From Bacteroides sp. ET71 (GTDB lineage Bacteria; Bacteroidota; Bacteroidia; Bacteroidales; Bacteroidaceae): a stretch of DNA of 59,817 bases. The notes beneath the pieces are model-generated. The model was not told where the DNA came from. It was given only the letters and a program-made list of their open reading frames with translations, and made no database searches. A program made the position numbers and the translations under genes. The first letter of the stretch is position 1, and each line of letters begins with the position of its first letter. The stretch covers positions 1 to 59,817 of the forward strand of contig NZ_JAMBLS010000022.1 in the NCBI RefSeq assembly GCF_023336905.1, written 5' to 3'. Shown here one piece after another: positions 1 through 59,817 of the stretch.

Positions 1-35
1 TATAAGCAGAAGTGTTTTCTTGCTATATTGTTTGG

Positions 36-65
36 AATGGCGGTTGTTGTTACATGACCGCCATT
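36..65. terminator. Hairpin at left edge, possible terminator
   Basis: A perfect 9-bp inverted repeat, AATGGCGGT at 36-44 and ACCGCCATT at 57-65, encloses a 12-base loop. It lies upstream of ruvB and could end a gene outside the window. No long T-run follows, so this is weak. Confidence 0.3.
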
Positions 66-130
66 TGATGTGTTGAGGCTATGGGAAGTTCTAAAGCTTT
101 CTTTTCCTGACCGGGAATCTGCCAAAATGC

Positions 131-179
131 TTGCCTGCATGATACGAATATGAAAATAAATTCGTTATTTTGCAGGCAA
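131..179. repeat. Inverted repeat in the ruvB leader
   Basis: TTGCCTGCA at 131-139 is repeated in inverse orientation at 171-179 (TGCAGGCAA), with a 31-base AT-rich spacer, immediately before the ruvB start at 193. The spacer contains a near-match to the Bacteroides -7 box (TTATTTTG, 165-172). It could be an operator or an mRNA hairpin; the function is not known. Confidence 0.4.
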
Positions 180-192
180 AGTAGACCAACGA

Positions 193-1230
193 ATGGAAGA
201 AGAGAATTTCGACATACGCAACCAACATCCTTTGACCGGGCGTGAACGTGACTTTGAGAACGCCTTGCGTCCATTGCGCTTCGAGGATTTCAGCGGGCAG
301 GACAAGGTGGTGGACAATCTGCGCATCTTTGTCAAAGCGGCCCGGTTGAGGGGAGAGGCACTGGATCATGTGTTGTTGCACGGGCCTCCCGGGCTGGGAA
401 AAACGACGCTGTCAAACATCATAGCCAATGAGCTGGGGGTGGGTTTCAAGGTGACTTCCGGGCCTGTATTGGACAAACCCGGTGACTTGGCAGGTATCCT
501 GACGAGTTTGGAGACGAATGATGTTTTGTTTATCGACGAGATACATCGCTTGTCGCCCGTGGTCGAAGAGTATTTGTATTCGGCCATGGAAGATTATCGG
601 ATTGACATCATGATAGACAAGGGGCCTTCGGCACGCAGCATCCAGATAGACTTGAATCCCTTTACACTGGTGGGGGCTACGACGCGCAGCGGGTTGCTGA
701 CTGCACCGTTGCGGGCGCGTTTTGGCATCAACCTGCATCTGGAGTATTATGATGACGAGGTGTTGACGGGCATCATCCTGCGTTCGGCGGGCATCCTTGA
801 TGTGCCTTGCTCGCGTAAGGCGGCTCAGGAGATTGCCTCGCGCAGCCGGGGAACGCCCCGTATAGCCAATGCCTTGCTGCGCCGCGTGCGTGATTTCGCT
901 CAGGTGAAGGGGTCGGGCAGTATTGATACGGAGATTGCTATCTTTGCCCTTGAAGCCTTGAACATCGACCGTTATGGGTTGGATCAGATAGACAATAAGT
1001 TGCTGACAACGATTATCGACAAGTTCCGTGGCGGGCCGGTGGGACTGACAACCATCGCTACGGCTTTAGGTGAAGACCCGGGTACGCTGGAAGAGGTTTA
1101 TGAGCCGTTTCTCATCAAAGAGGGCTTCTTGAAGCGCACTCCCCGAGGACGTGAAGTGACAGAACTGGCTTACCGCCATTTGGGCAAGAACAGGTATGAG
1201 GAGCACAGGGATTTGTTCGGTAACTTCTGA
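193..1230 (+). CDS. ruvB: Holliday junction branch migration DNA helicase RuvB
   Basis: RuvB is the hexameric AAA+ motor that, with RuvA, drives branch migration of Holliday junctions in the cytoplasm during recombinational repair. The 345-residue product has the full family layout. It shows Walker A GPPGLGKT at residues 64-71, Walker B with DEIH at 115-118, the sensor segment GATTRSG at 161-167 followed by the arginine-finger region APLRARFG, and a C-terminal winged-helix domain with GGPVGL and TPRGR. Length is normal for the family. The ATG at 193 gives the standard N-terminus. There is no ruvA or ruvC next to it, as is usual in Bacteroidales. The gene is followed by a repeat-rich spacer and then a flippase gene on the same strand. 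Confidence 0.97.
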
Positions 1231-1275
1231 ACGTATATATATGGATGTGGATATTTGGTTGGCTTAAATGGAAAT

Positions 1276-1522
1276 TAGTGGCACACAGATGACGCAGGTG
1301 GAACAGATTTACACCGTTCTTTCTAATCTGTCTGTTAGAGCTTGTCGTTTAAAAAATCGCTCTCTTTGTCATGTTGAGCGAAGCGGAGTCGAAACTTCTC
1401 CTGAATACTTTTATCGCATCGGGAGATTCTTCACTTCGTTCAGAATGGCGGTGCAAATGAATATTTAAACAAGTTCTTAAAATCTGCGGTCATCTGCTCT
1501 ATCAGCGTCATCTGTGTGCCAT
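1276..1522. repeat. Spacer with nested dispersed repeats (inverted ends)
   Basis: The gap between ruvB and the flippase holds repeats rather than a gene. An outer inverted repeat (GGCACACAGATGACGC near 1280 and GCGTCATCTGTGTGCC near 1510) flanks an inner element at about 1333-1452. The inner element resembles, in inverse orientation, the sequence at about 42389-42516; both include the core ATCGCTCTCTTTGTCATG. The weak 66-codon frame over this block is a product of the repeat. Confidence 0.6.
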
Positions 1523-1563
1523 CGTGATAAATTATCAGTTATTTGCTTAGATAATAAAAAATT

Positions 1564-3024
1564 ATGGCTGGTTTGAAATCGCTGGCAAAAGATACTGCCG
1601 TGTATGGCCTGAGCAGTATCGTAGGCCGTTTCTTGAACTATTTGTTGGTGCCTGTCTATACGTTGGCACTGCCGGCACAAACGGGTGGATATGGCGTGGT
1701 GACCAATATCTATGCTTGGGTCGCGCTGGTGTTGGTACTGTTGACTTGCGGTATGGAGACGGGCTTCTTCCGTTTTGCCAATCGTGAGGGAGAGGAGCCG
1801 ATGCGTGTCTATTCTACCACTTTGTTGGCTGTGGGCGGTGGCGCGCTGGTTTTCCTGGTTTTGGGATTGGGATTCTTGCATCCCATTGCCGGTTGGTTGG
1901 GATATGCCGAGCATCCTTGGTATGTGGGTATGATGATGCTCGTCGTGGCCATGGATGCGGTGCAGAGCATTCCTTTTGCTTATTTGCGTTACCAACGGAG
2001 GCCCTTTCGGTTTGCCGCCCTGAAGTTGCTGTTCATTCTTCTGAATATTTTGCTTAACTTGGTATATTATGTAGTGTTGGACGGCGACGACGTGGCTTAT
2101 GCCTTTTTGTTCAACCTGGTGTGTACGTCGACAGTGATGATTTGCATGTGGCCTGAGCTTCATGGCTTCCGCTACGTTTTGGATCGTGCTTTGCTGCGAC
2201 GCATGCTGGGCTACTGCCTGCCTCTGTTGGTGCTGGGCCTGGCCGGCATATTGAACCAAGTGGCCGATAAGATTATTTTCCCTTATGTTTACCCTGACCC
2301 GGAGGCTGCCCCCGTGCAACTGGGTATCTATGGCGCTGCTGCCAAGATAGCCATGATTATGGCCATGCTGACACAGGCTTTCCGTTATGCCTACGAGCCT
2401 TTCGTTTTCGGGAAAAGCCGTGATAAAGACAATCGCGAGGTTTATGCTCAGGCCATGAAATTTTTCATCATCTTCACCTTGCTGGCTTTCCTGGCTGTTA
2501 TGTTCTACCTGGATGTGCTTAAATACCTCATTGGTCCGGATTATTGGGAGGGGTTGCGCGTGGTGCCCATCGTTATGGCTGCCGAAATATTCATGGGAAT
2601 TTATTTTAATTTGTCGTTTTGGTATAAACTGATAGATCAGACCCGCTGGGGGGCCTGGTTCTCGTTGGCGGGCTGCGTGGTGTTGGTGGCCGTCAATGTT
2701 CTGCTGGTACCGCGTTACGGCTACATGGCCTGTGCCTGGGGTGGCTTTGCCGGCTACGGGGTGGCCATGCTGCTGTCTTATTTCGTGGGGCAGCGGAAGT
2801 ATCCTATCCGTTATGACCTGAAATCTATCGGTGGCTATGTCCTGCTGGCCGCCGTGCTGTATGCGGCGGGCGAGTATCTGCCGGTGGACAATGTGGTGTG
2901 GCGTCTGGTTTGGCGCACATTCCTGTTGCTGCTCTTTATGGCATTTGTGATGAAGCGTGACCTGCCATTGTCGCAGTGGCCGGTGATAGGAAGCCATTTC
3001 AGGAAAAAGTCCGGCCGGGAATAG
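1564..3024 (+). CDS. Polysaccharide/lipid-linked oligosaccharide flippase (MATE/Wzx-like)
   Basis: This is an integral inner-membrane protein of 486 residues, hydrophobic along its whole length with about 12-14 predicted membrane segments. It is typical of the MOP superfamily flippases annotated as polysaccharide biosynthesis or oligosaccharide flippase proteins. The N-terminus (KSLAKDTAVYGLSSIVGRFL) is a conserved feature of these Bacteroidales proteins. It probably moves a lipid-linked sugar from the cytoplasmic to the periplasmic face of the membrane for envelope glycan assembly. The substrate cannot be read from sequence. There is no glycosyltransferase cluster around it, so it appears to be a housekeeping copy and not part of a capsule locus. 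The ATG at 1564 follows an A/T-rich leader. Confidence 0.85.
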   Translation: MAGLKSLAKDTAVYGLSSIVGRFLNYLLVPVYTLALPAQTGGYGVVTNIYAWVALVLVLLTCGMETGFFRFANREGEEPMRVYSTTLLAVGGGALVFLVLGLGFLHPIAGWLGYAEHPWYVGMMMLVVAMDAVQSIPFAYLRYQRRPFRFAALKLLFILLNILLNLVYYVVLDGDDVAYAFLFNLVCTSTVMICMWPELHGFRYVLDRALLRRMLGYCLPLLVLGLAGILNQVADKIIFPYVYPDPEAAPVQLGIYGAAAKIAMIMAMLTQAFRYAYEPFVFGKSRDKDNREVYAQAMKFFIIFTLLAFLAVMFYLDVLKYLIGPDYWEGLRVVPIVMAAEIFMGIYFNLSFWYKLIDQTRWGAWFSLAGCVVLVAVNVLLVPRYGYMACAWGGFAGYGVAMLLSYFVGQRKYPIRYDLKSIGGYVLLAAVLYAAGEYLPVDNVVWRLVWRTFLLLLFMAFVMKRDLPLSQWPVIGSHFRKKSGRE

Positions 3025-3054
3025 CTTGATGTACAGAAATCAAATAAATCATAT

Positions 3055-5193
3055 ATGAAGTTGAGGAAAACGTTGGTGGTTTTGTCTTGTCTGTTGTTGG
3101 CCGTAGGAAGTCGGGCCGACGAAGGCATGTGGATGCTGGGCAACCTGAACAAAGAAACGCGCCGCACCATGAAAGAGCTGGGCTTGCAGTTGTCGGCCAA
3201 GCAATTGTATCACCCTCGCCGTCCCTCGTTGAAGGATGCCGTGGTCAGTTTTGGCGGTTTCTGTTCGGGTGTTGTCGTGAGCCACGAGGGGTTGGTGCTG
3301 ACTAATCATCATTGTGGCTTTAGCAGTATCCGTCAACGCAGCACCATGGAGCATAATTACCTGAGAGACGGTTTCGTGGCGCATAACCGGGACGAAGAAA
3401 TTCCTTGCCCTGAGCTGTTCGTCCGTTTCTTGATTCGGCAAGAGAATGTGACCCGCCGCGTGCTTTCTGTTGTGAAACCCGGCATGGATGAGGCTGAGCG
3501 TTCATTGGCTATTGATTCTGTGATGTGGACTATCGGGCGTGAGGTGATGATGCATGATTCGACCACGGTAGGTGCTGTCGATGCCTATTATGGCGGCAAT
3601 GAGTTTTGGTTATCTGTCTATCGGGATTATTACGACGTAAGACTGGTGTTTGCACCGCCTTCGTCGGTCGGTAAGTTCGGCTGGGAAGAAGATAATTGGG
3701 AGTGGCCGCGTCATACAGGAGATTTCAGTGTCTTCCGTATCTATGCCAATCAGGAAAACTTGCCTGCCGAGTATTCGGCCGATAACGTGCCTTATCGGCC
3801 TGCCTATGTCGCTCCCATTTCGTTGGGCGGTTATCGCGAAGGTTCGTTTTGCATGACATTGGGCTATCCGGGTACGACAGAACGATATTTGTCTTCTTTT
3901 GGAATTGAAGAGATGATGCTGGGGGCCAACCAGGCACAGATAGATGTGCGTGGCGTGAAGCAGGCTATCTGGAAGCGTGAAATGGAGCGTAATGACAGTA
4001 TCCGTCTGATGTATGCTTCTAAATATGACGAGAGCTCGAACTATTGGAAAAACAGCATTGGAATGAACCAGGCCATCCGTCGCCTGCATGTGTTGGATAA
4101 GAAAAGAGCGATGGAAAAGGAACTGCGCCGTTGGATAGAAAATACGCCACGCGAGCGCAAAAAATTGTCTACTCTTTTTACGGATTTGGAAACAAATTAT
4201 AAGGAACGGAGAGAGGCTGACCGGGCGAACGCTTATTTTACGGAGGCTTTTTTCAATGCTCCTGAACTGGTACAGTTGGCACTTTCCATCCTGAATTTCG
4301 ATTTCGAGGGAGAACGTGATGCCGTAGTAGCCGGTCTGGAGAACATCGTGGAGCAGTATGCCAATTTGGACGTGGATATTGATAAAGAGGTGTTCGCTTC
4401 CATGATAGACGTTTATCGTGCGCGGGTGGATTCGACCTATTGGCCTGTGTTCTTCCAAGAGATTGACACATTGTATGGAGGCAACTCGCGTGCTTATGTG
4501 GACACGCTTTATGCCCGTTCGGATTTGACTTCGCCCCGAGGGTTGAAACGTTTCTTAGAGCGGGACACTACTTATCATATTTACGAAGACCCGGCCATTA
4601 CGTTGAGTATCGATTTGTTGGCACAGCTTTTTGAAATGAATTATCAAGTCCGTGAACCTTCGCGCGAAATCAGGCGGGGTGAACGTCTGCTCAATGCAGC
4701 CGTACGGCGTATGTATGATGAGCGCAATTTTTATCCCGATGCCAATTCTACCCTTCGCCTCAGTTTCGGCACCGTAAGTGGCTACCGTCCTCAAGATGGA
4801 GTCGAGTATGATTACTATACTACCGTGCGGGGGATATTGGAAAAGGTAAAGTCGCATGCCGGTGATACCGATTTTGCTCTTCAGCCCGACTTGTTGAAAC
4901 TGTTTTTGTCCGGTCACTTCGGACGCTATGCTGATAAAGATGGGCAGATGAGGGTATGTTTTATTTCTAATAATGACATTACCGGTGGCAACTCTGGCAG
5001 TGCAATGTTCAATGAACACGGTGAACTGTTGGGGTTGGCTTTCGACGGTAACTGGGAGGCAATGAGTGGAGATATCTGCTACGAACCTCAGTTACAGCGG
5101 ACAATCGGAGTGGACATCCGCTATGTCCTTTTCATTATTGAGAAATATGCACATGCCTCCCATTTGATTCATGAACTGCTTTTATCCGACTGA
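3055..5193 (+). CDS. S46 family dipeptidyl-peptidase (DPP7/DPP11 type)
   Basis: This is a secreted serine exopeptidase of the S46 family, which removes dipeptides from oligopeptide N-termini in the periplasm. The 712-residue length is normal. A signal peptide is clear (basic start, LVVLSCLLLAVG, likely cleavage near residue 21). The chymotrypsin-like triad can be placed at His86 in TNHHCGF, Asp223 in RHTGDFSVF and Ser647 in TGGNSGSA. The residue 18 positions after the nucleophile, which sets P1 preference in this family, is Gly665 (AFDGNWE). That is the DPP7-like state (hydrophobic P1) and not the Arg of DPP11 (acidic P1); the specificity is inference. It lies 30 bases after the flippase and may be co-transcribed with it. 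Confidence 0.93.
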   Translation: MKLRKTLVVLSCLLLAVGSRADEGMWMLGNLNKETRRTMKELGLQLSAKQLYHPRRPSLKDAVVSFGGFCSGVVVSHEGLVLTNHHCGFSSIRQRSTMEHNYLRDGFVAHNRDEEIPCPELFVRFLIRQENVTRRVLSVVKPGMDEAERSLAIDSVMWTIGREVMMHDSTTVGAVDAYYGGNEFWLSVYRDYYDVRLVFAPPSSVGKFGWEEDNWEWPRHTGDFSVFRIYANQENLPAEYSADNVPYRPAYVAPISLGGYREGSFCMTLGYPGTTERYLSSFGIEEMMLGANQAQIDVRGVKQAIWKREMERNDSIRLMYASKYDESSNYWKNSIGMNQAIRRLHVLDKKRAMEKELRRWIENTPRERKKLSTLFTDLETNYKERREADRANAYFTEAFFNAPELVQLALSILNFDFEGERDAVVAGLENIVEQYANLDVDIDKEVFASMIDVYRARVDSTYWPVFFQEIDTLYGGNSRAYVDTLYARSDLTSPRGLKRFLERDTTYHIYEDPAITLSIDLLAQLFEMNYQVREPSREIRRGERLLNAAVRRMYDERNFYPDANSTLRLSFGTVSGYRPQDGVEYDYYTTVRGILEKVKSHAGDTDFALQPDLLKLFLSGHFGRYADKDGQMRVCFISNNDITGGNSGSAMFNEHGELLGLAFDGNWEAMSGDICYEPQLQRTIGVDIRYVLFIIEKYAHASHLIHELLLSD

Positions 5194-5347
5194 AGTAAAT
5201 TTTCTTACATGAAGCAGGTTGGTGTACACTCTTAATCTCACCTCGTAACAAAGCAGAAAAGCATGCGGAGAGCTTGGATTCTTTGTCTCGAAAGGGTGTT
5301 GGTAGCGTTAAAATATCCTATAATAACAGATTTTATGCAATACTTTG

Positions 5348-5379
5348 TTTGACATATATGAATTAATAGGTTAAATTTG
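5348..5379 (+). promoter_or_regulatory. Bacteroides-type promoter for the exbB-tonB operon
   Basis: A -33 TTTG at 5348-5351 and a -7 TAAATTTG at 5372-5379 match the TAnnTTTG consensus with 20 bases between them. The site lies about 145 bases upstream of the chosen exbB start, in an otherwise gene-free 330-base gap. Confidence 0.65.
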
Positions 5380-5524
5380 TCGCGTTTTTAGATGCTGTAT
5401 ATGCCGTTTCCTCATGCCTGGCAAGTATTGCACACTATAAGCATTTGTTAAGAGGAAATGTCAAAGAGTGAAAAACAAAAGTTCCTATATTTATTTATTA
5501 ATTAATTTCATTATCTTATTTGTT

Positions 5525-6340
5525 ATGGAAACAAAAAACAAAAAAAAGAACGTGGGCTTCAGAGGTATTAAGTCTGCGTGGATTGTAATCGTTTGCTGCT
5601 TCATCGTAGCCGTTTTGATTTACACTCAGGTGTTGGGTAACCCTGCCAACTTTATGAACAACGACCCGAACAACCACCCGCTGCCCGGTAACTTCCTGGG
5701 AACTATCTATAAAGGTGGTGTGATCGTGCCTGTGATCCAGACTCTGTTGCTGACAGTTATCGCTTTGTCTATCGAGCGTTTCTTCGCTATCCGTGCCGCT
5801 TTCGGTCATGGCTCTTTGGCTAAGTTCGTTGCCAACATCAAGGTGGCTTTGGCTAACAACGATATGGTTCAGGCTCAGGCTCTGTGCGACAAACAACGTG
5901 GTTCTGTAGCTAATGTTGTAGGTGCAACTCTGCAGAAATATTCTGAAATGGAAAACAATACCGTGCTGTCGAAAGACCAGAAGCAATTGGCTATCCAGCA
6001 GGAATTGGAAGAAGCTACTGCATTGGAATTGCCTATGATGCAGGAAAATCTGCCTATCATTGGTACTATCACTACGCTGGGTACGTTGATGGGTCTGCTC
6101 GGTACGGTTATCGGTATGATTCGTTCATTCGCTGCCTTGGCTGCCGGTGGCTCTGCTGACTCTATGGCTCTGTCACAAGGTATTTCTGAGGCCTTGATCA
6201 ATACGGCCTTCGGTATCTTGACTGGTGCATTGGCTGTAATTGCTTATAACTACTACACGAATAAGATTGATAAACTGACATTCGCTCTCGACGAAGTAGG
6301 CTTCTCTATCGTACAGACATTTGCCGCTACGCATAAGTAA
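5525..6340 (+). CDS. exbB: ExbB/MotA-TolQ family proton channel protein
   Basis: ExbB forms the pentameric inner-membrane channel that, with ExbD, uses the proton gradient to power TonB and thereby outer-membrane TonB-dependent receptors. The product (271 residues from the ATG at 5525) has one membrane segment near the N-terminus (AWIVIVCCFIVAVLIY) and a second after a periplasmic loop (VIVPVIQTLLLTVIAL). The C-terminal MotA/TolQ domain contains GTITTLGTLMGLLGTVIGMI and a final membrane helix. An in-frame GTG at 5468 would add 19 residues; I prefer 5525 because METKNKKK is the typical short basic N-terminus. It is the first gene of a six-gene operon. Confidence 0.92.
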   Translation: METKNKKKNVGFRGIKSAWIVIVCCFIVAVLIYTQVLGNPANFMNNDPNNHPLPGNFLGTIYKGGVIVPVIQTLLLTVIALSIERFFAIRAAFGHGSLAKFVANIKVALANNDMVQAQALCDKQRGSVANVVGATLQKYSEMENNTVLSKDQKQLAIQQELEEATALELPMMQENLPIIGTITTLGTLMGLLGTVIGMIRSFAALAAGGSADSMALSQGISEALINTAFGILTGALAVIAYNYYTNKIDKLTFALDEVGFSIVQTFAATHK

Positions 6341-6427
6341 ATTGTAAAGGAGAGGCCGGAAGACGCATCTTTTGCTGTGTCTTTCGCCGACTTCCAGTCT
6401 TAGTTTCTCATTTTTTAATTTACAATT

Positions 6428-7039
6428 ATGGGTAGAGTCAAAATCAAAAAGAAAAGCACATTCATCGACATGACCGCGATGAGTGACGTGACAGTATTGT
6501 TGCTGACATTCTTCATGTTGACTTCTACATTCGTTAAACCGGAACCCGTCAAGGTCAATGTGCCGGGCTCTGTGTCCGAAATCAAGATTCCTGAAACCAA
6601 TATTCTTCAGATCTTGATTGCACAGGATGGAAAAGTCTTCATGAGCCTGGATAAACAGGGCGACCTGGAGCAACTGCTGGGTGCCATGGGACAGGAATAT
6701 GGAGTGCAATTCTCGGCTGAGGAGACTAAGAAATTCATGGTGGCAAGCACTTTCGGTGTGCCCATGAAGAATATGAAAGCCTTCCTTGCCCAGCCGGAAG
6801 AAAAGCAAAGCGAATTGTTGAAGAGTGCCGATGCGGGTATTCCCACTGATAGCTTGGACAACCAGTTCAAGGCGTGGGTACGCAATGCACGGGCTATCAA
6901 TAAAGATTTGCGAATCGCCATTAAAGCGGATGCCACCACTCCTTATTCAGTTATTAAAGATGTTATGAACTCTCTTCAGGATCTTCGCGAAAACAGGTAT
7001 AACCTGATCACTACGCTGAAGACAACTTCTGAAGAATAA
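6428..7039 (+). CDS. exbD: ExbD/TolR family biopolymer transport protein (first copy)
   Basis: ExbD is the single-pass partner of ExbB; its membrane-embedded Asp carries protons. The 203-residue product starts with a basic stretch and then FIDMTAMSDVTVLLLTFFMLTSTF, where the Asp of MSDV is the conserved protonatable residue. The remainder is periplasmic and longer than the roughly 140 residues of enteric ExbD, with a charged insertion before a TolR-like end (KDVMNSLQDLRENRYNLIT). The gene is separated from exbB by 87 bases that can form a modest hairpin, and from the second exbD by 17 bases. Confidence 0.92.
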   Translation: MGRVKIKKKSTFIDMTAMSDVTVLLLTFFMLTSTFVKPEPVKVNVPGSVSEIKIPETNILQILIAQDGKVFMSLDKQGDLEQLLGAMGQEYGVQFSAEETKKFMVASTFGVPMKNMKAFLAQPEEKQSELLKSADAGIPTDSLDNQFKAWVRNARAINKDLRIAIKADATTPYSVIKDVMNSLQDLRENRYNLITTLKTTSEE

Positions 7040-7056
7040 ATTGGAAAGGATCGAAT

Positions 7057-7707
7057 ATGGCAGAAATACAAGAAAGTGGCGGTAAGAAGAGCAACAGCAA
7101 ACAGAAAAAGATGACCGTCCGCGTGGACTTTACGCCGATGGTGGACATGAACATGTTGCTGATAACCTTCTTCATGCTGTGTACTACGCTGAGTAAGCCT
7201 CAGACAATGGAAATAAGCATGCCGAGTAACGACAAGAATATCACCGATGAGCAGCGTTCGAAAGTAAAGGCTTCGCAAGCCATTACGCTCTTGCTGGCGG
7301 GTGAAGACAAGTTGTATTACTATGAGGGGGAACCTGATTACAAGGACTTCAACTCGTTGAAGCAAACTTCGTATCAGGCTGATGGCCTCCGTGCCATGCT
7401 TCTCCGTCGTAATCGCGTTGCTGTGCAGAAGGTGAATGAATTGAAGCAACAAAAAGCTGATTTGAAAATATCGGAAGATGATTACAAGAAACAACTCTCT
7501 GATATCAAAAGCGGTGATGATACGCCTACGGTTATCATCAAAGCCCAGGGAGAGGCTTCTTATAAGAATCTGATCGATGCGCTGGATGAAATGCAGATTT
7601 GTAATATCGGTAAGTATGTAATCGCTGACATGGCTGATGGTGACGAGTTCCTTATTAAGAATTTCGAGAGCCAAGGTGCCTATGGTGCGGAGAATCTTGC
7701 CCAATAA
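7057..7707 (+). CDS. exbD: ExbD/TolR family biopolymer transport protein (second copy)
   Basis: This is a second, diverged ExbD of 216 residues. It has the same topology: a basic N-terminus, then VDFTPMVDMNMLLITFFMLCTTL with the membrane Asp in PMVDM, then a periplasmic domain. The periplasmic part has a charged helical stretch (VNELKQQKADLKIS) and the TolR-like end ALDEMQICNIGKYVIADM. Two exbD genes in tandem are usual in Bacteroidetes TonB clusters, where they may form a mixed pair on the ExbB pentamer. The pairing is inference. The next gene, tonB, starts 26 bases after the stop. Confidence 0.92.
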   Translation: MAEIQESGGKKSNSKQKKMTVRVDFTPMVDMNMLLITFFMLCTTLSKPQTMEISMPSNDKNITDEQRSKVKASQAITLLLAGEDKLYYYEGEPDYKDFNSLKQTSYQADGLRAMLLRRNRVAVQKVNELKQQKADLKISEDDYKKQLSDIKSGDDTPTVIIKAQGEASYKNLIDALDEMQICNIGKYVIADMADGDEFLIKNFESQGAYGAENLAQ

Positions 7708-7732
7708 TGTGTAACACCTAAAGAAGTAGATT

Positions 7733-8545
7733 ATGGCAAAAATAGATTTGACCTCTCGCGAATGGTGTGACCTCATTTTTGAAGGCAGAAATAAGGAATA
7801 CGGTGCGTATAAGATGCGTGCCCGTGCACCGAGACGTTTGACGTTCTCCGTCATATTGGTTGTTGTGATTGCATTGGTTGGGTTCTCCATCCCGAAGTTG
7901 ATTACGATGGTTACTCCTGAGAAGAAGGAGGTTATGACCGAAGTAACTACACTTTCTCAGTTGGAAGAACCTGAAGTGAAACAAGAAGAAGTACAGAAAG
8001 TACAGCCTGTGGCTCCTCCTCCTCCTGCATTGAAGAGCTCCATCAAGTTTACGGCTCCTGTCATCAAGAAAGATGAGGAAGTGGCTGATGAAGATGAGAT
8101 GAAGAGCCAGGAAGAACTGACGGAAAGTAAAGTGACTATCTCTATTGCGGACGTGAAAGGTACTGACGAAGAAGGCGGCGTGGATATTGCTGACCTGAAG
8201 CAAGTGGTTACTGAAGCTCCCGTGGAAGAGGAAGTGTTTGATATGGTGGAACAAGCTCCACAGTTCCCCGGTGGTCCTGCTGAATTGATGGCTTATCTGA
8301 GCAAGAATATCCGTTATCCGGTTATTGCACAGGAAAATGGTATTTCGGGCCGTGTTATCTGTCAATTCGTCGTAGGTTCTGATGGTAGCGTGCGCGACAT
8401 TAAGGTGATGCGTGGTGTTGACCCCTCCTTGGATAAGGAAGCCGTGCGTGTGATTCAGTCCATGCCGAAGTGGATTCCGGGCCGTCAGAATGGTAAGGCA
8501 GTTTCTGTAAGATATACGTTGCCTGTAACGTTCAGATTGCAGTAA
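7733..8545 (+). CDS. tonB: Energy transducer TonB
   Basis: TonB spans the periplasm and transmits ExbBD energy to outer-membrane TonB-dependent receptors. The 270-residue protein has a cytoplasmic basic start, a membrane anchor at about residues 37-53 and an acidic and Pro-rich linker (PVAPPPPA). It ends in a C-terminal TonB domain (PQFPGGPAELMAYLSKNIRYP through YTLPVTFRLQ). The DIKVMRGVDPSLDKEAVRVI segment is the standard C-terminal signature. The cytoplasmic N-terminus contains WCDLIFEGRNKEYGAY, conserved in Bacteroidetes TonB. Position directly after exbB-exbD-exbD supports the call. Confidence 0.95.
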   Translation: MAKIDLTSREWCDLIFEGRNKEYGAYKMRARAPRRLTFSVILVVVIALVGFSIPKLITMVTPEKKEVMTEVTTLSQLEEPEVKQEEVQKVQPVAPPPPALKSSIKFTAPVIKKDEEVADEDEMKSQEELTESKVTISIADVKGTDEEGGVDIADLKQVVTEAPVEEEVFDMVEQAPQFPGGPAELMAYLSKNIRYPVIAQENGISGRVICQFVVGSDGSVRDIKVMRGVDPSLDKEAVRVIQSMPKWIPGRQNGKAVSVRYTLPVTFRLQ

Positions 8546-8554
8546 ATTAGGCGT

Positions 8555-9508
8555 ATGCATATGAAAAGAGGTAGACAGTTTGGACTTTTGTTCCTTGTGT
8601 TGGCTGTGTCGTTTGCCGCTTGCAGGCAAGCACCGAAAGACGGACGCACGGATACTTATACGTCTGGGACAGTAGCTATTGCTGCTGATGAGAGTTTTCA
8701 ACCCATAGTGGAGGAAGAAATCTTTGTCTTCGAGTCCCTTTATCCGTTGGCTGATCTTGTCCCGCACTACGTGACTGAGGTAGAGGCTGTCAACCTCTTA
8801 CTCAAAGACAGCCTGCGACTGGCCATAACCAGTCGCAGGCTGACACCTGAGGAATTGTATTCTTTCAATAGCCGTAAATTTTTCCCTCAACAGATTAAGA
8901 TCGCAACGGATGGATTGGCTTTGATTTCCAATCTGAGCAATCCGGACACTTTGATTAGTGTAAGTGCTATCCGTGATATATTGACCGGAACAAAGACCCG
9001 ATGGAAAGATATTTATCCAAACTCCCGGCTGGGTGATATCCAACTGGTGTTTGATAATAAAAATTCAAGTACGGTGCGGTTTGCCATAGATTCCATTTGT
9101 CATGGTAAAGAGCTGGCTGGTAATGTAAGTGCTTTGAAGACAAATAAGGAGGTTATTAATTTCGTAGCAAAGACGCCGGGTGCCATAGGCATTGTTGGTG
9201 TGAATTGGCTGAGCGACCGGAATGACAGCACGGGGCTTTCTTTTAATAAGGAAGTGCACGTTATGTCGGTCAGCCACTCCACACAGCCGACGGTACTGAA
9301 TAGCTTCAAGCCCTACCAGTATTATCTGTACAATGGCGACTATCCGTTGGCGCGTGACTTGTATGTGTTGGTGAATGACCCGCGTAATGGGTTGTGCTGG
9401 GGATTTTCGGGCTTCCTCACTTCTTACCGGGGGCAGTTGATTATTCAGAAATCGGGCCTGCTGCCGGCAACGCAAGCGGTGCGGGTGGTGAACGTGAAAG
9501 ATGAATGA
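8555..9508 (+). CDS. PstS-like substrate-binding lipoprotein
   Basis: A 317-residue lipoprotein. The N-terminus is basic and hydrophobic with a lipobox ending SFAAC (Cys23). The rest resembles PBP-like (PstS-type) phosphate-binding proteins, with segments such as VAIAADESFQPIVEEEIFVFE, a central LVFDNKNSST and a late GAIGIVGVNWLS. There are no pstCAB genes nearby, so it probably does not feed a phosphate ABC transporter. Its fixed place between tonB and a TPR protein suggests a role linked to TonB energisation or envelope sensing (inference). Two start codons lie six bases apart (8555, 8561); either gives the same mature protein. It begins nine bases after tonB. Confidence 0.8.
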   Translation: MHMKRGRQFGLLFLVLAVSFAACRQAPKDGRTDTYTSGTVAIAADESFQPIVEEEIFVFESLYPLADLVPHYVTEVEAVNLLLKDSLRLAITSRRLTPEELYSFNSRKFFPQQIKIATDGLALISNLSNPDTLISVSAIRDILTGTKTRWKDIYPNSRLGDIQLVFDNKNSSTVRFAIDSICHGKELAGNVSALKTNKEVINFVAKTPGAIGIVGVNWLSDRNDSTGLSFNKEVHVMSVSHSTQPTVLNSFKPYQYYLYNGDYPLARDLYVLVNDPRNGLCWGFSGFLTSYRGQLIIQKSGLLPATQAVRVVNVKDE

Positions 9509-9532
9509 ATTGTTTTTTTATAAGAGAGAAAT

Positions 9533-10984
9533 ATGAAGATTAAAAGTAGATTTGTGTTGTGCTGCGTAGGTTTACTGTTCGCAGGTATGGTTTCCGCGCA
9601 GACGCCGGCTGCCGAGTGGCAGGCTGGTGTGAATCAGGTGAAAGAACTGATTAAAACTGACCCGAAACAGGCGTGGGATATGACCGAGGATTTGGTGAAG
9701 GGCAAGAACAAGAAGAATGTCGACTTGATTCTGGCTTTGACGCAGGTGTATCGGGAAGCACAGAAGGATGAGCAAATGAATGAACTTCTTGAAAAGGCCA
9801 AGAAGGCTGATAAGCAAGACCCGCGTATCTCTTTGTTGGAAGGTGATATTGCTTTGGACAAGAAAGACGTTGGTAAGGCTTGCCAGTTGTATGAACAGGC
9901 TATTTATTTCGATCCCAACTGTTACGAGGCATATTTGAAGTATGCGAGAGCTTATAAGTCGGCCAGCCCGTCTCAAGCTATTGCCAAGTTGCAAGAGCTG
10001 AAGCAGATTGCTCCGGATAATTTGGAGGCTGATAAGGCATTGGCAGAGGTCTATTATGCGAATAACCGTTTCGGTGACGCTGTGAAGGCTTATGCTAATT
10101 TTATTCACACGGATCTCGCTACTGAGAACGATATCTTGAGCTATGCATTTGCTCTTTTCTTGAATCATGATTTTGAGGCTTCTCTGGAGATTGCACGCAA
10201 GGGCTTGGAGCAGAACCCCAATCATACTGCTTTCAACCGCTTGGCCATGTATAACAACATCGACCTGAAGCGTTATGACGAGGCTGCTACTTATGCAGAC
10301 GTATTCTTCAATAAGCTGAAAGATGTTAACTATTCCGGTCTGGATTATCGTTATTATGGTGCTTTGTTGAATGCACAGCAGAATTACGAGGGTGCCGTGG
10401 CTCAGTATGAGAAGGCTTATGAACTGGATTCGGCGTCGGTTGAGCTGTTGCAGCAAATTTCGGATGCGTATGCCAGCAACGATGATTACGAAAAGGCTAT
10501 CGATGCATATAAGAAGTATTGCGAAGCGTTGCCTGCCGAGGAAAGAACGATGGAGAACACTTTCCAGTTAGGTCGTTTGTATTACAGCGAAGGTACTGCT
10601 ACGGATACTATCAAGGTTACGCGTGAAATGCGTCAGGCTGCTTTGATTCAGGCTGATACGATTTTCGCTGAAGTAGCTGTGGAAGCTCCTGACAGTTACC
10701 TGGGTAACTTCTGGCGTGCGCGCACAAACTCGGCTATCGACCCCGAGACGACGCAAGGTCTGGCTAAGCCTTATTATGAGAAGGTGGTAGAAATGTTGCT
10801 GCCGAAGAATGATGCTCGTTATAACCGGGTGATCATTGAGTGCTATAAGTATTTGGGTTATTATTTCCTGTTGCAGAGCGATTATGAGACTTCCAAGGAT
10901 TATTGGAACAAGATTCTTGCAATCGACCCGAATGACACGTTAGCTAAGACTGCCTTGGAAGGCATTGAAAAGGAAGGACACTAA
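9533..10984 (+). CDS. Periplasmic tetratricopeptide repeat protein
   Basis: A 483-residue exported protein with a signal peptide ending in GMVSAQT (cleavage near residue 22) and helical TPR units along its length. Recognisable repeats include ISLLEGDIALDKKDVGKACQ, GALLNAQQNYEGAVAQYEKA and QISDAYASNDDYEKAIDAYK, each followed by a YE/YP-type helix pair. TPR proteins are protein-protein scaffolds; the partner here is unknown. It is the last gene of the exbB operon and is followed by a strong terminator, so it is probably co-expressed with the TonB machinery. Confidence 0.88.
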   Translation: MKIKSRFVLCCVGLLFAGMVSAQTPAAEWQAGVNQVKELIKTDPKQAWDMTEDLVKGKNKKNVDLILALTQVYREAQKDEQMNELLEKAKKADKQDPRISLLEGDIALDKKDVGKACQLYEQAIYFDPNCYEAYLKYARAYKSASPSQAIAKLQELKQIAPDNLEADKALAEVYYANNRFGDAVKAYANFIHTDLATENDILSYAFALFLNHDFEASLEIARKGLEQNPNHTAFNRLAMYNNIDLKRYDEAATYADVFFNKLKDVNYSGLDYRYYGALLNAQQNYEGAVAQYEKAYELDSASVELLQQISDAYASNDDYEKAIDAYKKYCEALPAEERTMENTFQLGRLYYSEGTATDTIKVTREMRQAALIQADTIFAEVAVEAPDSYLGNFWRARTNSAIDPETTQGLAKPYYEKVVEMLLPKNDARYNRVIIECYKYLGYYFLLQSDYETSKDYWNKILAIDPNDTLAKTALEGIEKEGH

Positions 10985-11039
10985 TAGTAAAGCAGGTACT
11001 CTTTGTGAAGAAGAGTTTTTAATGGTAAATATGACGGAT

Positions 11040-11076
11040 GAGGGTGCACCGGAACAAGGGTGCACCCTCTTTTTTA
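11040..11076 (+). terminator. Rho-independent terminator of the TonB operon
   Basis: An 11-bp perfect stem (GAGGGTGCACC at 11040-11050 with its complement at 11059-11069) and a short loop are followed by TTTTTTT. It lies 56 bases after the TPR gene stop. Confidence 0.9.
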
Positions 11077-11159
11077 TGGCGTGGATGGGGCAAGCTGTCC
11101 GGATGTGGATGCTGTTGTGTTTAGCCGTGTATGGTATGTAGCCTTTGCCTGTTTTATGC

Positions 11160-11199
11160 AAAAAAGAGAGTCCGTTGCCATAGGGCGGGGACTCTCTTG
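11160..11199 (-). terminator. Rho-independent terminator of the RNA helicase gene
   Basis: Read on the minus strand, AAGAGAGTCC (11190-11199) pairs with GGACTCTCTT (11165-11174) and is followed by a T-run. It is 24 bases beyond the helicase stop codon and convergent with the TonB operon terminator. Confidence 0.85.
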
Positions 11200-11222
11200 G
11201 GGTATGTGGTGGGGGAAGGGTT

Positions 11223-13064
11223 TTACTTCTTTTTCTTCTTAGAGGGTTTGACCCAGCCTTCTTCTTCAAAGTCGGGCTCTTTCCAGCGCGTGTCGTTCTC
11301 GTCGTGCTGGAAGAATTGTTTCCAGTCGTCTTTACGGCCGCGCGGGCGTGTGTAGCCCCGTTCTTCCCGGCTGGGTTTATCTTTCTTCTTGCTGCTTTTC
11401 TTCGTCTCTTTGGCGGGAGCTTTTTCGCCTTCTTCGCCGGCTATTTCGACGGTCACCTTACGTCCTCTCCAATTGGCGCGTTTCAGTCCCTTCAGGACGC
11501 GGGCTGTGGCCTCTTCTTCCACTTCGAAGAAGGAGAAGTTGCGCATCAAGTCGATACGGCCGATTTCCACGTGGCCGCGTACGTTTGAGTTGATAAGCCC
11601 GATGAGTTCGTTGGGGAAGAGGTTGTCGTTCTTGCCCAGGTTGATGAAAAAGCGGGTGAAGCCCGGTTCTGCTTGGCGGTTGCCTTCGTTTCCGGCGCCT
11701 TTTTTGCCTTTTTTCTCCTTTCTTTCCTTGGGGTCGGTGGCTGTTTCAATGTCTTTACGGTCGCGGTAGTAGTCCGAGAAGCGGTTGAACTCGTGGCTGA
11801 CCATGCGTTTGATAAGGTCTTCTTTGGAGAGCCAGTCCAGTTTGCGGTAGACGTCGGGCATGAAGTCGGCTATTTCTTCTTCGTTGACCTTTACTTTCTC
11901 CAGGTCATCGATGACCTTCAGCAACTGGCGTTCGCAGATTTCCTTGGCTGTGGGCATGCGTCCTGCTTCGAATTTCTTGCCGATGACGCGTTCTATCTCG
12001 CGCATGCGTCCTTTCTCGCGCAGGTTGATGATGGCTATGGAGGTGCCTGTCTTTCCGGCTCGTCCGGTGCGCCCGCTGCGGTGTGTGTAGCTCTCCGTGT
12101 CTTCCGGCAGGCCGTAGTTGATGACGTGCGTCAGGTCGTCCACGTCCAGTCCGCGTGCGGCTACGTCGGTGGCTACGAGCAGTTGCAGGTTGCGGATGCG
12201 GAATTTCTGCATCACGGCGTCGCGTTGCGCCTGGCTCAGTTCGCCGTGCAGCGAGTCGGCGTTATATCCTTCCTGCATCAGTTTGTCGGCTATTTCCTGG
12301 GTTTCTTTGCGGGTGCGGCAGAAGATGATGCCGTATATCTGCGGGTTGTAGTCGACGATGCGTTTCAGGGTTTCGTATTTGTCTTTGGCATGTACCACGT
12401 AGACGATGTGCTTGACGTTAGCCGTTCCTTCGTTTTTGCGGCCTATGGTGATTTCTTTGGCGTCGTGCAGGTAGTTCTTGGCGATGCGGGCTATTTCGGC
12501 GCTCATGGTGGCCGAGAACAGCAGTGTGTTGCGTTCTTGCGGCACTTCGGCCAGGATGGCGTCGATGCTTTCGCTGAATCCCATGTTCAGCATTTCGTCG
12601 GCTTCGTCCAACACGACGTTTTGCACCTGTGCCAGCGACACGGTCTTGCGTCGCATCAGGTCGAGCAGGCGTCCGGGTGTGGCGACGATGACGTGTACGC
12701 CTTGCTTCAGGGCGCGTATCTGGCTTTCGATGGACGAGCCGCCGTAGACGGGCAGCACGCGCAGGCCGTCGATGTATTTGGAGTAGTCGTTGAGGTCGCC
12801 TGCTATTTGCAGGCAGAGTTCACGTGTGGGGCTGAGGATGAGTGCCTGAGGGGCGCGGAGGCTGACGTTGGTCTTTTGCAACAGTGGCAATCCGTAGGCG
12901 GCGGTTTTCCCGGTGCCCGTTTGGGCCAGGGCCACGACGTCGTTGTTTTCTCCCAGCAGATAAGGAATCACTTCTTCTTGTACCGGCATGGGCTGCTCGT
13001 AGCCCATTTCTTCGATGGCGCGGCGTATCTCCGGCGACACACCGAGCTCTTCAAATGTCTTCAT
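11223..13064 (-). CDS. DEAD-box ATP-dependent RNA helicase (CsdA/DbpA-like)
   Basis: A cytoplasmic RNA helicase of 613 residues, likely acting in ribosome assembly or mRNA turnover. The motifs are in order: Q-motif Gln29 in PMPVQEE, motif I AQTGTGKT (47-54), PTREL (79-83), TPGR (129-132), DEAD (153-156), SAT (184-186), then ARGLDVDD and HRSGRTGRAG in the second RecA domain. After a charged linker, a DbpA-type RNA-binding domain is visible (FFINLGKNDNLFPNELIGLI to WRGRKVTVEIAG). The C-terminus is a Lys/Arg-rich tail, common in Bacteroidetes members. A TATCTTTG box lies just upstream on the minus strand (13095-13102). Confidence 0.95.
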   Translation of the reverse strand: MKTFEELGVSPEIRRAIEEMGYEQPMPVQEEVIPYLLGENNDVVALAQTGTGKTAAYGLPLLQKTNVSLRAPQALILSPTRELCLQIAGDLNDYSKYIDGLRVLPVYGGSSIESQIRALKQGVHVIVATPGRLLDLMRRKTVSLAQVQNVVLDEADEMLNMGFSESIDAILAEVPQERNTLLFSATMSAEIARIAKNYLHDAKEITIGRKNEGTANVKHIVYVVHAKDKYETLKRIVDYNPQIYGIIFCRTRKETQEIADKLMQEGYNADSLHGELSQAQRDAVMQKFRIRNLQLLVATDVAARGLDVDDLTHVINYGLPEDTESYTHRSGRTGRAGKTGTSIAIINLREKGRMREIERVIGKKFEAGRMPTAKEICERQLLKVIDDLEKVKVNEEEIADFMPDVYRKLDWLSKEDLIKRMVSHEFNRFSDYYRDRKDIETATDPKERKEKKGKKGAGNEGNRQAEPGFTRFFINLGKNDNLFPNELIGLINSNVRGHVEIGRIDLMRNFSFFEVEEEATARVLKGLKRANWRGRKVTVEIAGEEGEKAPAKETKKSSKKKDKPSREERGYTRPRGRKDDWKQFFQHDENDTRWKEPDFEEEGWVKPSKKKKK

Positions 13065-13094
13065 TCAGTCTAATGTATCTCTTGTTTCCGGGTG

Positions 13095-13102
13095 CAAAGA
13101 TA
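13095..13102 (-). promoter_or_regulatory. -7 box (TATCTTTG) for the RNA helicase
   Basis: A perfect TAnnTTTG match on the minus strand 31 bases upstream of the helicase start. No clear -33 TTTG is seen at the right distance. Confidence 0.45.
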
Positions 13103-13135
13103 CGGATTATTGGCGGAATGGCCGCGTGGGTCACG

Positions 13136-14218
13136 TTATTTCTCTTGGTTGACCAGCAGAATGTCTCGCAGTTGCTCTTGTTCGTCTTTGGTCAGTCCGA
13201 CGGCTTTCCGCAGGTATTTTCCCACGCTTCCATAGTTTCGTTCTATTTCGTCTTTGGAGGCGTTCAGGAAGGTTTCGCGGGCCGAATAGACGGTGGTGAG
13301 TGCTTCTTGCGAGGGTGCGGGCAGTTGGTAGGCATAGCTGGAGGCGGCGGGGATGTTGAAATAGCGGTTGCTCAGGCTGTAGTCGTACAAGATGGACTCT
13401 TCGTCCACGCCCAGGGCTGCCAGGATGAGGGCCGAGGCGATGCCGGTGCGTCCCTTGCCTGTGCTGCAATGGATGACGGCAGGGTAGTTCTGACGGTCCA
13501 GCAGGACGTCGAACAGTTGCCGGAACTGAGGTGCGTGGTCCAGCACGATTTGGCGGTTGATGCGTTCCACGATGCGGTAGACCGTGTCGCTCTGTATCTT
13601 GCGTTTATCTATCCCGTCCAGCAGGTGTGCCAGGTCGCCCGTGTGGATGGGGATGTTGATGCGCTGTAATCCCGCTTGCGGCTTGATGCTGGGGTGGGCC
13701 AGCAGTTCGGACGAATCGCGCAGGTCTATCACGGTGCGTATGCCGATGTTGCGCAGTTTGTCGGCGGTGGCGGTCTTGTTGAGGTCTAACTGGGCCGAAC
13801 GGTAGAGCATGCCCCAACGGATGCGCTTGTGGCAGGAGTAGACGGAATATCCGCCCAGGTCGCGGAAGTTTTGCGTGCCGGGCACGTTGACGCTGCGCGA
13901 ACTGACCTTCATGCGGTATTTGTTGTTGAACAGCAGCGTGTAGTAGTAGCGCTTCGTGGTGTCGTTGTTCATCACCATGAGGCATTGGCTGGCGATGGGG
14001 GCTATGGCCACGGGTTGGCTTTCGGGCACGTTCTCGGGGTCGGTAGAGGCATATACCTTTACTTCGCCGTCGATGGCGGGTTTGGTCTCCCATTTCACGG
14101 TGTCGTTGCCCGCGCTGTTTCCTTCGCACACCACAACGATGTGCGGTGTCACCCCGCCACAGGCCGAGAGTATGATTGATAAGAAAAATCCGTTCAGCAG
14201 ATTCTTGCGCATAGACAT
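13136..14218 (-). CDS. Lipoprotein tyrosine/dual-specificity phosphatase
   Basis: A 360-residue protein with a lipoprotein signal (FFLSIILSAC, Cys20) and a phosphatase domain of the Y_phosphatase3 type. The catalytic CX5R loop is HCSTGKGRTG at residues 250-259, with Cys251 as nucleophile and Arg257 binding phosphate. The conserved upstream signature NFRDLGGY (117-124) is present, and IDLRDSSEL (164-172) is typical. An N-terminal region of about 100 residues looks like a beta-rich extracytoplasmic domain. It therefore probably dephosphorylates phosphotyrosine, or possibly phosphoinositide or other phosphoesters, at the cell envelope; the substrate is unknown. The leader of about 165 bases contains a -7 box at 14389-14396. 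Confidence 0.88.
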   Translation of the reverse strand: MSMRKNLLNGFFLSIILSACGGVTPHIVVVCEGNSAGNDTVKWETKPAIDGEVKVYASTDPENVPESQPVAIAPIASQCLMVMNNDTTKRYYYTLLFNNKYRMKVSSRSVNVPGTQNFRDLGGYSVYSCHKRIRWGMLYRSAQLDLNKTATADKLRNIGIRTVIDLRDSSELLAHPSIKPQAGLQRINIPIHTGDLAHLLDGIDKRKIQSDTVYRIVERINRQIVLDHAPQFRQLFDVLLDRQNYPAVIHCSTGKGRTGIASALILAALGVDEESILYDYSLSNRYFNIPAASSYAYQLPAPSQEALTTVYSARETFLNASKDEIERNYGSVGKYLRKAVGLTKDEQEQLRDILLVNQEK

Positions 14219-14388
14219 AGTCTGGGTAATAATTTACTGGCCGGTGGCCGGTACCTCCCTTGGCGGGCTCCGTCGTTGTGGACAAGAGATTTCTTTCCTT
14301 CGGACGGTAGCCTTGCTTCTTTCGGATGACAGGCCGACCTGCCGTCCGGAAGAAGCAGAGCCGGGGTACCCGGGCTGCCGGATTGAGC
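14219..14388. repeat. Long leader with an inverted repeat, no gene
   Basis: This stretch between the phosphatase start and its likely promoter holds an imperfect inverted repeat: CCTTCGGACGG near 14300 against CCGTCCGGAAG near 14343. This could fold in the mRNA leader. Part of it resembles the TTCGG-rich 22-bp repeat family seen elsewhere in the window. No ORF here is credible. Confidence 0.4.
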
Positions 14389-14396
14389 AAATATAT
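14389..14396 (-). promoter_or_regulatory. -7 box (TATATTTG) for the phosphatase gene
   Basis: A TAnnTTTG match on the minus strand about 170 bases upstream of the phosphatase start, which implies a long untranslated leader. No good -33 element is seen. Confidence 0.4.
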
Positions 14397-14517
14397 AGCT
14401 TTTTTGCTTGTAGCGGTGCGCTCTGGCGGGTGCTTTTAGGCTTCTTTTGAATTAATAAACACTTCCGTTGAAATGTCCGTTAAAGAGCATAAAAAAGGCT
14501 CTATGGACCAACGCCTG

Positions 14518-15453
14518 TCAGGGGCGCGGCGCGTAGCGGTGGGCGGCGGCAAACTGGGGGGAGACGGAGTTGCTGAAGCTGAGGCAGACGTCGGCGGCAA
14601 ACTCCATGCCGCGGCGCACGATGGCGTCCCACGTGGCCTCGTCGGTTTCGTTCAGGGTCTCCAGGCCGACGTTCTGTTCCAGCAGGCCGAAGATGATGCC
14701 GGCGTTGAAGTTGTCGCCCGCGCCGATGGTGCTTACGGGCTGGAGCGGGGTGGCGGGATAGTCCTTGGCGAAGCGTGCCGTGCGCAGGCAGACTTGTCCG
14801 CCGCCGCTGGTGCACAGGAAGTTGGGACAGTAGAACTTGATTTTCTCTTTGTACACCCGGTCGGCGTCTGTCAGCCCGTACATGTAGAAGAAATCTTCTT
14901 CCGAGCCGCGCACGATGTTCGCATACTCCAGGTTTTCGATGATGGTCGGTGCCAGCTTGATGGCCTCTTCCTTGTGGGGCGCGCGGAAGTTGGGGTCGTA
15001 GTAGACGATGGCCCCTGCCGTGCGTGCCCTGTCCAAGAGTTCCAGCACCTTATCGCGCAGCACCGGGTTCAGTGCGTAGTAGGAACCCAGCACCACCACG
15101 TCGTCCTTCTTTACCTCGGGGAATGTCACATCCAGCCGTTGGGCGGGATAGTTCTTGTAGAAGATGTATTCCGCATCGCTGTGCTCGTCCAGGAAAGCCA
15201 GCGATACGGGCGACTTGCCGTCGGGAAAGACATTGACGTGGTCCGTCGGGATATGGTTCTCCCGCATGAAGCGCAGAATCAGGTTGCCCACGCGGTCATT
15301 GCCCGTCTCGCTGATGAAACATACCGGGACGCCCGTGCGCCCCAGCGACACGATTCCGTTGAACACCGACCCTCCGGGCACTGCGGCCGAGGGCTGCTCG
15401 TCGCGGAAGATGATGTCGAGGATGGTTTCGCCGATACCGATTACTTTTCGCAT
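14518..15453 (-). CDS. PfkB family carbohydrate kinase (fructokinase-like)
   Basis: A cytoplasmic sugar kinase of the ribokinase/PfkB superfamily, 311 residues from the ATG at 15453. The N-terminal signature (GETILDIIF, then PGGSVFNGIVSLGRTG) binds the sugar, and the C-terminal GAGDNFNAGI (244-253) supplies the catalytic Asp247 and anion hole. Similar Bacteroidales proteins are annotated as fructokinases, but specificity cannot be read. The longer frame upstream lies inside kdsD and lacks similarity. The start overlaps the end of kdsD by 13 bases, so the two are translationally coupled. Coupling to an arabinose-5-phosphate isomerase hints at a sugar-phosphate feeding role (inference). Confidence 0.88.
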   Translation of the reverse strand: MRKVIGIGETILDIIFRDEQPSAAVPGGSVFNGIVSLGRTGVPVCFISETGNDRVGNLILRFMRENHIPTDHVNVFPDGKSPVSLAFLDEHSDAEYIFYKNYPAQRLDVTFPEVKKDDVVVLGSYYALNPVLRDKVLELLDRARTAGAIVYYDPNFRAPHKEEAIKLAPTIIENLEYANIVRGSEEDFFYMYGLTDADRVYKEKIKFYCPNFLCTSGGGQVCLRTARFAKDYPATPLQPVSTIGAGDNFNAGIIFGLLEQNVGLETLNETDEATWDAIVRRGMEFAADVCLSFSNSVSPQFAAAHRYAPRP

Positions 15454-16049
15454 AACAGTGATCTTGATTTTTCGCCCAGATAGCCCCCGTGGTGACGTTT
15501 GGAGTAGTCTTCGATGGTGAACCCGGTCTGCTTCATCGTTTCCACCACCAGGATGTCGCCGATGACGGTCATCACCGTGGTCGACGTGGTAGGCGTCATG
15601 CCCAGGGCACATACCTCGGCCGGATGGCCGGTGGCCAGGCACACGTCGGCCTGCAAGGCCAGCGGGCTGTCGGGGTTGCCCGTGATGACGATAGATTTCA
15701 GCCTCGGGTCCAGGTTACGGGCCAGTTGGGTCAGTTCTACAATTTCGCGCGTTTTGCCCGAGTTGGATATGAGCAGCAGCAGGTCGTTCTCCTGCAAGAT
15801 GCCCAGGTCGCCGTGCTGCGCCTCGCTGGGGTGCAGGAATACGGCAGGGATGCCTGTCGAACAGAACGTAGTGGCTATGTTCATGGCTATCTGTCCGGCC
15901 TTGCCCATGCCCGATGTCACCAGTTTGCCTTTCCGGCGGTGCACTTGTTCCACAATCAGTGCCACGGCCTTTTCGTAGGCGTCCGTCACCGGTATATTCA
16001 GCACGGCCTGTGCTTCTTTCTTCAACAGCTCTTTGATGTCTGCGGTCAT
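15441..16049 (-). CDS. kdsD: Arabinose-5-phosphate isomerase, SIS domain only (KdsD/KpsF)
   Basis: This enzyme interconverts ribulose 5-phosphate and arabinose 5-phosphate, the first step to Kdo of lipopolysaccharide. The 202-residue product is one SIS domain: VTSGMGKAGQIAMNIATTFCSTG, then SEAQHGDLG, LLLISNSGKTREIVEL and the C-terminal SKRHHGGYLG. The E. coli enzymes are about 320 residues with a pair of CBS domains; these are absent here, and the frame ends cleanly, so this is the short Bacteroides form and not a truncation. It is upstream of and overlaps the PfkB kinase gene. It is divergent from the M16 peptidase gene. Confidence 0.9.
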   Translation of the reverse strand: MTADIKELLKKEAQAVLNIPVTDAYEKAVALIVEQVHRRKGKLVTSGMGKAGQIAMNIATTFCSTGIPAVFLHPSEAQHGDLGILQENDLLLLISNSGKTREIVELTQLARNLDPRLKSIVITGNPDSPLALQADVCLATGHPAEVCALGMTPTTSTTVMTVIGDILVVETMKQTGFTIEDYSKRHHGGYLGEKSRSLLCEK

Positions 16050-16154
16050 TGTCTCGAGTTTTATTTATTCCGGGTGTCGGCCCCGCAGGGGCGTTCCCTT
16101 GGTTACTACCTGCAAATATCTGCAATTTTCCATAAACGGCAATAGCTTTTATTG

Positions 16155-16162
16155 TATTTTTG
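16155..16162 (+). promoter_or_regulatory. -7 box (TATTTTTG) for the M16 peptidase
   Basis: A TAnnTTTG match 24 bases before the ATG at 16187, in the 137-base divergent gap with kdsD. The -33 region is T-rich but has no exact TTTG. Confidence 0.45.
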
Positions 16163-16186
16163 CGCGACAAATCATTAACTGTTCTC

Positions 16187-17428
16187 ATGGATACTCAGAT
16201 AGAAGACATTGCTCCGGGCGTGCACGTGCTGCCCAACGGCCTCCGTCTGTTGCACGAGCCGGTGCGCTCGAGGGTGGCTTATTGTGGATTCGCCATCGAC
16301 GCCGGCACCCGCGACGAGCGGGACGAAGAGCACGGCATGGCCCATTTCGTCGAACACCTCCTGTTCAAGGGCACCGCCAAGCGGAAGGCCTGGCACATAC
16401 TGAACCGCATGGAGAACGTGGGAGGCGACCTCAACGCCTACACCAACAAGGAGGAAACGGTGGTCTACTGCGCCTTCCCGGTGGAACACTTCGCGCGGGC
16501 GTTCGAGCTGCTGGCCGACATCGTGTTCCACTCCACCTTTCCCCCGCGCGAGATGGAGAAGGAGGCAGAGGTCGTCATCGACGAAATCCGGTCGTACGAG
16601 GACACGCCTTCCGAACTGATATACGACGACTTCGAAGACCTCCTCTTCCGGGGCCATCCGCTGGGGCGCAACATCCTCGGCACGCCCGAACGTCTGAAGG
16701 CTTTCGCTCCGGCCGACGTGGCCGCCTTCACGGGGCGGCTCTATGTCCCGGCCAACATGGTCTTCTTCGTGCGCGGAGACGTGGACTTCAAGCGGGTGGT
16801 CCGCCTGGCCGGCAAACTGCTGGCCGACGTGCCTGCCGGTACGGGCGCGCACGCGAGGCTCGCGCCGCCGCCCTACGTGCCCGAACGCCGCACCTTGCAC
16901 CGGGACACGCACCAGGCCCACGTCATGGTGGGCGGGCGCGGATACGACGCCTACGACAAGCGGCGCACCGCGCTCTACCTGCTGAACAACCTGTTGGGCG
17001 GCCCCGGCATGAACAGCCGCCTGAACGTGGCCTTGCGCGAGCGGCGCGGATTGGTCTACACGGTGGAGTCCAACCTGACGTCGTACACCGACACGGGCGC
17101 GTTCGCCATCTACTTCGGCTGCGACCCCGCCGACGTGGATACCTGCCTGCGCCTGACCCGCCAAGAACTGCGACGGCTGCGCGACAGGCAACTGACCACG
17201 CTCCAGTTCGAAGCCGCCCGCAAGCAGTTGCTCGGGCAAATCATCGTCGCCTCGGACAACAACGAGAACAACGCCCTCGGCATGGCCAAGACCTTCCTGC
17301 ACTACAACCGCTACGAGACCCTGTCCGAACTGTTCCGCCGCATCGAGGCCCTGACGCCCGCCCAACTGCTGGACGTGGCGGGCGACGTGCTGGCCGAAGA
17401 GCGGCTCTCCGTGCTGGTCTACGATTGA
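16187..17428 (+). CDS. M16 family zinc metallopeptidase
   Basis: A processing-peptidase-like (pitrilysin family) protein of 413 residues. The inverted zinc motif HFVEH (His53, Glu56, His57) and the distal ligand Glu133 in IDEIRSYEDTP are present, so it should be catalytically active. The second M16-like half includes GGPGMNSRLNVALRERRGLVYTVES, the substrate-clamp signature R/Y. There is no signal peptide, so it is probably cytoplasmic like the single-unit bacterial members. An upstream in-frame TTG at 16160 is rejected in favour of the ATG at 16187. Codon use is strikingly GC-rich compared with genes before 11 kb. Confidence 0.93.
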   Translation: MDTQIEDIAPGVHVLPNGLRLLHEPVRSRVAYCGFAIDAGTRDERDEEHGMAHFVEHLLFKGTAKRKAWHILNRMENVGGDLNAYTNKEETVVYCAFPVEHFARAFELLADIVFHSTFPPREMEKEAEVVIDEIRSYEDTPSELIYDDFEDLLFRGHPLGRNILGTPERLKAFAPADVAAFTGRLYVPANMVFFVRGDVDFKRVVRLAGKLLADVPAGTGAHARLAPPPYVPERRTLHRDTHQAHVMVGGRGYDAYDKRRTALYLLNNLLGGPGMNSRLNVALRERRGLVYTVESNLTSYTDTGAFAIYFGCDPADVDTCLRLTRQELRRLRDRQLTTLQFEAARKQLLGQIIVASDNNENNALGMAKTFLHYNRYETLSELFRRIEALTPAQLLDVAGDVLAEERLSVLVYD

Positions 17429-17479
17429 ATCCCCTCCGGCGGCCTGCCGGAAACGGCTTTTTGCAACCTGTTCAGGATG

Positions 17480-17600
17480 AACGGCTTGCTTCTTCCGAAC
17501 AAGAGCCGCGCCCCGTCCGAACACGAAGCGCGCTTCGTCCGGACAAGAGGCGCGGCTCTTCCGCACGCGGGCCGGCGGCCTGTCTCCGGCGACGCCGGGC
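17480..17600. repeat. 22-bp tandem repeat family, copy 1 (reverse orientation)
   Basis: Degenerate units of about 22 bases with core AAGAGCCGCGCC and TCCGGAC or TCCGAAC (the reverse of GGCGCGGCTCTTGTTCGGA). The units also create a 12-bp inverted repeat (AAGAGCCGCGCC near 17507 with GGCGCGGCTCTT near 17550) just after the M16 peptidase gene, which could act as a terminator. It is related to arrays at about 22477, 26625 and 37350. Confidence 0.6.
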
Positions 17601-18092
17601 GGCACGGCGGGGCAGAGGCGGCGGAAAACTAATTTTTGTGAAATCCGCTCCCGCCGCTTGCTACTTTCTTTTTTATGCTTACATTTGCTACAGTTTAATC
17701 AAAAAGACAAGAAAAAGCGTTTTAGCATTATCCAGCGTCCAGGAAATCCCCAATTTCAACAGACGACGACACCGGATAATACAAAGACGCTCCACGGACT
17801 ATATCCTCATCTACTGCATGAAAATATAGGCGTGGGGCTTTATGTATTACCACGTTTGTTGTCAAGTATGGGGATACTTCTGGGCGGGTGATACTAAAGT
17901 TCCCCACGCTTAACTCTTACTATCTCATCTTAAAAAGGCTTGGGAGGAACAGCCGCCGGAGGCCGAAACGATGCGGACATTCATCACACATTCCTTTCCG
18001 ACAGGCCGGGGAAACCGCTGCGGTCCGTCTTGTCCCCAGCAAATTACATGCCGACAGATTCCCTGATTTCTTATAACCTAACCCTGACCAGT
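17601..18092. other. Gene-poor spacer with a structured element at 17830-17909
   Basis: No convincing gene is seen here. An 80-base segment is bounded by an 8-bp inverted repeat (GCGTGGGG at 17830-17837, CCCCACGC at 17902-17909) and contains a tight hairpin AAGTAT-GGGG-ATACTT at 17864-17879. It could be a small RNA fold or the remnant of a small element. Short frames across it do not resemble known proteins. Confidence 0.35.
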
Positions 18093-18284
18093 ATGAAAAA
18101 TGAAGTTCAATCCCCCCGTGTCGGAAGAGACGAGGCACGGGGGAAGACGGCAGAATCGGAAAAGAAAGACGCCACGACGCTGCACCCGGTCGTCCGGCGC
18201 GACAACCTGCGCGAATGCTACGCCCGCCTGGAGCGGATGGAAAAGAAGTTGGACGCCGTACTGACACTGCTGGCGGGAGGGTGA
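18093..18284 (+). CDS. Small hypothetical protein (63 residues)
   Basis: A possible small gene starting at ATG 18093. The product is highly charged and ends in an amphipathic helix, ARLERMEKKLDAVLTLLAGG, that could form a coiled coil. The codon pattern is GC-rich like its neighbours. There is no signal peptide, membrane segment or recognised domain. It lies 140 bases upstream of pfkA on the same strand. I do not recognise the family; it may be a regulatory or adaptor peptide, or simply a spurious frame. A longer in-frame extension upstream (from 17940) looks non-coding. Confidence 0.4.
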   Translation: MKNEVQSPRVGRDEARGKTAESEKKDATTLHPVVRRDNLRECYARLERMEKKLDAVLTLLAGG

Positions 18285-18409
18285 CATTTTGACGGAATAT
18301 CTGCCGCAATGCTTGACAATAGATGTCCTTCAAGGAAGAAAACTTGGCCGACGGAGACCGTTTGAACGATTTTTGTAAGCAACAGATGAACCTACTATTA
18401 ACACGGAAA

Positions 18410-18420
18410 AAAGGAGGAAA
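18410..18420 (+). promoter_or_regulatory. Strong Shine-Dalgarno sequence of pfkA
   Basis: An AAAGGAGG-type sequence sits directly upstream of the ATG at 18425. Such perfect Shine-Dalgarno sites are rare in Bacteroidales, and it decides the start against an in-frame upstream codon at 18323. Confidence 0.7.
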
Positions 18421-18424
18421 AGCA

Positions 18425-19411
18425 ATGGAAACGACTGAAAAGAAATACATCGGAATCCTGACGTCCGGGGGCGACGCCTCGGGCATGAACGCGGCCATTC
18501 GCGCCGTGACGCGCAGCGCCATCTACAATGGCTTCGGAGTGAAAGGCATCTACCGGGGCTACGAAGGCCTGATAGCCGGCGAAGTGAGGGAACTGACCAC
18601 GCAAGACGTCAGCGGCATTATCTGTCGCGGCGGAACCATCCTGAAGACAGCACGCTCCGAAGCCTTCACCACCCCCGAGGGCAGGAAGAAGGCTTATGAG
18701 ACGCTCGTGCGCGAGCACATCTCGGCGCTCATCGTCATCGGCGGCGACGGCTCTCTGGCCGGGGCGCGCGCCTTGGCCGAGGAATACGACGTGGTCTGCA
18801 TAGGCTTGCCCGGCACCATCGACAACGACCTCTACGGCACGGACAGCACCATCGGCTACGACACTGCGCTGAACACCATCGTGCAGTGCGTCGACAAGAT
18901 CCGCGATACGGCGACTTCGCACGACCGAATCTTCTTCGTCGAGGTCATGGGACGCGACGCGGGCTTCCTCGCGCAAAACAGCGCCATCGCCTCCGGAGCC
19001 GAGGCGGCCATCATTCCCGAAGACCGCACCGACGCCGACCAATTGGAACAGTTCATCAGCCGGGGATTCCGCAAAACGAAGAACAGCAGCATCGTCATCG
19101 TTTCGGAAAGCCCGAAGGACGGAGGGGCGATGCACTATGCCGAACGGGTACGCAAGGAGTACCCGGGTTACGAAGTGCGCGTCTCTATCTTGGGGCACTT
19201 GCAACGCGGCGGCGCGCCCAGCGCTTACGACCGCATCTTGGCCAGCCGTCTCGGCGTGGGAGCCATCGAGGCCCTGATGGAAGGACAGCGCAACGTCATG
19301 GTCGGCATACACAACGACGAGGTGGTTTACGTCCCCTTCGTGCAAGCCATCAAGGACGACAAACCGTTGGACAAAAGCCTGATTCGCGTGCTCAACGAGC
19401 TTTCTATCTGA
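18425..19411 (+). CDS. pfkA: 6-phosphofructokinase, ATP-type signature
   Basis: This enzyme phosphorylates fructose 6-phosphate to fructose 1,6-bisphosphate, the committed step of glycolysis. The 328-residue product has [16 protein letters not shown] at the N-terminus, GGDGSLAGA in the nucleotide site, [12 protein letters not shown] in the active site with the catalytic Asp, and EVMGRDAG for substrate binding. Gly in both GGDGS and PGTIDND is the pattern of ATP-dependent enzymes; PPi-dependent ones have Asp and Lys at these positions. ATP use is thus inferred. The 3' end overlaps the convergent queH by eight bases. A second, different phosphofructokinase lies at 48868. Confidence 0.95.
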
Positions 19412-19994
19412 CCGCCGGGTCCTGCTCCAACCTGCGCATGCTGAACTCGCAGCCGCAATACTGCTGGTTGTAGAATCGGTATTCGCGGAGCAACTGGTTT
19501 CGCCGTTCCTGCAGCCCGCCCTTGCGCCAGTTCTGTTCCCAAAAGAGGGTGCCGGGGTGGCGCGCGGCGGCGGCCCGTCCTGCTTCGTTGATTTGGTCGA
19601 GGCTCTTCCAGCGCGAAGAGGCAAGGGTGGTGGTGAACAGGCGGAAGCCGTGCTCGGCGGCATAGGCGGCCGTGGCCTCCAGACGCAGCGTGAAGCAGCG
19701 CAGGCAGCGGCGGCCGCGTTCGGGCTCGTCCTCCAGACCCTGCATGGCGGACAGCCACCGGGCGTGGTCGTAGTCGGCGTCCACAAAGTCCAGGCCCTGG
19801 CCGGTGACGAAGCGGATGGCCTCCTGTTTGCGCGTTTCGTATTCCTCGCGCGGATAGATGTTGGGGTTGCAGTAAAAGACGGTGGGGCGTATGCCGTTGG
19901 CCAGCATACACTCTACTATGGCGGAAGAACAGGGGGCACAGCACGAATGCAACAGCACGTGCCTGTCCCCGTTGGGTGTTTGTAGGGACAACAT
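19404..19994 (-). CDS. queH: Epoxyqueuosine reductase QueH
   Basis: QueH reduces epoxyqueuosine to queuosine in tRNA anticodons and is a non-homologous replacement of QueG. The 196-residue protein shows the family cysteines: HSCCAPC (Cys18, Cys19, Cys22), CLRC (Cys97, Cys100) and YCGC near the end (Cys180, Cys182). These fit an iron-sulfur/metal site with a redox pair. [15 protein letters not shown] is a further family signature. I start at the ATG at 19994; an in-frame TTG at 20036 is less likely. A TATCTTTG box is at 20021-20028 on the minus strand. The 3' end overlaps pfkA by eight bases. Confidence 0.92.
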
Positions 19995-20020
19995 GAGCGT
20001 CGGATGCTTGATAAACCCTG

Positions 20021-20028
20021 CAAAGATA
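20021..20028 (-). promoter_or_regulatory. -7 box (TATCTTTG) for queH
   Basis: A perfect TAnnTTTG match on the minus strand 27 bases upstream of the chosen queH start, which also supports that start. Confidence 0.5.
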
Positions 20029-20077
20029 CGCAACAATCCGCTTCCCTGTTCGCCGGGGCGGGCGGTTTTGTGCGATT

Positions 20078-20112
20078 TTTGTAGTTTTTCTCCGCAATCT
20101 TCCTTACCTTTG
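20078..20112 (+). promoter_or_regulatory. Promoter for the GH3 glycosidase
   Basis: TTTG at 20078-20081 and TACCTTTG at 20105-20112, 23 bases apart (slightly longer than ideal), about 70 bases upstream of the glycosidase start. Divergent from the queH promoter. Confidence 0.5.
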
Positions 20113-20183
20113 GGGGAATGAAACGGGAAGACGGTTTTCTGCTTCCCCTGCCTGATTGTTCATGAATCATCCAACTATATCGT

Positions 20184-22406
20184 ATGAAGAAAATTCTGTT
20201 TACGCTGGCTATGGCTGCGGCTCTCCCTCTCTCGGCCCAGCAGAAGCCCGTCTACTTGGACGACAGCAAGCCTATCGAGGAGAGAGTGGAAGATGCGCTG
20301 GGACGCATGACGTTAAGGGAAAAGATCGACGTGATTCACGCGCAGTCCAAGTTCAGCAGTGCGGGCGTCCGCCGCTTGGGCATTCCGGAGTTGTGGACAG
20401 ACGACGGCCCCCACGGCGTTCGTCCGGAAGTGCTGTGGGACGAGTGGGATCAAGCCGGCTGGACCAATGACTCTTGCGTGGCCTTTCCCGCACTGACGTG
20501 TTTGTCCGCCACCTGGAACCCCGACATGGCCTTGCTCTACGGCCGGAGCATCGGCGAAGAGGCGCGCTACCGCGAAAAGGACGTGCTCCTGGGCCCCGGG
20601 GTGAACATCTACCGCACGCCCCTGAACGGGCGCAACTTCGAATACTTTGGAGAAGATCCTTATCTGACTTCCAGGATGGTGGTGCCTTATGTGCAGGGCG
20701 TGCAGAGCAACGGCGTGGCCGTCTGCGTCAAGCACTATGCGCTGAATAACCACGAAGTGAACCGCCACAACACCAACGTCATCGTGGACGACCGCGTGCT
20801 CTACGAGATTTACCTGCCCGCCTTCAAGGCCGCCGTGCAAGAGGGAAAGGCTTGGAGCATCATGAGCGCCTACAATCTTTACGAGGGCAAACACTGCGGA
20901 CAGAATCCCCGCCTGCTGGATGAAATCCTGAAAGGCGAGTGGAGCTTCGACGGCGCGGTCATTTCCGACTGGGGCGGCATACACGATACCGGTCAGGCCA
21001 TCGCCCACGGCGTCGACCTGGAGTTCGGAAGCTGGACGGACGGACTGAGCAACGGCGCCGCGAATGCTTACGATAACTACTATTTGGCTCTGCCGTACCT
21101 GAAGCTCATCCAAGAGGGCCGGGTGACGACGCGGGAGCTGGACGACAAAGTGCGCCGTGTGTTGCGCCTCATGTTCCGGACCAGCATGAACACGCGCAAG
21201 CCCTTCGGCTCGATGTGCTCGCCGGAACACTACGCTGCCGCCCGGCAGATTGGCGAGGAGGGCATCGTGCTGCTGAAGAACGAAGGAGACGTCCTCCCCA
21301 TTAACCTCGAAGCCGTGAAAAAGATTGCTGTCGTCGGCGAGAACGCCGTGAAGATGATGACCGTCGGAGGCGGAAGCTCGTCGCTGAAAGTGCAGCGCGA
21401 GATTTCCCCGCTCGAAGGCATCCGCCGGCGCGTGTCCGGACGGGCCGAGGTGGTGTATGCACGCGGCTATGTGGGCGATGCCAGCGGAGAGTACAACGGC
21501 GTGGTGACGGGGCAGGACTTGCGCGACGACCGCACGCCCGAAGAACTCATTGCCGAGGCCGTGGAGGCGGCGCGCGACGCCGACTGCGTCTTGTTCATCG
21601 GCGGGCTGAACAAGAGCGCGGGCCAGGATTGCGAGGACTCCGACCGCGCCGGGCTGGAACTGCCCTACGGGCAAGACCGCGTGATAGAGGCGCTGGCCCA
21701 GGCCAACAAGAATCTGATTGTAGTTAATATCTCGGGCAACGCTGTCGCCATGCCGTGGCTGGACCGGGTACCCGCCGTCGTCCAGGATTGGTACCTCGGG
21801 TCGGAAGCAGGCACGTCGCTGGCCGCCGTGTTGGTGGGCGACGTCAATCCCAGCGGACGATTGCCGTTCACCTTCCCCGCAAGGCTGGAGGATGTTCCCG
21901 CGCACCAACTGGGCGAATATACCGGCACGCGCACGCAGGACACGGTGAACGTCCGGTATAACGAAGGCATCTTCGTGGGCTACCGCTGGGCGGACAAGCA
22001 GAAGAAGACGAAGCCGCTCTTCCCCTTCGGTTATGGATTGAGCTACACCACCTTCGAATACGGCAAGCCCACGGTGGATAACGCGGTGATGACTGCCGAC
22101 GGCTCGGTGACTGTCCGCGTCCGCGTGAAGAACACCGGCTCGCGCGAGGGCCAGGAGGTCGTCCAACTCTACGTCAGCGACGTGAAGGCTTCGCTGCCCC
22201 GTCCGGTGAAGGAATTGAAGGGCTTCCAAAAAGTCCGCTTGGCTCCGGGAGAGGAGAAAGAAGTCGTCTTCACCCTGCGCAAGGATGCCTTGAGTTTCTT
22301 CGACGCCGACCAACACCGGTGGGTGGCCGAGCCGGGCAAGTTCGAGGCCATCGTGGCCGCTTCGGCTGCCGATATCAAGGGAAAGGTAGCTTTCGAACTG
22401 GAATAA
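20184..22406 (+). CDS. Glycoside hydrolase family 3 (beta-glucosidase-like)
   Basis: An exported exo-acting glycosidase of 740 residues. A signal peptide (KKILFTLAMAAALPLSAQ) sends it to the periplasm. The GH3 N-terminal barrel contains DDGPHGVR, KHYALNNHEVNRH and the nucleophile Asp262 in VISDWGG. The second alpha/beta domain contains EGIVLLKNEGDVLPI and the loop GGLNKSAGQDCEDSDR, expected to carry the acid/base. A fibronectin type III-like domain closes the protein (GQEVVQLYVSDVKASLPRPV). Likely substrates are beta-glucosides or related oligosaccharides; the exact linkage is not readable. It has its own promoter and terminator and no SusCD neighbours, so it stands alone and not in a polysaccharide utilisation locus. 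Confidence 0.93.
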   Translation: MKKILFTLAMAAALPLSAQQKPVYLDDSKPIEERVEDALGRMTLREKIDVIHAQSKFSSAGVRRLGIPELWTDDGPHGVRPEVLWDEWDQAGWTNDSCVAFPALTCLSATWNPDMALLYGRSIGEEARYREKDVLLGPGVNIYRTPLNGRNFEYFGEDPYLTSRMVVPYVQGVQSNGVAVCVKHYALNNHEVNRHNTNVIVDDRVLYEIYLPAFKAAVQEGKAWSIMSAYNLYEGKHCGQNPRLLDEILKGEWSFDGAVISDWGGIHDTGQAIAHGVDLEFGSWTDGLSNGAANAYDNYYLALPYLKLIQEGRVTTRELDDKVRRVLRLMFRTSMNTRKPFGSMCSPEHYAAARQIGEEGIVLLKNEGDVLPINLEAVKKIAVVGENAVKMMTVGGGSSSLKVQREISPLEGIRRRVSGRAEVVYARGYVGDASGEYNGVVTGQDLRDDRTPEELIAEAVEAARDADCVLFIGGLNKSAGQDCEDSDRAGLELPYGQDRVIEALAQANKNLIVVNISGNAVAMPWLDRVPAVVQDWYLGSEAGTSLAAVLVGDVNPSGRLPFTFPARLEDVPAHQLGEYTGTRTQDTVNVRYNEGIFVGYRWADKQKKTKPLFPFGYGLSYTTFEYGKPTVDNAVMTADGSVTVRVRVKNTGSREGQEVVQLYVSDVKASLPRPVKELKGFQKVRLAPGEEKEVVFTLRKDALSFFDADQHRWVAEPGKFEAIVAASAADIKGKVAFELE

Positions 22407-22436
22407 GGTATTGACAGATAGAACGATGCGTTCGGA

Positions 22437-22466
22437 AAAGCGCGGCTCTGCGGCCGCGCTTTTTTT
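22437..22466 (+). terminator. Rho-independent terminator of the GH3 gene
   Basis: AAAGCGCGGC (22437-22446) pairs with GCCGCGCTTT (from 22453) and runs into TTTTTTT. It is 31 bases after the glycosidase stop. Confidence 0.85.
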
Positions 22467-22476
22467 GTGCTTCGAC

Positions 22477-22592
22477 GGGGCGTTGCTTCTTGTTCGGAAT
22501 GGGCGCGGCTCTTGTTCGGAATGGGCGCGGCTCTTGTTCGGAACGGGTACGGCTCTTGTCCGGACGGGGCACGGCTATGGTTCGGCGGGGGC
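22477..22592. repeat. 22-bp tandem repeat array, copy 2
   Basis: Five or so head-to-tail units of about 22 bases, best units GGGCGCGGCTCTTGTTCGGA plus AT or AC, running from the GH3 terminator into the 3' end of wbqC. There are no unique spacers, so it is a minisatellite and not a CRISPR. The last units overlap the final codons of WbqC, giving it a Pro/Ala-rich tail. Confidence 0.8.
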
Positions 22593-23243
22593 GGAAGCGG
22601 GGGCGGGGAGAGGGTCGTGGCTGTCGCGCAGCACCAACAGGCTTTCCGGGCCCATGTTGAACAGCAAGTCCACGATGCTCAGGTTGGGCAGGAAGCCCAG
22701 CCGCGACTGGAACACCTGGTAGTAGGGGAGGGGATGAAACAGCGGGTCTTCCGTGCGGAAGTCTTTCTTCGGATGAATGCGTTCGCGGAAGTCGTCGGCC
22801 CGGGCGGGCGCGGCCTCGTAGGCGGAGGTGCGTTCCATGCGGGGAGAAAGGTCGATGAGCGAGCACACCAAGCGGCAGAGGGCCTCGTTGAAGTCGATGA
22901 GGAACTCGTACTTGTGCTCGTAGAACGGGCGAAACTCGTCTTTGTAGTATTCGAAGAACGGCGTGTGGTTGTAGGCCGATTCGAGGGCGTTCCAATGCAG
23001 GTGACGCCAGTTGCCGTGGTCGGAGATGCGGATGTCCCTCGTGGAACATTTCGGCGTGTCGGGCTTCACGGTGGGTACAGTCAGTGCCAGCGGGCCGTCG
23101 GGCGCGGCAATGGTGCAGCGGTTGCGGTACGTCTGTTTCACGTAGTGCTCGTGCTGCTCCACGCAGGCGCGGTCATAACGGTACAATTTCGCGTAATACT
23201 CCACGGGGGCTAAGTAGGCGGTAGATAGCAATACGGTGTTCAT
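22575..23243 (-). CDS. WbqC family protein
   Basis: A 222-residue WbqC-like protein. The family is found in O-antigen and other loci; its biochemical role is not firmly established. The N-terminus MNTVLLSTAYLAPVEYYAKL and the segments YRNRC, LTVPTVK, HLHWNALESAYNHTPFFEYY are the usual signatures. The C-terminus (DSHDPLPAPASAPAEP) is encoded by the edge of a tandem repeat array and may be variable between strains. The ATG at 23243 is preferred over a longer frame that runs inside lepB2. It is the last gene of the dapB-lepB-lepB operon, 19 bases downstream of lepB2. Confidence 0.85.
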   Translation of the reverse strand: MNTVLLSTAYLAPVEYYAKLYRYDRACVEQHEHYVKQTYRNRCTIAAPDGPLALTVPTVKPDTPKCSTRDIRISDHGNWRHLHWNALESAYNHTPFFEYYKDEFRPFYEHKYEFLIDFNEALCRLVCSLIDLSPRMERTSAYEAAPARADDFRERIHPKKDFRTEDPLFHPLPYYQVFQSRLGFLPNLSIVDLLFNMGPESLLVLRDSHDPLPAPASAPAEP

Positions 23244-23262
23244 GTCAGAGGAGATGGTAGAG

Positions 23263-24189
23263 TTATTGCACGCGCATCCCGATGCGCTCCCAGCGGTAGC
23301 CGCTGAAGAGCGGGGTGCCTTGTTCTTTCGACAACCAGATGCGGGCCGCCCGGCCGATGACGTGGTCTTGCGGCACGAAGCCGAAGAGGCGCGAGTCGGA
23401 CAGGTTGGCGTCGTTGTTGGCTGCGACCCAGTAATAGTCTTGGCTGAAAGAGCACGAGTCTGCCGGTTGGCCGTCCACGTAGAGGGTGTCACCCTTGATG
23501 TAGGCGTCGCGCCCCTCGTGCAGCAGCAGGGTGTTGCACAGCAGCGTGCGGTTCCAGGGGCGGACGCGCACGCCGTGTCCGCGTCCGGGGATGACGAGCG
23601 GGTAGAGCTTCGTGTCCGTGCCGGTCTGCGGCGTCAGTTGCAGGTCGGTGTCGGTGGCCTGTTCCAGCAGGTAGCGTTCGTAGCGGCTGAAGCCCCGGAT
23701 GTGGCGTGCCGAATCGCTGCCCAGCAGGGGCGAACGGATGTCGAGCACAGCCAGTAGCGAGTCTATCTGGCCTTCCAACTCCAGCGGATAGGCGAAGAGG
23801 AACTTCTGGTCGGGGGCAAGCCTTTCGGACGATACGGCATTGAACAGCGAGTCGACCAGCAGCGTGTCGCCCGGCGTGCCGATGCACCGCCCGATGAAGG
23901 CTTCGCGGCGGCTGATGAGCGGTTGGCGGAGATTGCCCGGGTTGTTGAAGACGATGATGTCTTCCCGTTCGACAGGGCGGGAGGCCCAGCGTTGATAGCC
24001 CCACCACTGCATGAAGGGCAGGCGCAGCCCGTAGCTCCATTTGTTCACCACGATGCGCTCGCCCTGGTAGAGCGAGTTCTCCATGCCGGTCGAGGGGATG
24101 AGGTAGGAAGTGACCACGCACGTGCGCAGCAGTGCTCCGACAAGCACCGCCGCGGCCAGGGCTATCAGTGTCTTCCGTACCCGTTTCAT
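23263..24189 (-). CDS. Signal peptidase I paralogue lacking the catalytic Ser/Lys
   Basis: An S26-type protein of 308 residues with one N-terminal membrane anchor (about residues 8-29). The fold signatures are present: YLIPSTGMENSLYQGERIVVNKWSYG, EDIIVFNNPG, GRCIGTPGDT and LSDSRLFGFVPQDHVIG. The active-site positions are altered. In the nucleophile motif P-S-x-S-M the second Ser is Gly35 (PSTGM), the general-base Lys of the (K)R-x-x-G-x-PGD motif is Gly100 (FIGRC), and the box GDNRxNSxDSR reads NNDANLSDSR. It is probably inactive as a peptidase and may instead assist the active partner encoded two bases upstream. The ATG at 24189 follows the lepB stop directly. Confidence 0.85.
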   Translation of the reverse strand: MKRVRKTLIALAAAVLVGALLRTCVVTSYLIPSTGMENSLYQGERIVVNKWSYGLRLPFMQWWGYQRWASRPVEREDIIVFNNPGNLRQPLISRREAFIGRCIGTPGDTLLVDSLFNAVSSERLAPDQKFLFAYPLELEGQIDSLLAVLDIRSPLLGSDSARHIRGFSRYERYLLEQATDTDLQLTPQTGTDTKLYPLVIPGRGHGVRVRPWNRTLLCNTLLLHEGRDAYIKGDTLYVDGQPADSCSFSQDYYWVAANNDANLSDSRLFGFVPQDHVIGRAARIWLSKEQGTPLFSGYRWERIGMRVQ

Positions 24190-24191
24190 GC

Positions 24192-25718
24192 TTAGTTGTT
24201 GTCTACCCACTTAAACAGGCGGTCCCAGCGTATCTTTCCGTCGAACCAGTCGCGGTCTTTGTCCAGCGAGAGCCATACCACCAGCGGCTTGCCCACCACG
24301 TGGTCTTCGGGCACGAAGCCCCAGTAGCGCGAGTCGAGCGAGTTGTGGCGGTTGTCGCCCATCATCCAGTAGTAGTCCATCTGGAACGTATAGGTGTCCG
24401 TTTTCTGGCCGTTGATGTAGATGCCGTCGGCGCGTTGCTCCAGCGTGTTGCCTTCGTAGGCTTCGATGCAGCGGCGGTAGATGGGCAGGTTGTCTTCGGT
24501 CAGGCGGATGGAGGCGCCTTTGGCGGGAATCCACACGGGGCCGTAGTCGTCGCGCGTCCACCGGGTGTAGAGGTTCAGCGGATAGACGTCGCCCCCGTAG
24601 GCGGCCGGTTCGCGCACGATGCGGGCAACGAGGCGTTTGTTGCCTGCCAGCGTGTCATACATCTTCTGCGTCAGAGGCAGGTGGTAGACCGGTGCGGGTC
24701 GTCCCTGCGTGTCGGTGGCGTCGAGGCCCATCGAGACCAGTACGGCCAGGCTTTCCGCGTCGTTGGCCGGGAAGAGCCATTGGTCGTCCTTGCTGATGCC
24801 CAGTTCGCGGAAGATGGTCTCGGGGATGAGCGGCCCGGTGGTCTGCACGAAGTAGTTGAATTGCAGGTTCTCCGGATTGGGGACGGCGTTGCCGTTCAGG
24901 TACAGTTGCCCGTCGATGATTTGCAGCGTGTCGCCCGGCAGGCCCGTGCAGCGCTTCACGTAGTTCTCCCGTCGGTCGACAGGGCGCACTACGATGTCGC
25001 CATACATCTGCGGGTTGTCCAGCACGTACTTGCGCCCGCCTTCGTAGTAGAGGTCATAGATGGCGCGTTGCTGCGTGCGCGTCAGGCTGTCCATCTGCAC
25101 GGGGTTGGGGTAGAGGCGCCGGCCTTCGCGGTAACAGAGCGAGTAGAAGTCCTCCATCTGGTGGTTCAGCGCCACGGTATCGCCGGCAGGGAAGTTGAAC
25201 ACTACGATGTCGTTCAGCTTCACCCGTCCGAAGCCCGGTACGCGCTTGTAGTCCCAGTGCGGCCAGTCCAGGTAGGACTTGCAGTTGAGCAGCGGGAGCG
25301 TGTGTTGCGTCAGGGGCATGGACAGCGGTGTCTGGGGCACGCGCGGGCCGTAGCTCAGCTTGCTGACGTAGAGGAAGTCGCCCACCAGCAGTGACTTTTC
25401 GAGCGAGGACGACGGTATCTGGTAGTTCTGGAACCAGTATAGGTTGACGAAGTAGACGGCCACCAGGGCGAAGACGATGGCGTCTACCCAGCTCATGACG
25501 CTGCGCACGGCTGCGTTCTTCGACCGTTTCCAGAATCCCCAGGGGATGAACTTCGTGATGTAGGCGTCGAAGATGAAGGGCAGGACGATGAGTCCCCACC
25601 AGCTACGAATCCAGATGAGGAAGAGGAGGTAGAGCAGGGTGACGACGGTGAACTTTATCCACGCGCTCTTGCGGCGTGTCTTGGGGCGGTCGAGTTTAGG
25701 ATTGTTGGTGAATTCCAT
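24192..25718 (-). CDS. lepB: Signal peptidase I
   Basis: Signal peptidase I cleaves signal peptides from exported proteins at the outer face of the inner membrane. At 508 residues it is longer than the usual 250-350. Membrane segments lie at about 21-58 and 78-97. The nucleophile is Ser105 in QIPSSSLEKSL (Leu replaces the usual following Met) and the general base is Lys255 in NYVKRCTGLPGDTL. The conserved MGDNRHNSLDSRYWGFVPEDHVVG is intact. The extra length comes from a long insert between the two catalytic residues (about 125-240) and another before the last box. It is the active partner of the paralogue immediately downstream. Confidence 0.95.
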   Translation of the reverse strand: MEFTNNPKLDRPKTRRKSAWIKFTVVTLLYLLFLIWIRSWWGLIVLPFIFDAYITKFIPWGFWKRSKNAAVRSVMSWVDAIVFALVAVYFVNLYWFQNYQIPSSSLEKSLLVGDFLYVSKLSYGPRVPQTPLSMPLTQHTLPLLNCKSYLDWPHWDYKRVPGFGRVKLNDIVVFNFPAGDTVALNHQMEDFYSLCYREGRRLYPNPVQMDSLTRTQQRAIYDLYYEGGRKYVLDNPQMYGDIVVRPVDRRENYVKRCTGLPGDTLQIIDGQLYLNGNAVPNPENLQFNYFVQTTGPLIPETIFRELGISKDDQWLFPANDAESLAVLVSMGLDATDTQGRPAPVYHLPLTQKMYDTLAGNKRLVARIVREPAAYGGDVYPLNLYTRWTRDDYGPVWIPAKGASIRLTEDNLPIYRRCIEAYEGNTLEQRADGIYINGQKTDTYTFQMDYYWMMGDNRHNSLDSRYWGFVPEDHVVGKPLVVWLSLDKDRDWFDGKIRWDRLFKWVDNN

Positions 25719-25737
25719 GCGTTTTTCTTATGTGTCG

Positions 25738-26502
25738 TTATTCTTTCAGAAAGGGGAAGAGGTCTTCCATGGTCAACATACCCGTGTGCTGCGCGGTGTA
25801 TTCGGCGGCCAGCACGGCTCCCAGGGCAAAGCCGCTGCGGTTTTTGGCATCGTGGGTGATGGTGATGCTGTCGGCGGCCGAGTCGTAGCGGATGCTGTGT
25901 ATGCCCGGCACTTCGTCGCGGCGTACGGAGCTGACGGGCAGCTCGTCGGGGGCGCACTGCGTGGTGCCGCTCAGCGTGCCGTCGGGCGCCGTCAGGGTGC
26001 CTTTCACCCAGCGCGTCTTGCGGTCGAGGTTCTGCACGATGCTTTCGGCCAGGGTGATGGCGGTGCCGCTCGGTGCGTCCAGCTTGTGGATGTGGTGCGT
26101 CTCTTCCATCGCCACGTCGTATTCGGGGAATTGGTTCATGATGCGTGCCAGGTACTTGTTGACGGCCGAAAAGATGGCCACGCCCAGGCTGAAGTTGGAC
26201 GACCAGAACAGTGTCTTCCCTTCGTCCGTGCAGAGGCGGCGCACCTCGTCGCCGTGTTCGTCGAGCCATCCTGTACTGCCCGACACTACCTTGACTCCGG
26301 CGCGGAAGGCCCGGAGGTAGTTGCCGTAAGCGGCGCGGGGGTTGGTGAACTCTATGGCGACGTCGGCGCTGCGAAAGGCGTCCGACTCAAAGTCTTGCTG
26401 GTTGTCCAGGTCGATGATGCTGACGATTTCGTGTCCACGGCTGCGGGCGATGCGTTCTATCTCTTTGCCCATCTTGCCGTAGCCTATCAATGCTATTTTC
26501 AT
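25738..26502 (-). CDS. dapB: 4-hydroxy-tetrahydrodipicolinate reductase
   Basis: DapB reduces 4-hydroxy-tetrahydrodipicolinate with NAD(P)H in the diaminopimelate/lysine pathway. The 254-residue protein begins with the nucleotide-binding loop KIALIGYGKMGKEIERIA. It then shows EFTNPRAAYGNYLRAFRAGVKVVSGSTGW, the catalytic EETHHIHKLDAPSGTA with the His pair and Lys, and the end TGMLTMEDLFPFL. The ATG at 26502 gives the proper start; a longer upstream frame is untranslated leader. It is the first gene of the dapB-lepB-lepB-wbqC operon, 19 bases from lepB. A promoter is proposed at 26547-26580. Confidence 0.96.
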   Translation of the reverse strand: MKIALIGYGKMGKEIERIARSRGHEIVSIIDLDNQQDFESDAFRSADVAIEFTNPRAAYGNYLRAFRAGVKVVSGSTGWLDEHGDEVRRLCTDEGKTLFWSSNFSLGVAIFSAVNKYLARIMNQFPEYDVAMEETHHIHKLDAPSGTAITLAESIVQNLDRKTRWVKGTLTAPDGTLSGTTQCAPDELPVSSVRRDEVPGIHSIRYDSAADSITITHDAKNRSGFALGAVLAAEYTAQHTGMLTMEDLFPFLKE

Positions 26503-26546
26503 TGTCTGTCGGTTGTTTATAGGTTGTTTAACTATACAGTATGTCG

Positions 26547-26580
26547 CAAAGATAATGCTTTTCTCACCATGCGGGGCAAG
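26547..26580 (-). promoter_or_regulatory. Promoter of the dapB operon
   Basis: On the minus strand, TATCTTTG (26547-26554) lies 45 bases upstream of dapB, with CTTG (one mismatch to TTTG) at 26577-26580, 22 bases further upstream. Confidence 0.5.
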
Positions 26581-26611
26581 TTTTCTCATTTTTTAACCGC
26601 CCGCCGCCTGC

Positions 26612-26712
26612 CTGGAGCGTTCGGGCGGGGGTGCGGCGGGCGGTTGCTCCGTGTCCGGACGGGGCGTGCTCCGTGTCCGGCAGAGGCGCGGCTCTTGTCC
26701 GGCGTGGGCAAA
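26612..26712. repeat. 22-bp tandem repeat array, copy 3
   Basis: About three degenerate 22-base units with the core GCTC-TGTCCGG, for example CGTGCTCCGTGTCCGGCAGA and CGCGGCTCTTGTCCGGCGTG. It sits between the divergent dapB and DUF2851 promoters. Same family as the arrays near 17.5, 22.5 and 37.4 kb. Confidence 0.65.
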
Positions 26713-26820
26713 GATACGTCGTTCTCCGCTCGTCGTACGTTAACGTTAGGTTATCGTTAGGTTAACGTGCCGGCCGTGAGCGATGAGTGAGCCTCCGTCG
26801 ACTAAAATACGGCGTAAAAG

Positions 26821-26851
26821 TTTGCAATCCGCATTATTTCTCTTACCTTTG
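26821..26851 (+). promoter_or_regulatory. Promoter of the DUF2851 gene group
   Basis: TTTG at 26821-26824 and TACCTTTG at 26844-26851, separated by 19 bases, match the Bacteroides consensus closely. The first ATG after it is 26876, which supports that start. Confidence 0.7.
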
Positions 26852-26875
26852 GCAACGATAAACCGATTGGATGCC

Positions 26876-28144
26876 ATGGAACAACTGCTGCATTACGTTT
26901 GGCGACACCGCATCTACCCGTTGCAGCCTTTGCGGACGACGGGCGGCGAGGCGCTGGAGGTCATTGACCCCGGTCTGCCCAATTGCCATGCAGGGCCCGA
27001 CTTCTTTAACGCCAAGGTGAAGATTGGCGGGACGCTGTGGGCGGGAGATGTCGAGGTGCACGACCGTGCTTCGGACTGGCTGCGCCACGGGCACGACCGC
27101 GACCGGGCTTACGACCGCGTGGTGCTGCACGTGGTGGGGGAGGCCGACTGCGACGTGTGCCGCACGGACGGTGAGCCCATCCCGCAACTGCTTTTGCCTT
27201 GTCCCGACAGTGTGCGCCGTCGTTACGACGAGTTGTGCCTGTCCGATGCTTGTCCGCCCTGCCGCCGGTTGCTGTCGGAGCTGCCGCTCCTGAAGGTGCA
27301 CAGTTGGCTGGCTTCGTTGCAGACCGAGCGCCTCCGGCAGAAGGCGCAGGCCGTCGGCGAGCGTCTGAAGCGTTGCGACAGCCGTTGGGAAGATGCTTTC
27401 TTTGTGACCCTGGCCCGCAACTTCGGTTTCGGCCTGAACAGCGATGCCTTCGAGGCGTGGGCCTTGCGCCTGCCGTTCCGTGCCGTGGACAAGCACCGCG
27501 ACAGCCTCTTCCAAGTGGAAGCCCTCTTTTTCGGCACGGCGGGGCTGCTGGACGAAACGTCCGCTGACGACTACGCCCGCTCTTTGTGCCGCGAATATGC
27601 CTATCTGAGCCGCAAGTTCAGCCTGTCCGAACCGTTGCCGCGCGAGCAATGGCGTTTCCTGCGCCTGCGTCCCGCCGGTTTCCCGCACGTGCGGCTGGCA
27701 CAGTTGGCCAGTATTTATCATCGGGAACAGAGCCTGCTCTCGCGCGTGCTGGAAGCAGAACAGCCCGATGCGGTGAGAAGCCTGTTCAACGTCCGTCTGG
27801 CAGACTATTGGACGGTGCATTACAGTTTCGGCAAGCCCTCTGCCCGCCGGACGGGCAGCCTGAGCCGGGCGACGCTGGATTTGCTGGTGCTGAACACGGT
27901 GGTTCCCTTCTTCTACGCCTATGGGCTGTATCGGGCGGACGATGCCTTGTGCGACCGGGCTTTGCGCTTCCTCGAAACGTTGCAGCCCGAAAACAACCGC
28001 ATCATTCGGAGCTGGGCCGAAGCGGGACTGGCCGTGCAGTCGGCTGCCGACTCGCAGGCCGTGCTGCAGTTGCAAAAGGAGTATTGTGACAAGCGCGACT
28101 GCCTGCGCTGCCGCTTCGGCTACGAATACCTGAAGCTGGGCTGA
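26876..28144 (+). CDS. DUF2851 family protein
   Basis: A 422-residue protein of the DUF2851 family, common in Bacteroidetes and of unknown function. The N-terminal signature LLHYVWRHRIYPLQPLRTTGGEALEVIDPG, followed by NCHAGPDFFNAKVKIGGTLWAGDVEVHDRASDW, is diagnostic and has a nuclease-like look (conserved Asp/Glu and H-x-R residues). The C-terminus ends with a cysteine pattern, YCDKRDCLRCRFGYEYLK. No signal peptide or membrane segment is seen. The ATG at 26876 follows the promoter; an upstream in-frame ATG at 26783 would precede the transcription start. It is 34 bases from the next gene. Confidence 0.85.
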   Translation: MEQLLHYVWRHRIYPLQPLRTTGGEALEVIDPGLPNCHAGPDFFNAKVKIGGTLWAGDVEVHDRASDWLRHGHDRDRAYDRVVLHVVGEADCDVCRTDGEPIPQLLLPCPDSVRRRYDELCLSDACPPCRRLLSELPLLKVHSWLASLQTERLRQKAQAVGERLKRCDSRWEDAFFVTLARNFGFGLNSDAFEAWALRLPFRAVDKHRDSLFQVEALFFGTAGLLDETSADDYARSLCREYAYLSRKFSLSEPLPREQWRFLRLRPAGFPHVRLAQLASIYHREQSLLSRVLEAEQPDAVRSLFNVRLADYWTVHYSFGKPSARRTGSLSRATLDLLVLNTVVPFFYAYGLYRADDALCDRALRFLETLQPENNRIIRSWAEAGLAVQSAADSQAVLQLQKEYCDKRDCLRCRFGYEYLKLG

Positions 28145-28178
28145 CTGCCTGCTGTCGGAAGAAACTTTTTATGAATCA

Positions 28179-29270
28179 ATGGATATGAACGAACTCTTAA
28201 GCATCGTAAGCCACTTTCATCCGCAAGGGACGGTGAGCGATATCCGCCCCTTGGGGACGGGCTTGATAAACGACACCTATCGGGTGACGACGGGCGAGCC
28301 CGACGCGCCCGACTATGTGCTGCAACGCATCAACCATCGCGTCTTCCGCGACGTGGACGGGCTGCAGCGGAACATCGAAGCCGTAACGAACCACATCCGC
28401 CGCAAGCTCGAGGCGCGTGGCGAGAAAGACGTCGACCGCAAGGTGCTGCGCTTCCTGTCCACGGACGAAGGGAAAACGTATTGGCACGACGGCACGTCCT
28501 ACTGGCGACTGTCGGTCTTCATTCCCCGCACGCGGACGCTCGACGTGGTGAGCCTTCATTCTGCCTACGCCACAGGCCAGACATTCGGCAGGTTCGAAGC
28601 TATGCTGGTCGACCTGCCCGACCCCCTCGTGGAAACCATCCCCGACTTCCACAACATGGAGCTGCGCCTCCGCCAACTGCACCAGGCCGTCGAGGCCGAC
28701 GCGGCCGGACGGGTGAAGGAGGTCGGACGATACTTGGACGAGATAGAGCAGCGCGCCGACCGGATGTGTCTGGCCGAACGCCTGCACCGCGAGGGAGCGT
28801 TGCCCAAACGCATCTGTCACTGCGACACGAAGGTGAACAACATCTTGTTCGACCAGGAGGGAGACGCGCTTTGTGTCATCGACCTGGACACGGTGATGCC
28901 GTCGTTCGTCTTCTCCGACTACGGCGACTTCCTGCGCACGGCGGCCAATACCGCTGCCGAAGACGAACGGGACCTGGACCGCGTGGACTTCAATCTGGAC
29001 ATCTTCTACTCCTTTACCCAAGGCTACCTGGACTCGGCGACTCTCTTCTTACAGCCCGTGGAAATCGAGAACCTGCCCTATGGGGTAGCCCTTTTTCCTT
29101 ACATGCAATGCGTGCGCTTCCTGACGGACTATCTCAACGGGGATACGTACTACAAGACGGACTATCCCGGGCATAACCTGGTGCGCACAGCTACCCAGTT
29201 CAGGCTGCTGGAGCGTGTGGAGGCCAACCAAGAGAAAATGCGCGCTTTTATCGACCGATATATGAAGTAA
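28179..29270 (+). CDS. NahK-like sugar kinase, aminoglycoside phosphotransferase fold
   Basis: A 363-residue cytoplasmic kinase of the APH/choline kinase fold. It closely resembles N-acetylhexosamine 1-kinase (NahK), whose relatives in gut Bacteroidetes are often labelled mucin desulfatase (MdsC). Shared segments are IVSHFHPQG, PLGTGLINDTYRVTT, YVLQRIN and the catalytic HCDTKVNNILFD (His214, Asp216, Asn221). Also shared are IDLDTVMPSFVFSDYGD for metal binding and MQCVRFLTDYLNGDTYYKTDYPGHNLVR. It probably phosphorylates GlcNAc or GalNAc at C1 and so helps use host glycans; the substrate is inference. It sits between DUF2851 and a CBM9-like protein on the same strand. Confidence 0.85.
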   Translation: MDMNELLSIVSHFHPQGTVSDIRPLGTGLINDTYRVTTGEPDAPDYVLQRINHRVFRDVDGLQRNIEAVTNHIRRKLEARGEKDVDRKVLRFLSTDEGKTYWHDGTSYWRLSVFIPRTRTLDVVSLHSAYATGQTFGRFEAMLVDLPDPLVETIPDFHNMELRLRQLHQAVEADAAGRVKEVGRYLDEIEQRADRMCLAERLHREGALPKRICHCDTKVNNILFDQEGDALCVIDLDTVMPSFVFSDYGDFLRTAANTAAEDERDLDRVDFNLDIFYSFTQGYLDSATLFLQPVEIENLPYGVALFPYMQCVRFLTDYLNGDTYYKTDYPGHNLVRTATQFRLLERVEANQEKMRAFIDRYMK

Positions 29271-29286
29271 ATTAGTTGTGAACATC

Positions 29287-29937
29287 ATGAACGAACTGAC
29301 CATCAAGAGAGTGAGCGCGGCCCATCTGCCCGTCGAGGCCATCCCCGCGCTGTTAGACCAAGAGAAGATAGATTTCCAGCCCGTAGCTACGGTCAACTGG
29401 GAGGAGTTCCCGTACCGGCCTTCCGTGCAGTTCCGCCTGGCGCACACGGATGATTCGCTGTTGCTGCACTTCCAGGTGCGCGAAGCCTCTGTCCGGGCCA
29501 CGGCGCCTGCCGACAACGGGCGGGTGTGGGAAGATTCCTGCGTGGAGTTCTTCTCCGTCCCTGCCGGCGACGGCGTGTACTATAATCTGGAGTGTAACTG
29601 TGCCGGTACACTGCTGGTGGGGGCCGGTGCTGCCCGCGAGGGACGTCAACGGGCACCGCAGGCCGTATTGGACCGCGTGCAGCGTTGGGCCAGCCTGGGG
29701 CGTGAACCTTTTGCCGAACGCATCGGCGCGTGCAATTGGGAAGTGGCGCTCATCATTCCTGCATCCACCTTCTTCTTGCACGAGCTGGGTTCATTCGCGG
29801 GGCGCGACATCCGTGCCAACTTCTATAAGTGCGGAGACTTGTTGCAGACGCCCCACTTCCTGTCGTGGAACCCCATCGACCTGCCTAAGCCCGACTTCCA
29901 TTGCCCGCAGTTCTTCGGGCTGCTGCACCTGGAGTGA
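29287..29937 (+). CDS. CBM9-like carbohydrate-binding family protein
   Basis: A 216-residue protein resembling the carbohydrate-binding module family 9-like proteins. The beta-sandwich signatures are FRLAHTDDSLLLHFQVREASVRA, VWEDSCVEFFSVPAGDGVYYNLECNCAGTLLVG and the closing FYKCGDLLQTPHFLSWNPIDLPKPDFHCPQFFG. It has no signal peptide, unlike catalytic xylanase-attached modules, so it would act in the cytoplasm. It follows the NahK-like kinase by 16 bases and is probably co-transcribed. A GTG at 29278 is an alternative start adding three residues. The gene ends directly in a 23-bp tandem repeat. Confidence 0.8.
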   Translation: MNELTIKRVSAAHLPVEAIPALLDQEKIDFQPVATVNWEEFPYRPSVQFRLAHTDDSLLLHFQVREASVRATAPADNGRVWEDSCVEFFSVPAGDGVYYNLECNCAGTLLVGAGAAREGRQRAPQAVLDRVQRWASLGREPFAERIGACNWEVALIIPASTFFLHELGSFAGRDIRANFYKCGDLLQTPHFLSWNPIDLPKPDFHCPQFFGLLHLE

Positions 29938-30023
29938 AGGGTCACCGTGACCCCTGGCGACGAGTCACCGTTACCCTTGACGAAGGGTGTCTGTGCCCCC
30001 TGACGACGGGTCACAGCGGGTAC
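29936..30023. repeat. 23-bp tandem repeat (3.8 units)
   Basis: Three full units of 23 bases (29936-29958, 29959-29981, 29982-30004) and one partial unit follow the stop codon of the CBM9-like gene without a gap. Unit 1 is GAAGGGTCACCGTGACCCCT plus GGC; each unit has GTCACCGTKACCC-type internal dyad symmetry. It differs in sequence and length from the 22-bp family. Confidence 0.8.
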
Positions 30024-30066
30024 AAAAAGAAGAGGCTATGCCACTGTCGGCATAGCCTCTTCTTTG
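30024..30066. terminator. Bidirectional terminator
   Basis: A 17-bp hairpin (AAAGAAGAGGCTATGCC against GGCATAGCCTCTTCTTT) with A-run and T-run flanks, between the convergent CBM9-like and LpxA-like genes. Confidence 0.88.
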
Positions 30067-30082
30067 GAATAATCATCTTGGC

Positions 30083-30850
30083 TTACTTCACAATGCCTTT
30101 CGAGTTCTTGATGAAGTCTACGATGTTGTGGATTTCATCGCTCATCGGAATCTGGTCTTGAATCTTCAGCACCGCGTCTTGTATGCTGAAGTTGCCTTGA
30201 TACACCAGCCGGTAAGTGTTTACAATGTGGCGCAACACACGTTCCGTCACCTGGCTCTTGTGCTGCAGCACGACAGCGTTGATACCGTGGTACTGCACCG
30301 GATTCCCGGCCATGATGACGTAAGGCGGCACGTCTTTCGAGATGCGGCAGCCAGATTGTATCAGCACCCAACTGCCGATGTGACAGTGTTGCTGCACAAT
30401 GACGTTGCTGCTCAAGATGGTGCAGTCGTCCACCTGGCTCTCGCCGGCCACCATGCTGCGGATGCCCAGCACGCAGTGGTTGCCTATCTGGACATCGTGG
30501 CACAAGTGCGTGCCGTCCATCAGGAAGTTACCGTTTCCGATGCGTGTTCCGCCTTCGGCGTATGTGGCACGTGCCACAACCACGTTCTCGCGGATGTCGT
30601 TCTCGTCACCAATAAGCAACAGGCTGTCTTCTCCCTCATAGTGGAAGTCTTGAGGCACGCTGGCCAGCACGGCTCCGTGGTGTACGGTGTTTTTCCGTCC
30701 CATGCGGGTACCGTTCAGGATGTGCGCGCCCGACATGATGATACAGTCGTCGCCGATTTCTACATCGCCTTCAATATAGGCGAAAGGTTGTACTGTTACG
30801 TTCTTGCCGAGCTTTGCGGCAGGATCAACGTATGCTAAAGGACTAATCAT
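30083..30850 (-). CDS. LpxA-like UDP-GlcNAc O-acyltransferase (paralogue)
   Basis: A left-handed beta-helix acyltransferase of 255 residues with many hexapeptide repeats (for example VEIGDDCIIMSGAHIL). It resembles LpxA, which transfers an acyl chain to UDP-GlcNAc in lipid A synthesis. The catalytic His is His118 in CHDVQIGN. Some other E. coli LpxA active-site positions differ (AGE where E. coli has AGH), and there are no lpxD, lpxC/fabZ or lpxB neighbours. It may thus be a second, diverged acyltransferase and not the housekeeping LpxA. It lies 18 bases downstream of the outer-membrane factor of the RND operon, so expression may be linked to efflux. Confidence 0.82.
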   Translation of the reverse strand: MISPLAYVDPAAKLGKNVTVQPFAYIEGDVEIGDDCIIMSGAHILNGTRMGRKNTVHHGAVLASVPQDFHYEGEDSLLLIGDENDIRENVVVARATYAEGGTRIGNGNFLMDGTHLCHDVQIGNHCVLGIRSMVAGESQVDDCTILSSNVIVQQHCHIGSWVLIQSGCRISKDVPPYVIMAGNPVQYHGINAVVLQHKSQVTERVLRHIVNTYRLVYQGNFSIQDAVLKIQDQIPMSDEIHNIVDFIKNSKGIVK

Positions 30851-30868
30851 GATATTGAAAGGTTAAAG

Positions 30869-32251
30869 TTATTCTCTTCCTCCGCCCAATGCTTGATACA
30901 GGTTGATGACGGCCTGCATCTGGTCGAACGTATCAGCTACCTCGGACAATTGGGCGCTGAGATAGCTTTGCTGGGCCGACAGCACCTCCAGGTAAGTTGA
31001 CGTGCCTAAGTTAAACAATTCCCGTGTATCTTCCGCAGCTTTGCGGGCAGAATTTACTTGCAGGGTACGCATTTCGGTTTTTTGGCTTGTATTCTGGTAC
31101 AAGGCAAGGGCGTTGCTCACCTCGTTGCCGGCATTCAGCAGAGCCGTTTGGAAACTGATTTTGGCTTGTTCCTCAAGAGCACGTGCTTGGCGCAGGCGGG
31201 CGATGTTCGTCCCCCGGTAGAACAGCGGTTGCGTCAGCGAACCGATGACCGAAGCCAGCAGCTTGCCCGGGTTGACGATGGCCGAACCGGCACTGTTGGT
31301 CCATCCGGCCGAACCACTTAGGGTTATTTGCGGATAGAAAGCGGCGCGGGCGCTGTTGGTGTTATAGTAGCATGCTGCCAGCGACATTTCTGCGGCCTGC
31401 ACGTCCGGACGATTGGAAAGAAGCTGCAGCGATATTCCGGCCGAAAATTCGGTGGGCAGTTGCTGGTCTTCCAGCACGCCACGCTCGACATGTTGTGCAG
31501 GCTGGTTCAGTATCAGGCAGAACGAGTTTTCCGTTTCTGTGATGCTCTGGCGCAGGTCGGACAGCGAGGCAACCACCTGTGCGTAAGCACTGCGGCTCTG
31601 CTCAATGGCGGCACTGGTCACGTTGCCATACTCGTTCATCGCAATCATGGTCTCCAGATTGTCTTTCAGCACATCGGCAGTTTGTTCCGTGATGCTCAGT
31701 TGGCGGTCCAGCATGAGCAATGTGTAGTAAATGTACGCCGTGTTGGCGATGAGCTGCGTCTGCACGGCCTGTTGCTGGTACTTGGCTTGTCTCAGCGACA
31801 CTTGTGCATTTCGTTTCGGATTCAGAATTTGGCCGAATAAATCGATTTGCCAGCTCGCGGTGACAGGAAGCGAGTAAGTCTGTGAAGCCTTCCCTTTGTC
31901 CCAACTGCTGATGGTGCCTTGCGGCGAAAGTGCCAGTTGCGGCAGGTAGGCCAGGCGGGCAGACATGAGCGCAGCTTGGGCTTGCTCTACATTAAGTGCG
32001 GCACTGCGCAGGTCGGCATTATTGTCCAGAGCTTGCTCTATATAGTTTTGTAACTGCGGGTCAGTAAAGACTTCCCGCCAAGGCAGGTTCCCGAAATTGC
32101 TCGTGTCCGAGGCCAGCGTGTCGTTCACCAAAGCTGTGTCACGATACAGTCCCTCGGCCATGATATCTTCCGGCCTGTCGTATGCTTTATAGATATGACA
32201 ACTGCTCAGCAGAGCCGTCGCACACATCAGGGTGATAATCTTTCCTTTCAT
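30869..32251 (-). CDS. Outer-membrane efflux lipoprotein (NodT/OprM family)
   Basis: A 460-residue TolC-type outer-membrane channel. The lipoprotein signal is clear (ATALLSSC, Cys18). Two OEP repeats of about 200 residues are visible, with the coiled-coil helices around AALNVEQAQAALMSARLAYLPQL and ARLRQARALEEQAKISFQTAL. It provides the exit duct of the tripartite pump whose inner-membrane protein and adaptor are encoded upstream on the same strand. The spacer to the pump gene is 111 bases with a 13-bp inverted repeat. It is followed by the LpxA-like gene. Confidence 0.93.
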   Translation of the reverse strand: MKGKIITLMCATALLSSCHIYKAYDRPEDIMAEGLYRDTALVNDTLASDTSNFGNLPWREVFTDPQLQNYIEQALDNNADLRSAALNVEQAQAALMSARLAYLPQLALSPQGTISSWDKGKASQTYSLPVTASWQIDLFGQILNPKRNAQVSLRQAKYQQQAVQTQLIANTAYIYYTLLMLDRQLSITEQTADVLKDNLETMIAMNEYGNVTSAAIEQSRSAYAQVVASLSDLRQSITETENSFCLILNQPAQHVERGVLEDQQLPTEFSAGISLQLLSNRPDVQAAEMSLAACYYNTNSARAAFYPQITLSGSAGWTNSAGSAIVNPGKLLASVIGSLTQPLFYRGTNIARLRQARALEEQAKISFQTALLNAGNEVSNALALYQNTSQKTEMRTLQVNSARKAAEDTRELFNLGTSTYLEVLSAQQSYLSAQLSEVADTFDQMQAVINLYQALGGGRE

Positions 32252-32284
32252 ATAATATAATTCTTTTTGATGAAGAACTTAAGG

Positions 32285-32354
32285 ATGAAGAATGAAGAGC
32301 GGAGCTTGGGCAAAGCTTTTATTGGGCTTTCCGGCAACGGTTCTTCATTCTTCA
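32285..32354. repeat. Inverted repeat between RND pump and outer-membrane factor genes
   Basis: ATGAAGAATGAAG at 32285-32297 is repeated inversely at 32342-32354 in the intra-operon spacer, forming a possible mRNA stem. GAATGAAG-type repeats are frequent in Bacteroides spacers; here it may stabilise or attenuate the transcript. Confidence 0.5.
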
Positions 32355-32362
32355 TGGAGTTA

Positions 32363-35300
32363 TTATTTGCTGTATTGTTCTATCTCAGCTTCGGCATCCG
32401 AGTTGTCTACGTCGTCCCATTCCATTGGCTTGAACTTCTCTTGCAAGTATTGGAAGGCTACGAACAAGGCCGGTACAATAAAGATTTGCAGTATCATACC
32501 GATTAACATACCACCGATGGCCGAAGTTCCCAGTGTACGGTAGCCATTGGCACCGGCACCGCTGGCGAACATCAACGGCAACAAACCGATGACCATAGCC
32601 AGTGATGTCATCAAGATAGGACGCAGACGGGCACCTGCACCAAGCACGGCGGCCCACGTGATACTCATACCCATCTTGCGGCGGTCGAGAGCGAACTCTA
32701 CGATAAGGATGGCGTTCTTGGCCAACAGGCCCATCAACATGATCAAGGCAATCTGCATGTAGATGTTGTTAGACATGGTTCCTATGATCATTTGCAAAGC
32801 AGGTATGCCTCCGATGAGGCTGGCACCGTTTACGAAGATGAAGCTACCCATCAGACCGAACGGCACGGACAGCAATACGGCCAACGGCAGGATGTAACTT
32901 TCGTACTGGGCACTCAGCAACAGGTAGACGAAGACGAAGCAAAGCAGGAATATTAATCCTGTGGTACTGCCGCTCGTCTCGGCTTCTTCACGTGCCATAC
33001 CGCCCAATTCGTAACCGAAACCGGCTGGCAGATTCTGTTCGGCTACCTCGGTAATGGCCTGCAATGCCTGACCGGAAGTATAACCTGTGGCCGGAGCTAC
33101 CATCACTTTCATGGATGTGTAAAGGTTGAAACGGTTGATTACATCCGGGCCGTACACCTTGGTCAACTTCACGAACTGGCTGACAGGTGCCATCTCGCCG
33201 TCTTCGTTGCGTACTTTGATGCTTTCCAGTGACTCCAAGTCTTTCGTTGCGTCACGTTCACCCTGAATCATGACACGATACATCTTACCGAAACTGTTGA
33301 AGTTGGACGCATACAAACCGCCGTAGTATCCCTGCATCACGCTCAGGATGCTGCTGGGGCTGATGCCGGCGCGCTTACAAGCGGCTGCGTCGATATCCAA
33401 CTGGTATTGCGGGAAGTTCGGGTTGAAGTTAGTAGCAGCCGAAGTAATCTCCGGACGTTCCTCCAAGGCAGCCATGTAATCCTGTACCACCGAATAGAAG
33501 CGGTCCAAGCTGCCGCCCGTCTTATCCTGCATGTTCAACTCAATGTCTGTGGATACTGAGTAACCCGGAATCATAGGCGGAGCGAAGAACAGAACTTGTG
33601 CTTCTTTAATAATCTTCTGTGCACGCATGAACAAGGTAGCGTAGACGATGGTAGAGTTCTGCATGGTCGAACGTTCTTCCCATGGCTTCAGTTTGATGAT
33701 GATAGAGCCGTAGCCGGGACCCTGACCGCCGATGAAGCTGTAACCCGAGATGACGGTGCGTGATGCCACAGCGGGCTCGGCAGCTACCAGGCTATCTACA
33801 CGGGCCAGAATCTTCTGGGCGCGTTCCTGCGAGGTGCCGGGAGGCAGTGTGACTGCACCCATGATAGTACCCGTGTCTTCATTGGGCACCATGCCTGTCG
33901 GGGTGATTTGCATGAATACCACCAGCAAGACGATGGAGCCTACCACCATGCCGGCGCTCAGCCAACGCTTCTGGATGAACTTCAGCACTTGTTTCTTGTA
34001 CTTGCCCAAGATGGAGTCGTAGTCTGAATTGAACGTCTGCTTGAACTTGTCTGTGGTCATGCCGGCTACGGCCAAGACGCTGATGACAATGAAGATGGGG
34101 CAGAGTATCGGGTGCTCACTGAAGCTGAACAGACCGAATATCATGCCTATGATGGCCACGACAGTGAAGAGGATGGTGAGCTTCGGCTTCATGAATTTGC
34201 CGAGGCCTTGCGCGTAGCGCTGTATCCAAATCTTGCGGGCTTCTTTGGTAGCGGTGCCGATGCGTTCTTTCAACGGTGCATTATGTCCGTCGGCATTGTG
34301 GGGCTTCAAGAAGATGGCGCACAATGCGGGACTTAGTGTCAAGGCGTTGACAGCCGAGAAGAAGATGGCGATGGCCATGGTCAGACCGAACTGCTGGTAG
34401 AACGTACCGGCCGTGCCGCCCATGAAGCTCACGGGGATGAACACGGACATCATGACCAGCGTAATGGATACCAGGGCGCCGCCCAGTTCGTGCATGGCGT
34501 CGATGGCTGCCAGACGGGCCGACTTGTAGCCTTGGTCCAGCTTGGCATGGACGCCTTCGACGACGACTATGGCGTCATCGACGACGATGGCGATGGCGAG
34601 CACCATGGCCGAGAGTGTCAGCAGGTTGATACTGAAACCGATAATCTTCAGTACGAAGAATGTGGCAATCAAGGCCACGGGAATAGCGATGGCCGGAATC
34701 AGCGTAGAGCGCATGTCCTGAAGGAAGATGTACACTACGATGAATACCAGTATGAAGGCCTCAATCAATGTCTTCACTACTTCGTGAATGGAGGCGAAGA
34801 GGAAGTCGTTGGCGCTCTGGGCGATGTTGACTCCGATGCCGGCAGGCATGTTCTTTTTCATGTCATCCAGCACCTTTTCCAAGTTTTGGATTGTTTCCGT
34901 AGCGTTGGTACCAGCCATCTGGAACACGATACAACTGACACCCTTGTGACCGTCCACGGTGGCGTCGAAGCCATAGGTGTTACGTCCCAGTTCGATGTCG
35001 GCCACGTCTTTCAGGCGCAGCAGTTCTCCGTCGGGCAGTGACTTGATGACGATGTTCTCAAATTCTTCGGTCGTTTGCAGACGTCCGCGGTAGCGGATGG
35101 TGTACTGGAAGGTCTGGTTGCTGCGTTCGCCGAACTGTCCCGGTGCGGCCTCGATGTTTTGTTCGGCCAGCACACTGCTGATGTCCGAGGGAATCAGACC
35201 GTATTGTGCCATCACGTCCGGCTTCAGCCAGATACGCATGGAGTAGTCGGCACCCATCACGAAGGCATCGCCCACGCCGGACACACGCTTGATTTCGGGG

Positions 35301-35791
35301 ATGATGTTGATGTTGGCGTAGTTCTCGATGAACTCGATGTTGTACTTGTCCTCCATGTCGTAGATGGTGAAGATCATCAGCATGGACGACTGACGCTTAC
35401 GGGTGGTCACACCGATTTGCGTTACTTCCTGTGGCAGCAGACCTTCGGCGGCGGTCACACGGTTTTGCACGTTCACCTGTGCCATGTCCGGGTCCGTACC
35501 CTGGTTGAAATAGACGGTAATGGTGGCCGAGCCGTTGTTGGAGGCGTCGGAGGTCATGTACATCATGTTTTCTACACCGTTGATTTGGTCTTCCAACGGC
35601 GAGACGACCGCGTTCAGCACGGTCTGGGCATTGGCGCCCGTATAGGTGGCGCTCACACTGATGGTAGGTGGCGCGATGTCCGGGTACTGGGTGACGGGCA
35701 ACGTGGCCAGGCCGATGAAGCCCAGGATGACCAACAGGATGGAGATTACTGTTGACAGTACCGGACGGTTTATAAATCTAGCTAAGTTCAT
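32363..35791 (-). CDS. RND efflux transporter, AcrB/HAE1 family
   Basis: The proton-driven inner-membrane pump of a tripartite multidrug efflux system. At 1142 residues it is longer than the roughly 1040-1060 of AcrB. The first membrane segment, the porter domain, and the TM4 proton-relay pair Asp405-Asp406 in AIVVDDAIVVVEG are present, as are FMGGTAGTFYQQFGLT and the late GLLAKNAILIVEFA. The extra length is an insert at about 534-608, between TM6 and TM7. It holds two additional hydrophobic stretches (LTILFTVVAIIGMIFGLFSF and ILCPIFIVISVLAVAGM). Adaptor and outer-membrane genes flank it in the same orientation. Confidence 0.95.
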   Translation of the reverse strand: MNLARFINRPVLSTVISILLVILGFIGLATLPVTQYPDIAPPTISVSATYTGANAQTVLNAVVSPLEDQINGVENMMYMTSDASNNGSATITVYFNQGTDPDMAQVNVQNRVTAAEGLLPQEVTQIGVTTRKRQSSMLMIFTIYDMEDKYNIEFIENYANINIIPEIKRVSGVGDAFVMGADYSMRIWLKPDVMAQYGLIPSDISSVLAEQNIEAAPGQFGERSNQTFQYTIRYRGRLQTTEEFENIVIKSLPDGELLRLKDVADIELGRNTYGFDATVDGHKGVSCIVFQMAGTNATETIQNLEKVLDDMKKNMPAGIGVNIAQSANDFLFASIHEVVKTLIEAFILVFIVVYIFLQDMRSTLIPAIAIPVALIATFFVLKIIGFSINLLTLSAMVLAIAIVVDDAIVVVEGVHAKLDQGYKSARLAAIDAMHELGGALVSITLVMMSVFIPVSFMGGTAGTFYQQFGLTMAIAIFFSAVNALTLSPALCAIFLKPHNADGHNAPLKERIGTATKEARKIWIQRYAQGLGKFMKPKLTILFTVVAIIGMIFGLFSFSEHPILCPIFIVISVLAVAGMTTDKFKQTFNSDYDSILGKYKKQVLKFIQKRWLSAGMVVGSIVLLVVFMQITPTGMVPNEDTGTIMGAVTLPPGTSQERAQKILARVDSLVAAEPAVASRTVISGYSFIGGQGPGYGSIIIKLKPWEERSTMQNSTIVYATLFMRAQKIIKEAQVLFFAPPMIPGYSVSTDIELNMQDKTGGSLDRFYSVVQDYMAALEERPEITSAATNFNPNFPQYQLDIDAAACKRAGISPSSILSVMQGYYGGLYASNFNSFGKMYRVMIQGERDATKDLESLESIKVRNEDGEMAPVSQFVKLTKVYGPDVINRFNLYTSMKVMVAPATGYTSGQALQAITEVAEQNLPAGFGYELGGMAREEAETSGSTTGLIFLLCFVFVYLLLSAQYESYILPLAVLLSVPFGLMGSFIFVNGASLIGGIPALQMIIGTMSNNIYMQIALIMLMGLLAKNAILIVEFALDRRKMGMSITWAAVLGAGARLRPILMTSLAMVIGLLPLMFASGAGANGYRTLGTSAIGGMLIGMILQIFIVPALFVAFQYLQEKFKPMEWDDVDNSDAEAEIEQYSK

Positions 35792-35799
35792 ACGTTACT

Positions 35800-35910
35800 T
35801 ATATTTTTTTATGGACAAGTTGGCAGTTAACAAGGCTATGGGGCGGGAATCTGTTCCCTTGCCGCCTTGTGGGCTTGTTGACTTGTCTGCTTGTTCCCTT
35901 GTCAACTTAT
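35800..35910. repeat. Intra-operon spacer with imperfect hairpin
   Basis: The gap between adaptor and pump genes carries ACAAG-rich repeats. GACAAGTTGGCAGTTAACAAGG on the left can pair imperfectly with the CTTGTTGACTTGTC region on the right, with an inner GGGCGGGAA/TTCCC-type pairing. No gene is present. Confidence 0.45.
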
Positions 35911-35913
35911 TGT

Positions 35914-37095
35914 TTATTGGAATGCGGTTTGTATGTTTCCGTTCTTCTGGTCTTCCAAAGCTTTCTGGTAGGCAGCTTCTTTTTCGGCAGGAGTGATGGG
36001 GGTGATGGCCTGTCCGTCGTTCAGTGCCTGTACGCCTTCTATCACCACTTTGTCGCCGGCCTTCAGTCCGCCTGTCACGTAATAGTTCTGTCCGTCGTTC
36101 AGGCTATACACCTGGATTTCGGTGTTCTTCACCGTGTTGTCGGGCTGTACGACAAAGACGAATTTCTTGTCCTGGATTTCCGTAGTAGCCGATTGCGGAA
36201 TGAGGATGATGTCTGTCAGCAGGTTCGGGAAGATGACTTTGCCCGTGGAGTTGCTGCGCAGCACGTTGTGTGTGTTGGGGAACATGGCGCGCATGCTGAC
36301 CGAACCCGTGGTGGGTTCGATGACGCCGCTGATGGTTTCCACGCGTCCACTGTCGGGATAGATGGTGCCGTCGATAAGGCTCAGGTTGAGCTTGGGCAGT
36401 TTGGCCAGGATTTCTTCCATCGAGCCGCCTTCGCGAATCATGGTGAGCAACTGGCGTTCGGTCATGGAGAAGTAGGCGTACATCTCGGAGATGTCGGACA
36501 CGGTGGTCATCGGGGTGGACATCGAGGCGCTTACGAGGCTTCCTACACGGTAAGGGATTTGCCCTACCACGCCGTCGCTGGGGCTGGTCACTTCGGTATA
36601 TTCCAGGTTGCGCACAGCGTTAGTCAGGTTTGCTTGAGCCTGAGCTAGCGAGGCTTTGGCTTGTGCCAATTGATTCTCAGAGGTGCTCAGTTGGTAATCG
36701 CTGACGATGCCTTTTTTGTTCAGTTCGCGGTTGTTCACCGTAGTCAGCTCTTGGGTTTGCAGGGCGGCTTTGGCTGTTTCGACAGCGGCTTTGGCTGTTT
36801 CGACAGCGGCTTTGTACTGCACTTGGTCGATGGTGAACAAGACTTGCCCTTTCTTCACGACGGAGCCTTCGTCTACGTGCAGTTTCGTGATGAATCCGCT
36901 GACCATCGGTCTGATTTCGACGTCTTGCTTGCCCCTGATGGTGGCCGGGTAGCTGTTTGTCAGGTGGGCAGTGGTGGCCTGTGTGGTAATCACTGCGTAC
37001 TCGGGTGCTTTCGCTTCACCGTTGTTGCCGTTTTTGCAACTGCTCAGCAGTGCCAGGCAACAAGCCAGTAATACTAATCTACTCTTCATAATCAT
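35914..37095 (-). CDS. RND efflux periplasmic adaptor (membrane fusion protein)
   Basis: A 393-residue HlyD/AcrA-type adaptor that links the RND pump to its outer-membrane channel. It is a lipoprotein (LALLSSC near residue 20). The barrel-sandwich (lipoyl) halves are visible as VEIRPMVSGFITKLHVDEGSVVKKGQVLFTID and VTSPSDGVVGQIPYRVGSLV. A coiled-coil hairpin lies between them, carrying two near-identical short repeats, VETAKAAVETAKAAL. The beta-barrel and membrane-proximal domains follow (GVQALNDGQAITPI). It is the first gene of the efflux operon, with a leader of over 100 bases carrying two palindromes. Confidence 0.94.
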   Translation of the reverse strand: MIMKSRLVLLACCLALLSSCKNGNNGEAKAPEYAVITTQATTAHLTNSYPATIRGKQDVEIRPMVSGFITKLHVDEGSVVKKGQVLFTIDQVQYKAAVETAKAAVETAKAALQTQELTTVNNRELNKKGIVSDYQLSTSENQLAQAKASLAQAQANLTNAVRNLEYTEVTSPSDGVVGQIPYRVGSLVSASMSTPMTTVSDISEMYAYFSMTERQLLTMIREGGSMEEILAKLPKLNLSLIDGTIYPDSGRVETISGVIEPTTGSVSMRAMFPNTHNVLRSNSTGKVIFPNLLTDIILIPQSATTEIQDKKFVFVVQPDNTVKNTEIQVYSLNDGQNYYVTGGLKAGDKVVIEGVQALNDGQAITPITPAEKEAAYQKALEDQKNGNIQTAFQ

Positions 37096-37138
37096 TTTTT
37101 GTTCGCTATAATCTGATATAATTCACACTTTTGGCTTT

Positions 37139-37199
37139 TTCCCGTCGTACGGGAAGCGTATGACGAAATAAGAAAACTGATTTCGCTATTTCAGTTTTC
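37139..37199. promoter_or_regulatory. Two palindromes in the efflux operon leader (operator candidates)
   Basis: TTCCCGT-CGT-ACGGGAA at 37139-37155, and GAAAACTGA (37172-37180) with TCAGTTTTC (37191-37199). The second lies directly downstream of the likely start site set by the -7 box at 37205-37212. Either could be a repressor operator or an mRNA hairpin. No regulator gene is adjacent. Confidence 0.5.
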
Positions 37200-37204
37200 G
37201 GCCG

Positions 37205-37212
37205 CAAATTTA
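37205..37212 (-). promoter_or_regulatory. -7 box (TAAATTTG) of the RND efflux operon
   Basis: A perfect TAnnTTTG match on the minus strand about 110 bases upstream of the adaptor start. No matching -33 TTTG is seen, which may mean that an activator is needed. Confidence 0.5.
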
Positions 37213-37344
37213 GGCTTTTCTTCTTATATAAGTGATGGGTTCCCCTTCTTTTTTAACTATGTTTTGAAAGAGAAAAGATTCTTTTTCGGATAAACTCCTT
37301 TGGGAACATTTTGTAAGCATTTGTTTGACAAAAGATTGTAAATG

Positions 37345-37425
37345 CCCCGAAAGGACGTTGCTTTTTGTCCGTGCGGAGTGTGCTTCTTGTCCGGCGGAGG
37401 CACGTTTCCGGTGCGGAAGAAGGAA
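37345..37425. repeat. 22-bp tandem repeat array, copy 4
   Basis: Three degenerate units with the core TTGCTTYTTGTCCG (for example GTGTGCTTCTTGTCCGGCGG), in the intergenic region between the efflux operon and the Ig-like lipoprotein gene. Related to arrays near 17.5, 22.5 and 26.65 kb. Confidence 0.55.
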
Positions 37426-37484
37426 AGAAAGCGCTCTTGGGTTAAAATTACGTAATTCCGTGTCCCTTATTGCGCGATTAGCTT

Positions 37485-37492
37485 TATTTTTG
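37485..37492 (+). promoter_or_regulatory. -7 box (TATTTTTG) for the Ig-like lipoprotein
   Basis: A TAnnTTTG match ending 27 bases before the ATG at 37519. Transcription would start near 37499, which favours 37519 over the ATG at 37504. Confidence 0.45.
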
Positions 37493-37518
37493 CACTTTGT
37501 TGAATGGTTATGTTACGA

Positions 37519-39465
37519 ATGAGCAAGAGAACGAAACTTTTCTTTCGCCGTGGGGCGGGATTATTGCTGGCAGCGGGCATCTTGTACTCGTGTGCCAGCG
37601 TGGGACGCATTGAAGGAGGGCCTATTGACGAAGACCCGCCCGTTTTTGTGCGCAGCACACCGCAGCCGGGCGGATTGAACTATGACCGCAGGCGGGTGAC
37701 CATTGAGTTTGACGAATACATCAAGCTGGAGAACGCCAGCGAGAAAGTGGTGATTTCGCCTCCGCAGGTACAGCAACCTGACATCAAGACGCGCGGCAAG
37801 AAAGTGGTGATTAACCTGCAAGACACGCTCAAACCGGACATGACATACACCATCGACTTCTCCGACGCTATCGAGGACAACAACGAGAGCAATCCGCTCT
37901 ACGATTTCGCCTTTACCTTCGCCACCGGCGAGCGCCTCGACTCGATGGTCGTCTCGGGCACCCTGCTCAATGCCTCCAACCTCGAGCCGGTGAAAGGCAT
38001 GCTGGTAGGCCTGCACGCCAACCTGGAAGACTCGGCTTTCACTGCCTTGCCCTTTGACCGCGTGGGGCGAACCGACAGCCGGGGCCGTTTTTCCATCCGT
38101 GGCATTGCGCCCGGACGCTACCGCATCTATGGCTTGCAGGACGCCGACCAGAACTACTTCTTCTCGCAACCGTCGGAAAACATCGCTTTCAACGATTCAC
38201 TGGTCATACCCACCAGCGAACCCCGCGTAGCGCAGGACACGATGTGGATAGACACGCTGACCTATGACACCATTATCCCACGTGCCTACACACACTATCT
38301 GCCGGACGACCTCCTTCTGTTCGCCTTCAAGGAACACACCACCCGCGCCCAGCGCTTGGCCAAGGCAGAACGTTCCGTCATGCACAAATTCACCCTGTGC
38401 TTTACCGCACCGGCCGACACCCTGCCCTTGCTCGAGGGCCTGAATTTCGATGCCACGGACGCCTTCATCATTGAAAAGCCTACCGGCCGCATCGACACGT
38501 TGGACTATTGGATAAAAGACTCGCTCATCTACCAGCAGGACACGCTGAAGATGCGCCTCTCCTATCTCTACACCGACACCCTGAACCAATTGGTGCCCCG
38601 CACCGATACGCTGGCCCTTGTGTCGAAAGTCAAGCCCAAGAGCGAAGAAGAAAAAGCCAAGGAACGCGAGAAGAAAGAAAAAGAGCGGAAGAAACGCCGC
38701 AAGAAAGGCGACGAACCCGAACCGCCCGACACCGAGTTCCTGTCAATGGAAGTCTACGCTCCCTCGGCTATGGACATCTATGACTACCTGACACTGACCT
38801 TCACCGAACCCGTGGCCAGCATAGACACGACCGCCATACACCTCCGGCAGAAGGTCGATACGTTGTGGACAGACATCCCCTTCGAGCTGCAACAAGACAC
38901 GGCCGACATCAAACTCTACAACATCTTTGCCGACTGGACGCCCGGCGAAAGCTATGCCTTCGAGGTCGACTCTACCGCCATACACGGACTCTACGGCCTC
39001 TTCACCGACAAAGTGAAAAAAGAATTCAAGGCCAAGAAACTGGAAGACTACGGACAGATATTCTTCGACGTTGTCGGAGCCGATTCCGCATCTTTTGTCG
39101 AGCTGCTTGACGCACAAGACAAAGTCCTGCGCACCGTGCCTCTCACCCAAGGGCGGGCCGACTTCTATTACCTCAATCCCGGGAAATACTGTGCCCGCCT
39201 CATTGAAGACACCAATCACAACGGACAGTGGGACACGGGCGACTATGCACGCAAGCTGCAACCCGAGTCTGTCTACTATTACTGGCAAGTGATAGAAGTG
39301 AAAGCTAATTTCGACTTGACGCAAAGCTGGGATATCAAGGACCGGCCTCGCGATAAACAAAAACCTGACGAACTGAAAAAACAAAAACCGGATGAAGACA
39401 AACGAAACAAAAACCGGAACAACCGTAGCAGCTCGGGCAACAGTGGCCGGGGCTATAGCTATTAG
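37519..39465 (+). CDS. Ig-like domain lipoprotein (Big_5 type)
   Basis: A 648-residue exported lipoprotein (basic start, LLLAAGILYSC, Cys25). The first domain has the bacterial Ig-like Big_5 pattern: DEDPPVFVRSTPQPGGLNYDRRRVTIEFDEYIKL through MTYTIDFSDAIEDNNESNPL. A carboxypeptidase-regulatory-like domain follows (VSGTLLNASNLEPVKGMLVGL to GRFSIRGIAPGRYRIYGLQDAD). A very Lys/Glu-rich linker (nt about 38630-38730) precedes a second Big_5-like module, and the C-terminus is basic with an Asn/Ser/Gly tail. It probably sits in the outer membrane; the function is unknown. Alternative ATGs at 37504 and 37513 exist. The next gene starts seven bases after its stop. Confidence 0.85.
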   Translation: MSKRTKLFFRRGAGLLLAAGILYSCASVGRIEGGPIDEDPPVFVRSTPQPGGLNYDRRRVTIEFDEYIKLENASEKVVISPPQVQQPDIKTRGKKVVINLQDTLKPDMTYTIDFSDAIEDNNESNPLYDFAFTFATGERLDSMVVSGTLLNASNLEPVKGMLVGLHANLEDSAFTALPFDRVGRTDSRGRFSIRGIAPGRYRIYGLQDADQNYFFSQPSENIAFNDSLVIPTSEPRVAQDTMWIDTLTYDTIIPRAYTHYLPDDLLLFAFKEHTTRAQRLAKAERSVMHKFTLCFTAPADTLPLLEGLNFDATDAFIIEKPTGRIDTLDYWIKDSLIYQQDTLKMRLSYLYTDTLNQLVPRTDTLALVSKVKPKSEEEKAKEREKKEKERKKRRKKGDEPEPPDTEFLSMEVYAPSAMDIYDYLTLTFTEPVASIDTTAIHLRQKVDTLWTDIPFELQQDTADIKLYNIFADWTPGESYAFEVDSTAIHGLYGLFTDKVKKEFKAKKLEDYGQIFFDVVGADSASFVELLDAQDKVLRTVPLTQGRADFYYLNPGKYCARLIEDTNHNGQWDTGDYARKLQPESVYYYWQVIEVKANFDLTQSWDIKDRPRDKQKPDELKKQKPDEDKRNKNRNNRSSSGNSGRGYSY

Positions 39466-39472
39466 TGAGAGA

Positions 39473-40306
39473 ATGGGCAAACGCATAGGCGCTGTCCTCC
39501 TGATGATGCTCTTGACGGCCTGGGTTGCCACAACCGAGGCGCAAGCTCAGTGCACGGCCAAAAACACAGCCTTTTTGCCCGGCGAACACATTTCCTACGA
39601 TTTGATGTTCAACTGGAAATTTATCTGGATAAAAGTAGGATATGCCGAACTGACCACCGACTCCACCGAGTATCAAGGAAAGCCCGGATACTGCTTCCGG
39701 CTGAAGTCGCACACCAGCAAGCGCGCCGACTTCTTCTTCAAGATGCGCGACACGCTGACCTGCCATGTCACCGACCGCCTGGAACCGCTCTACTTCTGCA
39801 AAGCCGCCGAAGAGGGCAAACGCCACACTCGGGACGAAGCCTGGTTCTCGTACAAAGACGGGACATCCTATGTCAAGCAGCGTCGCACCTGGTATAAACC
39901 CGCCGACCGCGAAACGCAAGAAATGGAATACAGTGACAGCCTTTGCATTTTCGACATGCTCAGCATCTTGGGACAAGCTCGCTCCTGGCGTGCCGAAGAC
40001 TACCAGGTGGGCGACAAGATACATTTCCCCATGGCCACCGGCCGCCGTGTGGAACAGCAGACACTTATTTACCGGGGTGTTGAAGACGTAGAGGCCAAAG
40101 ATGGACACACGTATCGCTGCCTCGTCTTCTCCTTTGTGGAATACGACGAGAAAGGCAAGGAAAACGAAATCATCACTTTCTTCATCTCCGACGATGACAA
40201 CCATCTGCCCATCCGTCTGGACATGTATCTCAGCTTCGGTTCGGCCAAGGCATTCTTTACGGGCGTCACCGGCAACCGCTATCCCCTGACTTCGTTGGTG
40301 AAATAA
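39473..40306 (+). CDS. DUF3108 domain exported protein
   Basis: A 277-residue protein with a signal peptide (LLMMLLTAWVATTEAQAQ). The mature part matches the DUF3108 family: FLPGEHISYDLMFNWKFIWIKVGYAEL at the start, KSHTSKRADFFFKMRDTL, then DMLSILGQARSWRAEDYQVGD. It ends with FFISDDDNHLPIRLDMYLSFGSAKAFF. These are predicted periplasmic beta-rich proteins of unknown role. An in-frame start at 39392 inside the previous gene is possible but would bury the signal peptide, so I use 39473. It is coupled to the Ig-like lipoprotein gene, with a seven-base gap. Confidence 0.85.
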   Translation: MGKRIGAVLLMMLLTAWVATTEAQAQCTAKNTAFLPGEHISYDLMFNWKFIWIKVGYAELTTDSTEYQGKPGYCFRLKSHTSKRADFFFKMRDTLTCHVTDRLEPLYFCKAAEEGKRHTRDEAWFSYKDGTSYVKQRRTWYKPADRETQEMEYSDSLCIFDMLSILGQARSWRAEDYQVGDKIHFPMATGRRVEQQTLIYRGVEDVEAKDGHTYRCLVFSFVEYDEKGKENEIITFFISDDDNHLPIRLDMYLSFGSAKAFFTGVTGNRYPLTSLVK

Positions 40307-40357
40307 AGCCGCGCGACAGTCGGCTGCATGGACACGAAGATGCCTTCCCCTCCTGCG

Positions 40358-40765
40358 CTACGGCAGCGTGAAGGGAAGCGCATCGCCTTTTCGGAATACG
40401 CTGGATTCGAACACAGCAATCAATTCTCCCCGTTGGTTGGTGATGTCCACCTGGTAACAGCCCGTCGTACGCCCTACGTAGCGTTCGCGGGCTTCGGCAC
40501 AGAGCGTGTCTCCTACGCCGCTGGTGCGCAAAAAATGGATATGCGACGAAAGCGACAGAGCCAACTCCCCGTATGAGTTGGCCGCTGCCGCCAATGCCAA
40601 GTCTGCCAGTGTGAAGAGCACTCCGCCTTGCGTACATCCTCCCGCATTGAGATGCTCGGCGGTAATGGTGATGTGCGCTTTGGCATACCCCCTTTTTACC
40701 TCCAGCAGTTCGATACCTATCCGGCCGGCGAAGTGGTCTCCCTTGAAAAATTCTTGTGGAGTCAT
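40358..40765 (-). CDS. PaaI-type hotdog thioesterase
   Basis: A 135-residue single hotdog-fold protein of the PaaI/YbgC-like acyl-CoA thioesterase group. The core is HLNAGGCTQGGVLFTLADLALAAAANS, where the Asn/Gly-Gly and the Asp of LAD line the active site, followed by HFLRTSGVGDTL and YQVDITNQRGELIAVFES. It likely hydrolyses a CoA thioester; the substrate is unknown. The gene lies four bases downstream of cysS on the same strand, so it is probably co-transcribed with it. Confidence 0.85.
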   Translation of the reverse strand: MTPQEFFKGDHFAGRIGIELLEVKRGYAKAHITITAEHLNAGGCTQGGVLFTLADLALAAAANSYGELALSLSSHIHFLRTSGVGDTLCAEARERYVGRTTGCYQVDITNQRGELIAVFESSVFRKGDALPFTLP

Positions 40766-40769
40766 GAAC

Positions 40770-42245
40770 CTACTTGTTCAGTTTCCATTCCGTACGTTCT
40801 TTTCCATCCTTTATCTCGAAGCCCAGGGCAGTCAGCTCGTTGCGGATTTTGTCGCTGGTAGCCCAATCCTTGGTGGCCTTGGCCTTGGCACGTTCTTCCA
40901 GCAACATGTCCACCACGTGACCGAAAGCCTCTTCGCGGGCAGCGTTAGACGTATTGTCAGCCTGCAAGCCCAGGATGTCGAAGGCAAAGAGGTGGAAAGT
41001 GTCCTTCAGTTCCTGCAAATCTTCTGCGCTGATGGTATCGTTGCCGGCGGCGATGTTGTTCACCATCTTAGCCGCGTCAAACAAGTGGGCGATGACGATG
41101 GGCGAGTTGAGGTCGTCGTTCATGGCCTCGTAACACTTGGCTGCCAGCGTGTGCACATCTACCGACGAAGTGGCCGACGGCTTCAGGTTGTCCAGCTCAT
41201 GGATGGCATCCATCAGGCGGGCCAGTCCCTTTTCGGCGGCTTGCAATGCCTCGTTGCTGAAGTCCACCGTGCTGCGGTAGTGCGCCTGGAGGATGAAGAA
41301 GCGGATGGTCATGGGCGTGTAGGCCTGTGTCAGCTTCTCGTGCTGCCCGGTGAAGAACTGCTCCAGCGTGATGAAGTTGCCCAATGACTTGCCCATCTTC
41401 TGTCCGTTGATGGTAATCATGTTGTTGTGCATCCAGTAGTGTACCATGTCGTCGCCCTGCGAGGCCACGGCCTGTGCAATCTCACATTCGTGGTGCGGGA
41501 ATACGAGGTCCATGCCTCCGCCGTGTATGTCGAAGTGCGCGCCCAGATACTTGCGCCCCATGGCCGTACATTCACAATGCCAGCCCGGAAAACCGTCGCT
41601 CCAGGGCGAAGGCCAGCGCATGATGTGCTCAGGTTGTGCTTTCTTCCACAAGGCAAAGTCGGCAGGATTGTGTTTCTCTTCCTGGCCGTCCAGCTCGCGT
41701 GTGGTGTTCAATACGTCTTCCAGGTTGCGGCCGGACAATTTGCCGTAGTGATGCTCCTTATTATACTTGGCTACATCAAAATAGACGGAACCCTCGCTTT
41801 CGTAGGCATAGCCGTTTTTCAGAATCTCCTTCACCAGTTCGATTTGCTCGATGATGTGTCCGCTGGCCTGTGGCTCGATGCTGGGTGGCAGGACATTCAG
41901 CGCACGCATGGCGTCATGATAGCGGTTGGCATAGTATTGTGCCACCTCCATCGGCTCCAACTGTTCCAGCCGTGCCTTTTTGGCAATCTTGTCCTCGCCC
42001 TCGTCGGCATCGTGTTCCAGGTGTCCCACGTCGGTGATGTTGCGCACATAGCGCACCTGGTAGCCCAGATGCTTCAGGTAGCGGAACAGCAGGTCGAACG
42101 TGATGGCAGGACGTGCATGTCCCAGGTGCGGGTCACCATAGACGGTAGGTCCGCAGACATACATCCCCACGTGGGGGGCGTGCAAGGGTTTGAAAACTTC
42201 TTTCTGCCGGTGCAGGGTATTGTAGATGAGTAAAGGTTGTTCCAT
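40770..42245 (-). CDS. cysS: Cysteine--tRNA ligase
   Basis: Class I aminoacyl-tRNA synthetase charging tRNA-Cys, 491 residues. The HIGH motif is HLGH (40-43), preceded by the zinc ligand Cys31 in [11 protein letters not shown]. Further zinc ligands lie in [10 protein letters not shown] and HHECEIAQ, and the KMSKS motif is KMGKS. The C-terminal helical domain and anticodon-binding end ([32 protein letters not shown]) are complete. A TATATTTG box (42298-42305, minus strand) is upstream. The thioesterase gene follows four bases after the stop. Confidence 0.97.
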
Positions 42246-42297
42246 ATCGTTTTGTGTTTTTTATCCTTCATCAGTGCTGCCGAAAAGCAGTAGCGCG

Positions 42298-42305
42298 CAA
42301 ATATA
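42298..42305 (-). promoter_or_regulatory. -7 box (TATATTTG) of cysS
   Basis: A TAnnTTTG match on the minus strand 53 bases upstream of cysS. No clear -33 TTTG. Confidence 0.4.
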
Positions 42306-42388
42306 CGTATTATTCAGAAATATCTTTTACTTCGGTCTCCATTTTCTTGTGTGGATTCTCCGGAAAAACATGATTCTGGTTGATACTT

Positions 42389-42516
42389 CCTGTCATCCCG
42401 AGCGCAGTCGAGGGACCTCACTACGCGCCTGGAAAGTATTAGGGAGATGTTTCGACTGCGCTTCGCTTGCTCAACATGACAAAGAGAGCGATTTCTGGAC
42501 AGGCTCTAAGTTGGAA
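42389..42516. repeat. Dispersed repeat A, second copy (inverted)
   Basis: Homologous in inverse orientation to about 1333-1452. The best-conserved part is 42449-42494 (GTTTCGACTGCGCTTCGCTT onward to GAGAGCGATTT). The element itself contains complementary CGCAGTCGA/TCGACTGCG parts, so it can fold. Confidence 0.65.
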
Positions 42517-42769
42517 ACGTAGGAGATTCAAGTGCAAAGGAACCTTCTTTTCTTGCCGAACACGATTTCCTAAATGCCGTCAGACATACAGAAAACGGTT
42601 TGGAACAGTCGCGGTTATGGGGCGGAGACAACTATGCCAAGCAAAAGGTTATGTGAATGAACAATTCGTATCCGACAATCGTATCGTAACGGCCAACGCT
42701 ACCGGCTACCCGAAAGCAGTTATGTCGTTTGTAGATAAATATTACTCCCCTCACCGCCATTCACCGAAA

Positions 42770-42883
42770 TCCTACCAAATTCCTACCAAAGTCGTACCAA
42801 AGTCGTTCCAAGTTCGTCTCCTTAGAAACGAACAAAATACGAATTTGGAACGACTTTGCAAGCAATAAGTATTGGGATATTTT
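42770..42883. repeat. Dispersed palindromic repeat B, copy 1
   Basis: A 20-base arm at 42798-42817 (core GTCGTTCCAA) pairs with 42839-42858 (core TTGGAACGAC), with CTCCTTAGAAACGAAC in the loop. Extra short direct repeats of CCTACCAAA lie before it. An inverse copy is at 53338-53448. The long spacer 42517-43080 otherwise holds no gene; a weak 133-codon frame over it is rejected. Confidence 0.75.
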
Positions 42884-43080
42884 ACTGTTGCCGGTCAGTC
42901 TGGTTCTGCCTGTGTATTCTTTCGTTTTTCTCCTGTCAAGGCATGAATCTGTATTTCGGGTAATGCAAACCGGGATATGGATACCACTGTTTTTGCCCGG
43001 AAAGCCTATCTTTGCCGTGTCATCGGGGGGATTCGTGCAAGCCTCCTGTTGGAAAGAACTTTAACGTAACATCAGAAAGA

Positions 43081-43788
43081 ATGAAACCTTACATTGTTTG
43101 CCACATGATGCAATCTGTCGACGGGCGCATCGCCTGCGACATGGTCGACAAAATCAGCGGGGATGAGTATTACACGGCCCTGGATAGTTTGAACTGCCCC
43201 ACCATCGTCGAAGGGAAGGTGACCCTTCAACTGCACGTCACCGGCTTTGCTCCCTACACGCCGGCCGATGCTACGCCCGTGGGTCGGGAAGAAATACACG
43301 TCGCCTGCCGGGCGGACGGCTATGCCGTCTCGGTCGATTCGGCGGGCACCCTTTTGTGGACGGCCGAGAATTGCCGGGAGGAGAGGCCTCGCCTCTGCCT
43401 CGTCAGCGAACGTGCCCCGCGCGAGTATCTGACCCGCTTGCGTGCGCTTGGCCTGTCATACATTGCCACCGGCAAAGAGCAGGTGGACCTGCGCCGTGCC
43501 GTAGAGATTCTGGCGGAACACTTCGGCGTGAAGCGCATGGCCGTGGTGGGAGGCGGAAAACTGAATGGAGGATTCCTGGATGCAGGCCTGCTGGACGAAA
43601 TCAGTGTGATGACGGCTCCCGGCATAGATGGGCGGTCGGGACAGCCTGCGCTTTTTGACGGAAGGGCGGACGGTGATGCCTTCCTGCCCCTCCGGCTGAC
43701 GTATCAGAGTTGCCGAGTGTTGGACAACGGGGTGATTTGGACCCGATATACGTTGCCCGATGCCGGCGGTGCGGAAAAGATGGGATAA
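43081..43788 (+). CDS. RibD C-terminal/dihydrofolate reductase-like oxidoreductase
   Basis: A 235-residue protein of the RibD C-terminal (bacterial bifunctional deaminase-reductase) family, with a DHFR-like Rossmann fold. The N-terminus MKPYIVCHMMQSVDGRIA is the substrate region. RMAVVGGGKLNGGFLDAGLLDEISVMTAPGI is the conserved nucleotide-binding glycine motif followed by the LxDEI signature, and the end is VIWTRYTLP. It is probably an NADPH-dependent reductase; the substrate is not known and need not be a riboflavin precursor. It starts at ATG 43081 and is convergent with the histidine kinase gene. Confidence 0.85.
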   Translation: MKPYIVCHMMQSVDGRIACDMVDKISGDEYYTALDSLNCPTIVEGKVTLQLHVTGFAPYTPADATPVGREEIHVACRADGYAVSVDSAGTLLWTAENCREERPRLCLVSERAPREYLTRLRALGLSYIATGKEQVDLRRAVEILAEHFGVKRMAVVGGGKLNGGFLDAGLLDEISVMTAPGIDGRSGQPALFDGRADGDAFLPLRLTYQSCRVLDNGVIWTRYTLPDAGGAEKMG

Positions 43789-43836
43789 GGAGTACGGGCA
43801 GCGAAACAGGCTTTGCCGCCTTCGTCGCGTCTCTTC

Positions 43837-46128
43837 CTATTGTTCCGGCAGTGTGACGGTGAATGTGCTGAAACTTTTCCCGTCGCTGTCCACCGTTACT
43901 GTGCCGCCGTGCGCCTGCACCACTTGCATCACAAAGTTCAGGCCCAGGCCGAAGCCCGAAGCCCCTGTGCGCCGGTCGCCTGCCTGTATGCGTTCGAAGC
44001 GGTTGAATATCCTCTGCTGCTCGCTTCGCGGGATGCCTATGCCATTGTCGCGCACGCTGAGGCTGAGGCTGCCTTCGCTGGTTTGCCGGGCAGTGAGGTG
44101 GATGCAGACTTCCTCGCCGGAGTATTTGATGGCGTTGTCTATCAGGTTGGAAAGCATCTCGCGCAGGCAGAAAGCATCGGCATGGGCGATTGCCTTGGCG
44201 GTGCAGTCAATGTGGAAGATGACAGGTTTGGCGGCTTTGAGCCGGAATTGGGTGGCCAGCTCCTCGAAGAGAGGGCGCAACGGCACGGCAGTGCGGTGCA
44301 GTTGCAGTTCACCCCGGTCTATCTGCGTCAGTGTTACTACACGGGCCGAGAGGGCAAGCAGGTGGTTGCACTCGTCACACATGGTCGTACAGATGCGGGC
44401 GGCTTTTTCGGGCTTGTCGTCCAGCTTGCCGCTTGTCATGATTTGCGTGCCCATCAGGATGGATTGCAGGGGCGACTTCATGTCGTGTATCATCGAGTAG
44501 GTGAAATCCTTGCGGAACTGTTCCAACCGGCGCTGGCGCCGCCATACAAACCAGTGGCCTGCAATGCACAGCAGGCAGAAGGCGAACGTCAGTGCCAAGG
44601 GCAGGAAGAGATACCAGGCCGAGTGGAAGACGTGTCTCTGCGGCGAGGGAACGATGCCTTGCACGCACACCGAGCCGCTTTCGTCCAGGCGCAGGGCCGT
44701 GCTGACGAAGCTGCCCCGGCGGGGGAGGGCGCAGCCTGTTTGTTTCAGTACTTCGCCGGAGTCAGGGCGCAGGATGCGGATGCCGCAAGGCAGGTTCAGG
44801 CCCGTCTGCATCAGTTCATGGCGGAACAGCGAGTCCAGGCGGAATGTGTCGAGCGGTATGGCGACAGGGCGTTCGTTGACTATCTGCTGGGTGCCATAGG
44901 CTCGGTAGAGGCGGATGCCTTCTTTCAAGTTCATGGTCTGGTGCAGCACGTACACTTCTTGCCGGGTGCCATGGAAGCGGGGTTCGTAGAACGTATTGCC
45001 TTGCTCGTCGGTTGCTTTCCGGTAGAGTAGGGGGAACAGCGAGTCCACTTGTTGGTGGAAGTAGTCTGTGCTCCCGGTTACCCACGCTTTGCGGGTGCCG
45101 CGCAGGTGATTGGCTTCGATGGACTGGAGGTAACGTTGGTCGTTTTCTGCCACAAATGCCTTTTCAAAGGCCACTTCTGTTTCGTGGTTCAGTGTTTTCC
45201 ACTGTGTGCGGTAGATGTAAGCTCCCCACAGTACAGGCAGCAAGAGAGCCAATGGCATCAGCCCCCACGACAGGCGGTCCAGCCAGAGGACGCGGTGCGA
45301 GTGTTGGCGTGCATTTTCCTGTTTGGCACGGGTCAGTACGGCTTCCGTATCGGCCAGTATTTGCCGGCCTGTCTCTCCGGCCTGCGTCCAGCGGGAGGTC
45401 TTCAGGTCGTCTTCCATCTGCTGGACAGACTGTGCCATCTGTCCGGCCAGTTGATAGTAGCTCTTGCATTGGCTGTCGATGTCGTGCTGGAGATGGCGTA
45501 GCCGGTGGATACGCAGGGTAATGACTCCTGCCAGCAGAATGGCCAGGAGGAGCGTAAGGCTCGGAAACAGCAGGCTGGTGGGGTAGGCAAGGTAGTGCAT
45601 GTCCAAGATGGCTTCTACGGCAATGCCTTTTTGCATGTGCACGAAGGCACGGGGCGAAGTCAGTATGCCGATGCCTGTGTGGGGCAGGTCAGCTTTGGCG
45701 GGTGAGGTCTGCAAGGTGCACCCTGTATGGACATTGAATTTGCGGATGAACACACTGCCTTCCACTTCTTCGTATCGAAGGAAGCCGGTTAGCATCTGCC
45801 GTAGCGAATCGAGCGAGATTTCGGGTTGACCGTATGCATCTTGCAGCACGACCGATGTCTGTTCCGCGTAGTAGAGCAGCCGGTCTTCATCCTCCAGATG
45901 CAGGCTGTCGGGCGCGTAGACCATGTGGGTGACGGTTCCTTCGGGATAGGGCAGACGGTTCACCTGGGCATCGGTTGTCAGTGTAAAAGCATTCTTGAAA
46001 GCCGAAGCCAGCGTAGCCTCTGTCTTCTGCATCTGGCTACGGTAAGCATACGACATGCCTGCTGCCTGAAAAAGCGCCAGTAATAGGAATGTGCAGACCG
46101 ACAAGAGCACGATGTGTTTTATCTTCAT
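43837..46128 (-). CDS. Sensor histidine kinase with two periplasmic modules
   Basis: A 763-residue membrane kinase. Four membrane segments are visible: about 5-21, 184-204, 286-305 and 503-523. They leave two extracytoplasmic regions (about 22-183 and 306-502) and a cytoplasmic coiled stretch between (205-285). The kinase core is at the C-terminus: phospho-acceptor His548 in FTYSMIHDMKSP, N-box NLIDNA (661-666), G1 DNGIGIP (694-700) and G2 GFGLGLN (725-731). The two periplasmic modules share short features after each membrane helix (YR-x-Q followed by E-x5-8-AF-x-x-AF) and look like a duplication. No response regulator is adjacent. The ATG at 46128 is used; a TACCTTTG box is at 46164-46171. 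Confidence 0.9.
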   Translation of the reverse strand: MKIKHIVLLSVCTFLLLALFQAAGMSYAYRSQMQKTEATLASAFKNAFTLTTDAQVNRLPYPEGTVTHMVYAPDSLHLEDEDRLLYYAEQTSVVLQDAYGQPEISLDSLRQMLTGFLRYEEVEGSVFIRKFNVHTGCTLQTSPAKADLPHTGIGILTSPRAFVHMQKGIAVEAILDMHYLAYPTSLLFPSLTLLLAILLAGVITLRIHRLRHLQHDIDSQCKSYYQLAGQMAQSVQQMEDDLKTSRWTQAGETGRQILADTEAVLTRAKQENARQHSHRVLWLDRLSWGLMPLALLLPVLWGAYIYRTQWKTLNHETEVAFEKAFVAENDQRYLQSIEANHLRGTRKAWVTGSTDYFHQQVDSLFPLLYRKATDEQGNTFYEPRFHGTRQEVYVLHQTMNLKEGIRLYRAYGTQQIVNERPVAIPLDTFRLDSLFRHELMQTGLNLPCGIRILRPDSGEVLKQTGCALPRRGSFVSTALRLDESGSVCVQGIVPSPQRHVFHSAWYLFLPLALTFAFCLLCIAGHWFVWRRQRRLEQFRKDFTYSMIHDMKSPLQSILMGTQIMTSGKLDDKPEKAARICTTMCDECNHLLALSARVVTLTQIDRGELQLHRTAVPLRPLFEELATQFRLKAAKPVIFHIDCTAKAIAHADAFCLREMLSNLIDNAIKYSGEEVCIHLTARQTSEGSLSLSVRDNGIGIPRSEQQRIFNRFERIQAGDRRTGASGFGLGLNFVMQVVQAHGGTVTVDSDGKSFSTFTVTLPEQ

Positions 46129-46163
46129 TCTTCTTTCCTTTTCGGGAGATGTTTTACGGTCTG

Positions 46164-46171
46164 CAAAGGTA
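46164..46171 (-). promoter_or_regulatory. -7 box (TACCTTTG) of the histidine kinase
   Basis: A TAnnTTTG match on the minus strand 36 bases upstream of the kinase ATG at 46128. It argues against the longer in-frame start at 46221, which lies upstream of it. Confidence 0.5.
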
Positions 46172-46286
46172 ATGAATAATCCGTTCGTCTTGTCCGGTAG
46201 CAGGATGTTTTTGCGCTTCAAAGACAGGCTGTTCCCCTCTGTGGATTTATATCGGAAGACGGTATCTCAAGAAGTAGTCTTCCTTG

Positions 46287-47219
46287 TTACGCTCCGTGTT
46301 CGTGCGCCTCCATCTCCTGCCGGCTCTTGCTGATGGTCACCAAATAGACACCTCCGAAGATGAATACCACGGCCATACCTTTCATCAGATTGAATGAATC
46401 CAACCCCAGGCAGATGCTGACAATGCAGGCCACGACGGGTTGCACGTAGTTGTACATGCCTGCCACGGTAGGCCGCAGGTTTTTCTGTCCCACCAGGATG
46501 AGCATGTAGCTCAGGAACGTGGCACACACCACGATGAAGGCGATGCTGCCGATGGCAGGCAGTTCCAGCGCACTCCAGTCTGTGGCTATCAGGCTGTTGT
46601 AGGAGAAGGGCAGGGCGAAGATGAAAGCGTAGGTGAACATCCATTTCATGATGGTGACCAGTGAATACCGCTGCACGAAGTTCTTGAACAGCACGATGTA
46701 AAGCGCATAACTCAATTGGGCGCCCAGCACCAGGATGTCACCCAGGATGGGATTGTCTCCGCCAGACGCAGGGGCACTGCCGCTCTGACTGCCCATGATG
46801 AGCAACAGCGCGCCGCCGGCCCCCAGGGCAATGCCCAGCACCTTCTTTCCCGTGATAGGTTCTTTCAAGAAAAAAGCCGCCAGCACCATAGCCCAAAGAG
46901 GCATACTGGTCGTGATGATACTGGCATCGGCGGGCGAGGTTAGTCCCACGCCGAAAATGAAGCAGCCTTGGTTGAACACGATGGCCAACAGCGAGGCGGC
47001 CAGCAATTTGGCCATGTCCTTGTGGTGCACATGCTCAGGCTTCTGGAAGAAAGAGATAATCCAAAACAGTGCCATCGCACCGAAGATGCGGAGGTCTGTC
47101 AATACCAGCGGGGTGACGATACCTCCCGCCATGACAATTTTGGCCAGTGGAGACATCAGCCCCCACGTTGCGTTGGCCGTCAGCATGGCGGCATGGCCTT
47201 TGAAATGGAAGTCTTTCAT
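46287..47219 (-). CDS. EamA family drug/metabolite transporter
   Basis: A 310-residue inner-membrane protein with ten predicted helices in two EamA repeats. The first repeat starts ANATWGLMSPLAKIVMAGG, and the second starts GDILVLGAQLSYALYIVLFKNFV. It probably exports a small metabolite or amino acid by proton exchange; the substrate is unknown. Its start overlaps the stop of the GH3-auxin family gene by four bases (ATGA), so the two are translationally coupled. The coupling suggests that the transporter handles a product or substrate of that enzyme (inference). The histidine kinase gene follows after 158 bases with its own promoter. Confidence 0.9.
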   Translation of the reverse strand: MKDFHFKGHAAMLTANATWGLMSPLAKIVMAGGIVTPLVLTDLRIFGAMALFWIISFFQKPEHVHHKDMAKLLAASLLAIVFNQGCFIFGVGLTSPADASIITTSMPLWAMVLAAFFLKEPITGKKVLGIALGAGGALLLIMGSQSGSAPASGGDNPILGDILVLGAQLSYALYIVLFKNFVQRYSLVTIMKWMFTYAFIFALPFSYNSLIATDWSALELPAIGSIAFIVVCATFLSYMLILVGQKNLRPTVAGMYNYVQPVVACIVSICLGLDSFNLMKGMAVVFIFGGVYLVTISKSRQEMEAHEHGA

Positions 47220-48742
47220 TGTTTCGACATTCCTTTGTTCAATTCCAGCATTTCTTCCATGTATTCCCGCGTATTGCTCAGTCGGGGAATCTTGTGCTGT
47301 CCGCCCAGCTTGCCTTTCTTGGCCAACCAGTCGTGGAACAATCCTTTGCGGGCTACGATGACCTCCAGCGGTTGCAGGGCCAGGTTGTTTTGCCGTTTAG
47401 CCTCGTAGTCGGAATTGATTTCCTTCAGTGTGTCATCCAAAATGCGCGCGAAGCGCGTCACATCGTCCGGCATCTGGGCAAACTCTATCAGCCACTGGTG
47501 GCGGCACTTGGCGTTGGCATCCATGAATACCGGCGCGGCCGAGTATTCCAGCACCTGTGCGCCTGTCTCTGCGCAGGCCCGTGCCAGGCCCTTTTCGGCA
47601 TTGTCCACGATAAGCTCCTCGCCGAAGGCATTGATGAAGTGTTTCGTGCGCCCTGTGATGATGAACTTGTACGGATGTTTGCTGGTGAAGCGTACTGTGT
47701 CGCCTATCAGATAGCGCCACAGGCCTGCCGACGTAGAGATGACCACCGCGTAGTTCTTGCCCAGTTCCACTTCCTCCAGGCAGCAGGCGTGCGGGTTCTC
47801 CTTGCCCACTTCTTCCAGGGGGATAAATTCGTAGAAGATACCGTAGTCTATCATCAGCAGCATCGACGGGTCTGTCGGGTCGTTCTGCGTGCCGAAATAG
47901 CCTTCGGAGGCGTTATACGTCTCCACGTAGTGCATCTGTGGGTTTTGGATAAGCTGCTTGTATTGTTCGCGGTAGGGCGTGAAGGCTACCCCTCCGTGGA
48001 AGAATACTTCCAGGTTGGGCCATACCTCTTCCAAGGTCCGTTTGCCGGTCTTGTCCAGGATGTGCTTGATGAGTACCAGCATCCACGAAGGCACGCCGGA
48101 CAGGTTGGTCACATTCGCGCCAATGGTTTCCCTTGCGATGGCTTCCATTTTCGGTTCGAAGTCGCCCATCAAAGCGGTTTGCTTGCTGGGTACGCGGATA
48201 AGGTTGACAAGCGAGGGAATGTTCTCGATGAGAATGGCAGAAAGGTCACCTACCAGACTGTGGTTGGAGTTGAGGTTCGGAGCATGGCTGCCGCCCAATA
48301 TCAGGCCCTTGCCCGAGAAAAAACGGCTCTTGGGATTCTGCCCCAGGTAAATGGTCACGGCATCTTGTCCCCCCCGGTAGTGCGTGTCTTTCAGCGATTC
48401 CCGGCTGACGGGGATGAACTTGCTCTTGTCGTTTGTCGTGCCCGATGATTTGGCAAACCAGCGTATCTCCGACGGCCAAATCAGGTTCTGTTCGCCCTGG
48501 CGCAGACGGGCCACATAAGGTTTCACCTCTTCGTAAGTCTGTATGGGGAGCCGTCGGCGGAACTCGTCGTAAGAATGTATGCTTGTATAATCATATTTCC
48601 TGCCCCATTCCGTTTGTGCTGCCAAGTGTAAGAGACGTTGCAGTACCTGATTCTGCAAAGCCTCTGAACGAGTGGCATATTGCTCGATTTCTTTTAAACG
48701 TGGGGCCAGAAAAGCCTTGTTCAGTAATCTTGTGATATTCAT
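47216..48742 (-). CDS. GH3 auxin-responsive promoter family protein (acyl-adenylating)
   Basis: A 508-residue member of the GH3/JAR1 family (ANL-related adenylate-forming enzymes). In plants these conjugate amino acids to hormone carboxylates; bacterial roles are not known. The ATP-binding segment is RWFAKSSGTTNDKSKFIPVS. Others are YVETYNASEGYFGTQNDP (adenylate motif) and LWRYLIGDTVRFTSKHPYKFIITGRTKHFINAFGEELIVDN, the hinge and C-terminal cap. Full length is preserved. It is the first gene of a pair with the EamA transporter. A TACTTTTG box lies at 48771-48778 on the minus strand. Confidence 0.88.
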   Translation of the reverse strand: MNITRLLNKAFLAPRLKEIEQYATRSEALQNQVLQRLLHLAAQTEWGRKYDYTSIHSYDEFRRRLPIQTYEEVKPYVARLRQGEQNLIWPSEIRWFAKSSGTTNDKSKFIPVSRESLKDTHYRGGQDAVTIYLGQNPKSRFFSGKGLILGGSHAPNLNSNHSLVGDLSAILIENIPSLVNLIRVPSKQTALMGDFEPKMEAIARETIGANVTNLSGVPSWMLVLIKHILDKTGKRTLEEVWPNLEVFFHGGVAFTPYREQYKQLIQNPQMHYVETYNASEGYFGTQNDPTDPSMLLMIDYGIFYEFIPLEEVGKENPHACCLEEVELGKNYAVVISTSAGLWRYLIGDTVRFTSKHPYKFIITGRTKHFINAFGEELIVDNAEKGLARACAETGAQVLEYSAAPVFMDANAKCRHQWLIEFAQMPDDVTRFARILDDTLKEINSDYEAKRQNNLALQPLEVIVARKGLFHDWLAKKGKLGGQHKIPRLSNTREYMEEMLELNKGMSKQ

Positions 48743-48770
48743 CGTTCCTGTTGAAATCTGTTTGGCAACG

Positions 48771-48778
48771 CAAAAGTA
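48771..48778 (-). promoter_or_regulatory. -7 box (TACTTTTG) of the GH3-auxin/EamA operon
   Basis: A TAnnTTTG match on the minus strand 29 bases upstream of the start. No clear -33 TTTG. Confidence 0.45.
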
Positions 48779-48867
48779 AGGTTATTTCTTGGCATCTCTA
48801 TCTTTTTTCCTGCTTTTTTCTTACCTTTACCGCTGTTTAGGACATAAATTATTATTAAAAAACGTTT

Positions 48868-49878
48868 ATGAAAATTGGCATACTTACTTCAGGGGGCGAT
48901 TGTCCGGGCATTAATGCCACCATTCGTGGTGTGTGTAAGACAGCCATTCATCATTATGGGATAGAGGTGATAGGTATTCATAGCGGCTTTCAAGGCTTGC
49001 TGACCAAAGACACGGAGGTGATTACCCGCGACTCGCTTTCCGGATTGCTCAATCTTGGCGGTACTATGCTGGGCACTTCACGAGAGAATCCCTTCAAGAA
49101 GAACGGTGTGGTGTCCGGCGTCAATAAACCGGCGCTTGTCGAACGGAATGTGAAAGAACTGGGTTTGGATTGCATCGTCTGTATCGGAGGCAACGGAACC
49201 ACCAAAACGGCTGCCTTGCTGGCTGAACGCGGGCTGAATGTGGTGTCTGTCCCCAAGACCATCGACAATGACATCTGGGGCACGGACTTCTCTTTCGGTT
49301 TTGATTCTGCCGTAAGCATTGCCACCGACGCCATAGACCGCCTGCACTGTACAGCCAGTGCGCACAAGCGCGTGATGGTCATCGAAGTGATGGGGCACAA
49401 AGCCGGTTGGATAGCCCTGTATGCAGGCATGGCTGGTGGAAGCGACGTCATTCTTCTGCCTGAAATCCCTTACAGCATCCATCACATCGGCACTGCCATC
49501 CTCGACCGCCTGAAGCGGGGAAAACCCTATTCCATTGTCGTAGTGGCCGAAGGAATCCATACCGATGGGCGTAAGCGTGCCGGCGAATACATTGCCCAAG
49601 AAATAGAATATGAAACGGGCATCGAGACGCGGGAGACCGTGTTGGGATATATCCAGCGGGGCGGTTCACCCACACCTTTCGACCGCAACCTGGCCACCCG
49701 TATGGGCGGACATGCCACGGAGCTGATAGCCAACGGGCAATTCGGACGTATGATTGCCTTGCGGGGAAATGAGATAACCTCTATTCCCTTGGCCGAGACT
49801 GCCGGAAAGCTGAAGCTGGTGACGGAAGACCACGACTTAGTGGTTCAAGGCCGCCGCATGGGCGTTTGCTTCGGATAG
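48868..49878 (+). CDS. 6-phosphofructokinase, variant active-site signature
   Basis: A second PFK-A family enzyme, 336 residues. N-terminal TSGGDCPGINATIRGV, substrate loop EVMGHKAGW and the late GYIQRGGSPTPFDRNLATRMG are canonical. The nucleotide/phosphate site differs from the copy at 18425. It has GGNGTTKT where ATP enzymes have GGDGS and PPi enzymes GGDDT, and PKTIDNDIWGTD with the Lys typical of PPi-dependent or mixed-group enzymes. The phosphoryl donor is therefore uncertain. The two copies share only moderate identity by eye. Its 3' end overlaps a small convergent membrane-protein gene by 42 bases. Confidence 0.92.
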   Translation: MKIGILTSGGDCPGINATIRGVCKTAIHHYGIEVIGIHSGFQGLLTKDTEVITRDSLSGLLNLGGTMLGTSRENPFKKNGVVSGVNKPALVERNVKELGLDCIVCIGGNGTTKTAALLAERGLNVVSVPKTIDNDIWGTDFSFGFDSAVSIATDAIDRLHCTASAHKRVMVIEVMGHKAGWIALYAGMAGGSDVILLPEIPYSIHHIGTAILDRLKRGKPYSIVVVAEGIHTDGRKRAGEYIAQEIEYETGIETRETVLGYIQRGGSPTPFDRNLATRMGGHATELIANGQFGRMIALRGNEITSIPLAETAGKLKLVTEDHDLVVQGRRMGVCFG

Positions 49879-50172
49879 GGTTATGAAGGCACAGGCAATG
49901 AGCAGCATGCTGAGTGCGTATCGCCAGCAGAGTCTCCATACCATCTTCCCGGTCAAAGGTGATTCTTTCCCTTTGCGGCAAAAAAGAACAGTAAGGTAGA
50001 TGTTATACCCCAATAATAGGAAGGCATAAGGTACGGCACTGTACAATATGAACATACTGTCGAGCCATTTGCCCAATGTCATGTACATGTAACCGCCGAT
50101 GTACCATGCCACATCATCCCAGGTGTCGCGGGCGATTTGTTTCTCCATGTAACGGTTGATTCGTGCTAACAT
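49837..50172 (-). CDS. Small membrane protein of unknown function
   Basis: A 111-residue hypothetical protein with two predicted membrane helices, about residues 40-64 (MFILYSAVPYAFLLLGYNIYLTVLF) and 86-102 (LCWRYALSMLLIACAFI). They are separated by a basic loop. The N-terminal part is amphipathic and rich in Trp/Tyr (DTWDDVAWYIGGYMYMTLGKW). I do not recognise the family. The 3' end overlaps the phosphofructokinase gene by 42 bases in the convergent direction, so this part of the DNA codes on both strands if the gene is real. It lies 39 bases downstream of rnc on the same strand and may be the operon tail. Confidence 0.6.
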   Translation of the reverse strand: MLARINRYMEKQIARDTWDDVAWYIGGYMYMTLGKWLDSMFILYSAVPYAFLLLGYNIYLTVLFCRKGKESPLTGKMVWRLCWRYALSMLLIACAFITLSEANAHAAALNH

Positions 50173-50211
50173 AACAGGTATAAGATTTATAGTTCAGTAT
50201 CTTGGATAATG

Positions 50212-51066
50212 TTAATTAACAGACAATCCGGAGCTTGCTTGGCTTTCCATGTCTTCGACAACCATGACTGCATCCGTCAGTTGTTTGTCCTCTTGTTTTT
50301 GCTGCTTGGCGGCAGCAATCTCCTCTTTGAACCGGGCGTCGTTCCTCAACTTTGCCAATGCCATCTGCGCTGCGTTCTGTTGGGATTCTTTTTTGGAATA
50401 GCCCTTCCCGTAGCCTGCCGAGATGCCTTCCAGTTTGACCTCCGTGTGGAAGACGGGGCTGTGGTCTTTGTCTATTTGCTGCTCAATCAGTTCGAATGAC
50501 ACCGTATGTTTGTATTTCTGGCTCCATTCGATGAGCTTCGACTTGAAGTTCACCTCCTTGCGGGACATCTTCTCCAGGTCGATGTAGTCTTTCAGGATTT
50601 TTTTCTCCATGAACTCTTTGCAGCGTGCGTAGCCTTGGTCCATGTAGATAGCGCCGAAGAATGCCTCGAAAGCGTTGCCGTACATGTAACTGTTGTGCGC
50701 CTGCGAGCGTGTGGTGTATTTCACCAGCTTGTCCAGTCCTATTTCGATGGCCAGCTTGTTCAGTGTCTCGCGCTGCACGATTTTAGAGCGCGTATTCGTC
50801 AGGAAGCCTTCGCGGCAGCCTTCGAAATGGCGGAAGACGATGTCGGCCACCACAGCATCCAAGATGGCATCCCCCAGAAATTCCAGCCGCTCGTTGTTCA
50901 GCGGCCTGCCTGCTTCGGAGCGCAGGAAAGTAGATTTGTGCAGGACGGCCTGCTGGTAATACTTGATGTTGCGGGGAAAGAATCCCAGGATTCTGTAAAA
51001 ACAAAAATAAGACTCTCTGTCCTTATGGAACAGGAGCCTTATTCTGTCTATCAGGTTGCGCAACAC
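50212..51066 (-). CDS. rnc: Ribonuclease III
   Basis: A double-strand-specific endoribonuclease for rRNA and mRNA processing, 284 residues from a GTG at 51066. The RNase III signature is NNERLEFLGDAILDAVVAD (ERLEFLGDA at 59-67), with the second metal-ligand helix AFEAFFGAIYMDQG. A double-stranded RNA-binding domain follows (KSKLIEWSQKYKHTVSFEL to KKESQQNAAQMALAKLRND). A polar tail of about 45 residues, rich in Gln/Lys, extends beyond the usual end. The start is a choice: no ATG is near, and the GTG lies four bases after the fabF stop, as expected for a coupled operon gene. The acpP-fabF-rnc order is conserved in many bacteria. Confidence 0.94.
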   Translation of the reverse strand: MLRNLIDRIRLLFHKDRESYFCFYRILGFFPRNIKYYQQAVLHKSTFLRSEAGRPLNNERLEFLGDAILDAVVADIVFRHFEGCREGFLTNTRSKIVQRETLNKLAIEIGLDKLVKYTTRSQAHNSYMYGNAFEAFFGAIYMDQGYARCKEFMEKKILKDYIDLEKMSRKEVNFKSKLIEWSQKYKHTVSFELIEQQIDKDHSPVFHTEVKLEGISAGYGKGYSKKESQQNAAQMALAKLRNDARFKEEIAAAKQQKQEDKQLTDAVMVVEDMESQASSGLSVN

Positions 51067-51070
51067 GACT

Positions 51071-52336
51071 TTATTCTGCGTATTTTTTGAAGATGACACA
51101 TGCGTTGTGCCCACCGAACCCAAACGTGTTGGACAGTGCCGCATTCACTTCGCGCTCTTGAGCTTTGTTGAACGTGAAGTTCAAGTCGTAGTCGATGTCC
51201 TCGTCATTGTCACCCTCTTCGTGGTTGATAGTGGGCGGAACGATGCCGTTCTTGATGGCCAGGATGCTGGCGATGGCCTCTACGGCGCCTGCTGCACCCA
51301 GCAGGTGTCCAGTCATGGACTTCGTCGAACTGATGTTCAACTTATACGCATGGTCGCCGAACACTTCCTTGATGGCCTTTGCCTCGGAGATGTCGCCCAC
51401 GGGCGTCGATGTGCCGTGCACATTGATGTAGTCGATTTCTTCCGGGTTCATCTGTGCATCTTCCAGGGCGTTCTGCATCACCAGTTTGGCACCCAGACCT
51501 TCCGGATGAGAAGCCGTCAAGTGATAAGCATCGGCCGACATGCCTACGCCAGCTACTTCGGCGTAGATTTTCGCGCCGCGAGCCTTGGCATGTTCCAGTT
51601 CTTCCAATACGATGCAACCGCCGCCTTCACCCATCACGAAACCGTCGCGGCTGGCGCTGAAGGGGCGTGAAGCCGTCTCCGGAGAGTCATTGCGGGTAGA
51701 CAAGGCGTGCATGGCGTTGAAACCGCCCACGCCGCAGGCGGCGATGGCAGCCTCCGAACCGCCCGTCACAATGGCGTTGGCCTTGCCCAAGCGGATGAGG
51801 TTGAATGCGTCTGCAATGGCATTGGTCGAAGTGGCGCAAGCCGAGCAGGTCGCATAGTTGGGGCCGTGGAATCCGTACAGGATGGAAATCTGTCCGGCTG
51901 CGATGTCCGAAATCATCTTGGGGATGAAGAACGGATTGAAGCGCGGACCTTTTTCCTTGCCGGTCAGTGCATAGTTGCCGGCCTCTTCTTCGAAGGTACG
52001 GATACCTCCGATACCGGCGCCGAAGATGACACCGATACGGTTCAAATCTTCTTTCTCCACATCAAGACCCGAATCGCCCACGGCTTGTTTGGCCACAGCG
52101 ATGGCATATTGCGTGTACAGGTCCATCTTGCGGGCCTCTTTGCGGTCAATGTATTGGGATGCGTCGAAGTTCTTCACTTCGCATGCAAACTGTGTCTTGA
52201 AAAGGGATGCATCGAAATGCGTAATAGGTCCTGCCCCGCTAACCCCGTTGACCAGGTTCTCCCAAAATTCGGAGACCGTGTTTCCAATGGGAGTAACGGC
52301 GCCAAGACCTGTTACAACAACTCTTTTTAATTCCAT
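51071..52336 (-). CDS. fabF: Beta-ketoacyl-ACP synthase II
   Basis: FabF condenses malonyl-ACP with acyl-ACP in fatty acid elongation. The 421-residue protein has the nucleophile Cys167 in SACATSTNA, His308 in NVHGTSTPVGD, Lys339 and His344 in STKSMTGHLLGAAGAVEA, and the closing NTFGFGGHNACVIFKK. Length is normal. The ATG at 52336 (MELKRVVVTGLGAVTPIG) is the standard start; an ATG two codons upstream is possible. It is 21 bases downstream of acpP and just upstream of rnc. Confidence 0.97.
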   Translation of the reverse strand: MELKRVVVTGLGAVTPIGNTVSEFWENLVNGVSGAGPITHFDASLFKTQFACEVKNFDASQYIDRKEARKMDLYTQYAIAVAKQAVGDSGLDVEKEDLNRIGVIFGAGIGGIRTFEEEAGNYALTGKEKGPRFNPFFIPKMISDIAAGQISILYGFHGPNYATCSACATSTNAIADAFNLIRLGKANAIVTGGSEAAIAACGVGGFNAMHALSTRNDSPETASRPFSASRDGFVMGEGGGCIVLEELEHAKARGAKIYAEVAGVGMSADAYHLTASHPEGLGAKLVMQNALEDAQMNPEEIDYINVHGTSTPVGDISEAKAIKEVFGDHAYKLNISSTKSMTGHLLGAAGAVEAIASILAIKNGIVPPTINHEEGDNDEDIDYDLNFTFNKAQEREVNAALSNTFGFGGHNACVIFKKYAE

Positions 52337-52357
52337 GTGCAAAACGGATGGATTAAA

Positions 52358-52594
52358 TTACTTGGAGTGTTCCTCGATGTAGTTGATAGCGTCGCCCACA
52401 GTGGCAATCTTTTCAGCCTGGTCATCGGGGATAGAGATGCCGAATTCTTTTTCAAATTCCATGATGAGCTCTACAGTGTCCAGAGAATCGGCTCCCAGGT
52501 CGTTTGTGAAGCTGGCTTCGTTCTTTACTTCAGATTCTTCAACGCCTAACTTATCGACGATAATCGCTTTCACTTTAGATGCAATTTCAGACAT
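52358..52594 (-). CDS. acpP: Acyl carrier protein
   Basis: A 78-residue acidic acyl carrier protein. Ser37 in [10 protein letters not shown] is the site for the 4'-phosphopantetheine arm. The four-helix pattern and length are standard. It carries growing acyl chains for FabF, encoded next, and for lipid A enzymes. It is the first gene of acpP-fabF-rnc, with an AT-rich leader and divergent from purN. Confidence 0.97.
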
Positions 52595-52743
52595 AACTTT
52601 TAGTTTTTAATTAATAATTAGGTTTATTTCTTTAATTTTGCCGTGCAAAGGAATGGATTTTTCTTTTTCCGCGCAAATATTTCGGACATTAAATGCAGAA
52701 TTTTGCACATTTTTTATGGTTTTGTGCATTAAAAGTGAGGATT

Positions 52744-53319
52744 ATGATGAAAAAGATTGCGATTTTGGCTTCGGGCAACGGCACCAATGCCGAAAATATC
52801 ATCCGTTATTTCCGGGGTCGGGGGACGGCCGAAGTGTCTTTGCTGCTGACCAACAGGTCGACGGCCTACGTGTTGCAACGTGCAGCTTCCTTGCACGTGC
52901 CCGCTTGTGCTTTTACGAAAGAAGAATGGGCCGACGGGCAGAAACCGCTTGAAGCCCTGCGTGCCCAAGGGATAGATTTCGTGGTGTTGGCCGGCTTTCT
53001 GGCACGCGTGCCGGACAATGTGCTGCATGCCTATCCCGGCAGGATGGTCAACATCCACCCCTCGCTGCTGCCCAAGTTCGGAGGCAAGGGCATGTATGGC
53101 GACCGTGTCCACCAAGCCGTCATCGAAGCCGGCGAGACGGAGAGCGGCATCACTATACATTATACTAACGAGGTGTACGACGAGGGAGTCGTCGTGTGCC
53201 AGTATCATTGTCCAGTCTTGCCCGGCGATACGCCGGAGACCCTGGCACAGCGCGTCCATGCCTTGGAGTATGAGCACTATCCGCGCGTCATCGAAGAGTT
53301 GGTGCAGGCGCTGGACTGA
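52744..53319 (+). CDS. purN: Phosphoribosylglycinamide formyltransferase (PurN)
   Basis: PurN transfers a formyl group from 10-formyl-tetrahydrofolate to GAR in purine synthesis. The 191-residue product has KIAILASGNGTNAENIIRYF (phosphoribose loop), VVLAGFLARVP, the catalytic NIHPSLLPKFGGKGMYG with Asn and His, and ETESGITIHYTNEVYDEG with the catalytic Asp. It ends HALEYEHYPRVIEELV. Two adjacent ATG codons (52744, 52747) are equal candidates; a longer upstream frame is leader. It is divergent from acpP and is followed 19 bases later by palindromic repeat B. Confidence 0.94.
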   Translation: MMKKIAILASGNGTNAENIIRYFRGRGTAEVSLLLTNRSTAYVLQRAASLHVPACAFTKEEWADGQKPLEALRAQGIDFVVLAGFLARVPDNVLHAYPGRMVNIHPSLLPKFGGKGMYGDRVHQAVIEAGETESGITIHYTNEVYDEGVVVCQYHCPVLPGDTPETLAQRVHALEYEHYPRVIEELVQALD

Positions 53320-53337
53320 GAACGTTTTTCCCAAAGT

Positions 53338-53448
53338 AATATTTCCGGATATTTATTGCTTCCAGATTCGTTCCAAAGTCGTTCTTTGTTCGTTTCTAAG
53401 GAGACGAACTTGGAACGACTTTGGAACGACTTTGGTAGGACTTTGGTG
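53338..53448. repeat. Dispersed palindromic repeat B, copy 2 (inverted)
   Basis: Inverse counterpart of 42770-42883, with the same long arms (core TTCCAAAGTCGTTC and TTGGAACGACTTTGG), the same AGGAGACGAAC loop and trailing GGTAGGACTTTGG units. It sits just after purN and could serve as its terminator. Confidence 0.75.
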
Positions 53449-54090
53449 TGGGCTCGTTTCGGGATGGGCGAGACGGCGGAGTGATGTTGAAAAATGTTTA
53501 ACTTGTATGCTGTGCAGCGCTTGTCGTGCAGTTTGGGCAAGGAACCGTATAGGGGAATGTCGTAAAATAGGGATTTGAACCGCAGATGGCGCGGATTAAA
53601 CGGGATAACCGCAGATGTGTCTGTCGCCCGGGTGTAGTCGGTGGGGGGCGTATACGGTCTTTTCATGCGTCATGTAGGTGCGGAGACTGAATTGCGGTTG
53701 TAGCAGCGGATGTGACGGTAAAGTCTTTGATTTTGCGGTTTTAGGAAATGTTAATGTTATGTATGGGTCTGCATTATTCTGAAATAGATTCTGTATCCGG
53801 CGTAAGTCCGGTTGCACGGTTGGCTGCGGACGATATAGCTTTGGTAGAGAATTTTTATGACCTTCTTTAGACATCTATAAACGATGCCACCAGGAATCGA
53901 ACTATTGATTCCTGGTGGCTGAATATCTTTGACTTATAAATCGGCAAGTAGTGTAATTTCCCGCTATTGCTCCACCGGATTGTTGCAGTGTTCTGCGTCA
54001 GGTTGCGTGGAGGTTTCCTTTATTGATTACAAATTTACAGCTTTCTTTTGAAAGTCAGGCATGTAATCATGAAAACTTCTCCGCCTTGGT
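53449..54090. other. Gene-free junction between core genes and the AT-rich block
   Basis: No credible gene. It holds a CCGCAGAT-type short repeat (about 53580-53620), a 12-13-bp hairpin at 53886-53919 (below) and a long imperfect inverted repeat GATTACA/TGTAATC at about 54025-54068. Base composition shifts here from the housekeeping style to AT-rich, so an insertion boundary is likely in this stretch. Confidence 0.5.
53886..53919. repeat. Hairpin resembling a tRNA 3' end, possible attachment site
   Basis: GCCACCAGGAATC (53886-53898) pairs with GATTCCTGGTGGC (53907-53919). Read on the minus strand, AGTTCGATTCCTGGTGGC looks like the T-loop and acceptor arm of a tRNA 3' end. No full tRNA is present. 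It sits at the edge of the accessory block and could be a recombination scar; alternatively it is simply a terminator. Confidence 0.35.
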
Positions 54091-55129
54091 TCAAAATCCT
54101 TTTTGGACTTCCCAATAGCCGCCTTTATTGGGGCCGACATGTCTGATTATCCCTTTTTCTTGGAGTGAAGCCAACCGACGCTTTACGCTGCTTTCATGTA
54201 TACCTAAGCGATTTACCATTTCTTTTCTTTGTATATAAGGATTATCTTTTATCAATTCAAGTATGGCATCTTTTTGTTTTTGTTGGTCTGTTTCTGGCCG
54301 TTTCTGGGTCGTTTCCTGGGTCGATTCTGGGTCGCTTTGGATTGTCGCTCTTTCCGGGTACTCAAACTTAAAAGTTGTCCATATACCTGAAGCATCATAA
54401 CGGAACTCCGGTGTGGAGAAACCATCATTCTTACAAGCCGTAATGATACGCTCGATGCTGCGTCCCCATGCCTCAATCTCACCTGCATGGAAGAAAGTAT
54501 TGGCAATATCCGGGTTGTAAGGCATACTTCGGTGTGAGGACAATAAGGTTTCCACCGTCCACCCTTCGGGCAACACCCCTCCGTTTATTATCTCCAACTT
54601 GTTTTCATACACGCGGATTTGGATGGGAGAAGGTTCTGCGTTGTCTTTGTTAATGCAGGCATTCAGCAACGCTTCACGTAGAGCTTCACGGGGTATGGGT
54701 AAAGTTTCTATCCGTTGGATGCCTTCGTAGGTTATGATAGCTTTCATATATTTGGTACACAACAAGTCCATTAGCTTCACAATTTGCTGGAAAAGATTAC
54801 CATGCACTTCATCCTGATATACCAAATCCATGCCTTCGCGGAAGAAACCGACCTTTACAAATGCCCCGGTCACATATTGTTCTGGGTCGGGATGGAACAA
54901 CAAAGCGGCAGCACGTTTCAGGTAACTACCCTCATAAAGCCGGAGTTTCTCCAACAAACCGTGATTGTCGTCTATCAAGTCTGTTTCCTTCATACGTCCG
55001 CTCCGTTTGGCATACTTGCGGAATAACATAAAGGATGCCACCTTGAGCATTGGCAAAGCCACAAATCCATTTCTGGTATTCGTTGTGTAAAAATTCTTTA
55101 AACTCTATGTTTTGGTATTCGGTTGGTAT
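54091..55129 (-). pseudogene. AlbA_2 / ATP-binding transcriptional regulator-like, broken
   Basis: The remaining open frame (54091-55062, 323 residues) matches the second half of proteins with an AlbA_2 DNA-binding domain, a GHKL-type ATPase and a winged helix. It has FRKYAKRSGRMKE onward, PREALREALLNACINKD, the ATPase-like INGGVLPEGW, and the C-terminal winged helix IQRKEMVNRLGIHESSVKRRL. The AlbA_2 domain is missing. Just upstream in another frame are its first 33 residues, PTEYQNIEFKEFLHNEYQKW followed by ICGFANAQGGILY, and no proper start codon (ATA at 55127). So an internal deletion, with a frame change near 55025-55040, has removed most of the domain. The gene is very likely non-functional, though the C-terminal part could still be made from 55062. 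Confidence 0.8.
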
Positions 55130-55132
55130 ATT

Positions 55133-55777
55133 TTAATCATCCAAAGTATAAGTTTCATCGTAAATATCTCTCAGGTTCTTGCCTTCAAACATCCAATAGC
55201 CTGTAGGTTGAATGGCATGAGTGGTATTGAGCATTTTTTTTGTAATTCCAGTCAATGAATAAACATCACCTTGATACATCACTTTCTTTTCATCAACTAC
55301 CGATACTTCAATAGATGAATCTTTTACGAATACTAAAATATCACCTTTCTTCATTCCCATCTCAAAATAATTGAGGGGAGGACGGCGTGACGAATTGATT
55401 TTTTCCGTAGCGGATTTATCTTCTGTAGTCAGGTCGTTGTCTATCTCTTCCGTGATTTCTTGTGTCACATCTTCTCGATTAAACAATTCCAATATCGCCA
55501 TCGCTTGCTCAGGTTTGATTTGAAAAAACTCACGGTTAGCATTGATACGGTTAGGAGCGAATGCCGTGTGCAGAGCCTTCTCAATCTTGGCACAATCTGA
55601 AGACTTCACTTTACAAGCATACTTACATTCAAAAGGAACAGGAACTCCTGTACCATAAAGTTCTTTCATTCGAGCATCCAAATTATCCCTTGTGGTCATG
55701 CCTATTTTTACCAATCCAGGCATTGCAGGATTAGTAAGAACATAAACGATTCCTGAATTATTTTGTTTTTGAGACAT
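55133..55777 (-). CDS. GIY-YIG nuclease (T5orf172 type) with RAMA-like C-terminus
   Basis: A 214-residue protein. The N-terminal GIY-YIG domain reads GIVYVLTNPAMPGLVKIGMT (VYVL and VKIG as the two strands). It continues LDARMKELYGTGVPVPFECKYAC with the catalytic Arg, an IEKALHTAF helix and NREFF with conserved Asn/Glu. This pattern is the T5orf172/Mug113 subgroup. After a Glu/Asp-rich linker, the C-terminal 90 residues (EMGMKKGDILVFVKDSSIEV to YWMFEGKNLRDIYDETY) resemble the RAMA domain found with adenine methylases and restriction enzymes. It may cut DNA in a modification-dependent way (inference). It ends directly against the AlbA_2 pseudogene. Confidence 0.8.
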   Translation of the reverse strand: MSQKQNNSGIVYVLTNPAMPGLVKIGMTTRDNLDARMKELYGTGVPVPFECKYACKVKSSDCAKIEKALHTAFAPNRINANREFFQIKPEQAMAILELFNREDVTQEITEEIDNDLTTEDKSATEKINSSRRPPLNYFEMGMKKGDILVFVKDSSIEVSVVDEKKVMYQGDVYSLTGITKKMLNTTHAIQPTGYWMFEGKNLRDIYDETYTLDD

Positions 55778-55799
55778 ATATCACTTGTTTTTAAGCATG

Positions 55800-56381
55800 T
55801 TATTGACACAAAACTGCAGTTATAATATTTGAAATAATATTAGAAGTTACATCTACACCAAAACTTTTTATTTTATCAACTAACTTCGTTTTAGCCTGAG
55901 TAGGATTAGGCTCTGTTTCTACAATCTCTTTTATTTCCTTGTATTGTTTTCCTGTTAATTCATCCTTTATTATATCCATGAACTGGTCTAAAAATTGAGA
56001 TTGTTGCTGGGATTGGGTTTGATTCACATGTACATTAACAGATTTATCTATTACATTGGAGTCTTTAATCACACTAATAATCTGGGGCATTTCCAAACAT
56101 GCCTGCAATATTGCAAGCATATTATCAAAGACAGTGGGAGAATGATGGTTTTTAGTGAAGTCTTTAGCTGATTCTTCAAAATCATTAATACACCTATCTC
56201 CAGAAAAATTTATAGAAAGGAATCTTATAGATTTGTTTTTCCATATTTCATATTTGGAATTGTCTGCTAAACTATAAGCTGCATATGTACGAAAAACCCC
56301 CGATGGAGTATTGATATATGAGATTGTTTTTCTTATATCTTTTCCTTCTTCAATGAGTTGTTCAAGAGTTATTGTTTCCAT
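55800..56381 (-). CDS. Hypothetical protein of the accessory block (193 residues)
   Basis: I do not recognise this protein. It starts with LEQLIEEGKDIRKTISYINTPSGVFRTYAAYSLADNSKYEIWKNKSIRFL, a pattern resembling small antiphage accessory proteins of the Abi type. A Gln-rich hinge (NQTQSQQQSQFLDQFMDIIKDEL) then joins an alpha-helical C-terminus with KQYKEIKEIVE and KTKLVDKIKSFGVDVTSNIIS. There is no signal peptide; a mildly hydrophobic end (IISNIITAVLCQ) might touch a membrane. The layout, an N-terminal effector-like part and a C-terminal helical oligomerisation part, is a guess. It sits between a DUF262-HNH gene and a GIY-YIG gene with gaps of about 20 bases, so it is in the same operon. Confidence 0.75.
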   Translation of the reverse strand: METITLEQLIEEGKDIRKTISYINTPSGVFRTYAAYSLADNSKYEIWKNKSIRFLSINFSGDRCINDFEESAKDFTKNHHSPTVFDNMLAILQACLEMPQIISVIKDSNVIDKSVNVHVNQTQSQQQSQFLDQFMDIIKDELTGKQYKEIKEIVETEPNPTQAKTKLVDKIKSFGVDVTSNIISNIITAVLCQ

Positions 56382-56402
56382 CTTTTGAATTTTGTTAAAA
56401 TA

Positions 56403-57512
56403 TTACTTTCCTCCTTTAACCCGATTGCAATTCTTACAAAGCATTTGGCAATTCTCCGCCACAGTCGTACCGCCTTCTTTCCAAGGCGTGATGTGGTCGG
56501 CTTCCATTTCCTCCAGTTCGAAATGCTTGCCGCAATGAACGCATATGCCGTGCTGCCGCTCGTAGGCTTCGCGTTTCTGCTTTTTGTCGAAAGTTCGGAA
56601 ACTGAGGTCGCGCAGGTCGCCGCTCAGCACGTAGCGATAAATGCCGGACTTCTTCATGATTTCATCATCCTCCATTAAGTCGTGTATCTGCTTTTCGAGG
56701 GCAACAGTATCATATACATTTTCACTAAACTCATCATACATGGCTCCCCAATCCAGACCTTTCATCTCGCGGCGGTATTTGGTAAATGTGGAACGTATCC
56801 ATGTAATGATAGATACAAAGTAAGCCCATAGCTTATTGGCATTCGGGTCAAACTGATGCAATGCCATGTATTTGTCCACGCTTTCTACGCCGTCATGACG
56901 AGCCGCCCATTTCAAGATAGTAGCCAAGTATGCCTGCTCTATGGCGTTTCCGTTCAAAAAGTCGGCTCCCATCTTATAAGCCGGACATCCGTTCTTTGAG
57001 AAATGCCTGCGCGCATCTGTTACGAAAGGTCCGGCATAGACGGCGTTCAGCAGTTCTTGGTCGAGAAGTTTCTCTCCCGCAATGTTGATTACCCGGAACC
57101 AGTTAAGCTTTTCTTTGTCTGTCCCTTCGCAAAAGTACACAGTCAGTTCATAGTTGAGAAACTTGGCTTTCTCTTCCTCTGTAAGTGTGGAGAAATAGAG
57201 TGTTCCTCGGTCGTGGTCAACGATGTTAAAATCGTGAGTGTAGAATCCGCATATTGAGAGGGTGCGCTGTTGCCCGTCAATCATTTCAAAGTTTTCGTTT
57301 TTATCTACGCTCCAATACATGATGTTGAGAGGAAAGCCTTTGAGGATGGTTTCCACAACGGCTTGCTGTTGCTTCTCATCATAGCGAAATTCACGCTGAT
57401 AAGGAGGGCGTATATCTAATTTTCCATGATAACCTTTTACTCCGGCATCGGGGTCGTTGACATATCCATCAATCAAATCACAGATTTTTATGGACTTCAA
57501 TTCTATTTGCAT
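56403..57512 (-). CDS. DUF262 and HNH endonuclease domain protein
   Basis: A 369-residue protein related to GmrSD-type and similar restriction proteins. The N-terminal DUF262 (ParB-like) domain has RPPYQREF (35-42) and the signature MIDGQQRTLS (77-86), used for nucleotide binding or hydrolysis in relatives. The C-terminus is an HNH nuclease with two CxxC zinc pairs (Cys324/Cys327 and Cys359/Cys362) and the catalytic Asp339-His340 in EADHITPW, followed by AENCQMLCKNCNR. All key residues are present, so an active nuclease is expected. It starts three bases after the dinD stop. It is the strongest candidate for the cutting enzyme of the block. Confidence 0.88.
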   Translation of the reverse strand: MQIELKSIKICDLIDGYVNDPDAGVKGYHGKLDIRPPYQREFRYDEKQQQAVVETILKGFPLNIMYWSVDKNENFEMIDGQQRTLSICGFYTHDFNIVDHDRGTLYFSTLTEEEKAKFLNYELTVYFCEGTDKEKLNWFRVINIAGEKLLDQELLNAVYAGPFVTDARRHFSKNGCPAYKMGADFLNGNAIEQAYLATILKWAARHDGVESVDKYMALHQFDPNANKLWAYFVSIITWIRSTFTKYRREMKGLDWGAMYDEFSENVYDTVALEKQIHDLMEDDEIMKKSGIYRYVLSGDLRDLSFRTFDKKQKREAYERQHGICVHCGKHFELEEMEADHITPWKEGGTTVAENCQMLCKNCNRVKGGK

Positions 57513-57515
57513 ATC

Positions 57516-58373
57516 TTACTCCTTTTCTCTTTTAGAAGTTTTCTTTGCGCTTTGCTTCTTAGTTAATGATTTTTCCTCAGACTTCAATCGCCGTTCCACC
57601 TTCTTTACATCCTCTCCTGGTGGCAACTGCTCAGGAACTATTCCACGTTGCAGCAGCATATTCCTTACGGCGGCATTGTTATCCACGTGTTCACGAGTGA
57701 TTTGTTCTTGTCCGTGCAAATCTTTCTGCTGTACATTTACCGAGGTCATTTCCGCAGCAAAATCCTTAGCTTTGATACTGATTGTCGGAAGGAAGTCTGC
57801 CAGAGGTCGATTGTCAGGAGCTCCTAACTTGCGTTTTAGCAATGCCGTATCCAGATGAAATAAAGCTTTGTCACCTTTAGAACGAATGATACCGAATCCT
57901 TTGTTATCCACTCCGCGCTCATAAAGGATACCCGATAAACGATTTTCCGTTTCTGCCAGTTTATTACGTGCCACGACACGCTCATGTTCCAGTATTCTCT
58001 TCTGCACAAGTTCTGCCCGACGTGTCTGCACCGCAAAATAGTTTTGCGCAAAGGCTACTTGCGGCTTACGCGGATCTCCATTTTGAGCAACAAGATAGCA
58101 GGCATAGCGCGTCAGCATATAGTCATTTATCTCACGTTGAGCACCTTTTGCCAATTCTATCATTTTGCTGACGTCAGCAAAATGATATGCTGTTTCTTGT
58201 CCTGCATTTTCGCATGCGATTTTGGCTTTCTCTATGATATTCTCAAAGTTACGCCATTGTGCATAGCCTAGCAAAGTAGAGAGTTCTCTTGCACTCCAGC
58301 ATTCCACACCCTCATATTCGTTTGCAATGGATTCAAACCGGCGGAACAATTCTATGATTTCTTCGGCTTTCAT
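57516..58373 (-). CDS. dinD: DNA damage-inducible protein D (DinD)
   Basis: A 285-residue DinD homologue. E. coli DinD is a LexA-controlled protein reported to inhibit RecA filaments. Segments typical of the family are [86 protein letters not shown] and the central [30 protein letters not shown]. The C-terminus is Lys/Glu-rich. Its ATG overlaps the methyltransferase stop by one base (TAATG), and the DUF262-HNH gene follows after three bases. This location within a modification operon, not an SOS regulon, is notable. A full-length product is expected. Confidence 0.9.
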
Positions 58374-59374
58374 TATTTTTTGATTTTGCGGATTACTATT
58401 CTTTCATACAATCGAGTTGGCACACCTTCTTTTTCAATATAAAATCTTGGACCACCATTCAATTTACCTAACCTTTTTTTAATCACGGACATATCAGCCA
58501 AATCAAGACTTTTTCCTAATATTTCAAATTGTTCCGGACTATATTTATCCAAGAATGTTATTGGAACTCCCATAGCACCATCATAATCCATAGGTATCTC
58601 TTCCGTTTTGTTCACATTAATAGCATCAAAATTAATGTATCGTGGATATTCTTCAGAAGTGTAGTGCTTATAAAGAATGATGTCTTCATGACGTTTTTTG
58701 ATTTCAAGATTAGTAAACCATGTAACACCAGATACCCGAATCATACCCTCCCGATGGTCACCAGCGGTAGCCTTATCCTCATAATGTGAAATAAAATGTC
58801 CTGCTCCTCCCTTAAAACCATACCCTAACCACAATTTGTTTTGCATGATTAACGGAAATATCTCTTTATAAGAAATGGCATTCTGATGTCCGATAATCAA
58901 GAACTTCTTTTCATATTCCATCAGTTGCGCCACGTATTCCCGAAACAAAGAAAACGGAGGATTAGTCACCACAATATCCGCTTCTTTGAGCAATTCGATG
59001 CATTCTTTACTGCGGAAATCTCCATCTCCTTTTAGCGGTTTTACTCCTATCTCTTCTGCATTGGGTATATGGTCTCCATTTTTATCACCTTCATAAGTCA
59101 GGTAAACGGCTTGTTCGCTCTTGTTTTGGCTGAACAAGTCTATATTTTGATTCTTATAGCAAGTGGTAATCAGTTTCTTCAATCCAAGAAATTCAAAGTT
59201 ATAGGCAAAATAGGTAAAGAAATTGCTCACACGTGGGTCATCGCAATTACATAATACAGTCTTACCGCGAAAATGTTCCCGGTAATGCCGCAACTCGTTG
59301 TTGATATCTTCCAGTTGCGTATAAAACTCGTCTTTCTTGGCTTCTTTTGCCTTGTTCAGATTCTTATTAGCCAT
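58373..59374 (-). CDS. Adenine-specific DNA methyltransferase, M.EcoRI family
   Basis: A 333-residue N6-adenine methyltransferase. It matches the recognised features of M.EcoRI closely: the N-terminal [59 protein letters not shown] followed by catalytic motif NPPF (138-141), [21 protein letters not shown] and [18 protein letters not shown]. By family it should modify the inner A of GAATTC (inference). No EcoRI-like endonuclease gene is in the window. The start follows the XRE gene by five bases, and its stop overlaps dinD. It probably marks self DNA for the nucleases encoded downstream. Confidence 0.92.
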
Positions 59375-59379
59375 ATCAT

Positions 59380-59592
59380 TTAATCGAATTTACCCTTGTT
59401 AATCAAATCTTTTGCATTCACTTCCAGAATTTCCGCTATCTTCATCAACATCTCCAATGAGGGTTGTGTTGTATTAGAACACCAACGAGAAACAGTCGCT
59501 TCGTTCTTTCCTAACTGTTCAGCCAGCCATTTTCCGGTTTTTCCCTGTTCTACCAATACTATTTTTAGCCGATTTATTTTTTCTGTTCCCAT
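59380..59592 (-). CDS. XRE-family transcriptional regulator (C-protein-like)
   Basis: A 70-residue helix-turn-helix protein: LKIVLVEQGKTGKWLAEQLGKNEATVSRWCSNTTQPSLEMLMKIAEILEVNAKDLI. It is one compact XRE domain, the size of the controller proteins of restriction-modification systems. As first gene before the methyltransferase it probably sets the expression of the operon, delaying nuclease activity until DNA is methylated (inference). A promoter is proposed at 59640-59673. Confidence 0.9.
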   Translation of the reverse strand: MGTEKINRLKIVLVEQGKTGKWLAEQLGKNEATVSRWCSNTTQPSLEMLMKIAEILEVNAKDLINKGKFD

Positions 59593-59639
59593 ATTAATAA
59601 AATGTATTGCAGACGCACTATAATAATTGATTGTATTTG

Positions 59640-59673
59640 CAAATATAATGATTGCTTAGCAAAACCATTCAAA
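59640..59673 (-). promoter_or_regulatory. Promoter of the accessory operon
   Basis: On the minus strand, TATATTTG (59640-59647) with TTTG at 59670-59673 and 22 bases between. It lies about 50 bases upstream of the XRE gene. The 225 bases from 59593 to the right edge carry no gene on either strand. Confidence 0.55.
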
Positions 59674-59798
59674 TTTCGACAATAAACTGTTCTTAATAAT
59701 TGAAATTTTGCCATTTATGTCTGAGTTGTCTGCGCAAAAAAAATCATTTTGTGGAACGGTTTGCCTCTTTTTGACCGGATGATTAAAAAAATCCTCTT

Positions 59799-59806
59799 TA
59801 TCTTTG
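59799..59806 (+). promoter_or_regulatory. -7 box (TATCTTTG) near the right edge
   Basis: A TAnnTTTG match 11 bases from the right edge, with TTTG at 59770-59773 (25 bases, too far for an ideal pair). It suggests a gene starting just beyond the window, divergent from the XRE operon. Confidence 0.4.
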
Positions 59807-59817
59807 CACACGAAACA

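Follow-up and report, generated by a model that had tools for sequence, protein, structure and literature searches.

A probable mobile Type II-like restriction-modification cassette with accessory slots pairs an EcoRI-family methylase with a DUF262-HNH protein

The six-gene run near the end of our window (one whole contig of 59,817 b; known DNA ends at position 59817) has at its core a restriction-modification (R-M) pair of a known kind, not a new type of system. The locus as a whole is probably a mobile R-M cassette, Type II-like and equipped with accessory slots. An earlier note on this DNA had described six tightly packed genes on one strand in AT-rich DNA, and our analysis confirms this: XRE, M, DinD, the DUF262-HNH protein R, a 193-aa protein and a GIY-YIG protein all lie on the minus strand, separated in gene order by 5, −1, 3, 21 and 22 b, and GC content is 0.396 for 55133-59592 versus 0.531 for the whole window. 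Profile matches bear out the identities proposed for five of the genes (HTH_3, EcoRI_methylase, PRK11525, GmrSD_N plus HNH, and T5orf172) and leave the 193-residue protein unrecognized, as described. A RAMA-like label for the GIY-YIG protein found no backing: there was no Pfam RAMA match at E ≤ 0.1, and its C-terminal part matches PADLOC DrmMII weakly (E = 0.0075). The interval also contains a seventh ORF (54091-55062) behind the GIY-YIG gene, the remains of a decayed AlbA/HATPase_c_4 gene. The features of the locus are:

53883..59689: span with DNA homology to related cassettes (blastn blocks; the low end is set by L035 and the high end by L220)
59640..59647, minus strand: TAnnTTTG promoter-like element 5′ of the XRE gene, kept in seven of seven aligned upstream regions
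59380..59592, minus strand: small XRE/HTH_3 regulator of 70 aa, a possible controller (Pfam HTH_3, 3.3e-10)
58373..59374, minus strand: M, an EcoRI-family adenine DNA methyltransferase of 333 aa (PF13651 EcoRI_methylase, 1.8e-138; PADLOC MTase_II, 5.3e-116)
57516..58373, minus strand: DinD homologue of 285 aa, an optional passenger (NCBIfam PRK11525, 3.6e-106; PADLOC PDC-S13, 4e-118)
56403..57512, minus strand: R, an NTPase-type DUF262/GmrSD_N domain with C-terminal HNH, 369 aa, a putative restriction enzyme (PF03235, 1.6e-17; PF01844, 7.5e-14; PADLOC REase_II, 1.1e-123)
55800..56381, minus strand: 193-aa protein in the accessory slot (no Pfam or PADLOC family)
55133..55777, minus strand: GIY-YIG (T5orf172) protein in the accessory slot (PF10544, 9.8e-19; PADLOC single-gene defence candidate PDC-S57, 4.1e-83)
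54091..55131, minus strand: remnant of an AlbA-like/HATPase_c_4 gene (compared with L035 by tblastn and blastn)

The pairing of a DUF262-HNH protein with an EcoRI-family methylase is widespread, occurring in 43 of the 393 genomes of the order (R at E ≤ 1e-30) and on plasmids of several phyla. M is also matched (E ≤ 1e-20) in 42 of these 43 genomes; the remaining one, G057, has R preceded by the 3′ end of an M gene that the contig start truncates. In all 47 loci that hold both, M lies on the same strand as R and 5′ of it (gap ≤30 b in 34), and the identities of M and R correlate (r = 0.66, reached by 0 of 2000 permutations). Plasmids also carry the pair: small ones in Ligilactobacillus, Enterococcus and an uncultured bacterium and a conjugative one in Aeromonas, carriers that include other phyla. 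The catalytic residues of both enzymes are conserved and intact in the window, namely the NPPF motif of M (kept in ≥95% of 42 sequences) and, in R, the DGQQR motif and the HNH/Cys residues (D79, G80, Q81, Q82, R83, C324, C327, D339, H340, N354, C359 and N363 are invariant in 31 sequences). The earlier note held that the gene combination fits no standard layout. We find instead a recurrent pair in which both proteins match Type II models of PADLOC-DB over most of their length (MTase_II PDLC03297 and REase_II PDLC03418, the latter spanning residues 1-366 of 369). The likeness to Type II R-M extends to the adjacency of M and R in most relatives; here, however, DinD lies between them, and R is a DUF262-HNH protein, not an enzyme of the PD-(D/E)XK fold like R.EcoRI. 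No paper on this M-R pairing was among the matches listed in our literature searches, and the HNH R-M pair described in the available passages of PMC11473606 is a different one.

It is extremely unlikely that chance gathered these genes as cargo where an integrated element ends. Such an origin would be in keeping with the varying slot contents, with the decayed gene that follows and with the integrase and relaxase genes close to the related cassette L032. However, the constant order of M and R (47 of 47 loci holding both) and related cassette stretches in two further genomes place the cluster beyond chance, and for M and R themselves this explanation is already refuted. XRE also accompanies the pair in the seven loci whose R is most similar, and the accessory genes recur in two further genomes. 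The earlier note would have seen a chance cluster if M and dinD alone were linked among random neighbors; it is M and R that form the linked pair, and DinD is optional, sitting between them in 4 of 47 M-R loci.

In the Type II-like reading, M would methylate adenine at a specific site, thereby marking host DNA, and R would cut unmarked DNA through a nucleotide-dependent DUF262 domain coupled to an HNH nuclease. If R is a true Type II enzyme, a domain family associated with modification-dependent defence would here serve to cut unmodified DNA. Several observations count against this reading. The top fold match of R, BrxU, is modification-dependent; M occurs without R in 9 of 51 M genomes (M runs off the contig in G333, and in the others the fetched locus continues for 1.7-9.2 kb past M); G295 has the two genes on separate contigs; and no recognition site was supported by avoidance in M-R loci, 20-kb stretches or 80 genomes.

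An alternative that we consider unlikely is that R is licensed by the mark: it would sense the cassette's own methylation as SspE does, with nucleotide hydrolysis activating the HNH domain, or it would be a Type IV enzyme with which M merely co-travels. The DUF262-nuclease folds found for R are those of BrxU (rank 1) and the phosphorothioate (PT)-sensing SspE (rank 41), and SspE, according to the available part of PMC13251355, recognizes its own PT mark, after which GTP hydrolysis activates its nuclease. R has the DGQQR of the DUF262 domain (residues 79-83) that is characteristic of Type IV GmrSD, and it resembles GmrSD/BrxU in joining this domain to a nuclease of the HNH superfamily (PMC4619093, in its accessible passages). 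Yet a partner methylase would be superfluous for a Type IV enzyme, and M or the end of its gene is present in all 43 genomes with R. Moreover, R has 369 aa, shorter than the BrxU and SspE chains of 557-580 residues among the fold matches, and it carries a PF01844 HNH instead of the DUF1524 nuclease domain of GmrSD, which was not among its Pfam matches at E ≤ 0.1. SspABCD-SspE likewise has a DUF262-nuclease effector accompanying DNA modification (PMC13251355, same part); here, the mark would be m6A from a single methylase, and no Ssp family was matched among the seven ORFs at E ≤ 0.1 (PADLOC). DUF262 is also found among the rlo genes (RloF) of Campylobacter Type I loci, where passages of PMC4619093 describe extra ORFs between R-M subunit genes, one of them with DUF262. 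There the DUF262 protein is an extra ORF, whereas in the window it is the putative restriction enzyme itself.

GAATTC is scarce in the window, with 3 copies where 12.1 are expected (rank 4 among the 64 palindromes). Avoidance of this site was unremarkable in M-R loci versus non-M-R loci (rank 12 and rank 13) and not special in family-matched stretches (0.90 versus 0.78). CATATG gave a first impression of avoidance in M-R loci, occurring 38 times versus 133.1 expected there and 94 times versus 143.5 expected in other loci; GATC and CCGG differ between the two sets more strongly than CATATG, a sign that plain lineage differences lie behind the contrast. In 20-kb stretches, CATATG ranked second of 64 (0.33 versus 0.62). 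Over 80 whole genomes, 43 with R and 37 without, the latter hand-picked and partly from shared families, the effect was weak (P = 0.039 on density, P = 0.37 against a reversed-pattern control), with lower CATATG in 6 of the 11 families shared (P = 0.17). In the genome of the window itself, CATATG is not avoided (272 sites versus 171 of the reversed pattern). CATATG was dropped as a recognition site because its avoidance did not hold genome-wide; the contrast that remains is between G388, which has R and 68 sites, and its congener G327, which has no R and 1016.

A regulator at the front, as the earlier note proposed, is also seen in the nearest relatives, where XRE leads. XRE (E ≤ 1e-10) stands alongside M in 7 of 47 M-R loci, which are the seven with the highest-scoring R, and L077 has a weak additional match. 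The seven upstream regions have a promoter-like element in common; in the window, it agrees with TAnnTTTG, the Bacteroides −7 promoter consensus. The small XRE protein probably times expression.

DinD matches PRK11525 with 354.7 bits (curated cut-off 242) over residues 2-275 of 285, and its start and the M stop share one base. As a gene captured into the M-R gap, it is likely co-translated with M, and it probably acts on RecA filaments at R-made breaks, which would lessen recombinational rescue of cut DNA; E. coli DinD is reported to inhibit RecA filaments (Uranga 2011, as cited in passages by others). The DinDs embedded between M and R do not form one clade (tree test, p-AU = 3.7e-10, with the short L174 sequence left out of the tree), and judging by these sequences they are best read as two captures. 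Among 43 DinD loci examined, all high-scoring places (DinD matches, including lower-scoring and partial ones, occur in 89 genomes in all), DinD directly adjoins R-M genes of several types in 10. No R-M gene was seen within 150 b at 33 of the 43, including L176, which pooled counts make a probable eleventh locus next to an R-M gene; 6 of 19 upstream neighbors were covered in the pooled scan only. An N6_Mtase match lies about 0.7 kb before the DinD of G090, outside the count of 10. We therefore rejected the idea that DinD is mostly an R-M-operon gene, given direct adjacency at only these 10 loci; because of the 33 loci, it is also a general mobile gene.

There is precedent for DinD inside an R-M locus. 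In the Type I system btr190I of Bibersteinia trehalosi, a DinD homologue is fused to HsdS and modification is still active, according to the available text of PMC4996451; btr190I is thus Type I and a fusion, whereas the DinD of the window is free-standing between M and R. PMC3702460 was dropped as a DinD source, as the match in its text was DinG. We suggest tentatively, as a rather unlikely possibility, that DinD is a recurrent partner of restriction: Type I, II, IIG and III R-M operons would each have captured a RecA-filament antagonist, here apparently twice into the M-R gap, so that recombination by the invader or the host could not rescue breaks. Whether R-M systems take on a RecA modulator against rescue of cut DNA can be tested simply through the DinD link.

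Related cassettes differ by modular swaps. L035 DNA matches 53883-59653 except 55132-56402 and 57514-58520 (blastn), which are block swaps with sharp limits; its R is 93% identical, DinD is absent and other genes occupy the slot behind R. Other genes also fill that slot in L032. The earlier note's idea of a methylation-linked cassette agrees with the recurrence of its parts in other genomes and other surroundings. XRE-M-DinD-R recurs in L220, followed by just residues 1-22 of the 193-aa protein, the similarity breaking off inside the gene, and in L219 a 193-aa gene (88% identical) and then a GIY-YIG gene (93% identical) lie behind R; however, neither the 193-aa nor the GIY-YIG gene was seen in any of the 55 survey loci fetched. 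The best reading is that these two genes are a separate module in an exchangeable slot behind R, presumably with an accessory role, and the slot is a place to seek further defence genes.

That the six genes are one integrated defence system, with DinD, the 193-aa protein and the GIY-YIG nuclease all required, is distinctly improbable. Their tight packing, the stretches shared with L220 and L219 in other surroundings, and a Type I R-M locus (L167) in which DinD and a GIY-YIG homologue (68% identical) occur together argue for integration. Against it, relatives with a 93% identical R lack DinD (L035) or hold other slot genes (L035 and L032), the survey loci have neither slot gene, and similarity to L220 ends within the 193-aa gene. 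The single undescribed six-gene system envisaged in the earlier note is thus unproven, and an R-M pair with exchangeable accessory genes fits better.

By sequence comparison, the 193-aa protein is a distant member of a family of ~175-aa proteins in the same order. Another 34 of the 393 genomes have matches to it (E ≤ 0.01) at 17-25% identity, and at least one of these matches (L143) is a different protein; the family alignment left out 5 of 29 fetched matches (L120, L123, L124, L127 and L143) and five rows without a locus. Its AlphaFold2 model is all-helical (pLDDT 73.5), with no Foldseek match at E ≤ 0.001 in PDB or BFVD and nothing better than E = 0.075 in a PDB profile search. Plasmids and viral contigs gave no match, and PHROGs gave weak matches for its relatives only.

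To locate where the element ends on its other side, we searched the genome of the window with a gene lying one or two beyond purN in three relatives; it gave no match, which alone shows nothing. Compared with the 472-aa gene of L035, the AlbA-like/HATPase_c_4 relic behind the GIY-YIG gene has an internal deletion of ~330 b.

The window carries a real, conserved and mobile restriction-modification (R-M) cassette, new as a variant but not as a category; its gene order, pairing, conservation and modularity are direct observations. The earlier note had proposed an operon of six tightly packed genes here, and all six are present as it placed them; they lie on the - strand, separated by 5, -1, 3, 21 and 22 b. 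In order, they encode an XRE regulator, an adenine methylase (M), DinD, a putative restriction enzyme (R), a 193-residue protein and a GIY-YIG protein. GC content is 0.396 in the cassette DNA and 0.531 in the window. The interval also holds a seventh open reading frame (ORF):

54091-55062, remnant of an AlbA-like/HATPase_c_4 gene, in a decayed stretch at 54091-55131

Relative to the 472-residue copy in the related locus L035, this relic has an internal deletion of ~330 b with a frame change at that place. The intact L035 relative is positioned 3' of the accessory slot, the place behind R. In three relatives, other genes come after purN (gene names assigned by eye), which makes the cassette an insertion. 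Because the window is the whole contig of 59,817 b, sequence upstream of XRE is limited to 225 b.

M and R form the core. The adenine methylase M belongs to the EcoRI family (PF13651, 1.8e-138; PADLOC MTase_II match). In R, Pfam identifies GmrSD_N/DUF262 and, at the C terminus, HNH, and residues 1-366 match a PADLOC Type II restriction-enzyme model (1.1e-123). We searched 393 genomes of one order, taken to be Bacteroidales from the named records L219 and L220. M matches (E ≤ 1e-20) turned up in 51 of them and R matches (E ≤ 1e-30) in 43, with both in 42. G057 is the one R genome outside these 42; its R is preceded by the tail of an M gene that the contig start truncates (22 residues, 73% identity, E 4e-7). 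M and R lie on separate contigs in G295, and nine genomes have M without R, including G333, in which M reaches the contig end. We compared 47 loci with both genes (46 survey loci including the window, plus L220, a relative from the species-genome collection), and in every one both were on the same strand, with M upstream. The gap between them was at most 30 b in 34 loci and wider in 13. Four of the latter have DinD between M and R; in L070, M is broken up by a long, transposon-like insert (1430-3736, by eye); L080 has an IS200-like gene in between (7858-8307, by eye); an ORF of 74-75 residues separates the pair in L062 (10357-10584) and L082 (9438-9662), with M also broken in L082; and the last five have 48-240 b from M to R. 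The ORFs of L062 and L082 look alike by eye, and the M-R loci themselves are distant. Identity matrices for M and R across 42 loci correlated at 0.66, a value reached by 0 of 2000 permutations and to which shared ancestry contributes.

The pair also occurs on plasmids. A tblastn search of plasmid records with R returned 95 matches, 43 spanning at least 80% of R, and M was verified on all four plasmids opened, at 50-61% identity. M-R pairs were found on a 7.5-kb Ligilactobacillus agilis plasmid (whose other listed genes, in an incomplete PLSDB table, are only a MerR-type regulator and rep), an 8.6-kb Enterococcus dispar plasmid, an 8.4-kb plasmid from an uncultured bacterium and a conjugative Aeromonas plasmid. 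Only 4 of 254 matches to R in phage records spanned at least 80% of it. In the E. dispar plasmid (L222), a predicted optrA resistance gene sits between M and R (1164-3131); the M-R gap thus also accepts non-defence inserts.

We propose that M would mark DNA, R would cut DNA without the mark, XRE would time expression and DinD would act on RecA at breaks. Across 31 sequences of R, four of them plasmid copies, the DGQQR, HNH and cysteine residues do not vary. A fold search with the AlphaFold2 model of R (pLDDT 88.5) ranked BrxU first, at E 2e-4 and with low TM-scores (0.24 and 0.17); HNH nucleases and ParB/Srx folds came next, and SspE was 41st. Since fold relatives of R are modification-dependent enzymes, the chief doubt concerns the effect of the mark, which may activate R instead of blocking it. 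A recognition site for the presumed cutting of unmarked DNA was not readable from genome composition. CATATG has 68 sites in G388, a genome with R, versus 1016 in G327, which has the same genus label and no R; counts of the reversed pattern are near equal (1095 and 1087, respectively).

None of the 55 M-matching survey loci that were fetched, many truncated by contig ends, showed a homologue of the 193-residue or the GIY-YIG protein. Scanning the species-genome collection with the 193-residue protein gave two relatives. L220 matches XRE (94% identity), M (87%), DinD (96%) and R (95%), then the first 22 residues of the 193-residue protein, followed by unrelated DNA up to the contig end; this stop could be genuine or an assembly error. 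L219 starts inside R (95%), continues through the genes for the 193-residue protein (88%) and the GIY-YIG protein (93%), and loses homology at window position 55132, just beyond the GIY-YIG stop. The remaining cassette parts were not found elsewhere in the L219 genome, which gave only a DinD match at 73%, a match to the XRE stretch at 79% and pieces of M at 65-72%. Homology between the window and L035 covers 53883-55131, 56403-57513 and 58521-59653, and is absent from two blocks, one with the 193-residue and GIY-YIG genes and one with DinD and the 3'-terminal part of M. Near relatives hold other genes behind R:

Other contents of the slot behind R
L035, 377 and 249 residues
L034, 380 and 251 residues
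L032, 329 and 266 residues
L033, 317, 150 and 343 residues, with an NA37 domain

From the L035 comparison and these differing contents, we conclude that the cassette has two exchangeable places. The L032 pair (10448-12234) has no Pfam hits and provides candidate accessory genes; a 329-residue ORF similar to its larger member also lies 3' of R in L031 (6697-7686). An integrase and a relaxase lie close to the L032 cassette, on a side missing from the window, which fits a mobilizable element. The 193-residue protein is distant kin (17-25% identity) of ~175-residue proteins in the same order. A family homologue was refound in 13 of 15 fetched neighbourhoods, with mainly housekeeping-like or unknown neighbours (by eye). 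Its predicted model is all-helical (pLDDT 73.5), and no structural relatives of the model were found.

The most interesting point is the repeated presence of DinD inside R-M operons. DinD matches (E ≤ 1e-10) occur in 89 of the 393 genomes, and we studied the neighbours at 43 high-scoring loci. A same-strand gene of at least 100 residues lay within 150 b upstream at 19 loci and downstream at 23. An R-M gene directly adjoined DinD at 10 of the 43 (a raw count), with types named from our own reading of Pfam domains:

R-M genes adjoining DinD
Window, L032, L043, EcoRI-type pair
L151, L167, L171, L173, Type I subunits or N6 methylases
L166, L174, Type III genes
L163, Eco57I-type enzyme

Many other DinD neighbour places hold housekeeping-like genes, and at five opened plasmid loci no R-M gene was named beside DinD (incomplete PLSDB table). 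DinD copies located within M-R pairs do not form a single clade: the tree requires two changes, and a tree holding them together was rejected (p-AU 3.7e-10). In L167, HsdM lies 2.5 kb upstream of DinD and HsdS directly downstream. Its DinD homologue (8039-8860) is 57% identical to that of the window, and between HsdM and HsdS there is a GIY-YIG gene (5649-6281) with 68% identity to the window gene; two window accessory genes therefore recur in one Type I locus. There is a precedent in Bibersteinia, where an active Type I locus encodes a DinD-HsdS fusion (PMC4996451). According to its title as cited, Uranga 2011 reports that E. coli DinD inhibits postsynaptic RecA filaments. For a pneumococcal island, transformation was affected less by deletion of a dinD-like gene plus regulatory genes than by deletion of the entire island (PMC10602874), a result that is neither for nor against a role of DinD in restriction. 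The window DinD also matches positions 3-283 of PADLOC PDLC03083 (Specificity_I), a 717-position Type I specificity model, as if its seed had included DinD-HsdS fusions.
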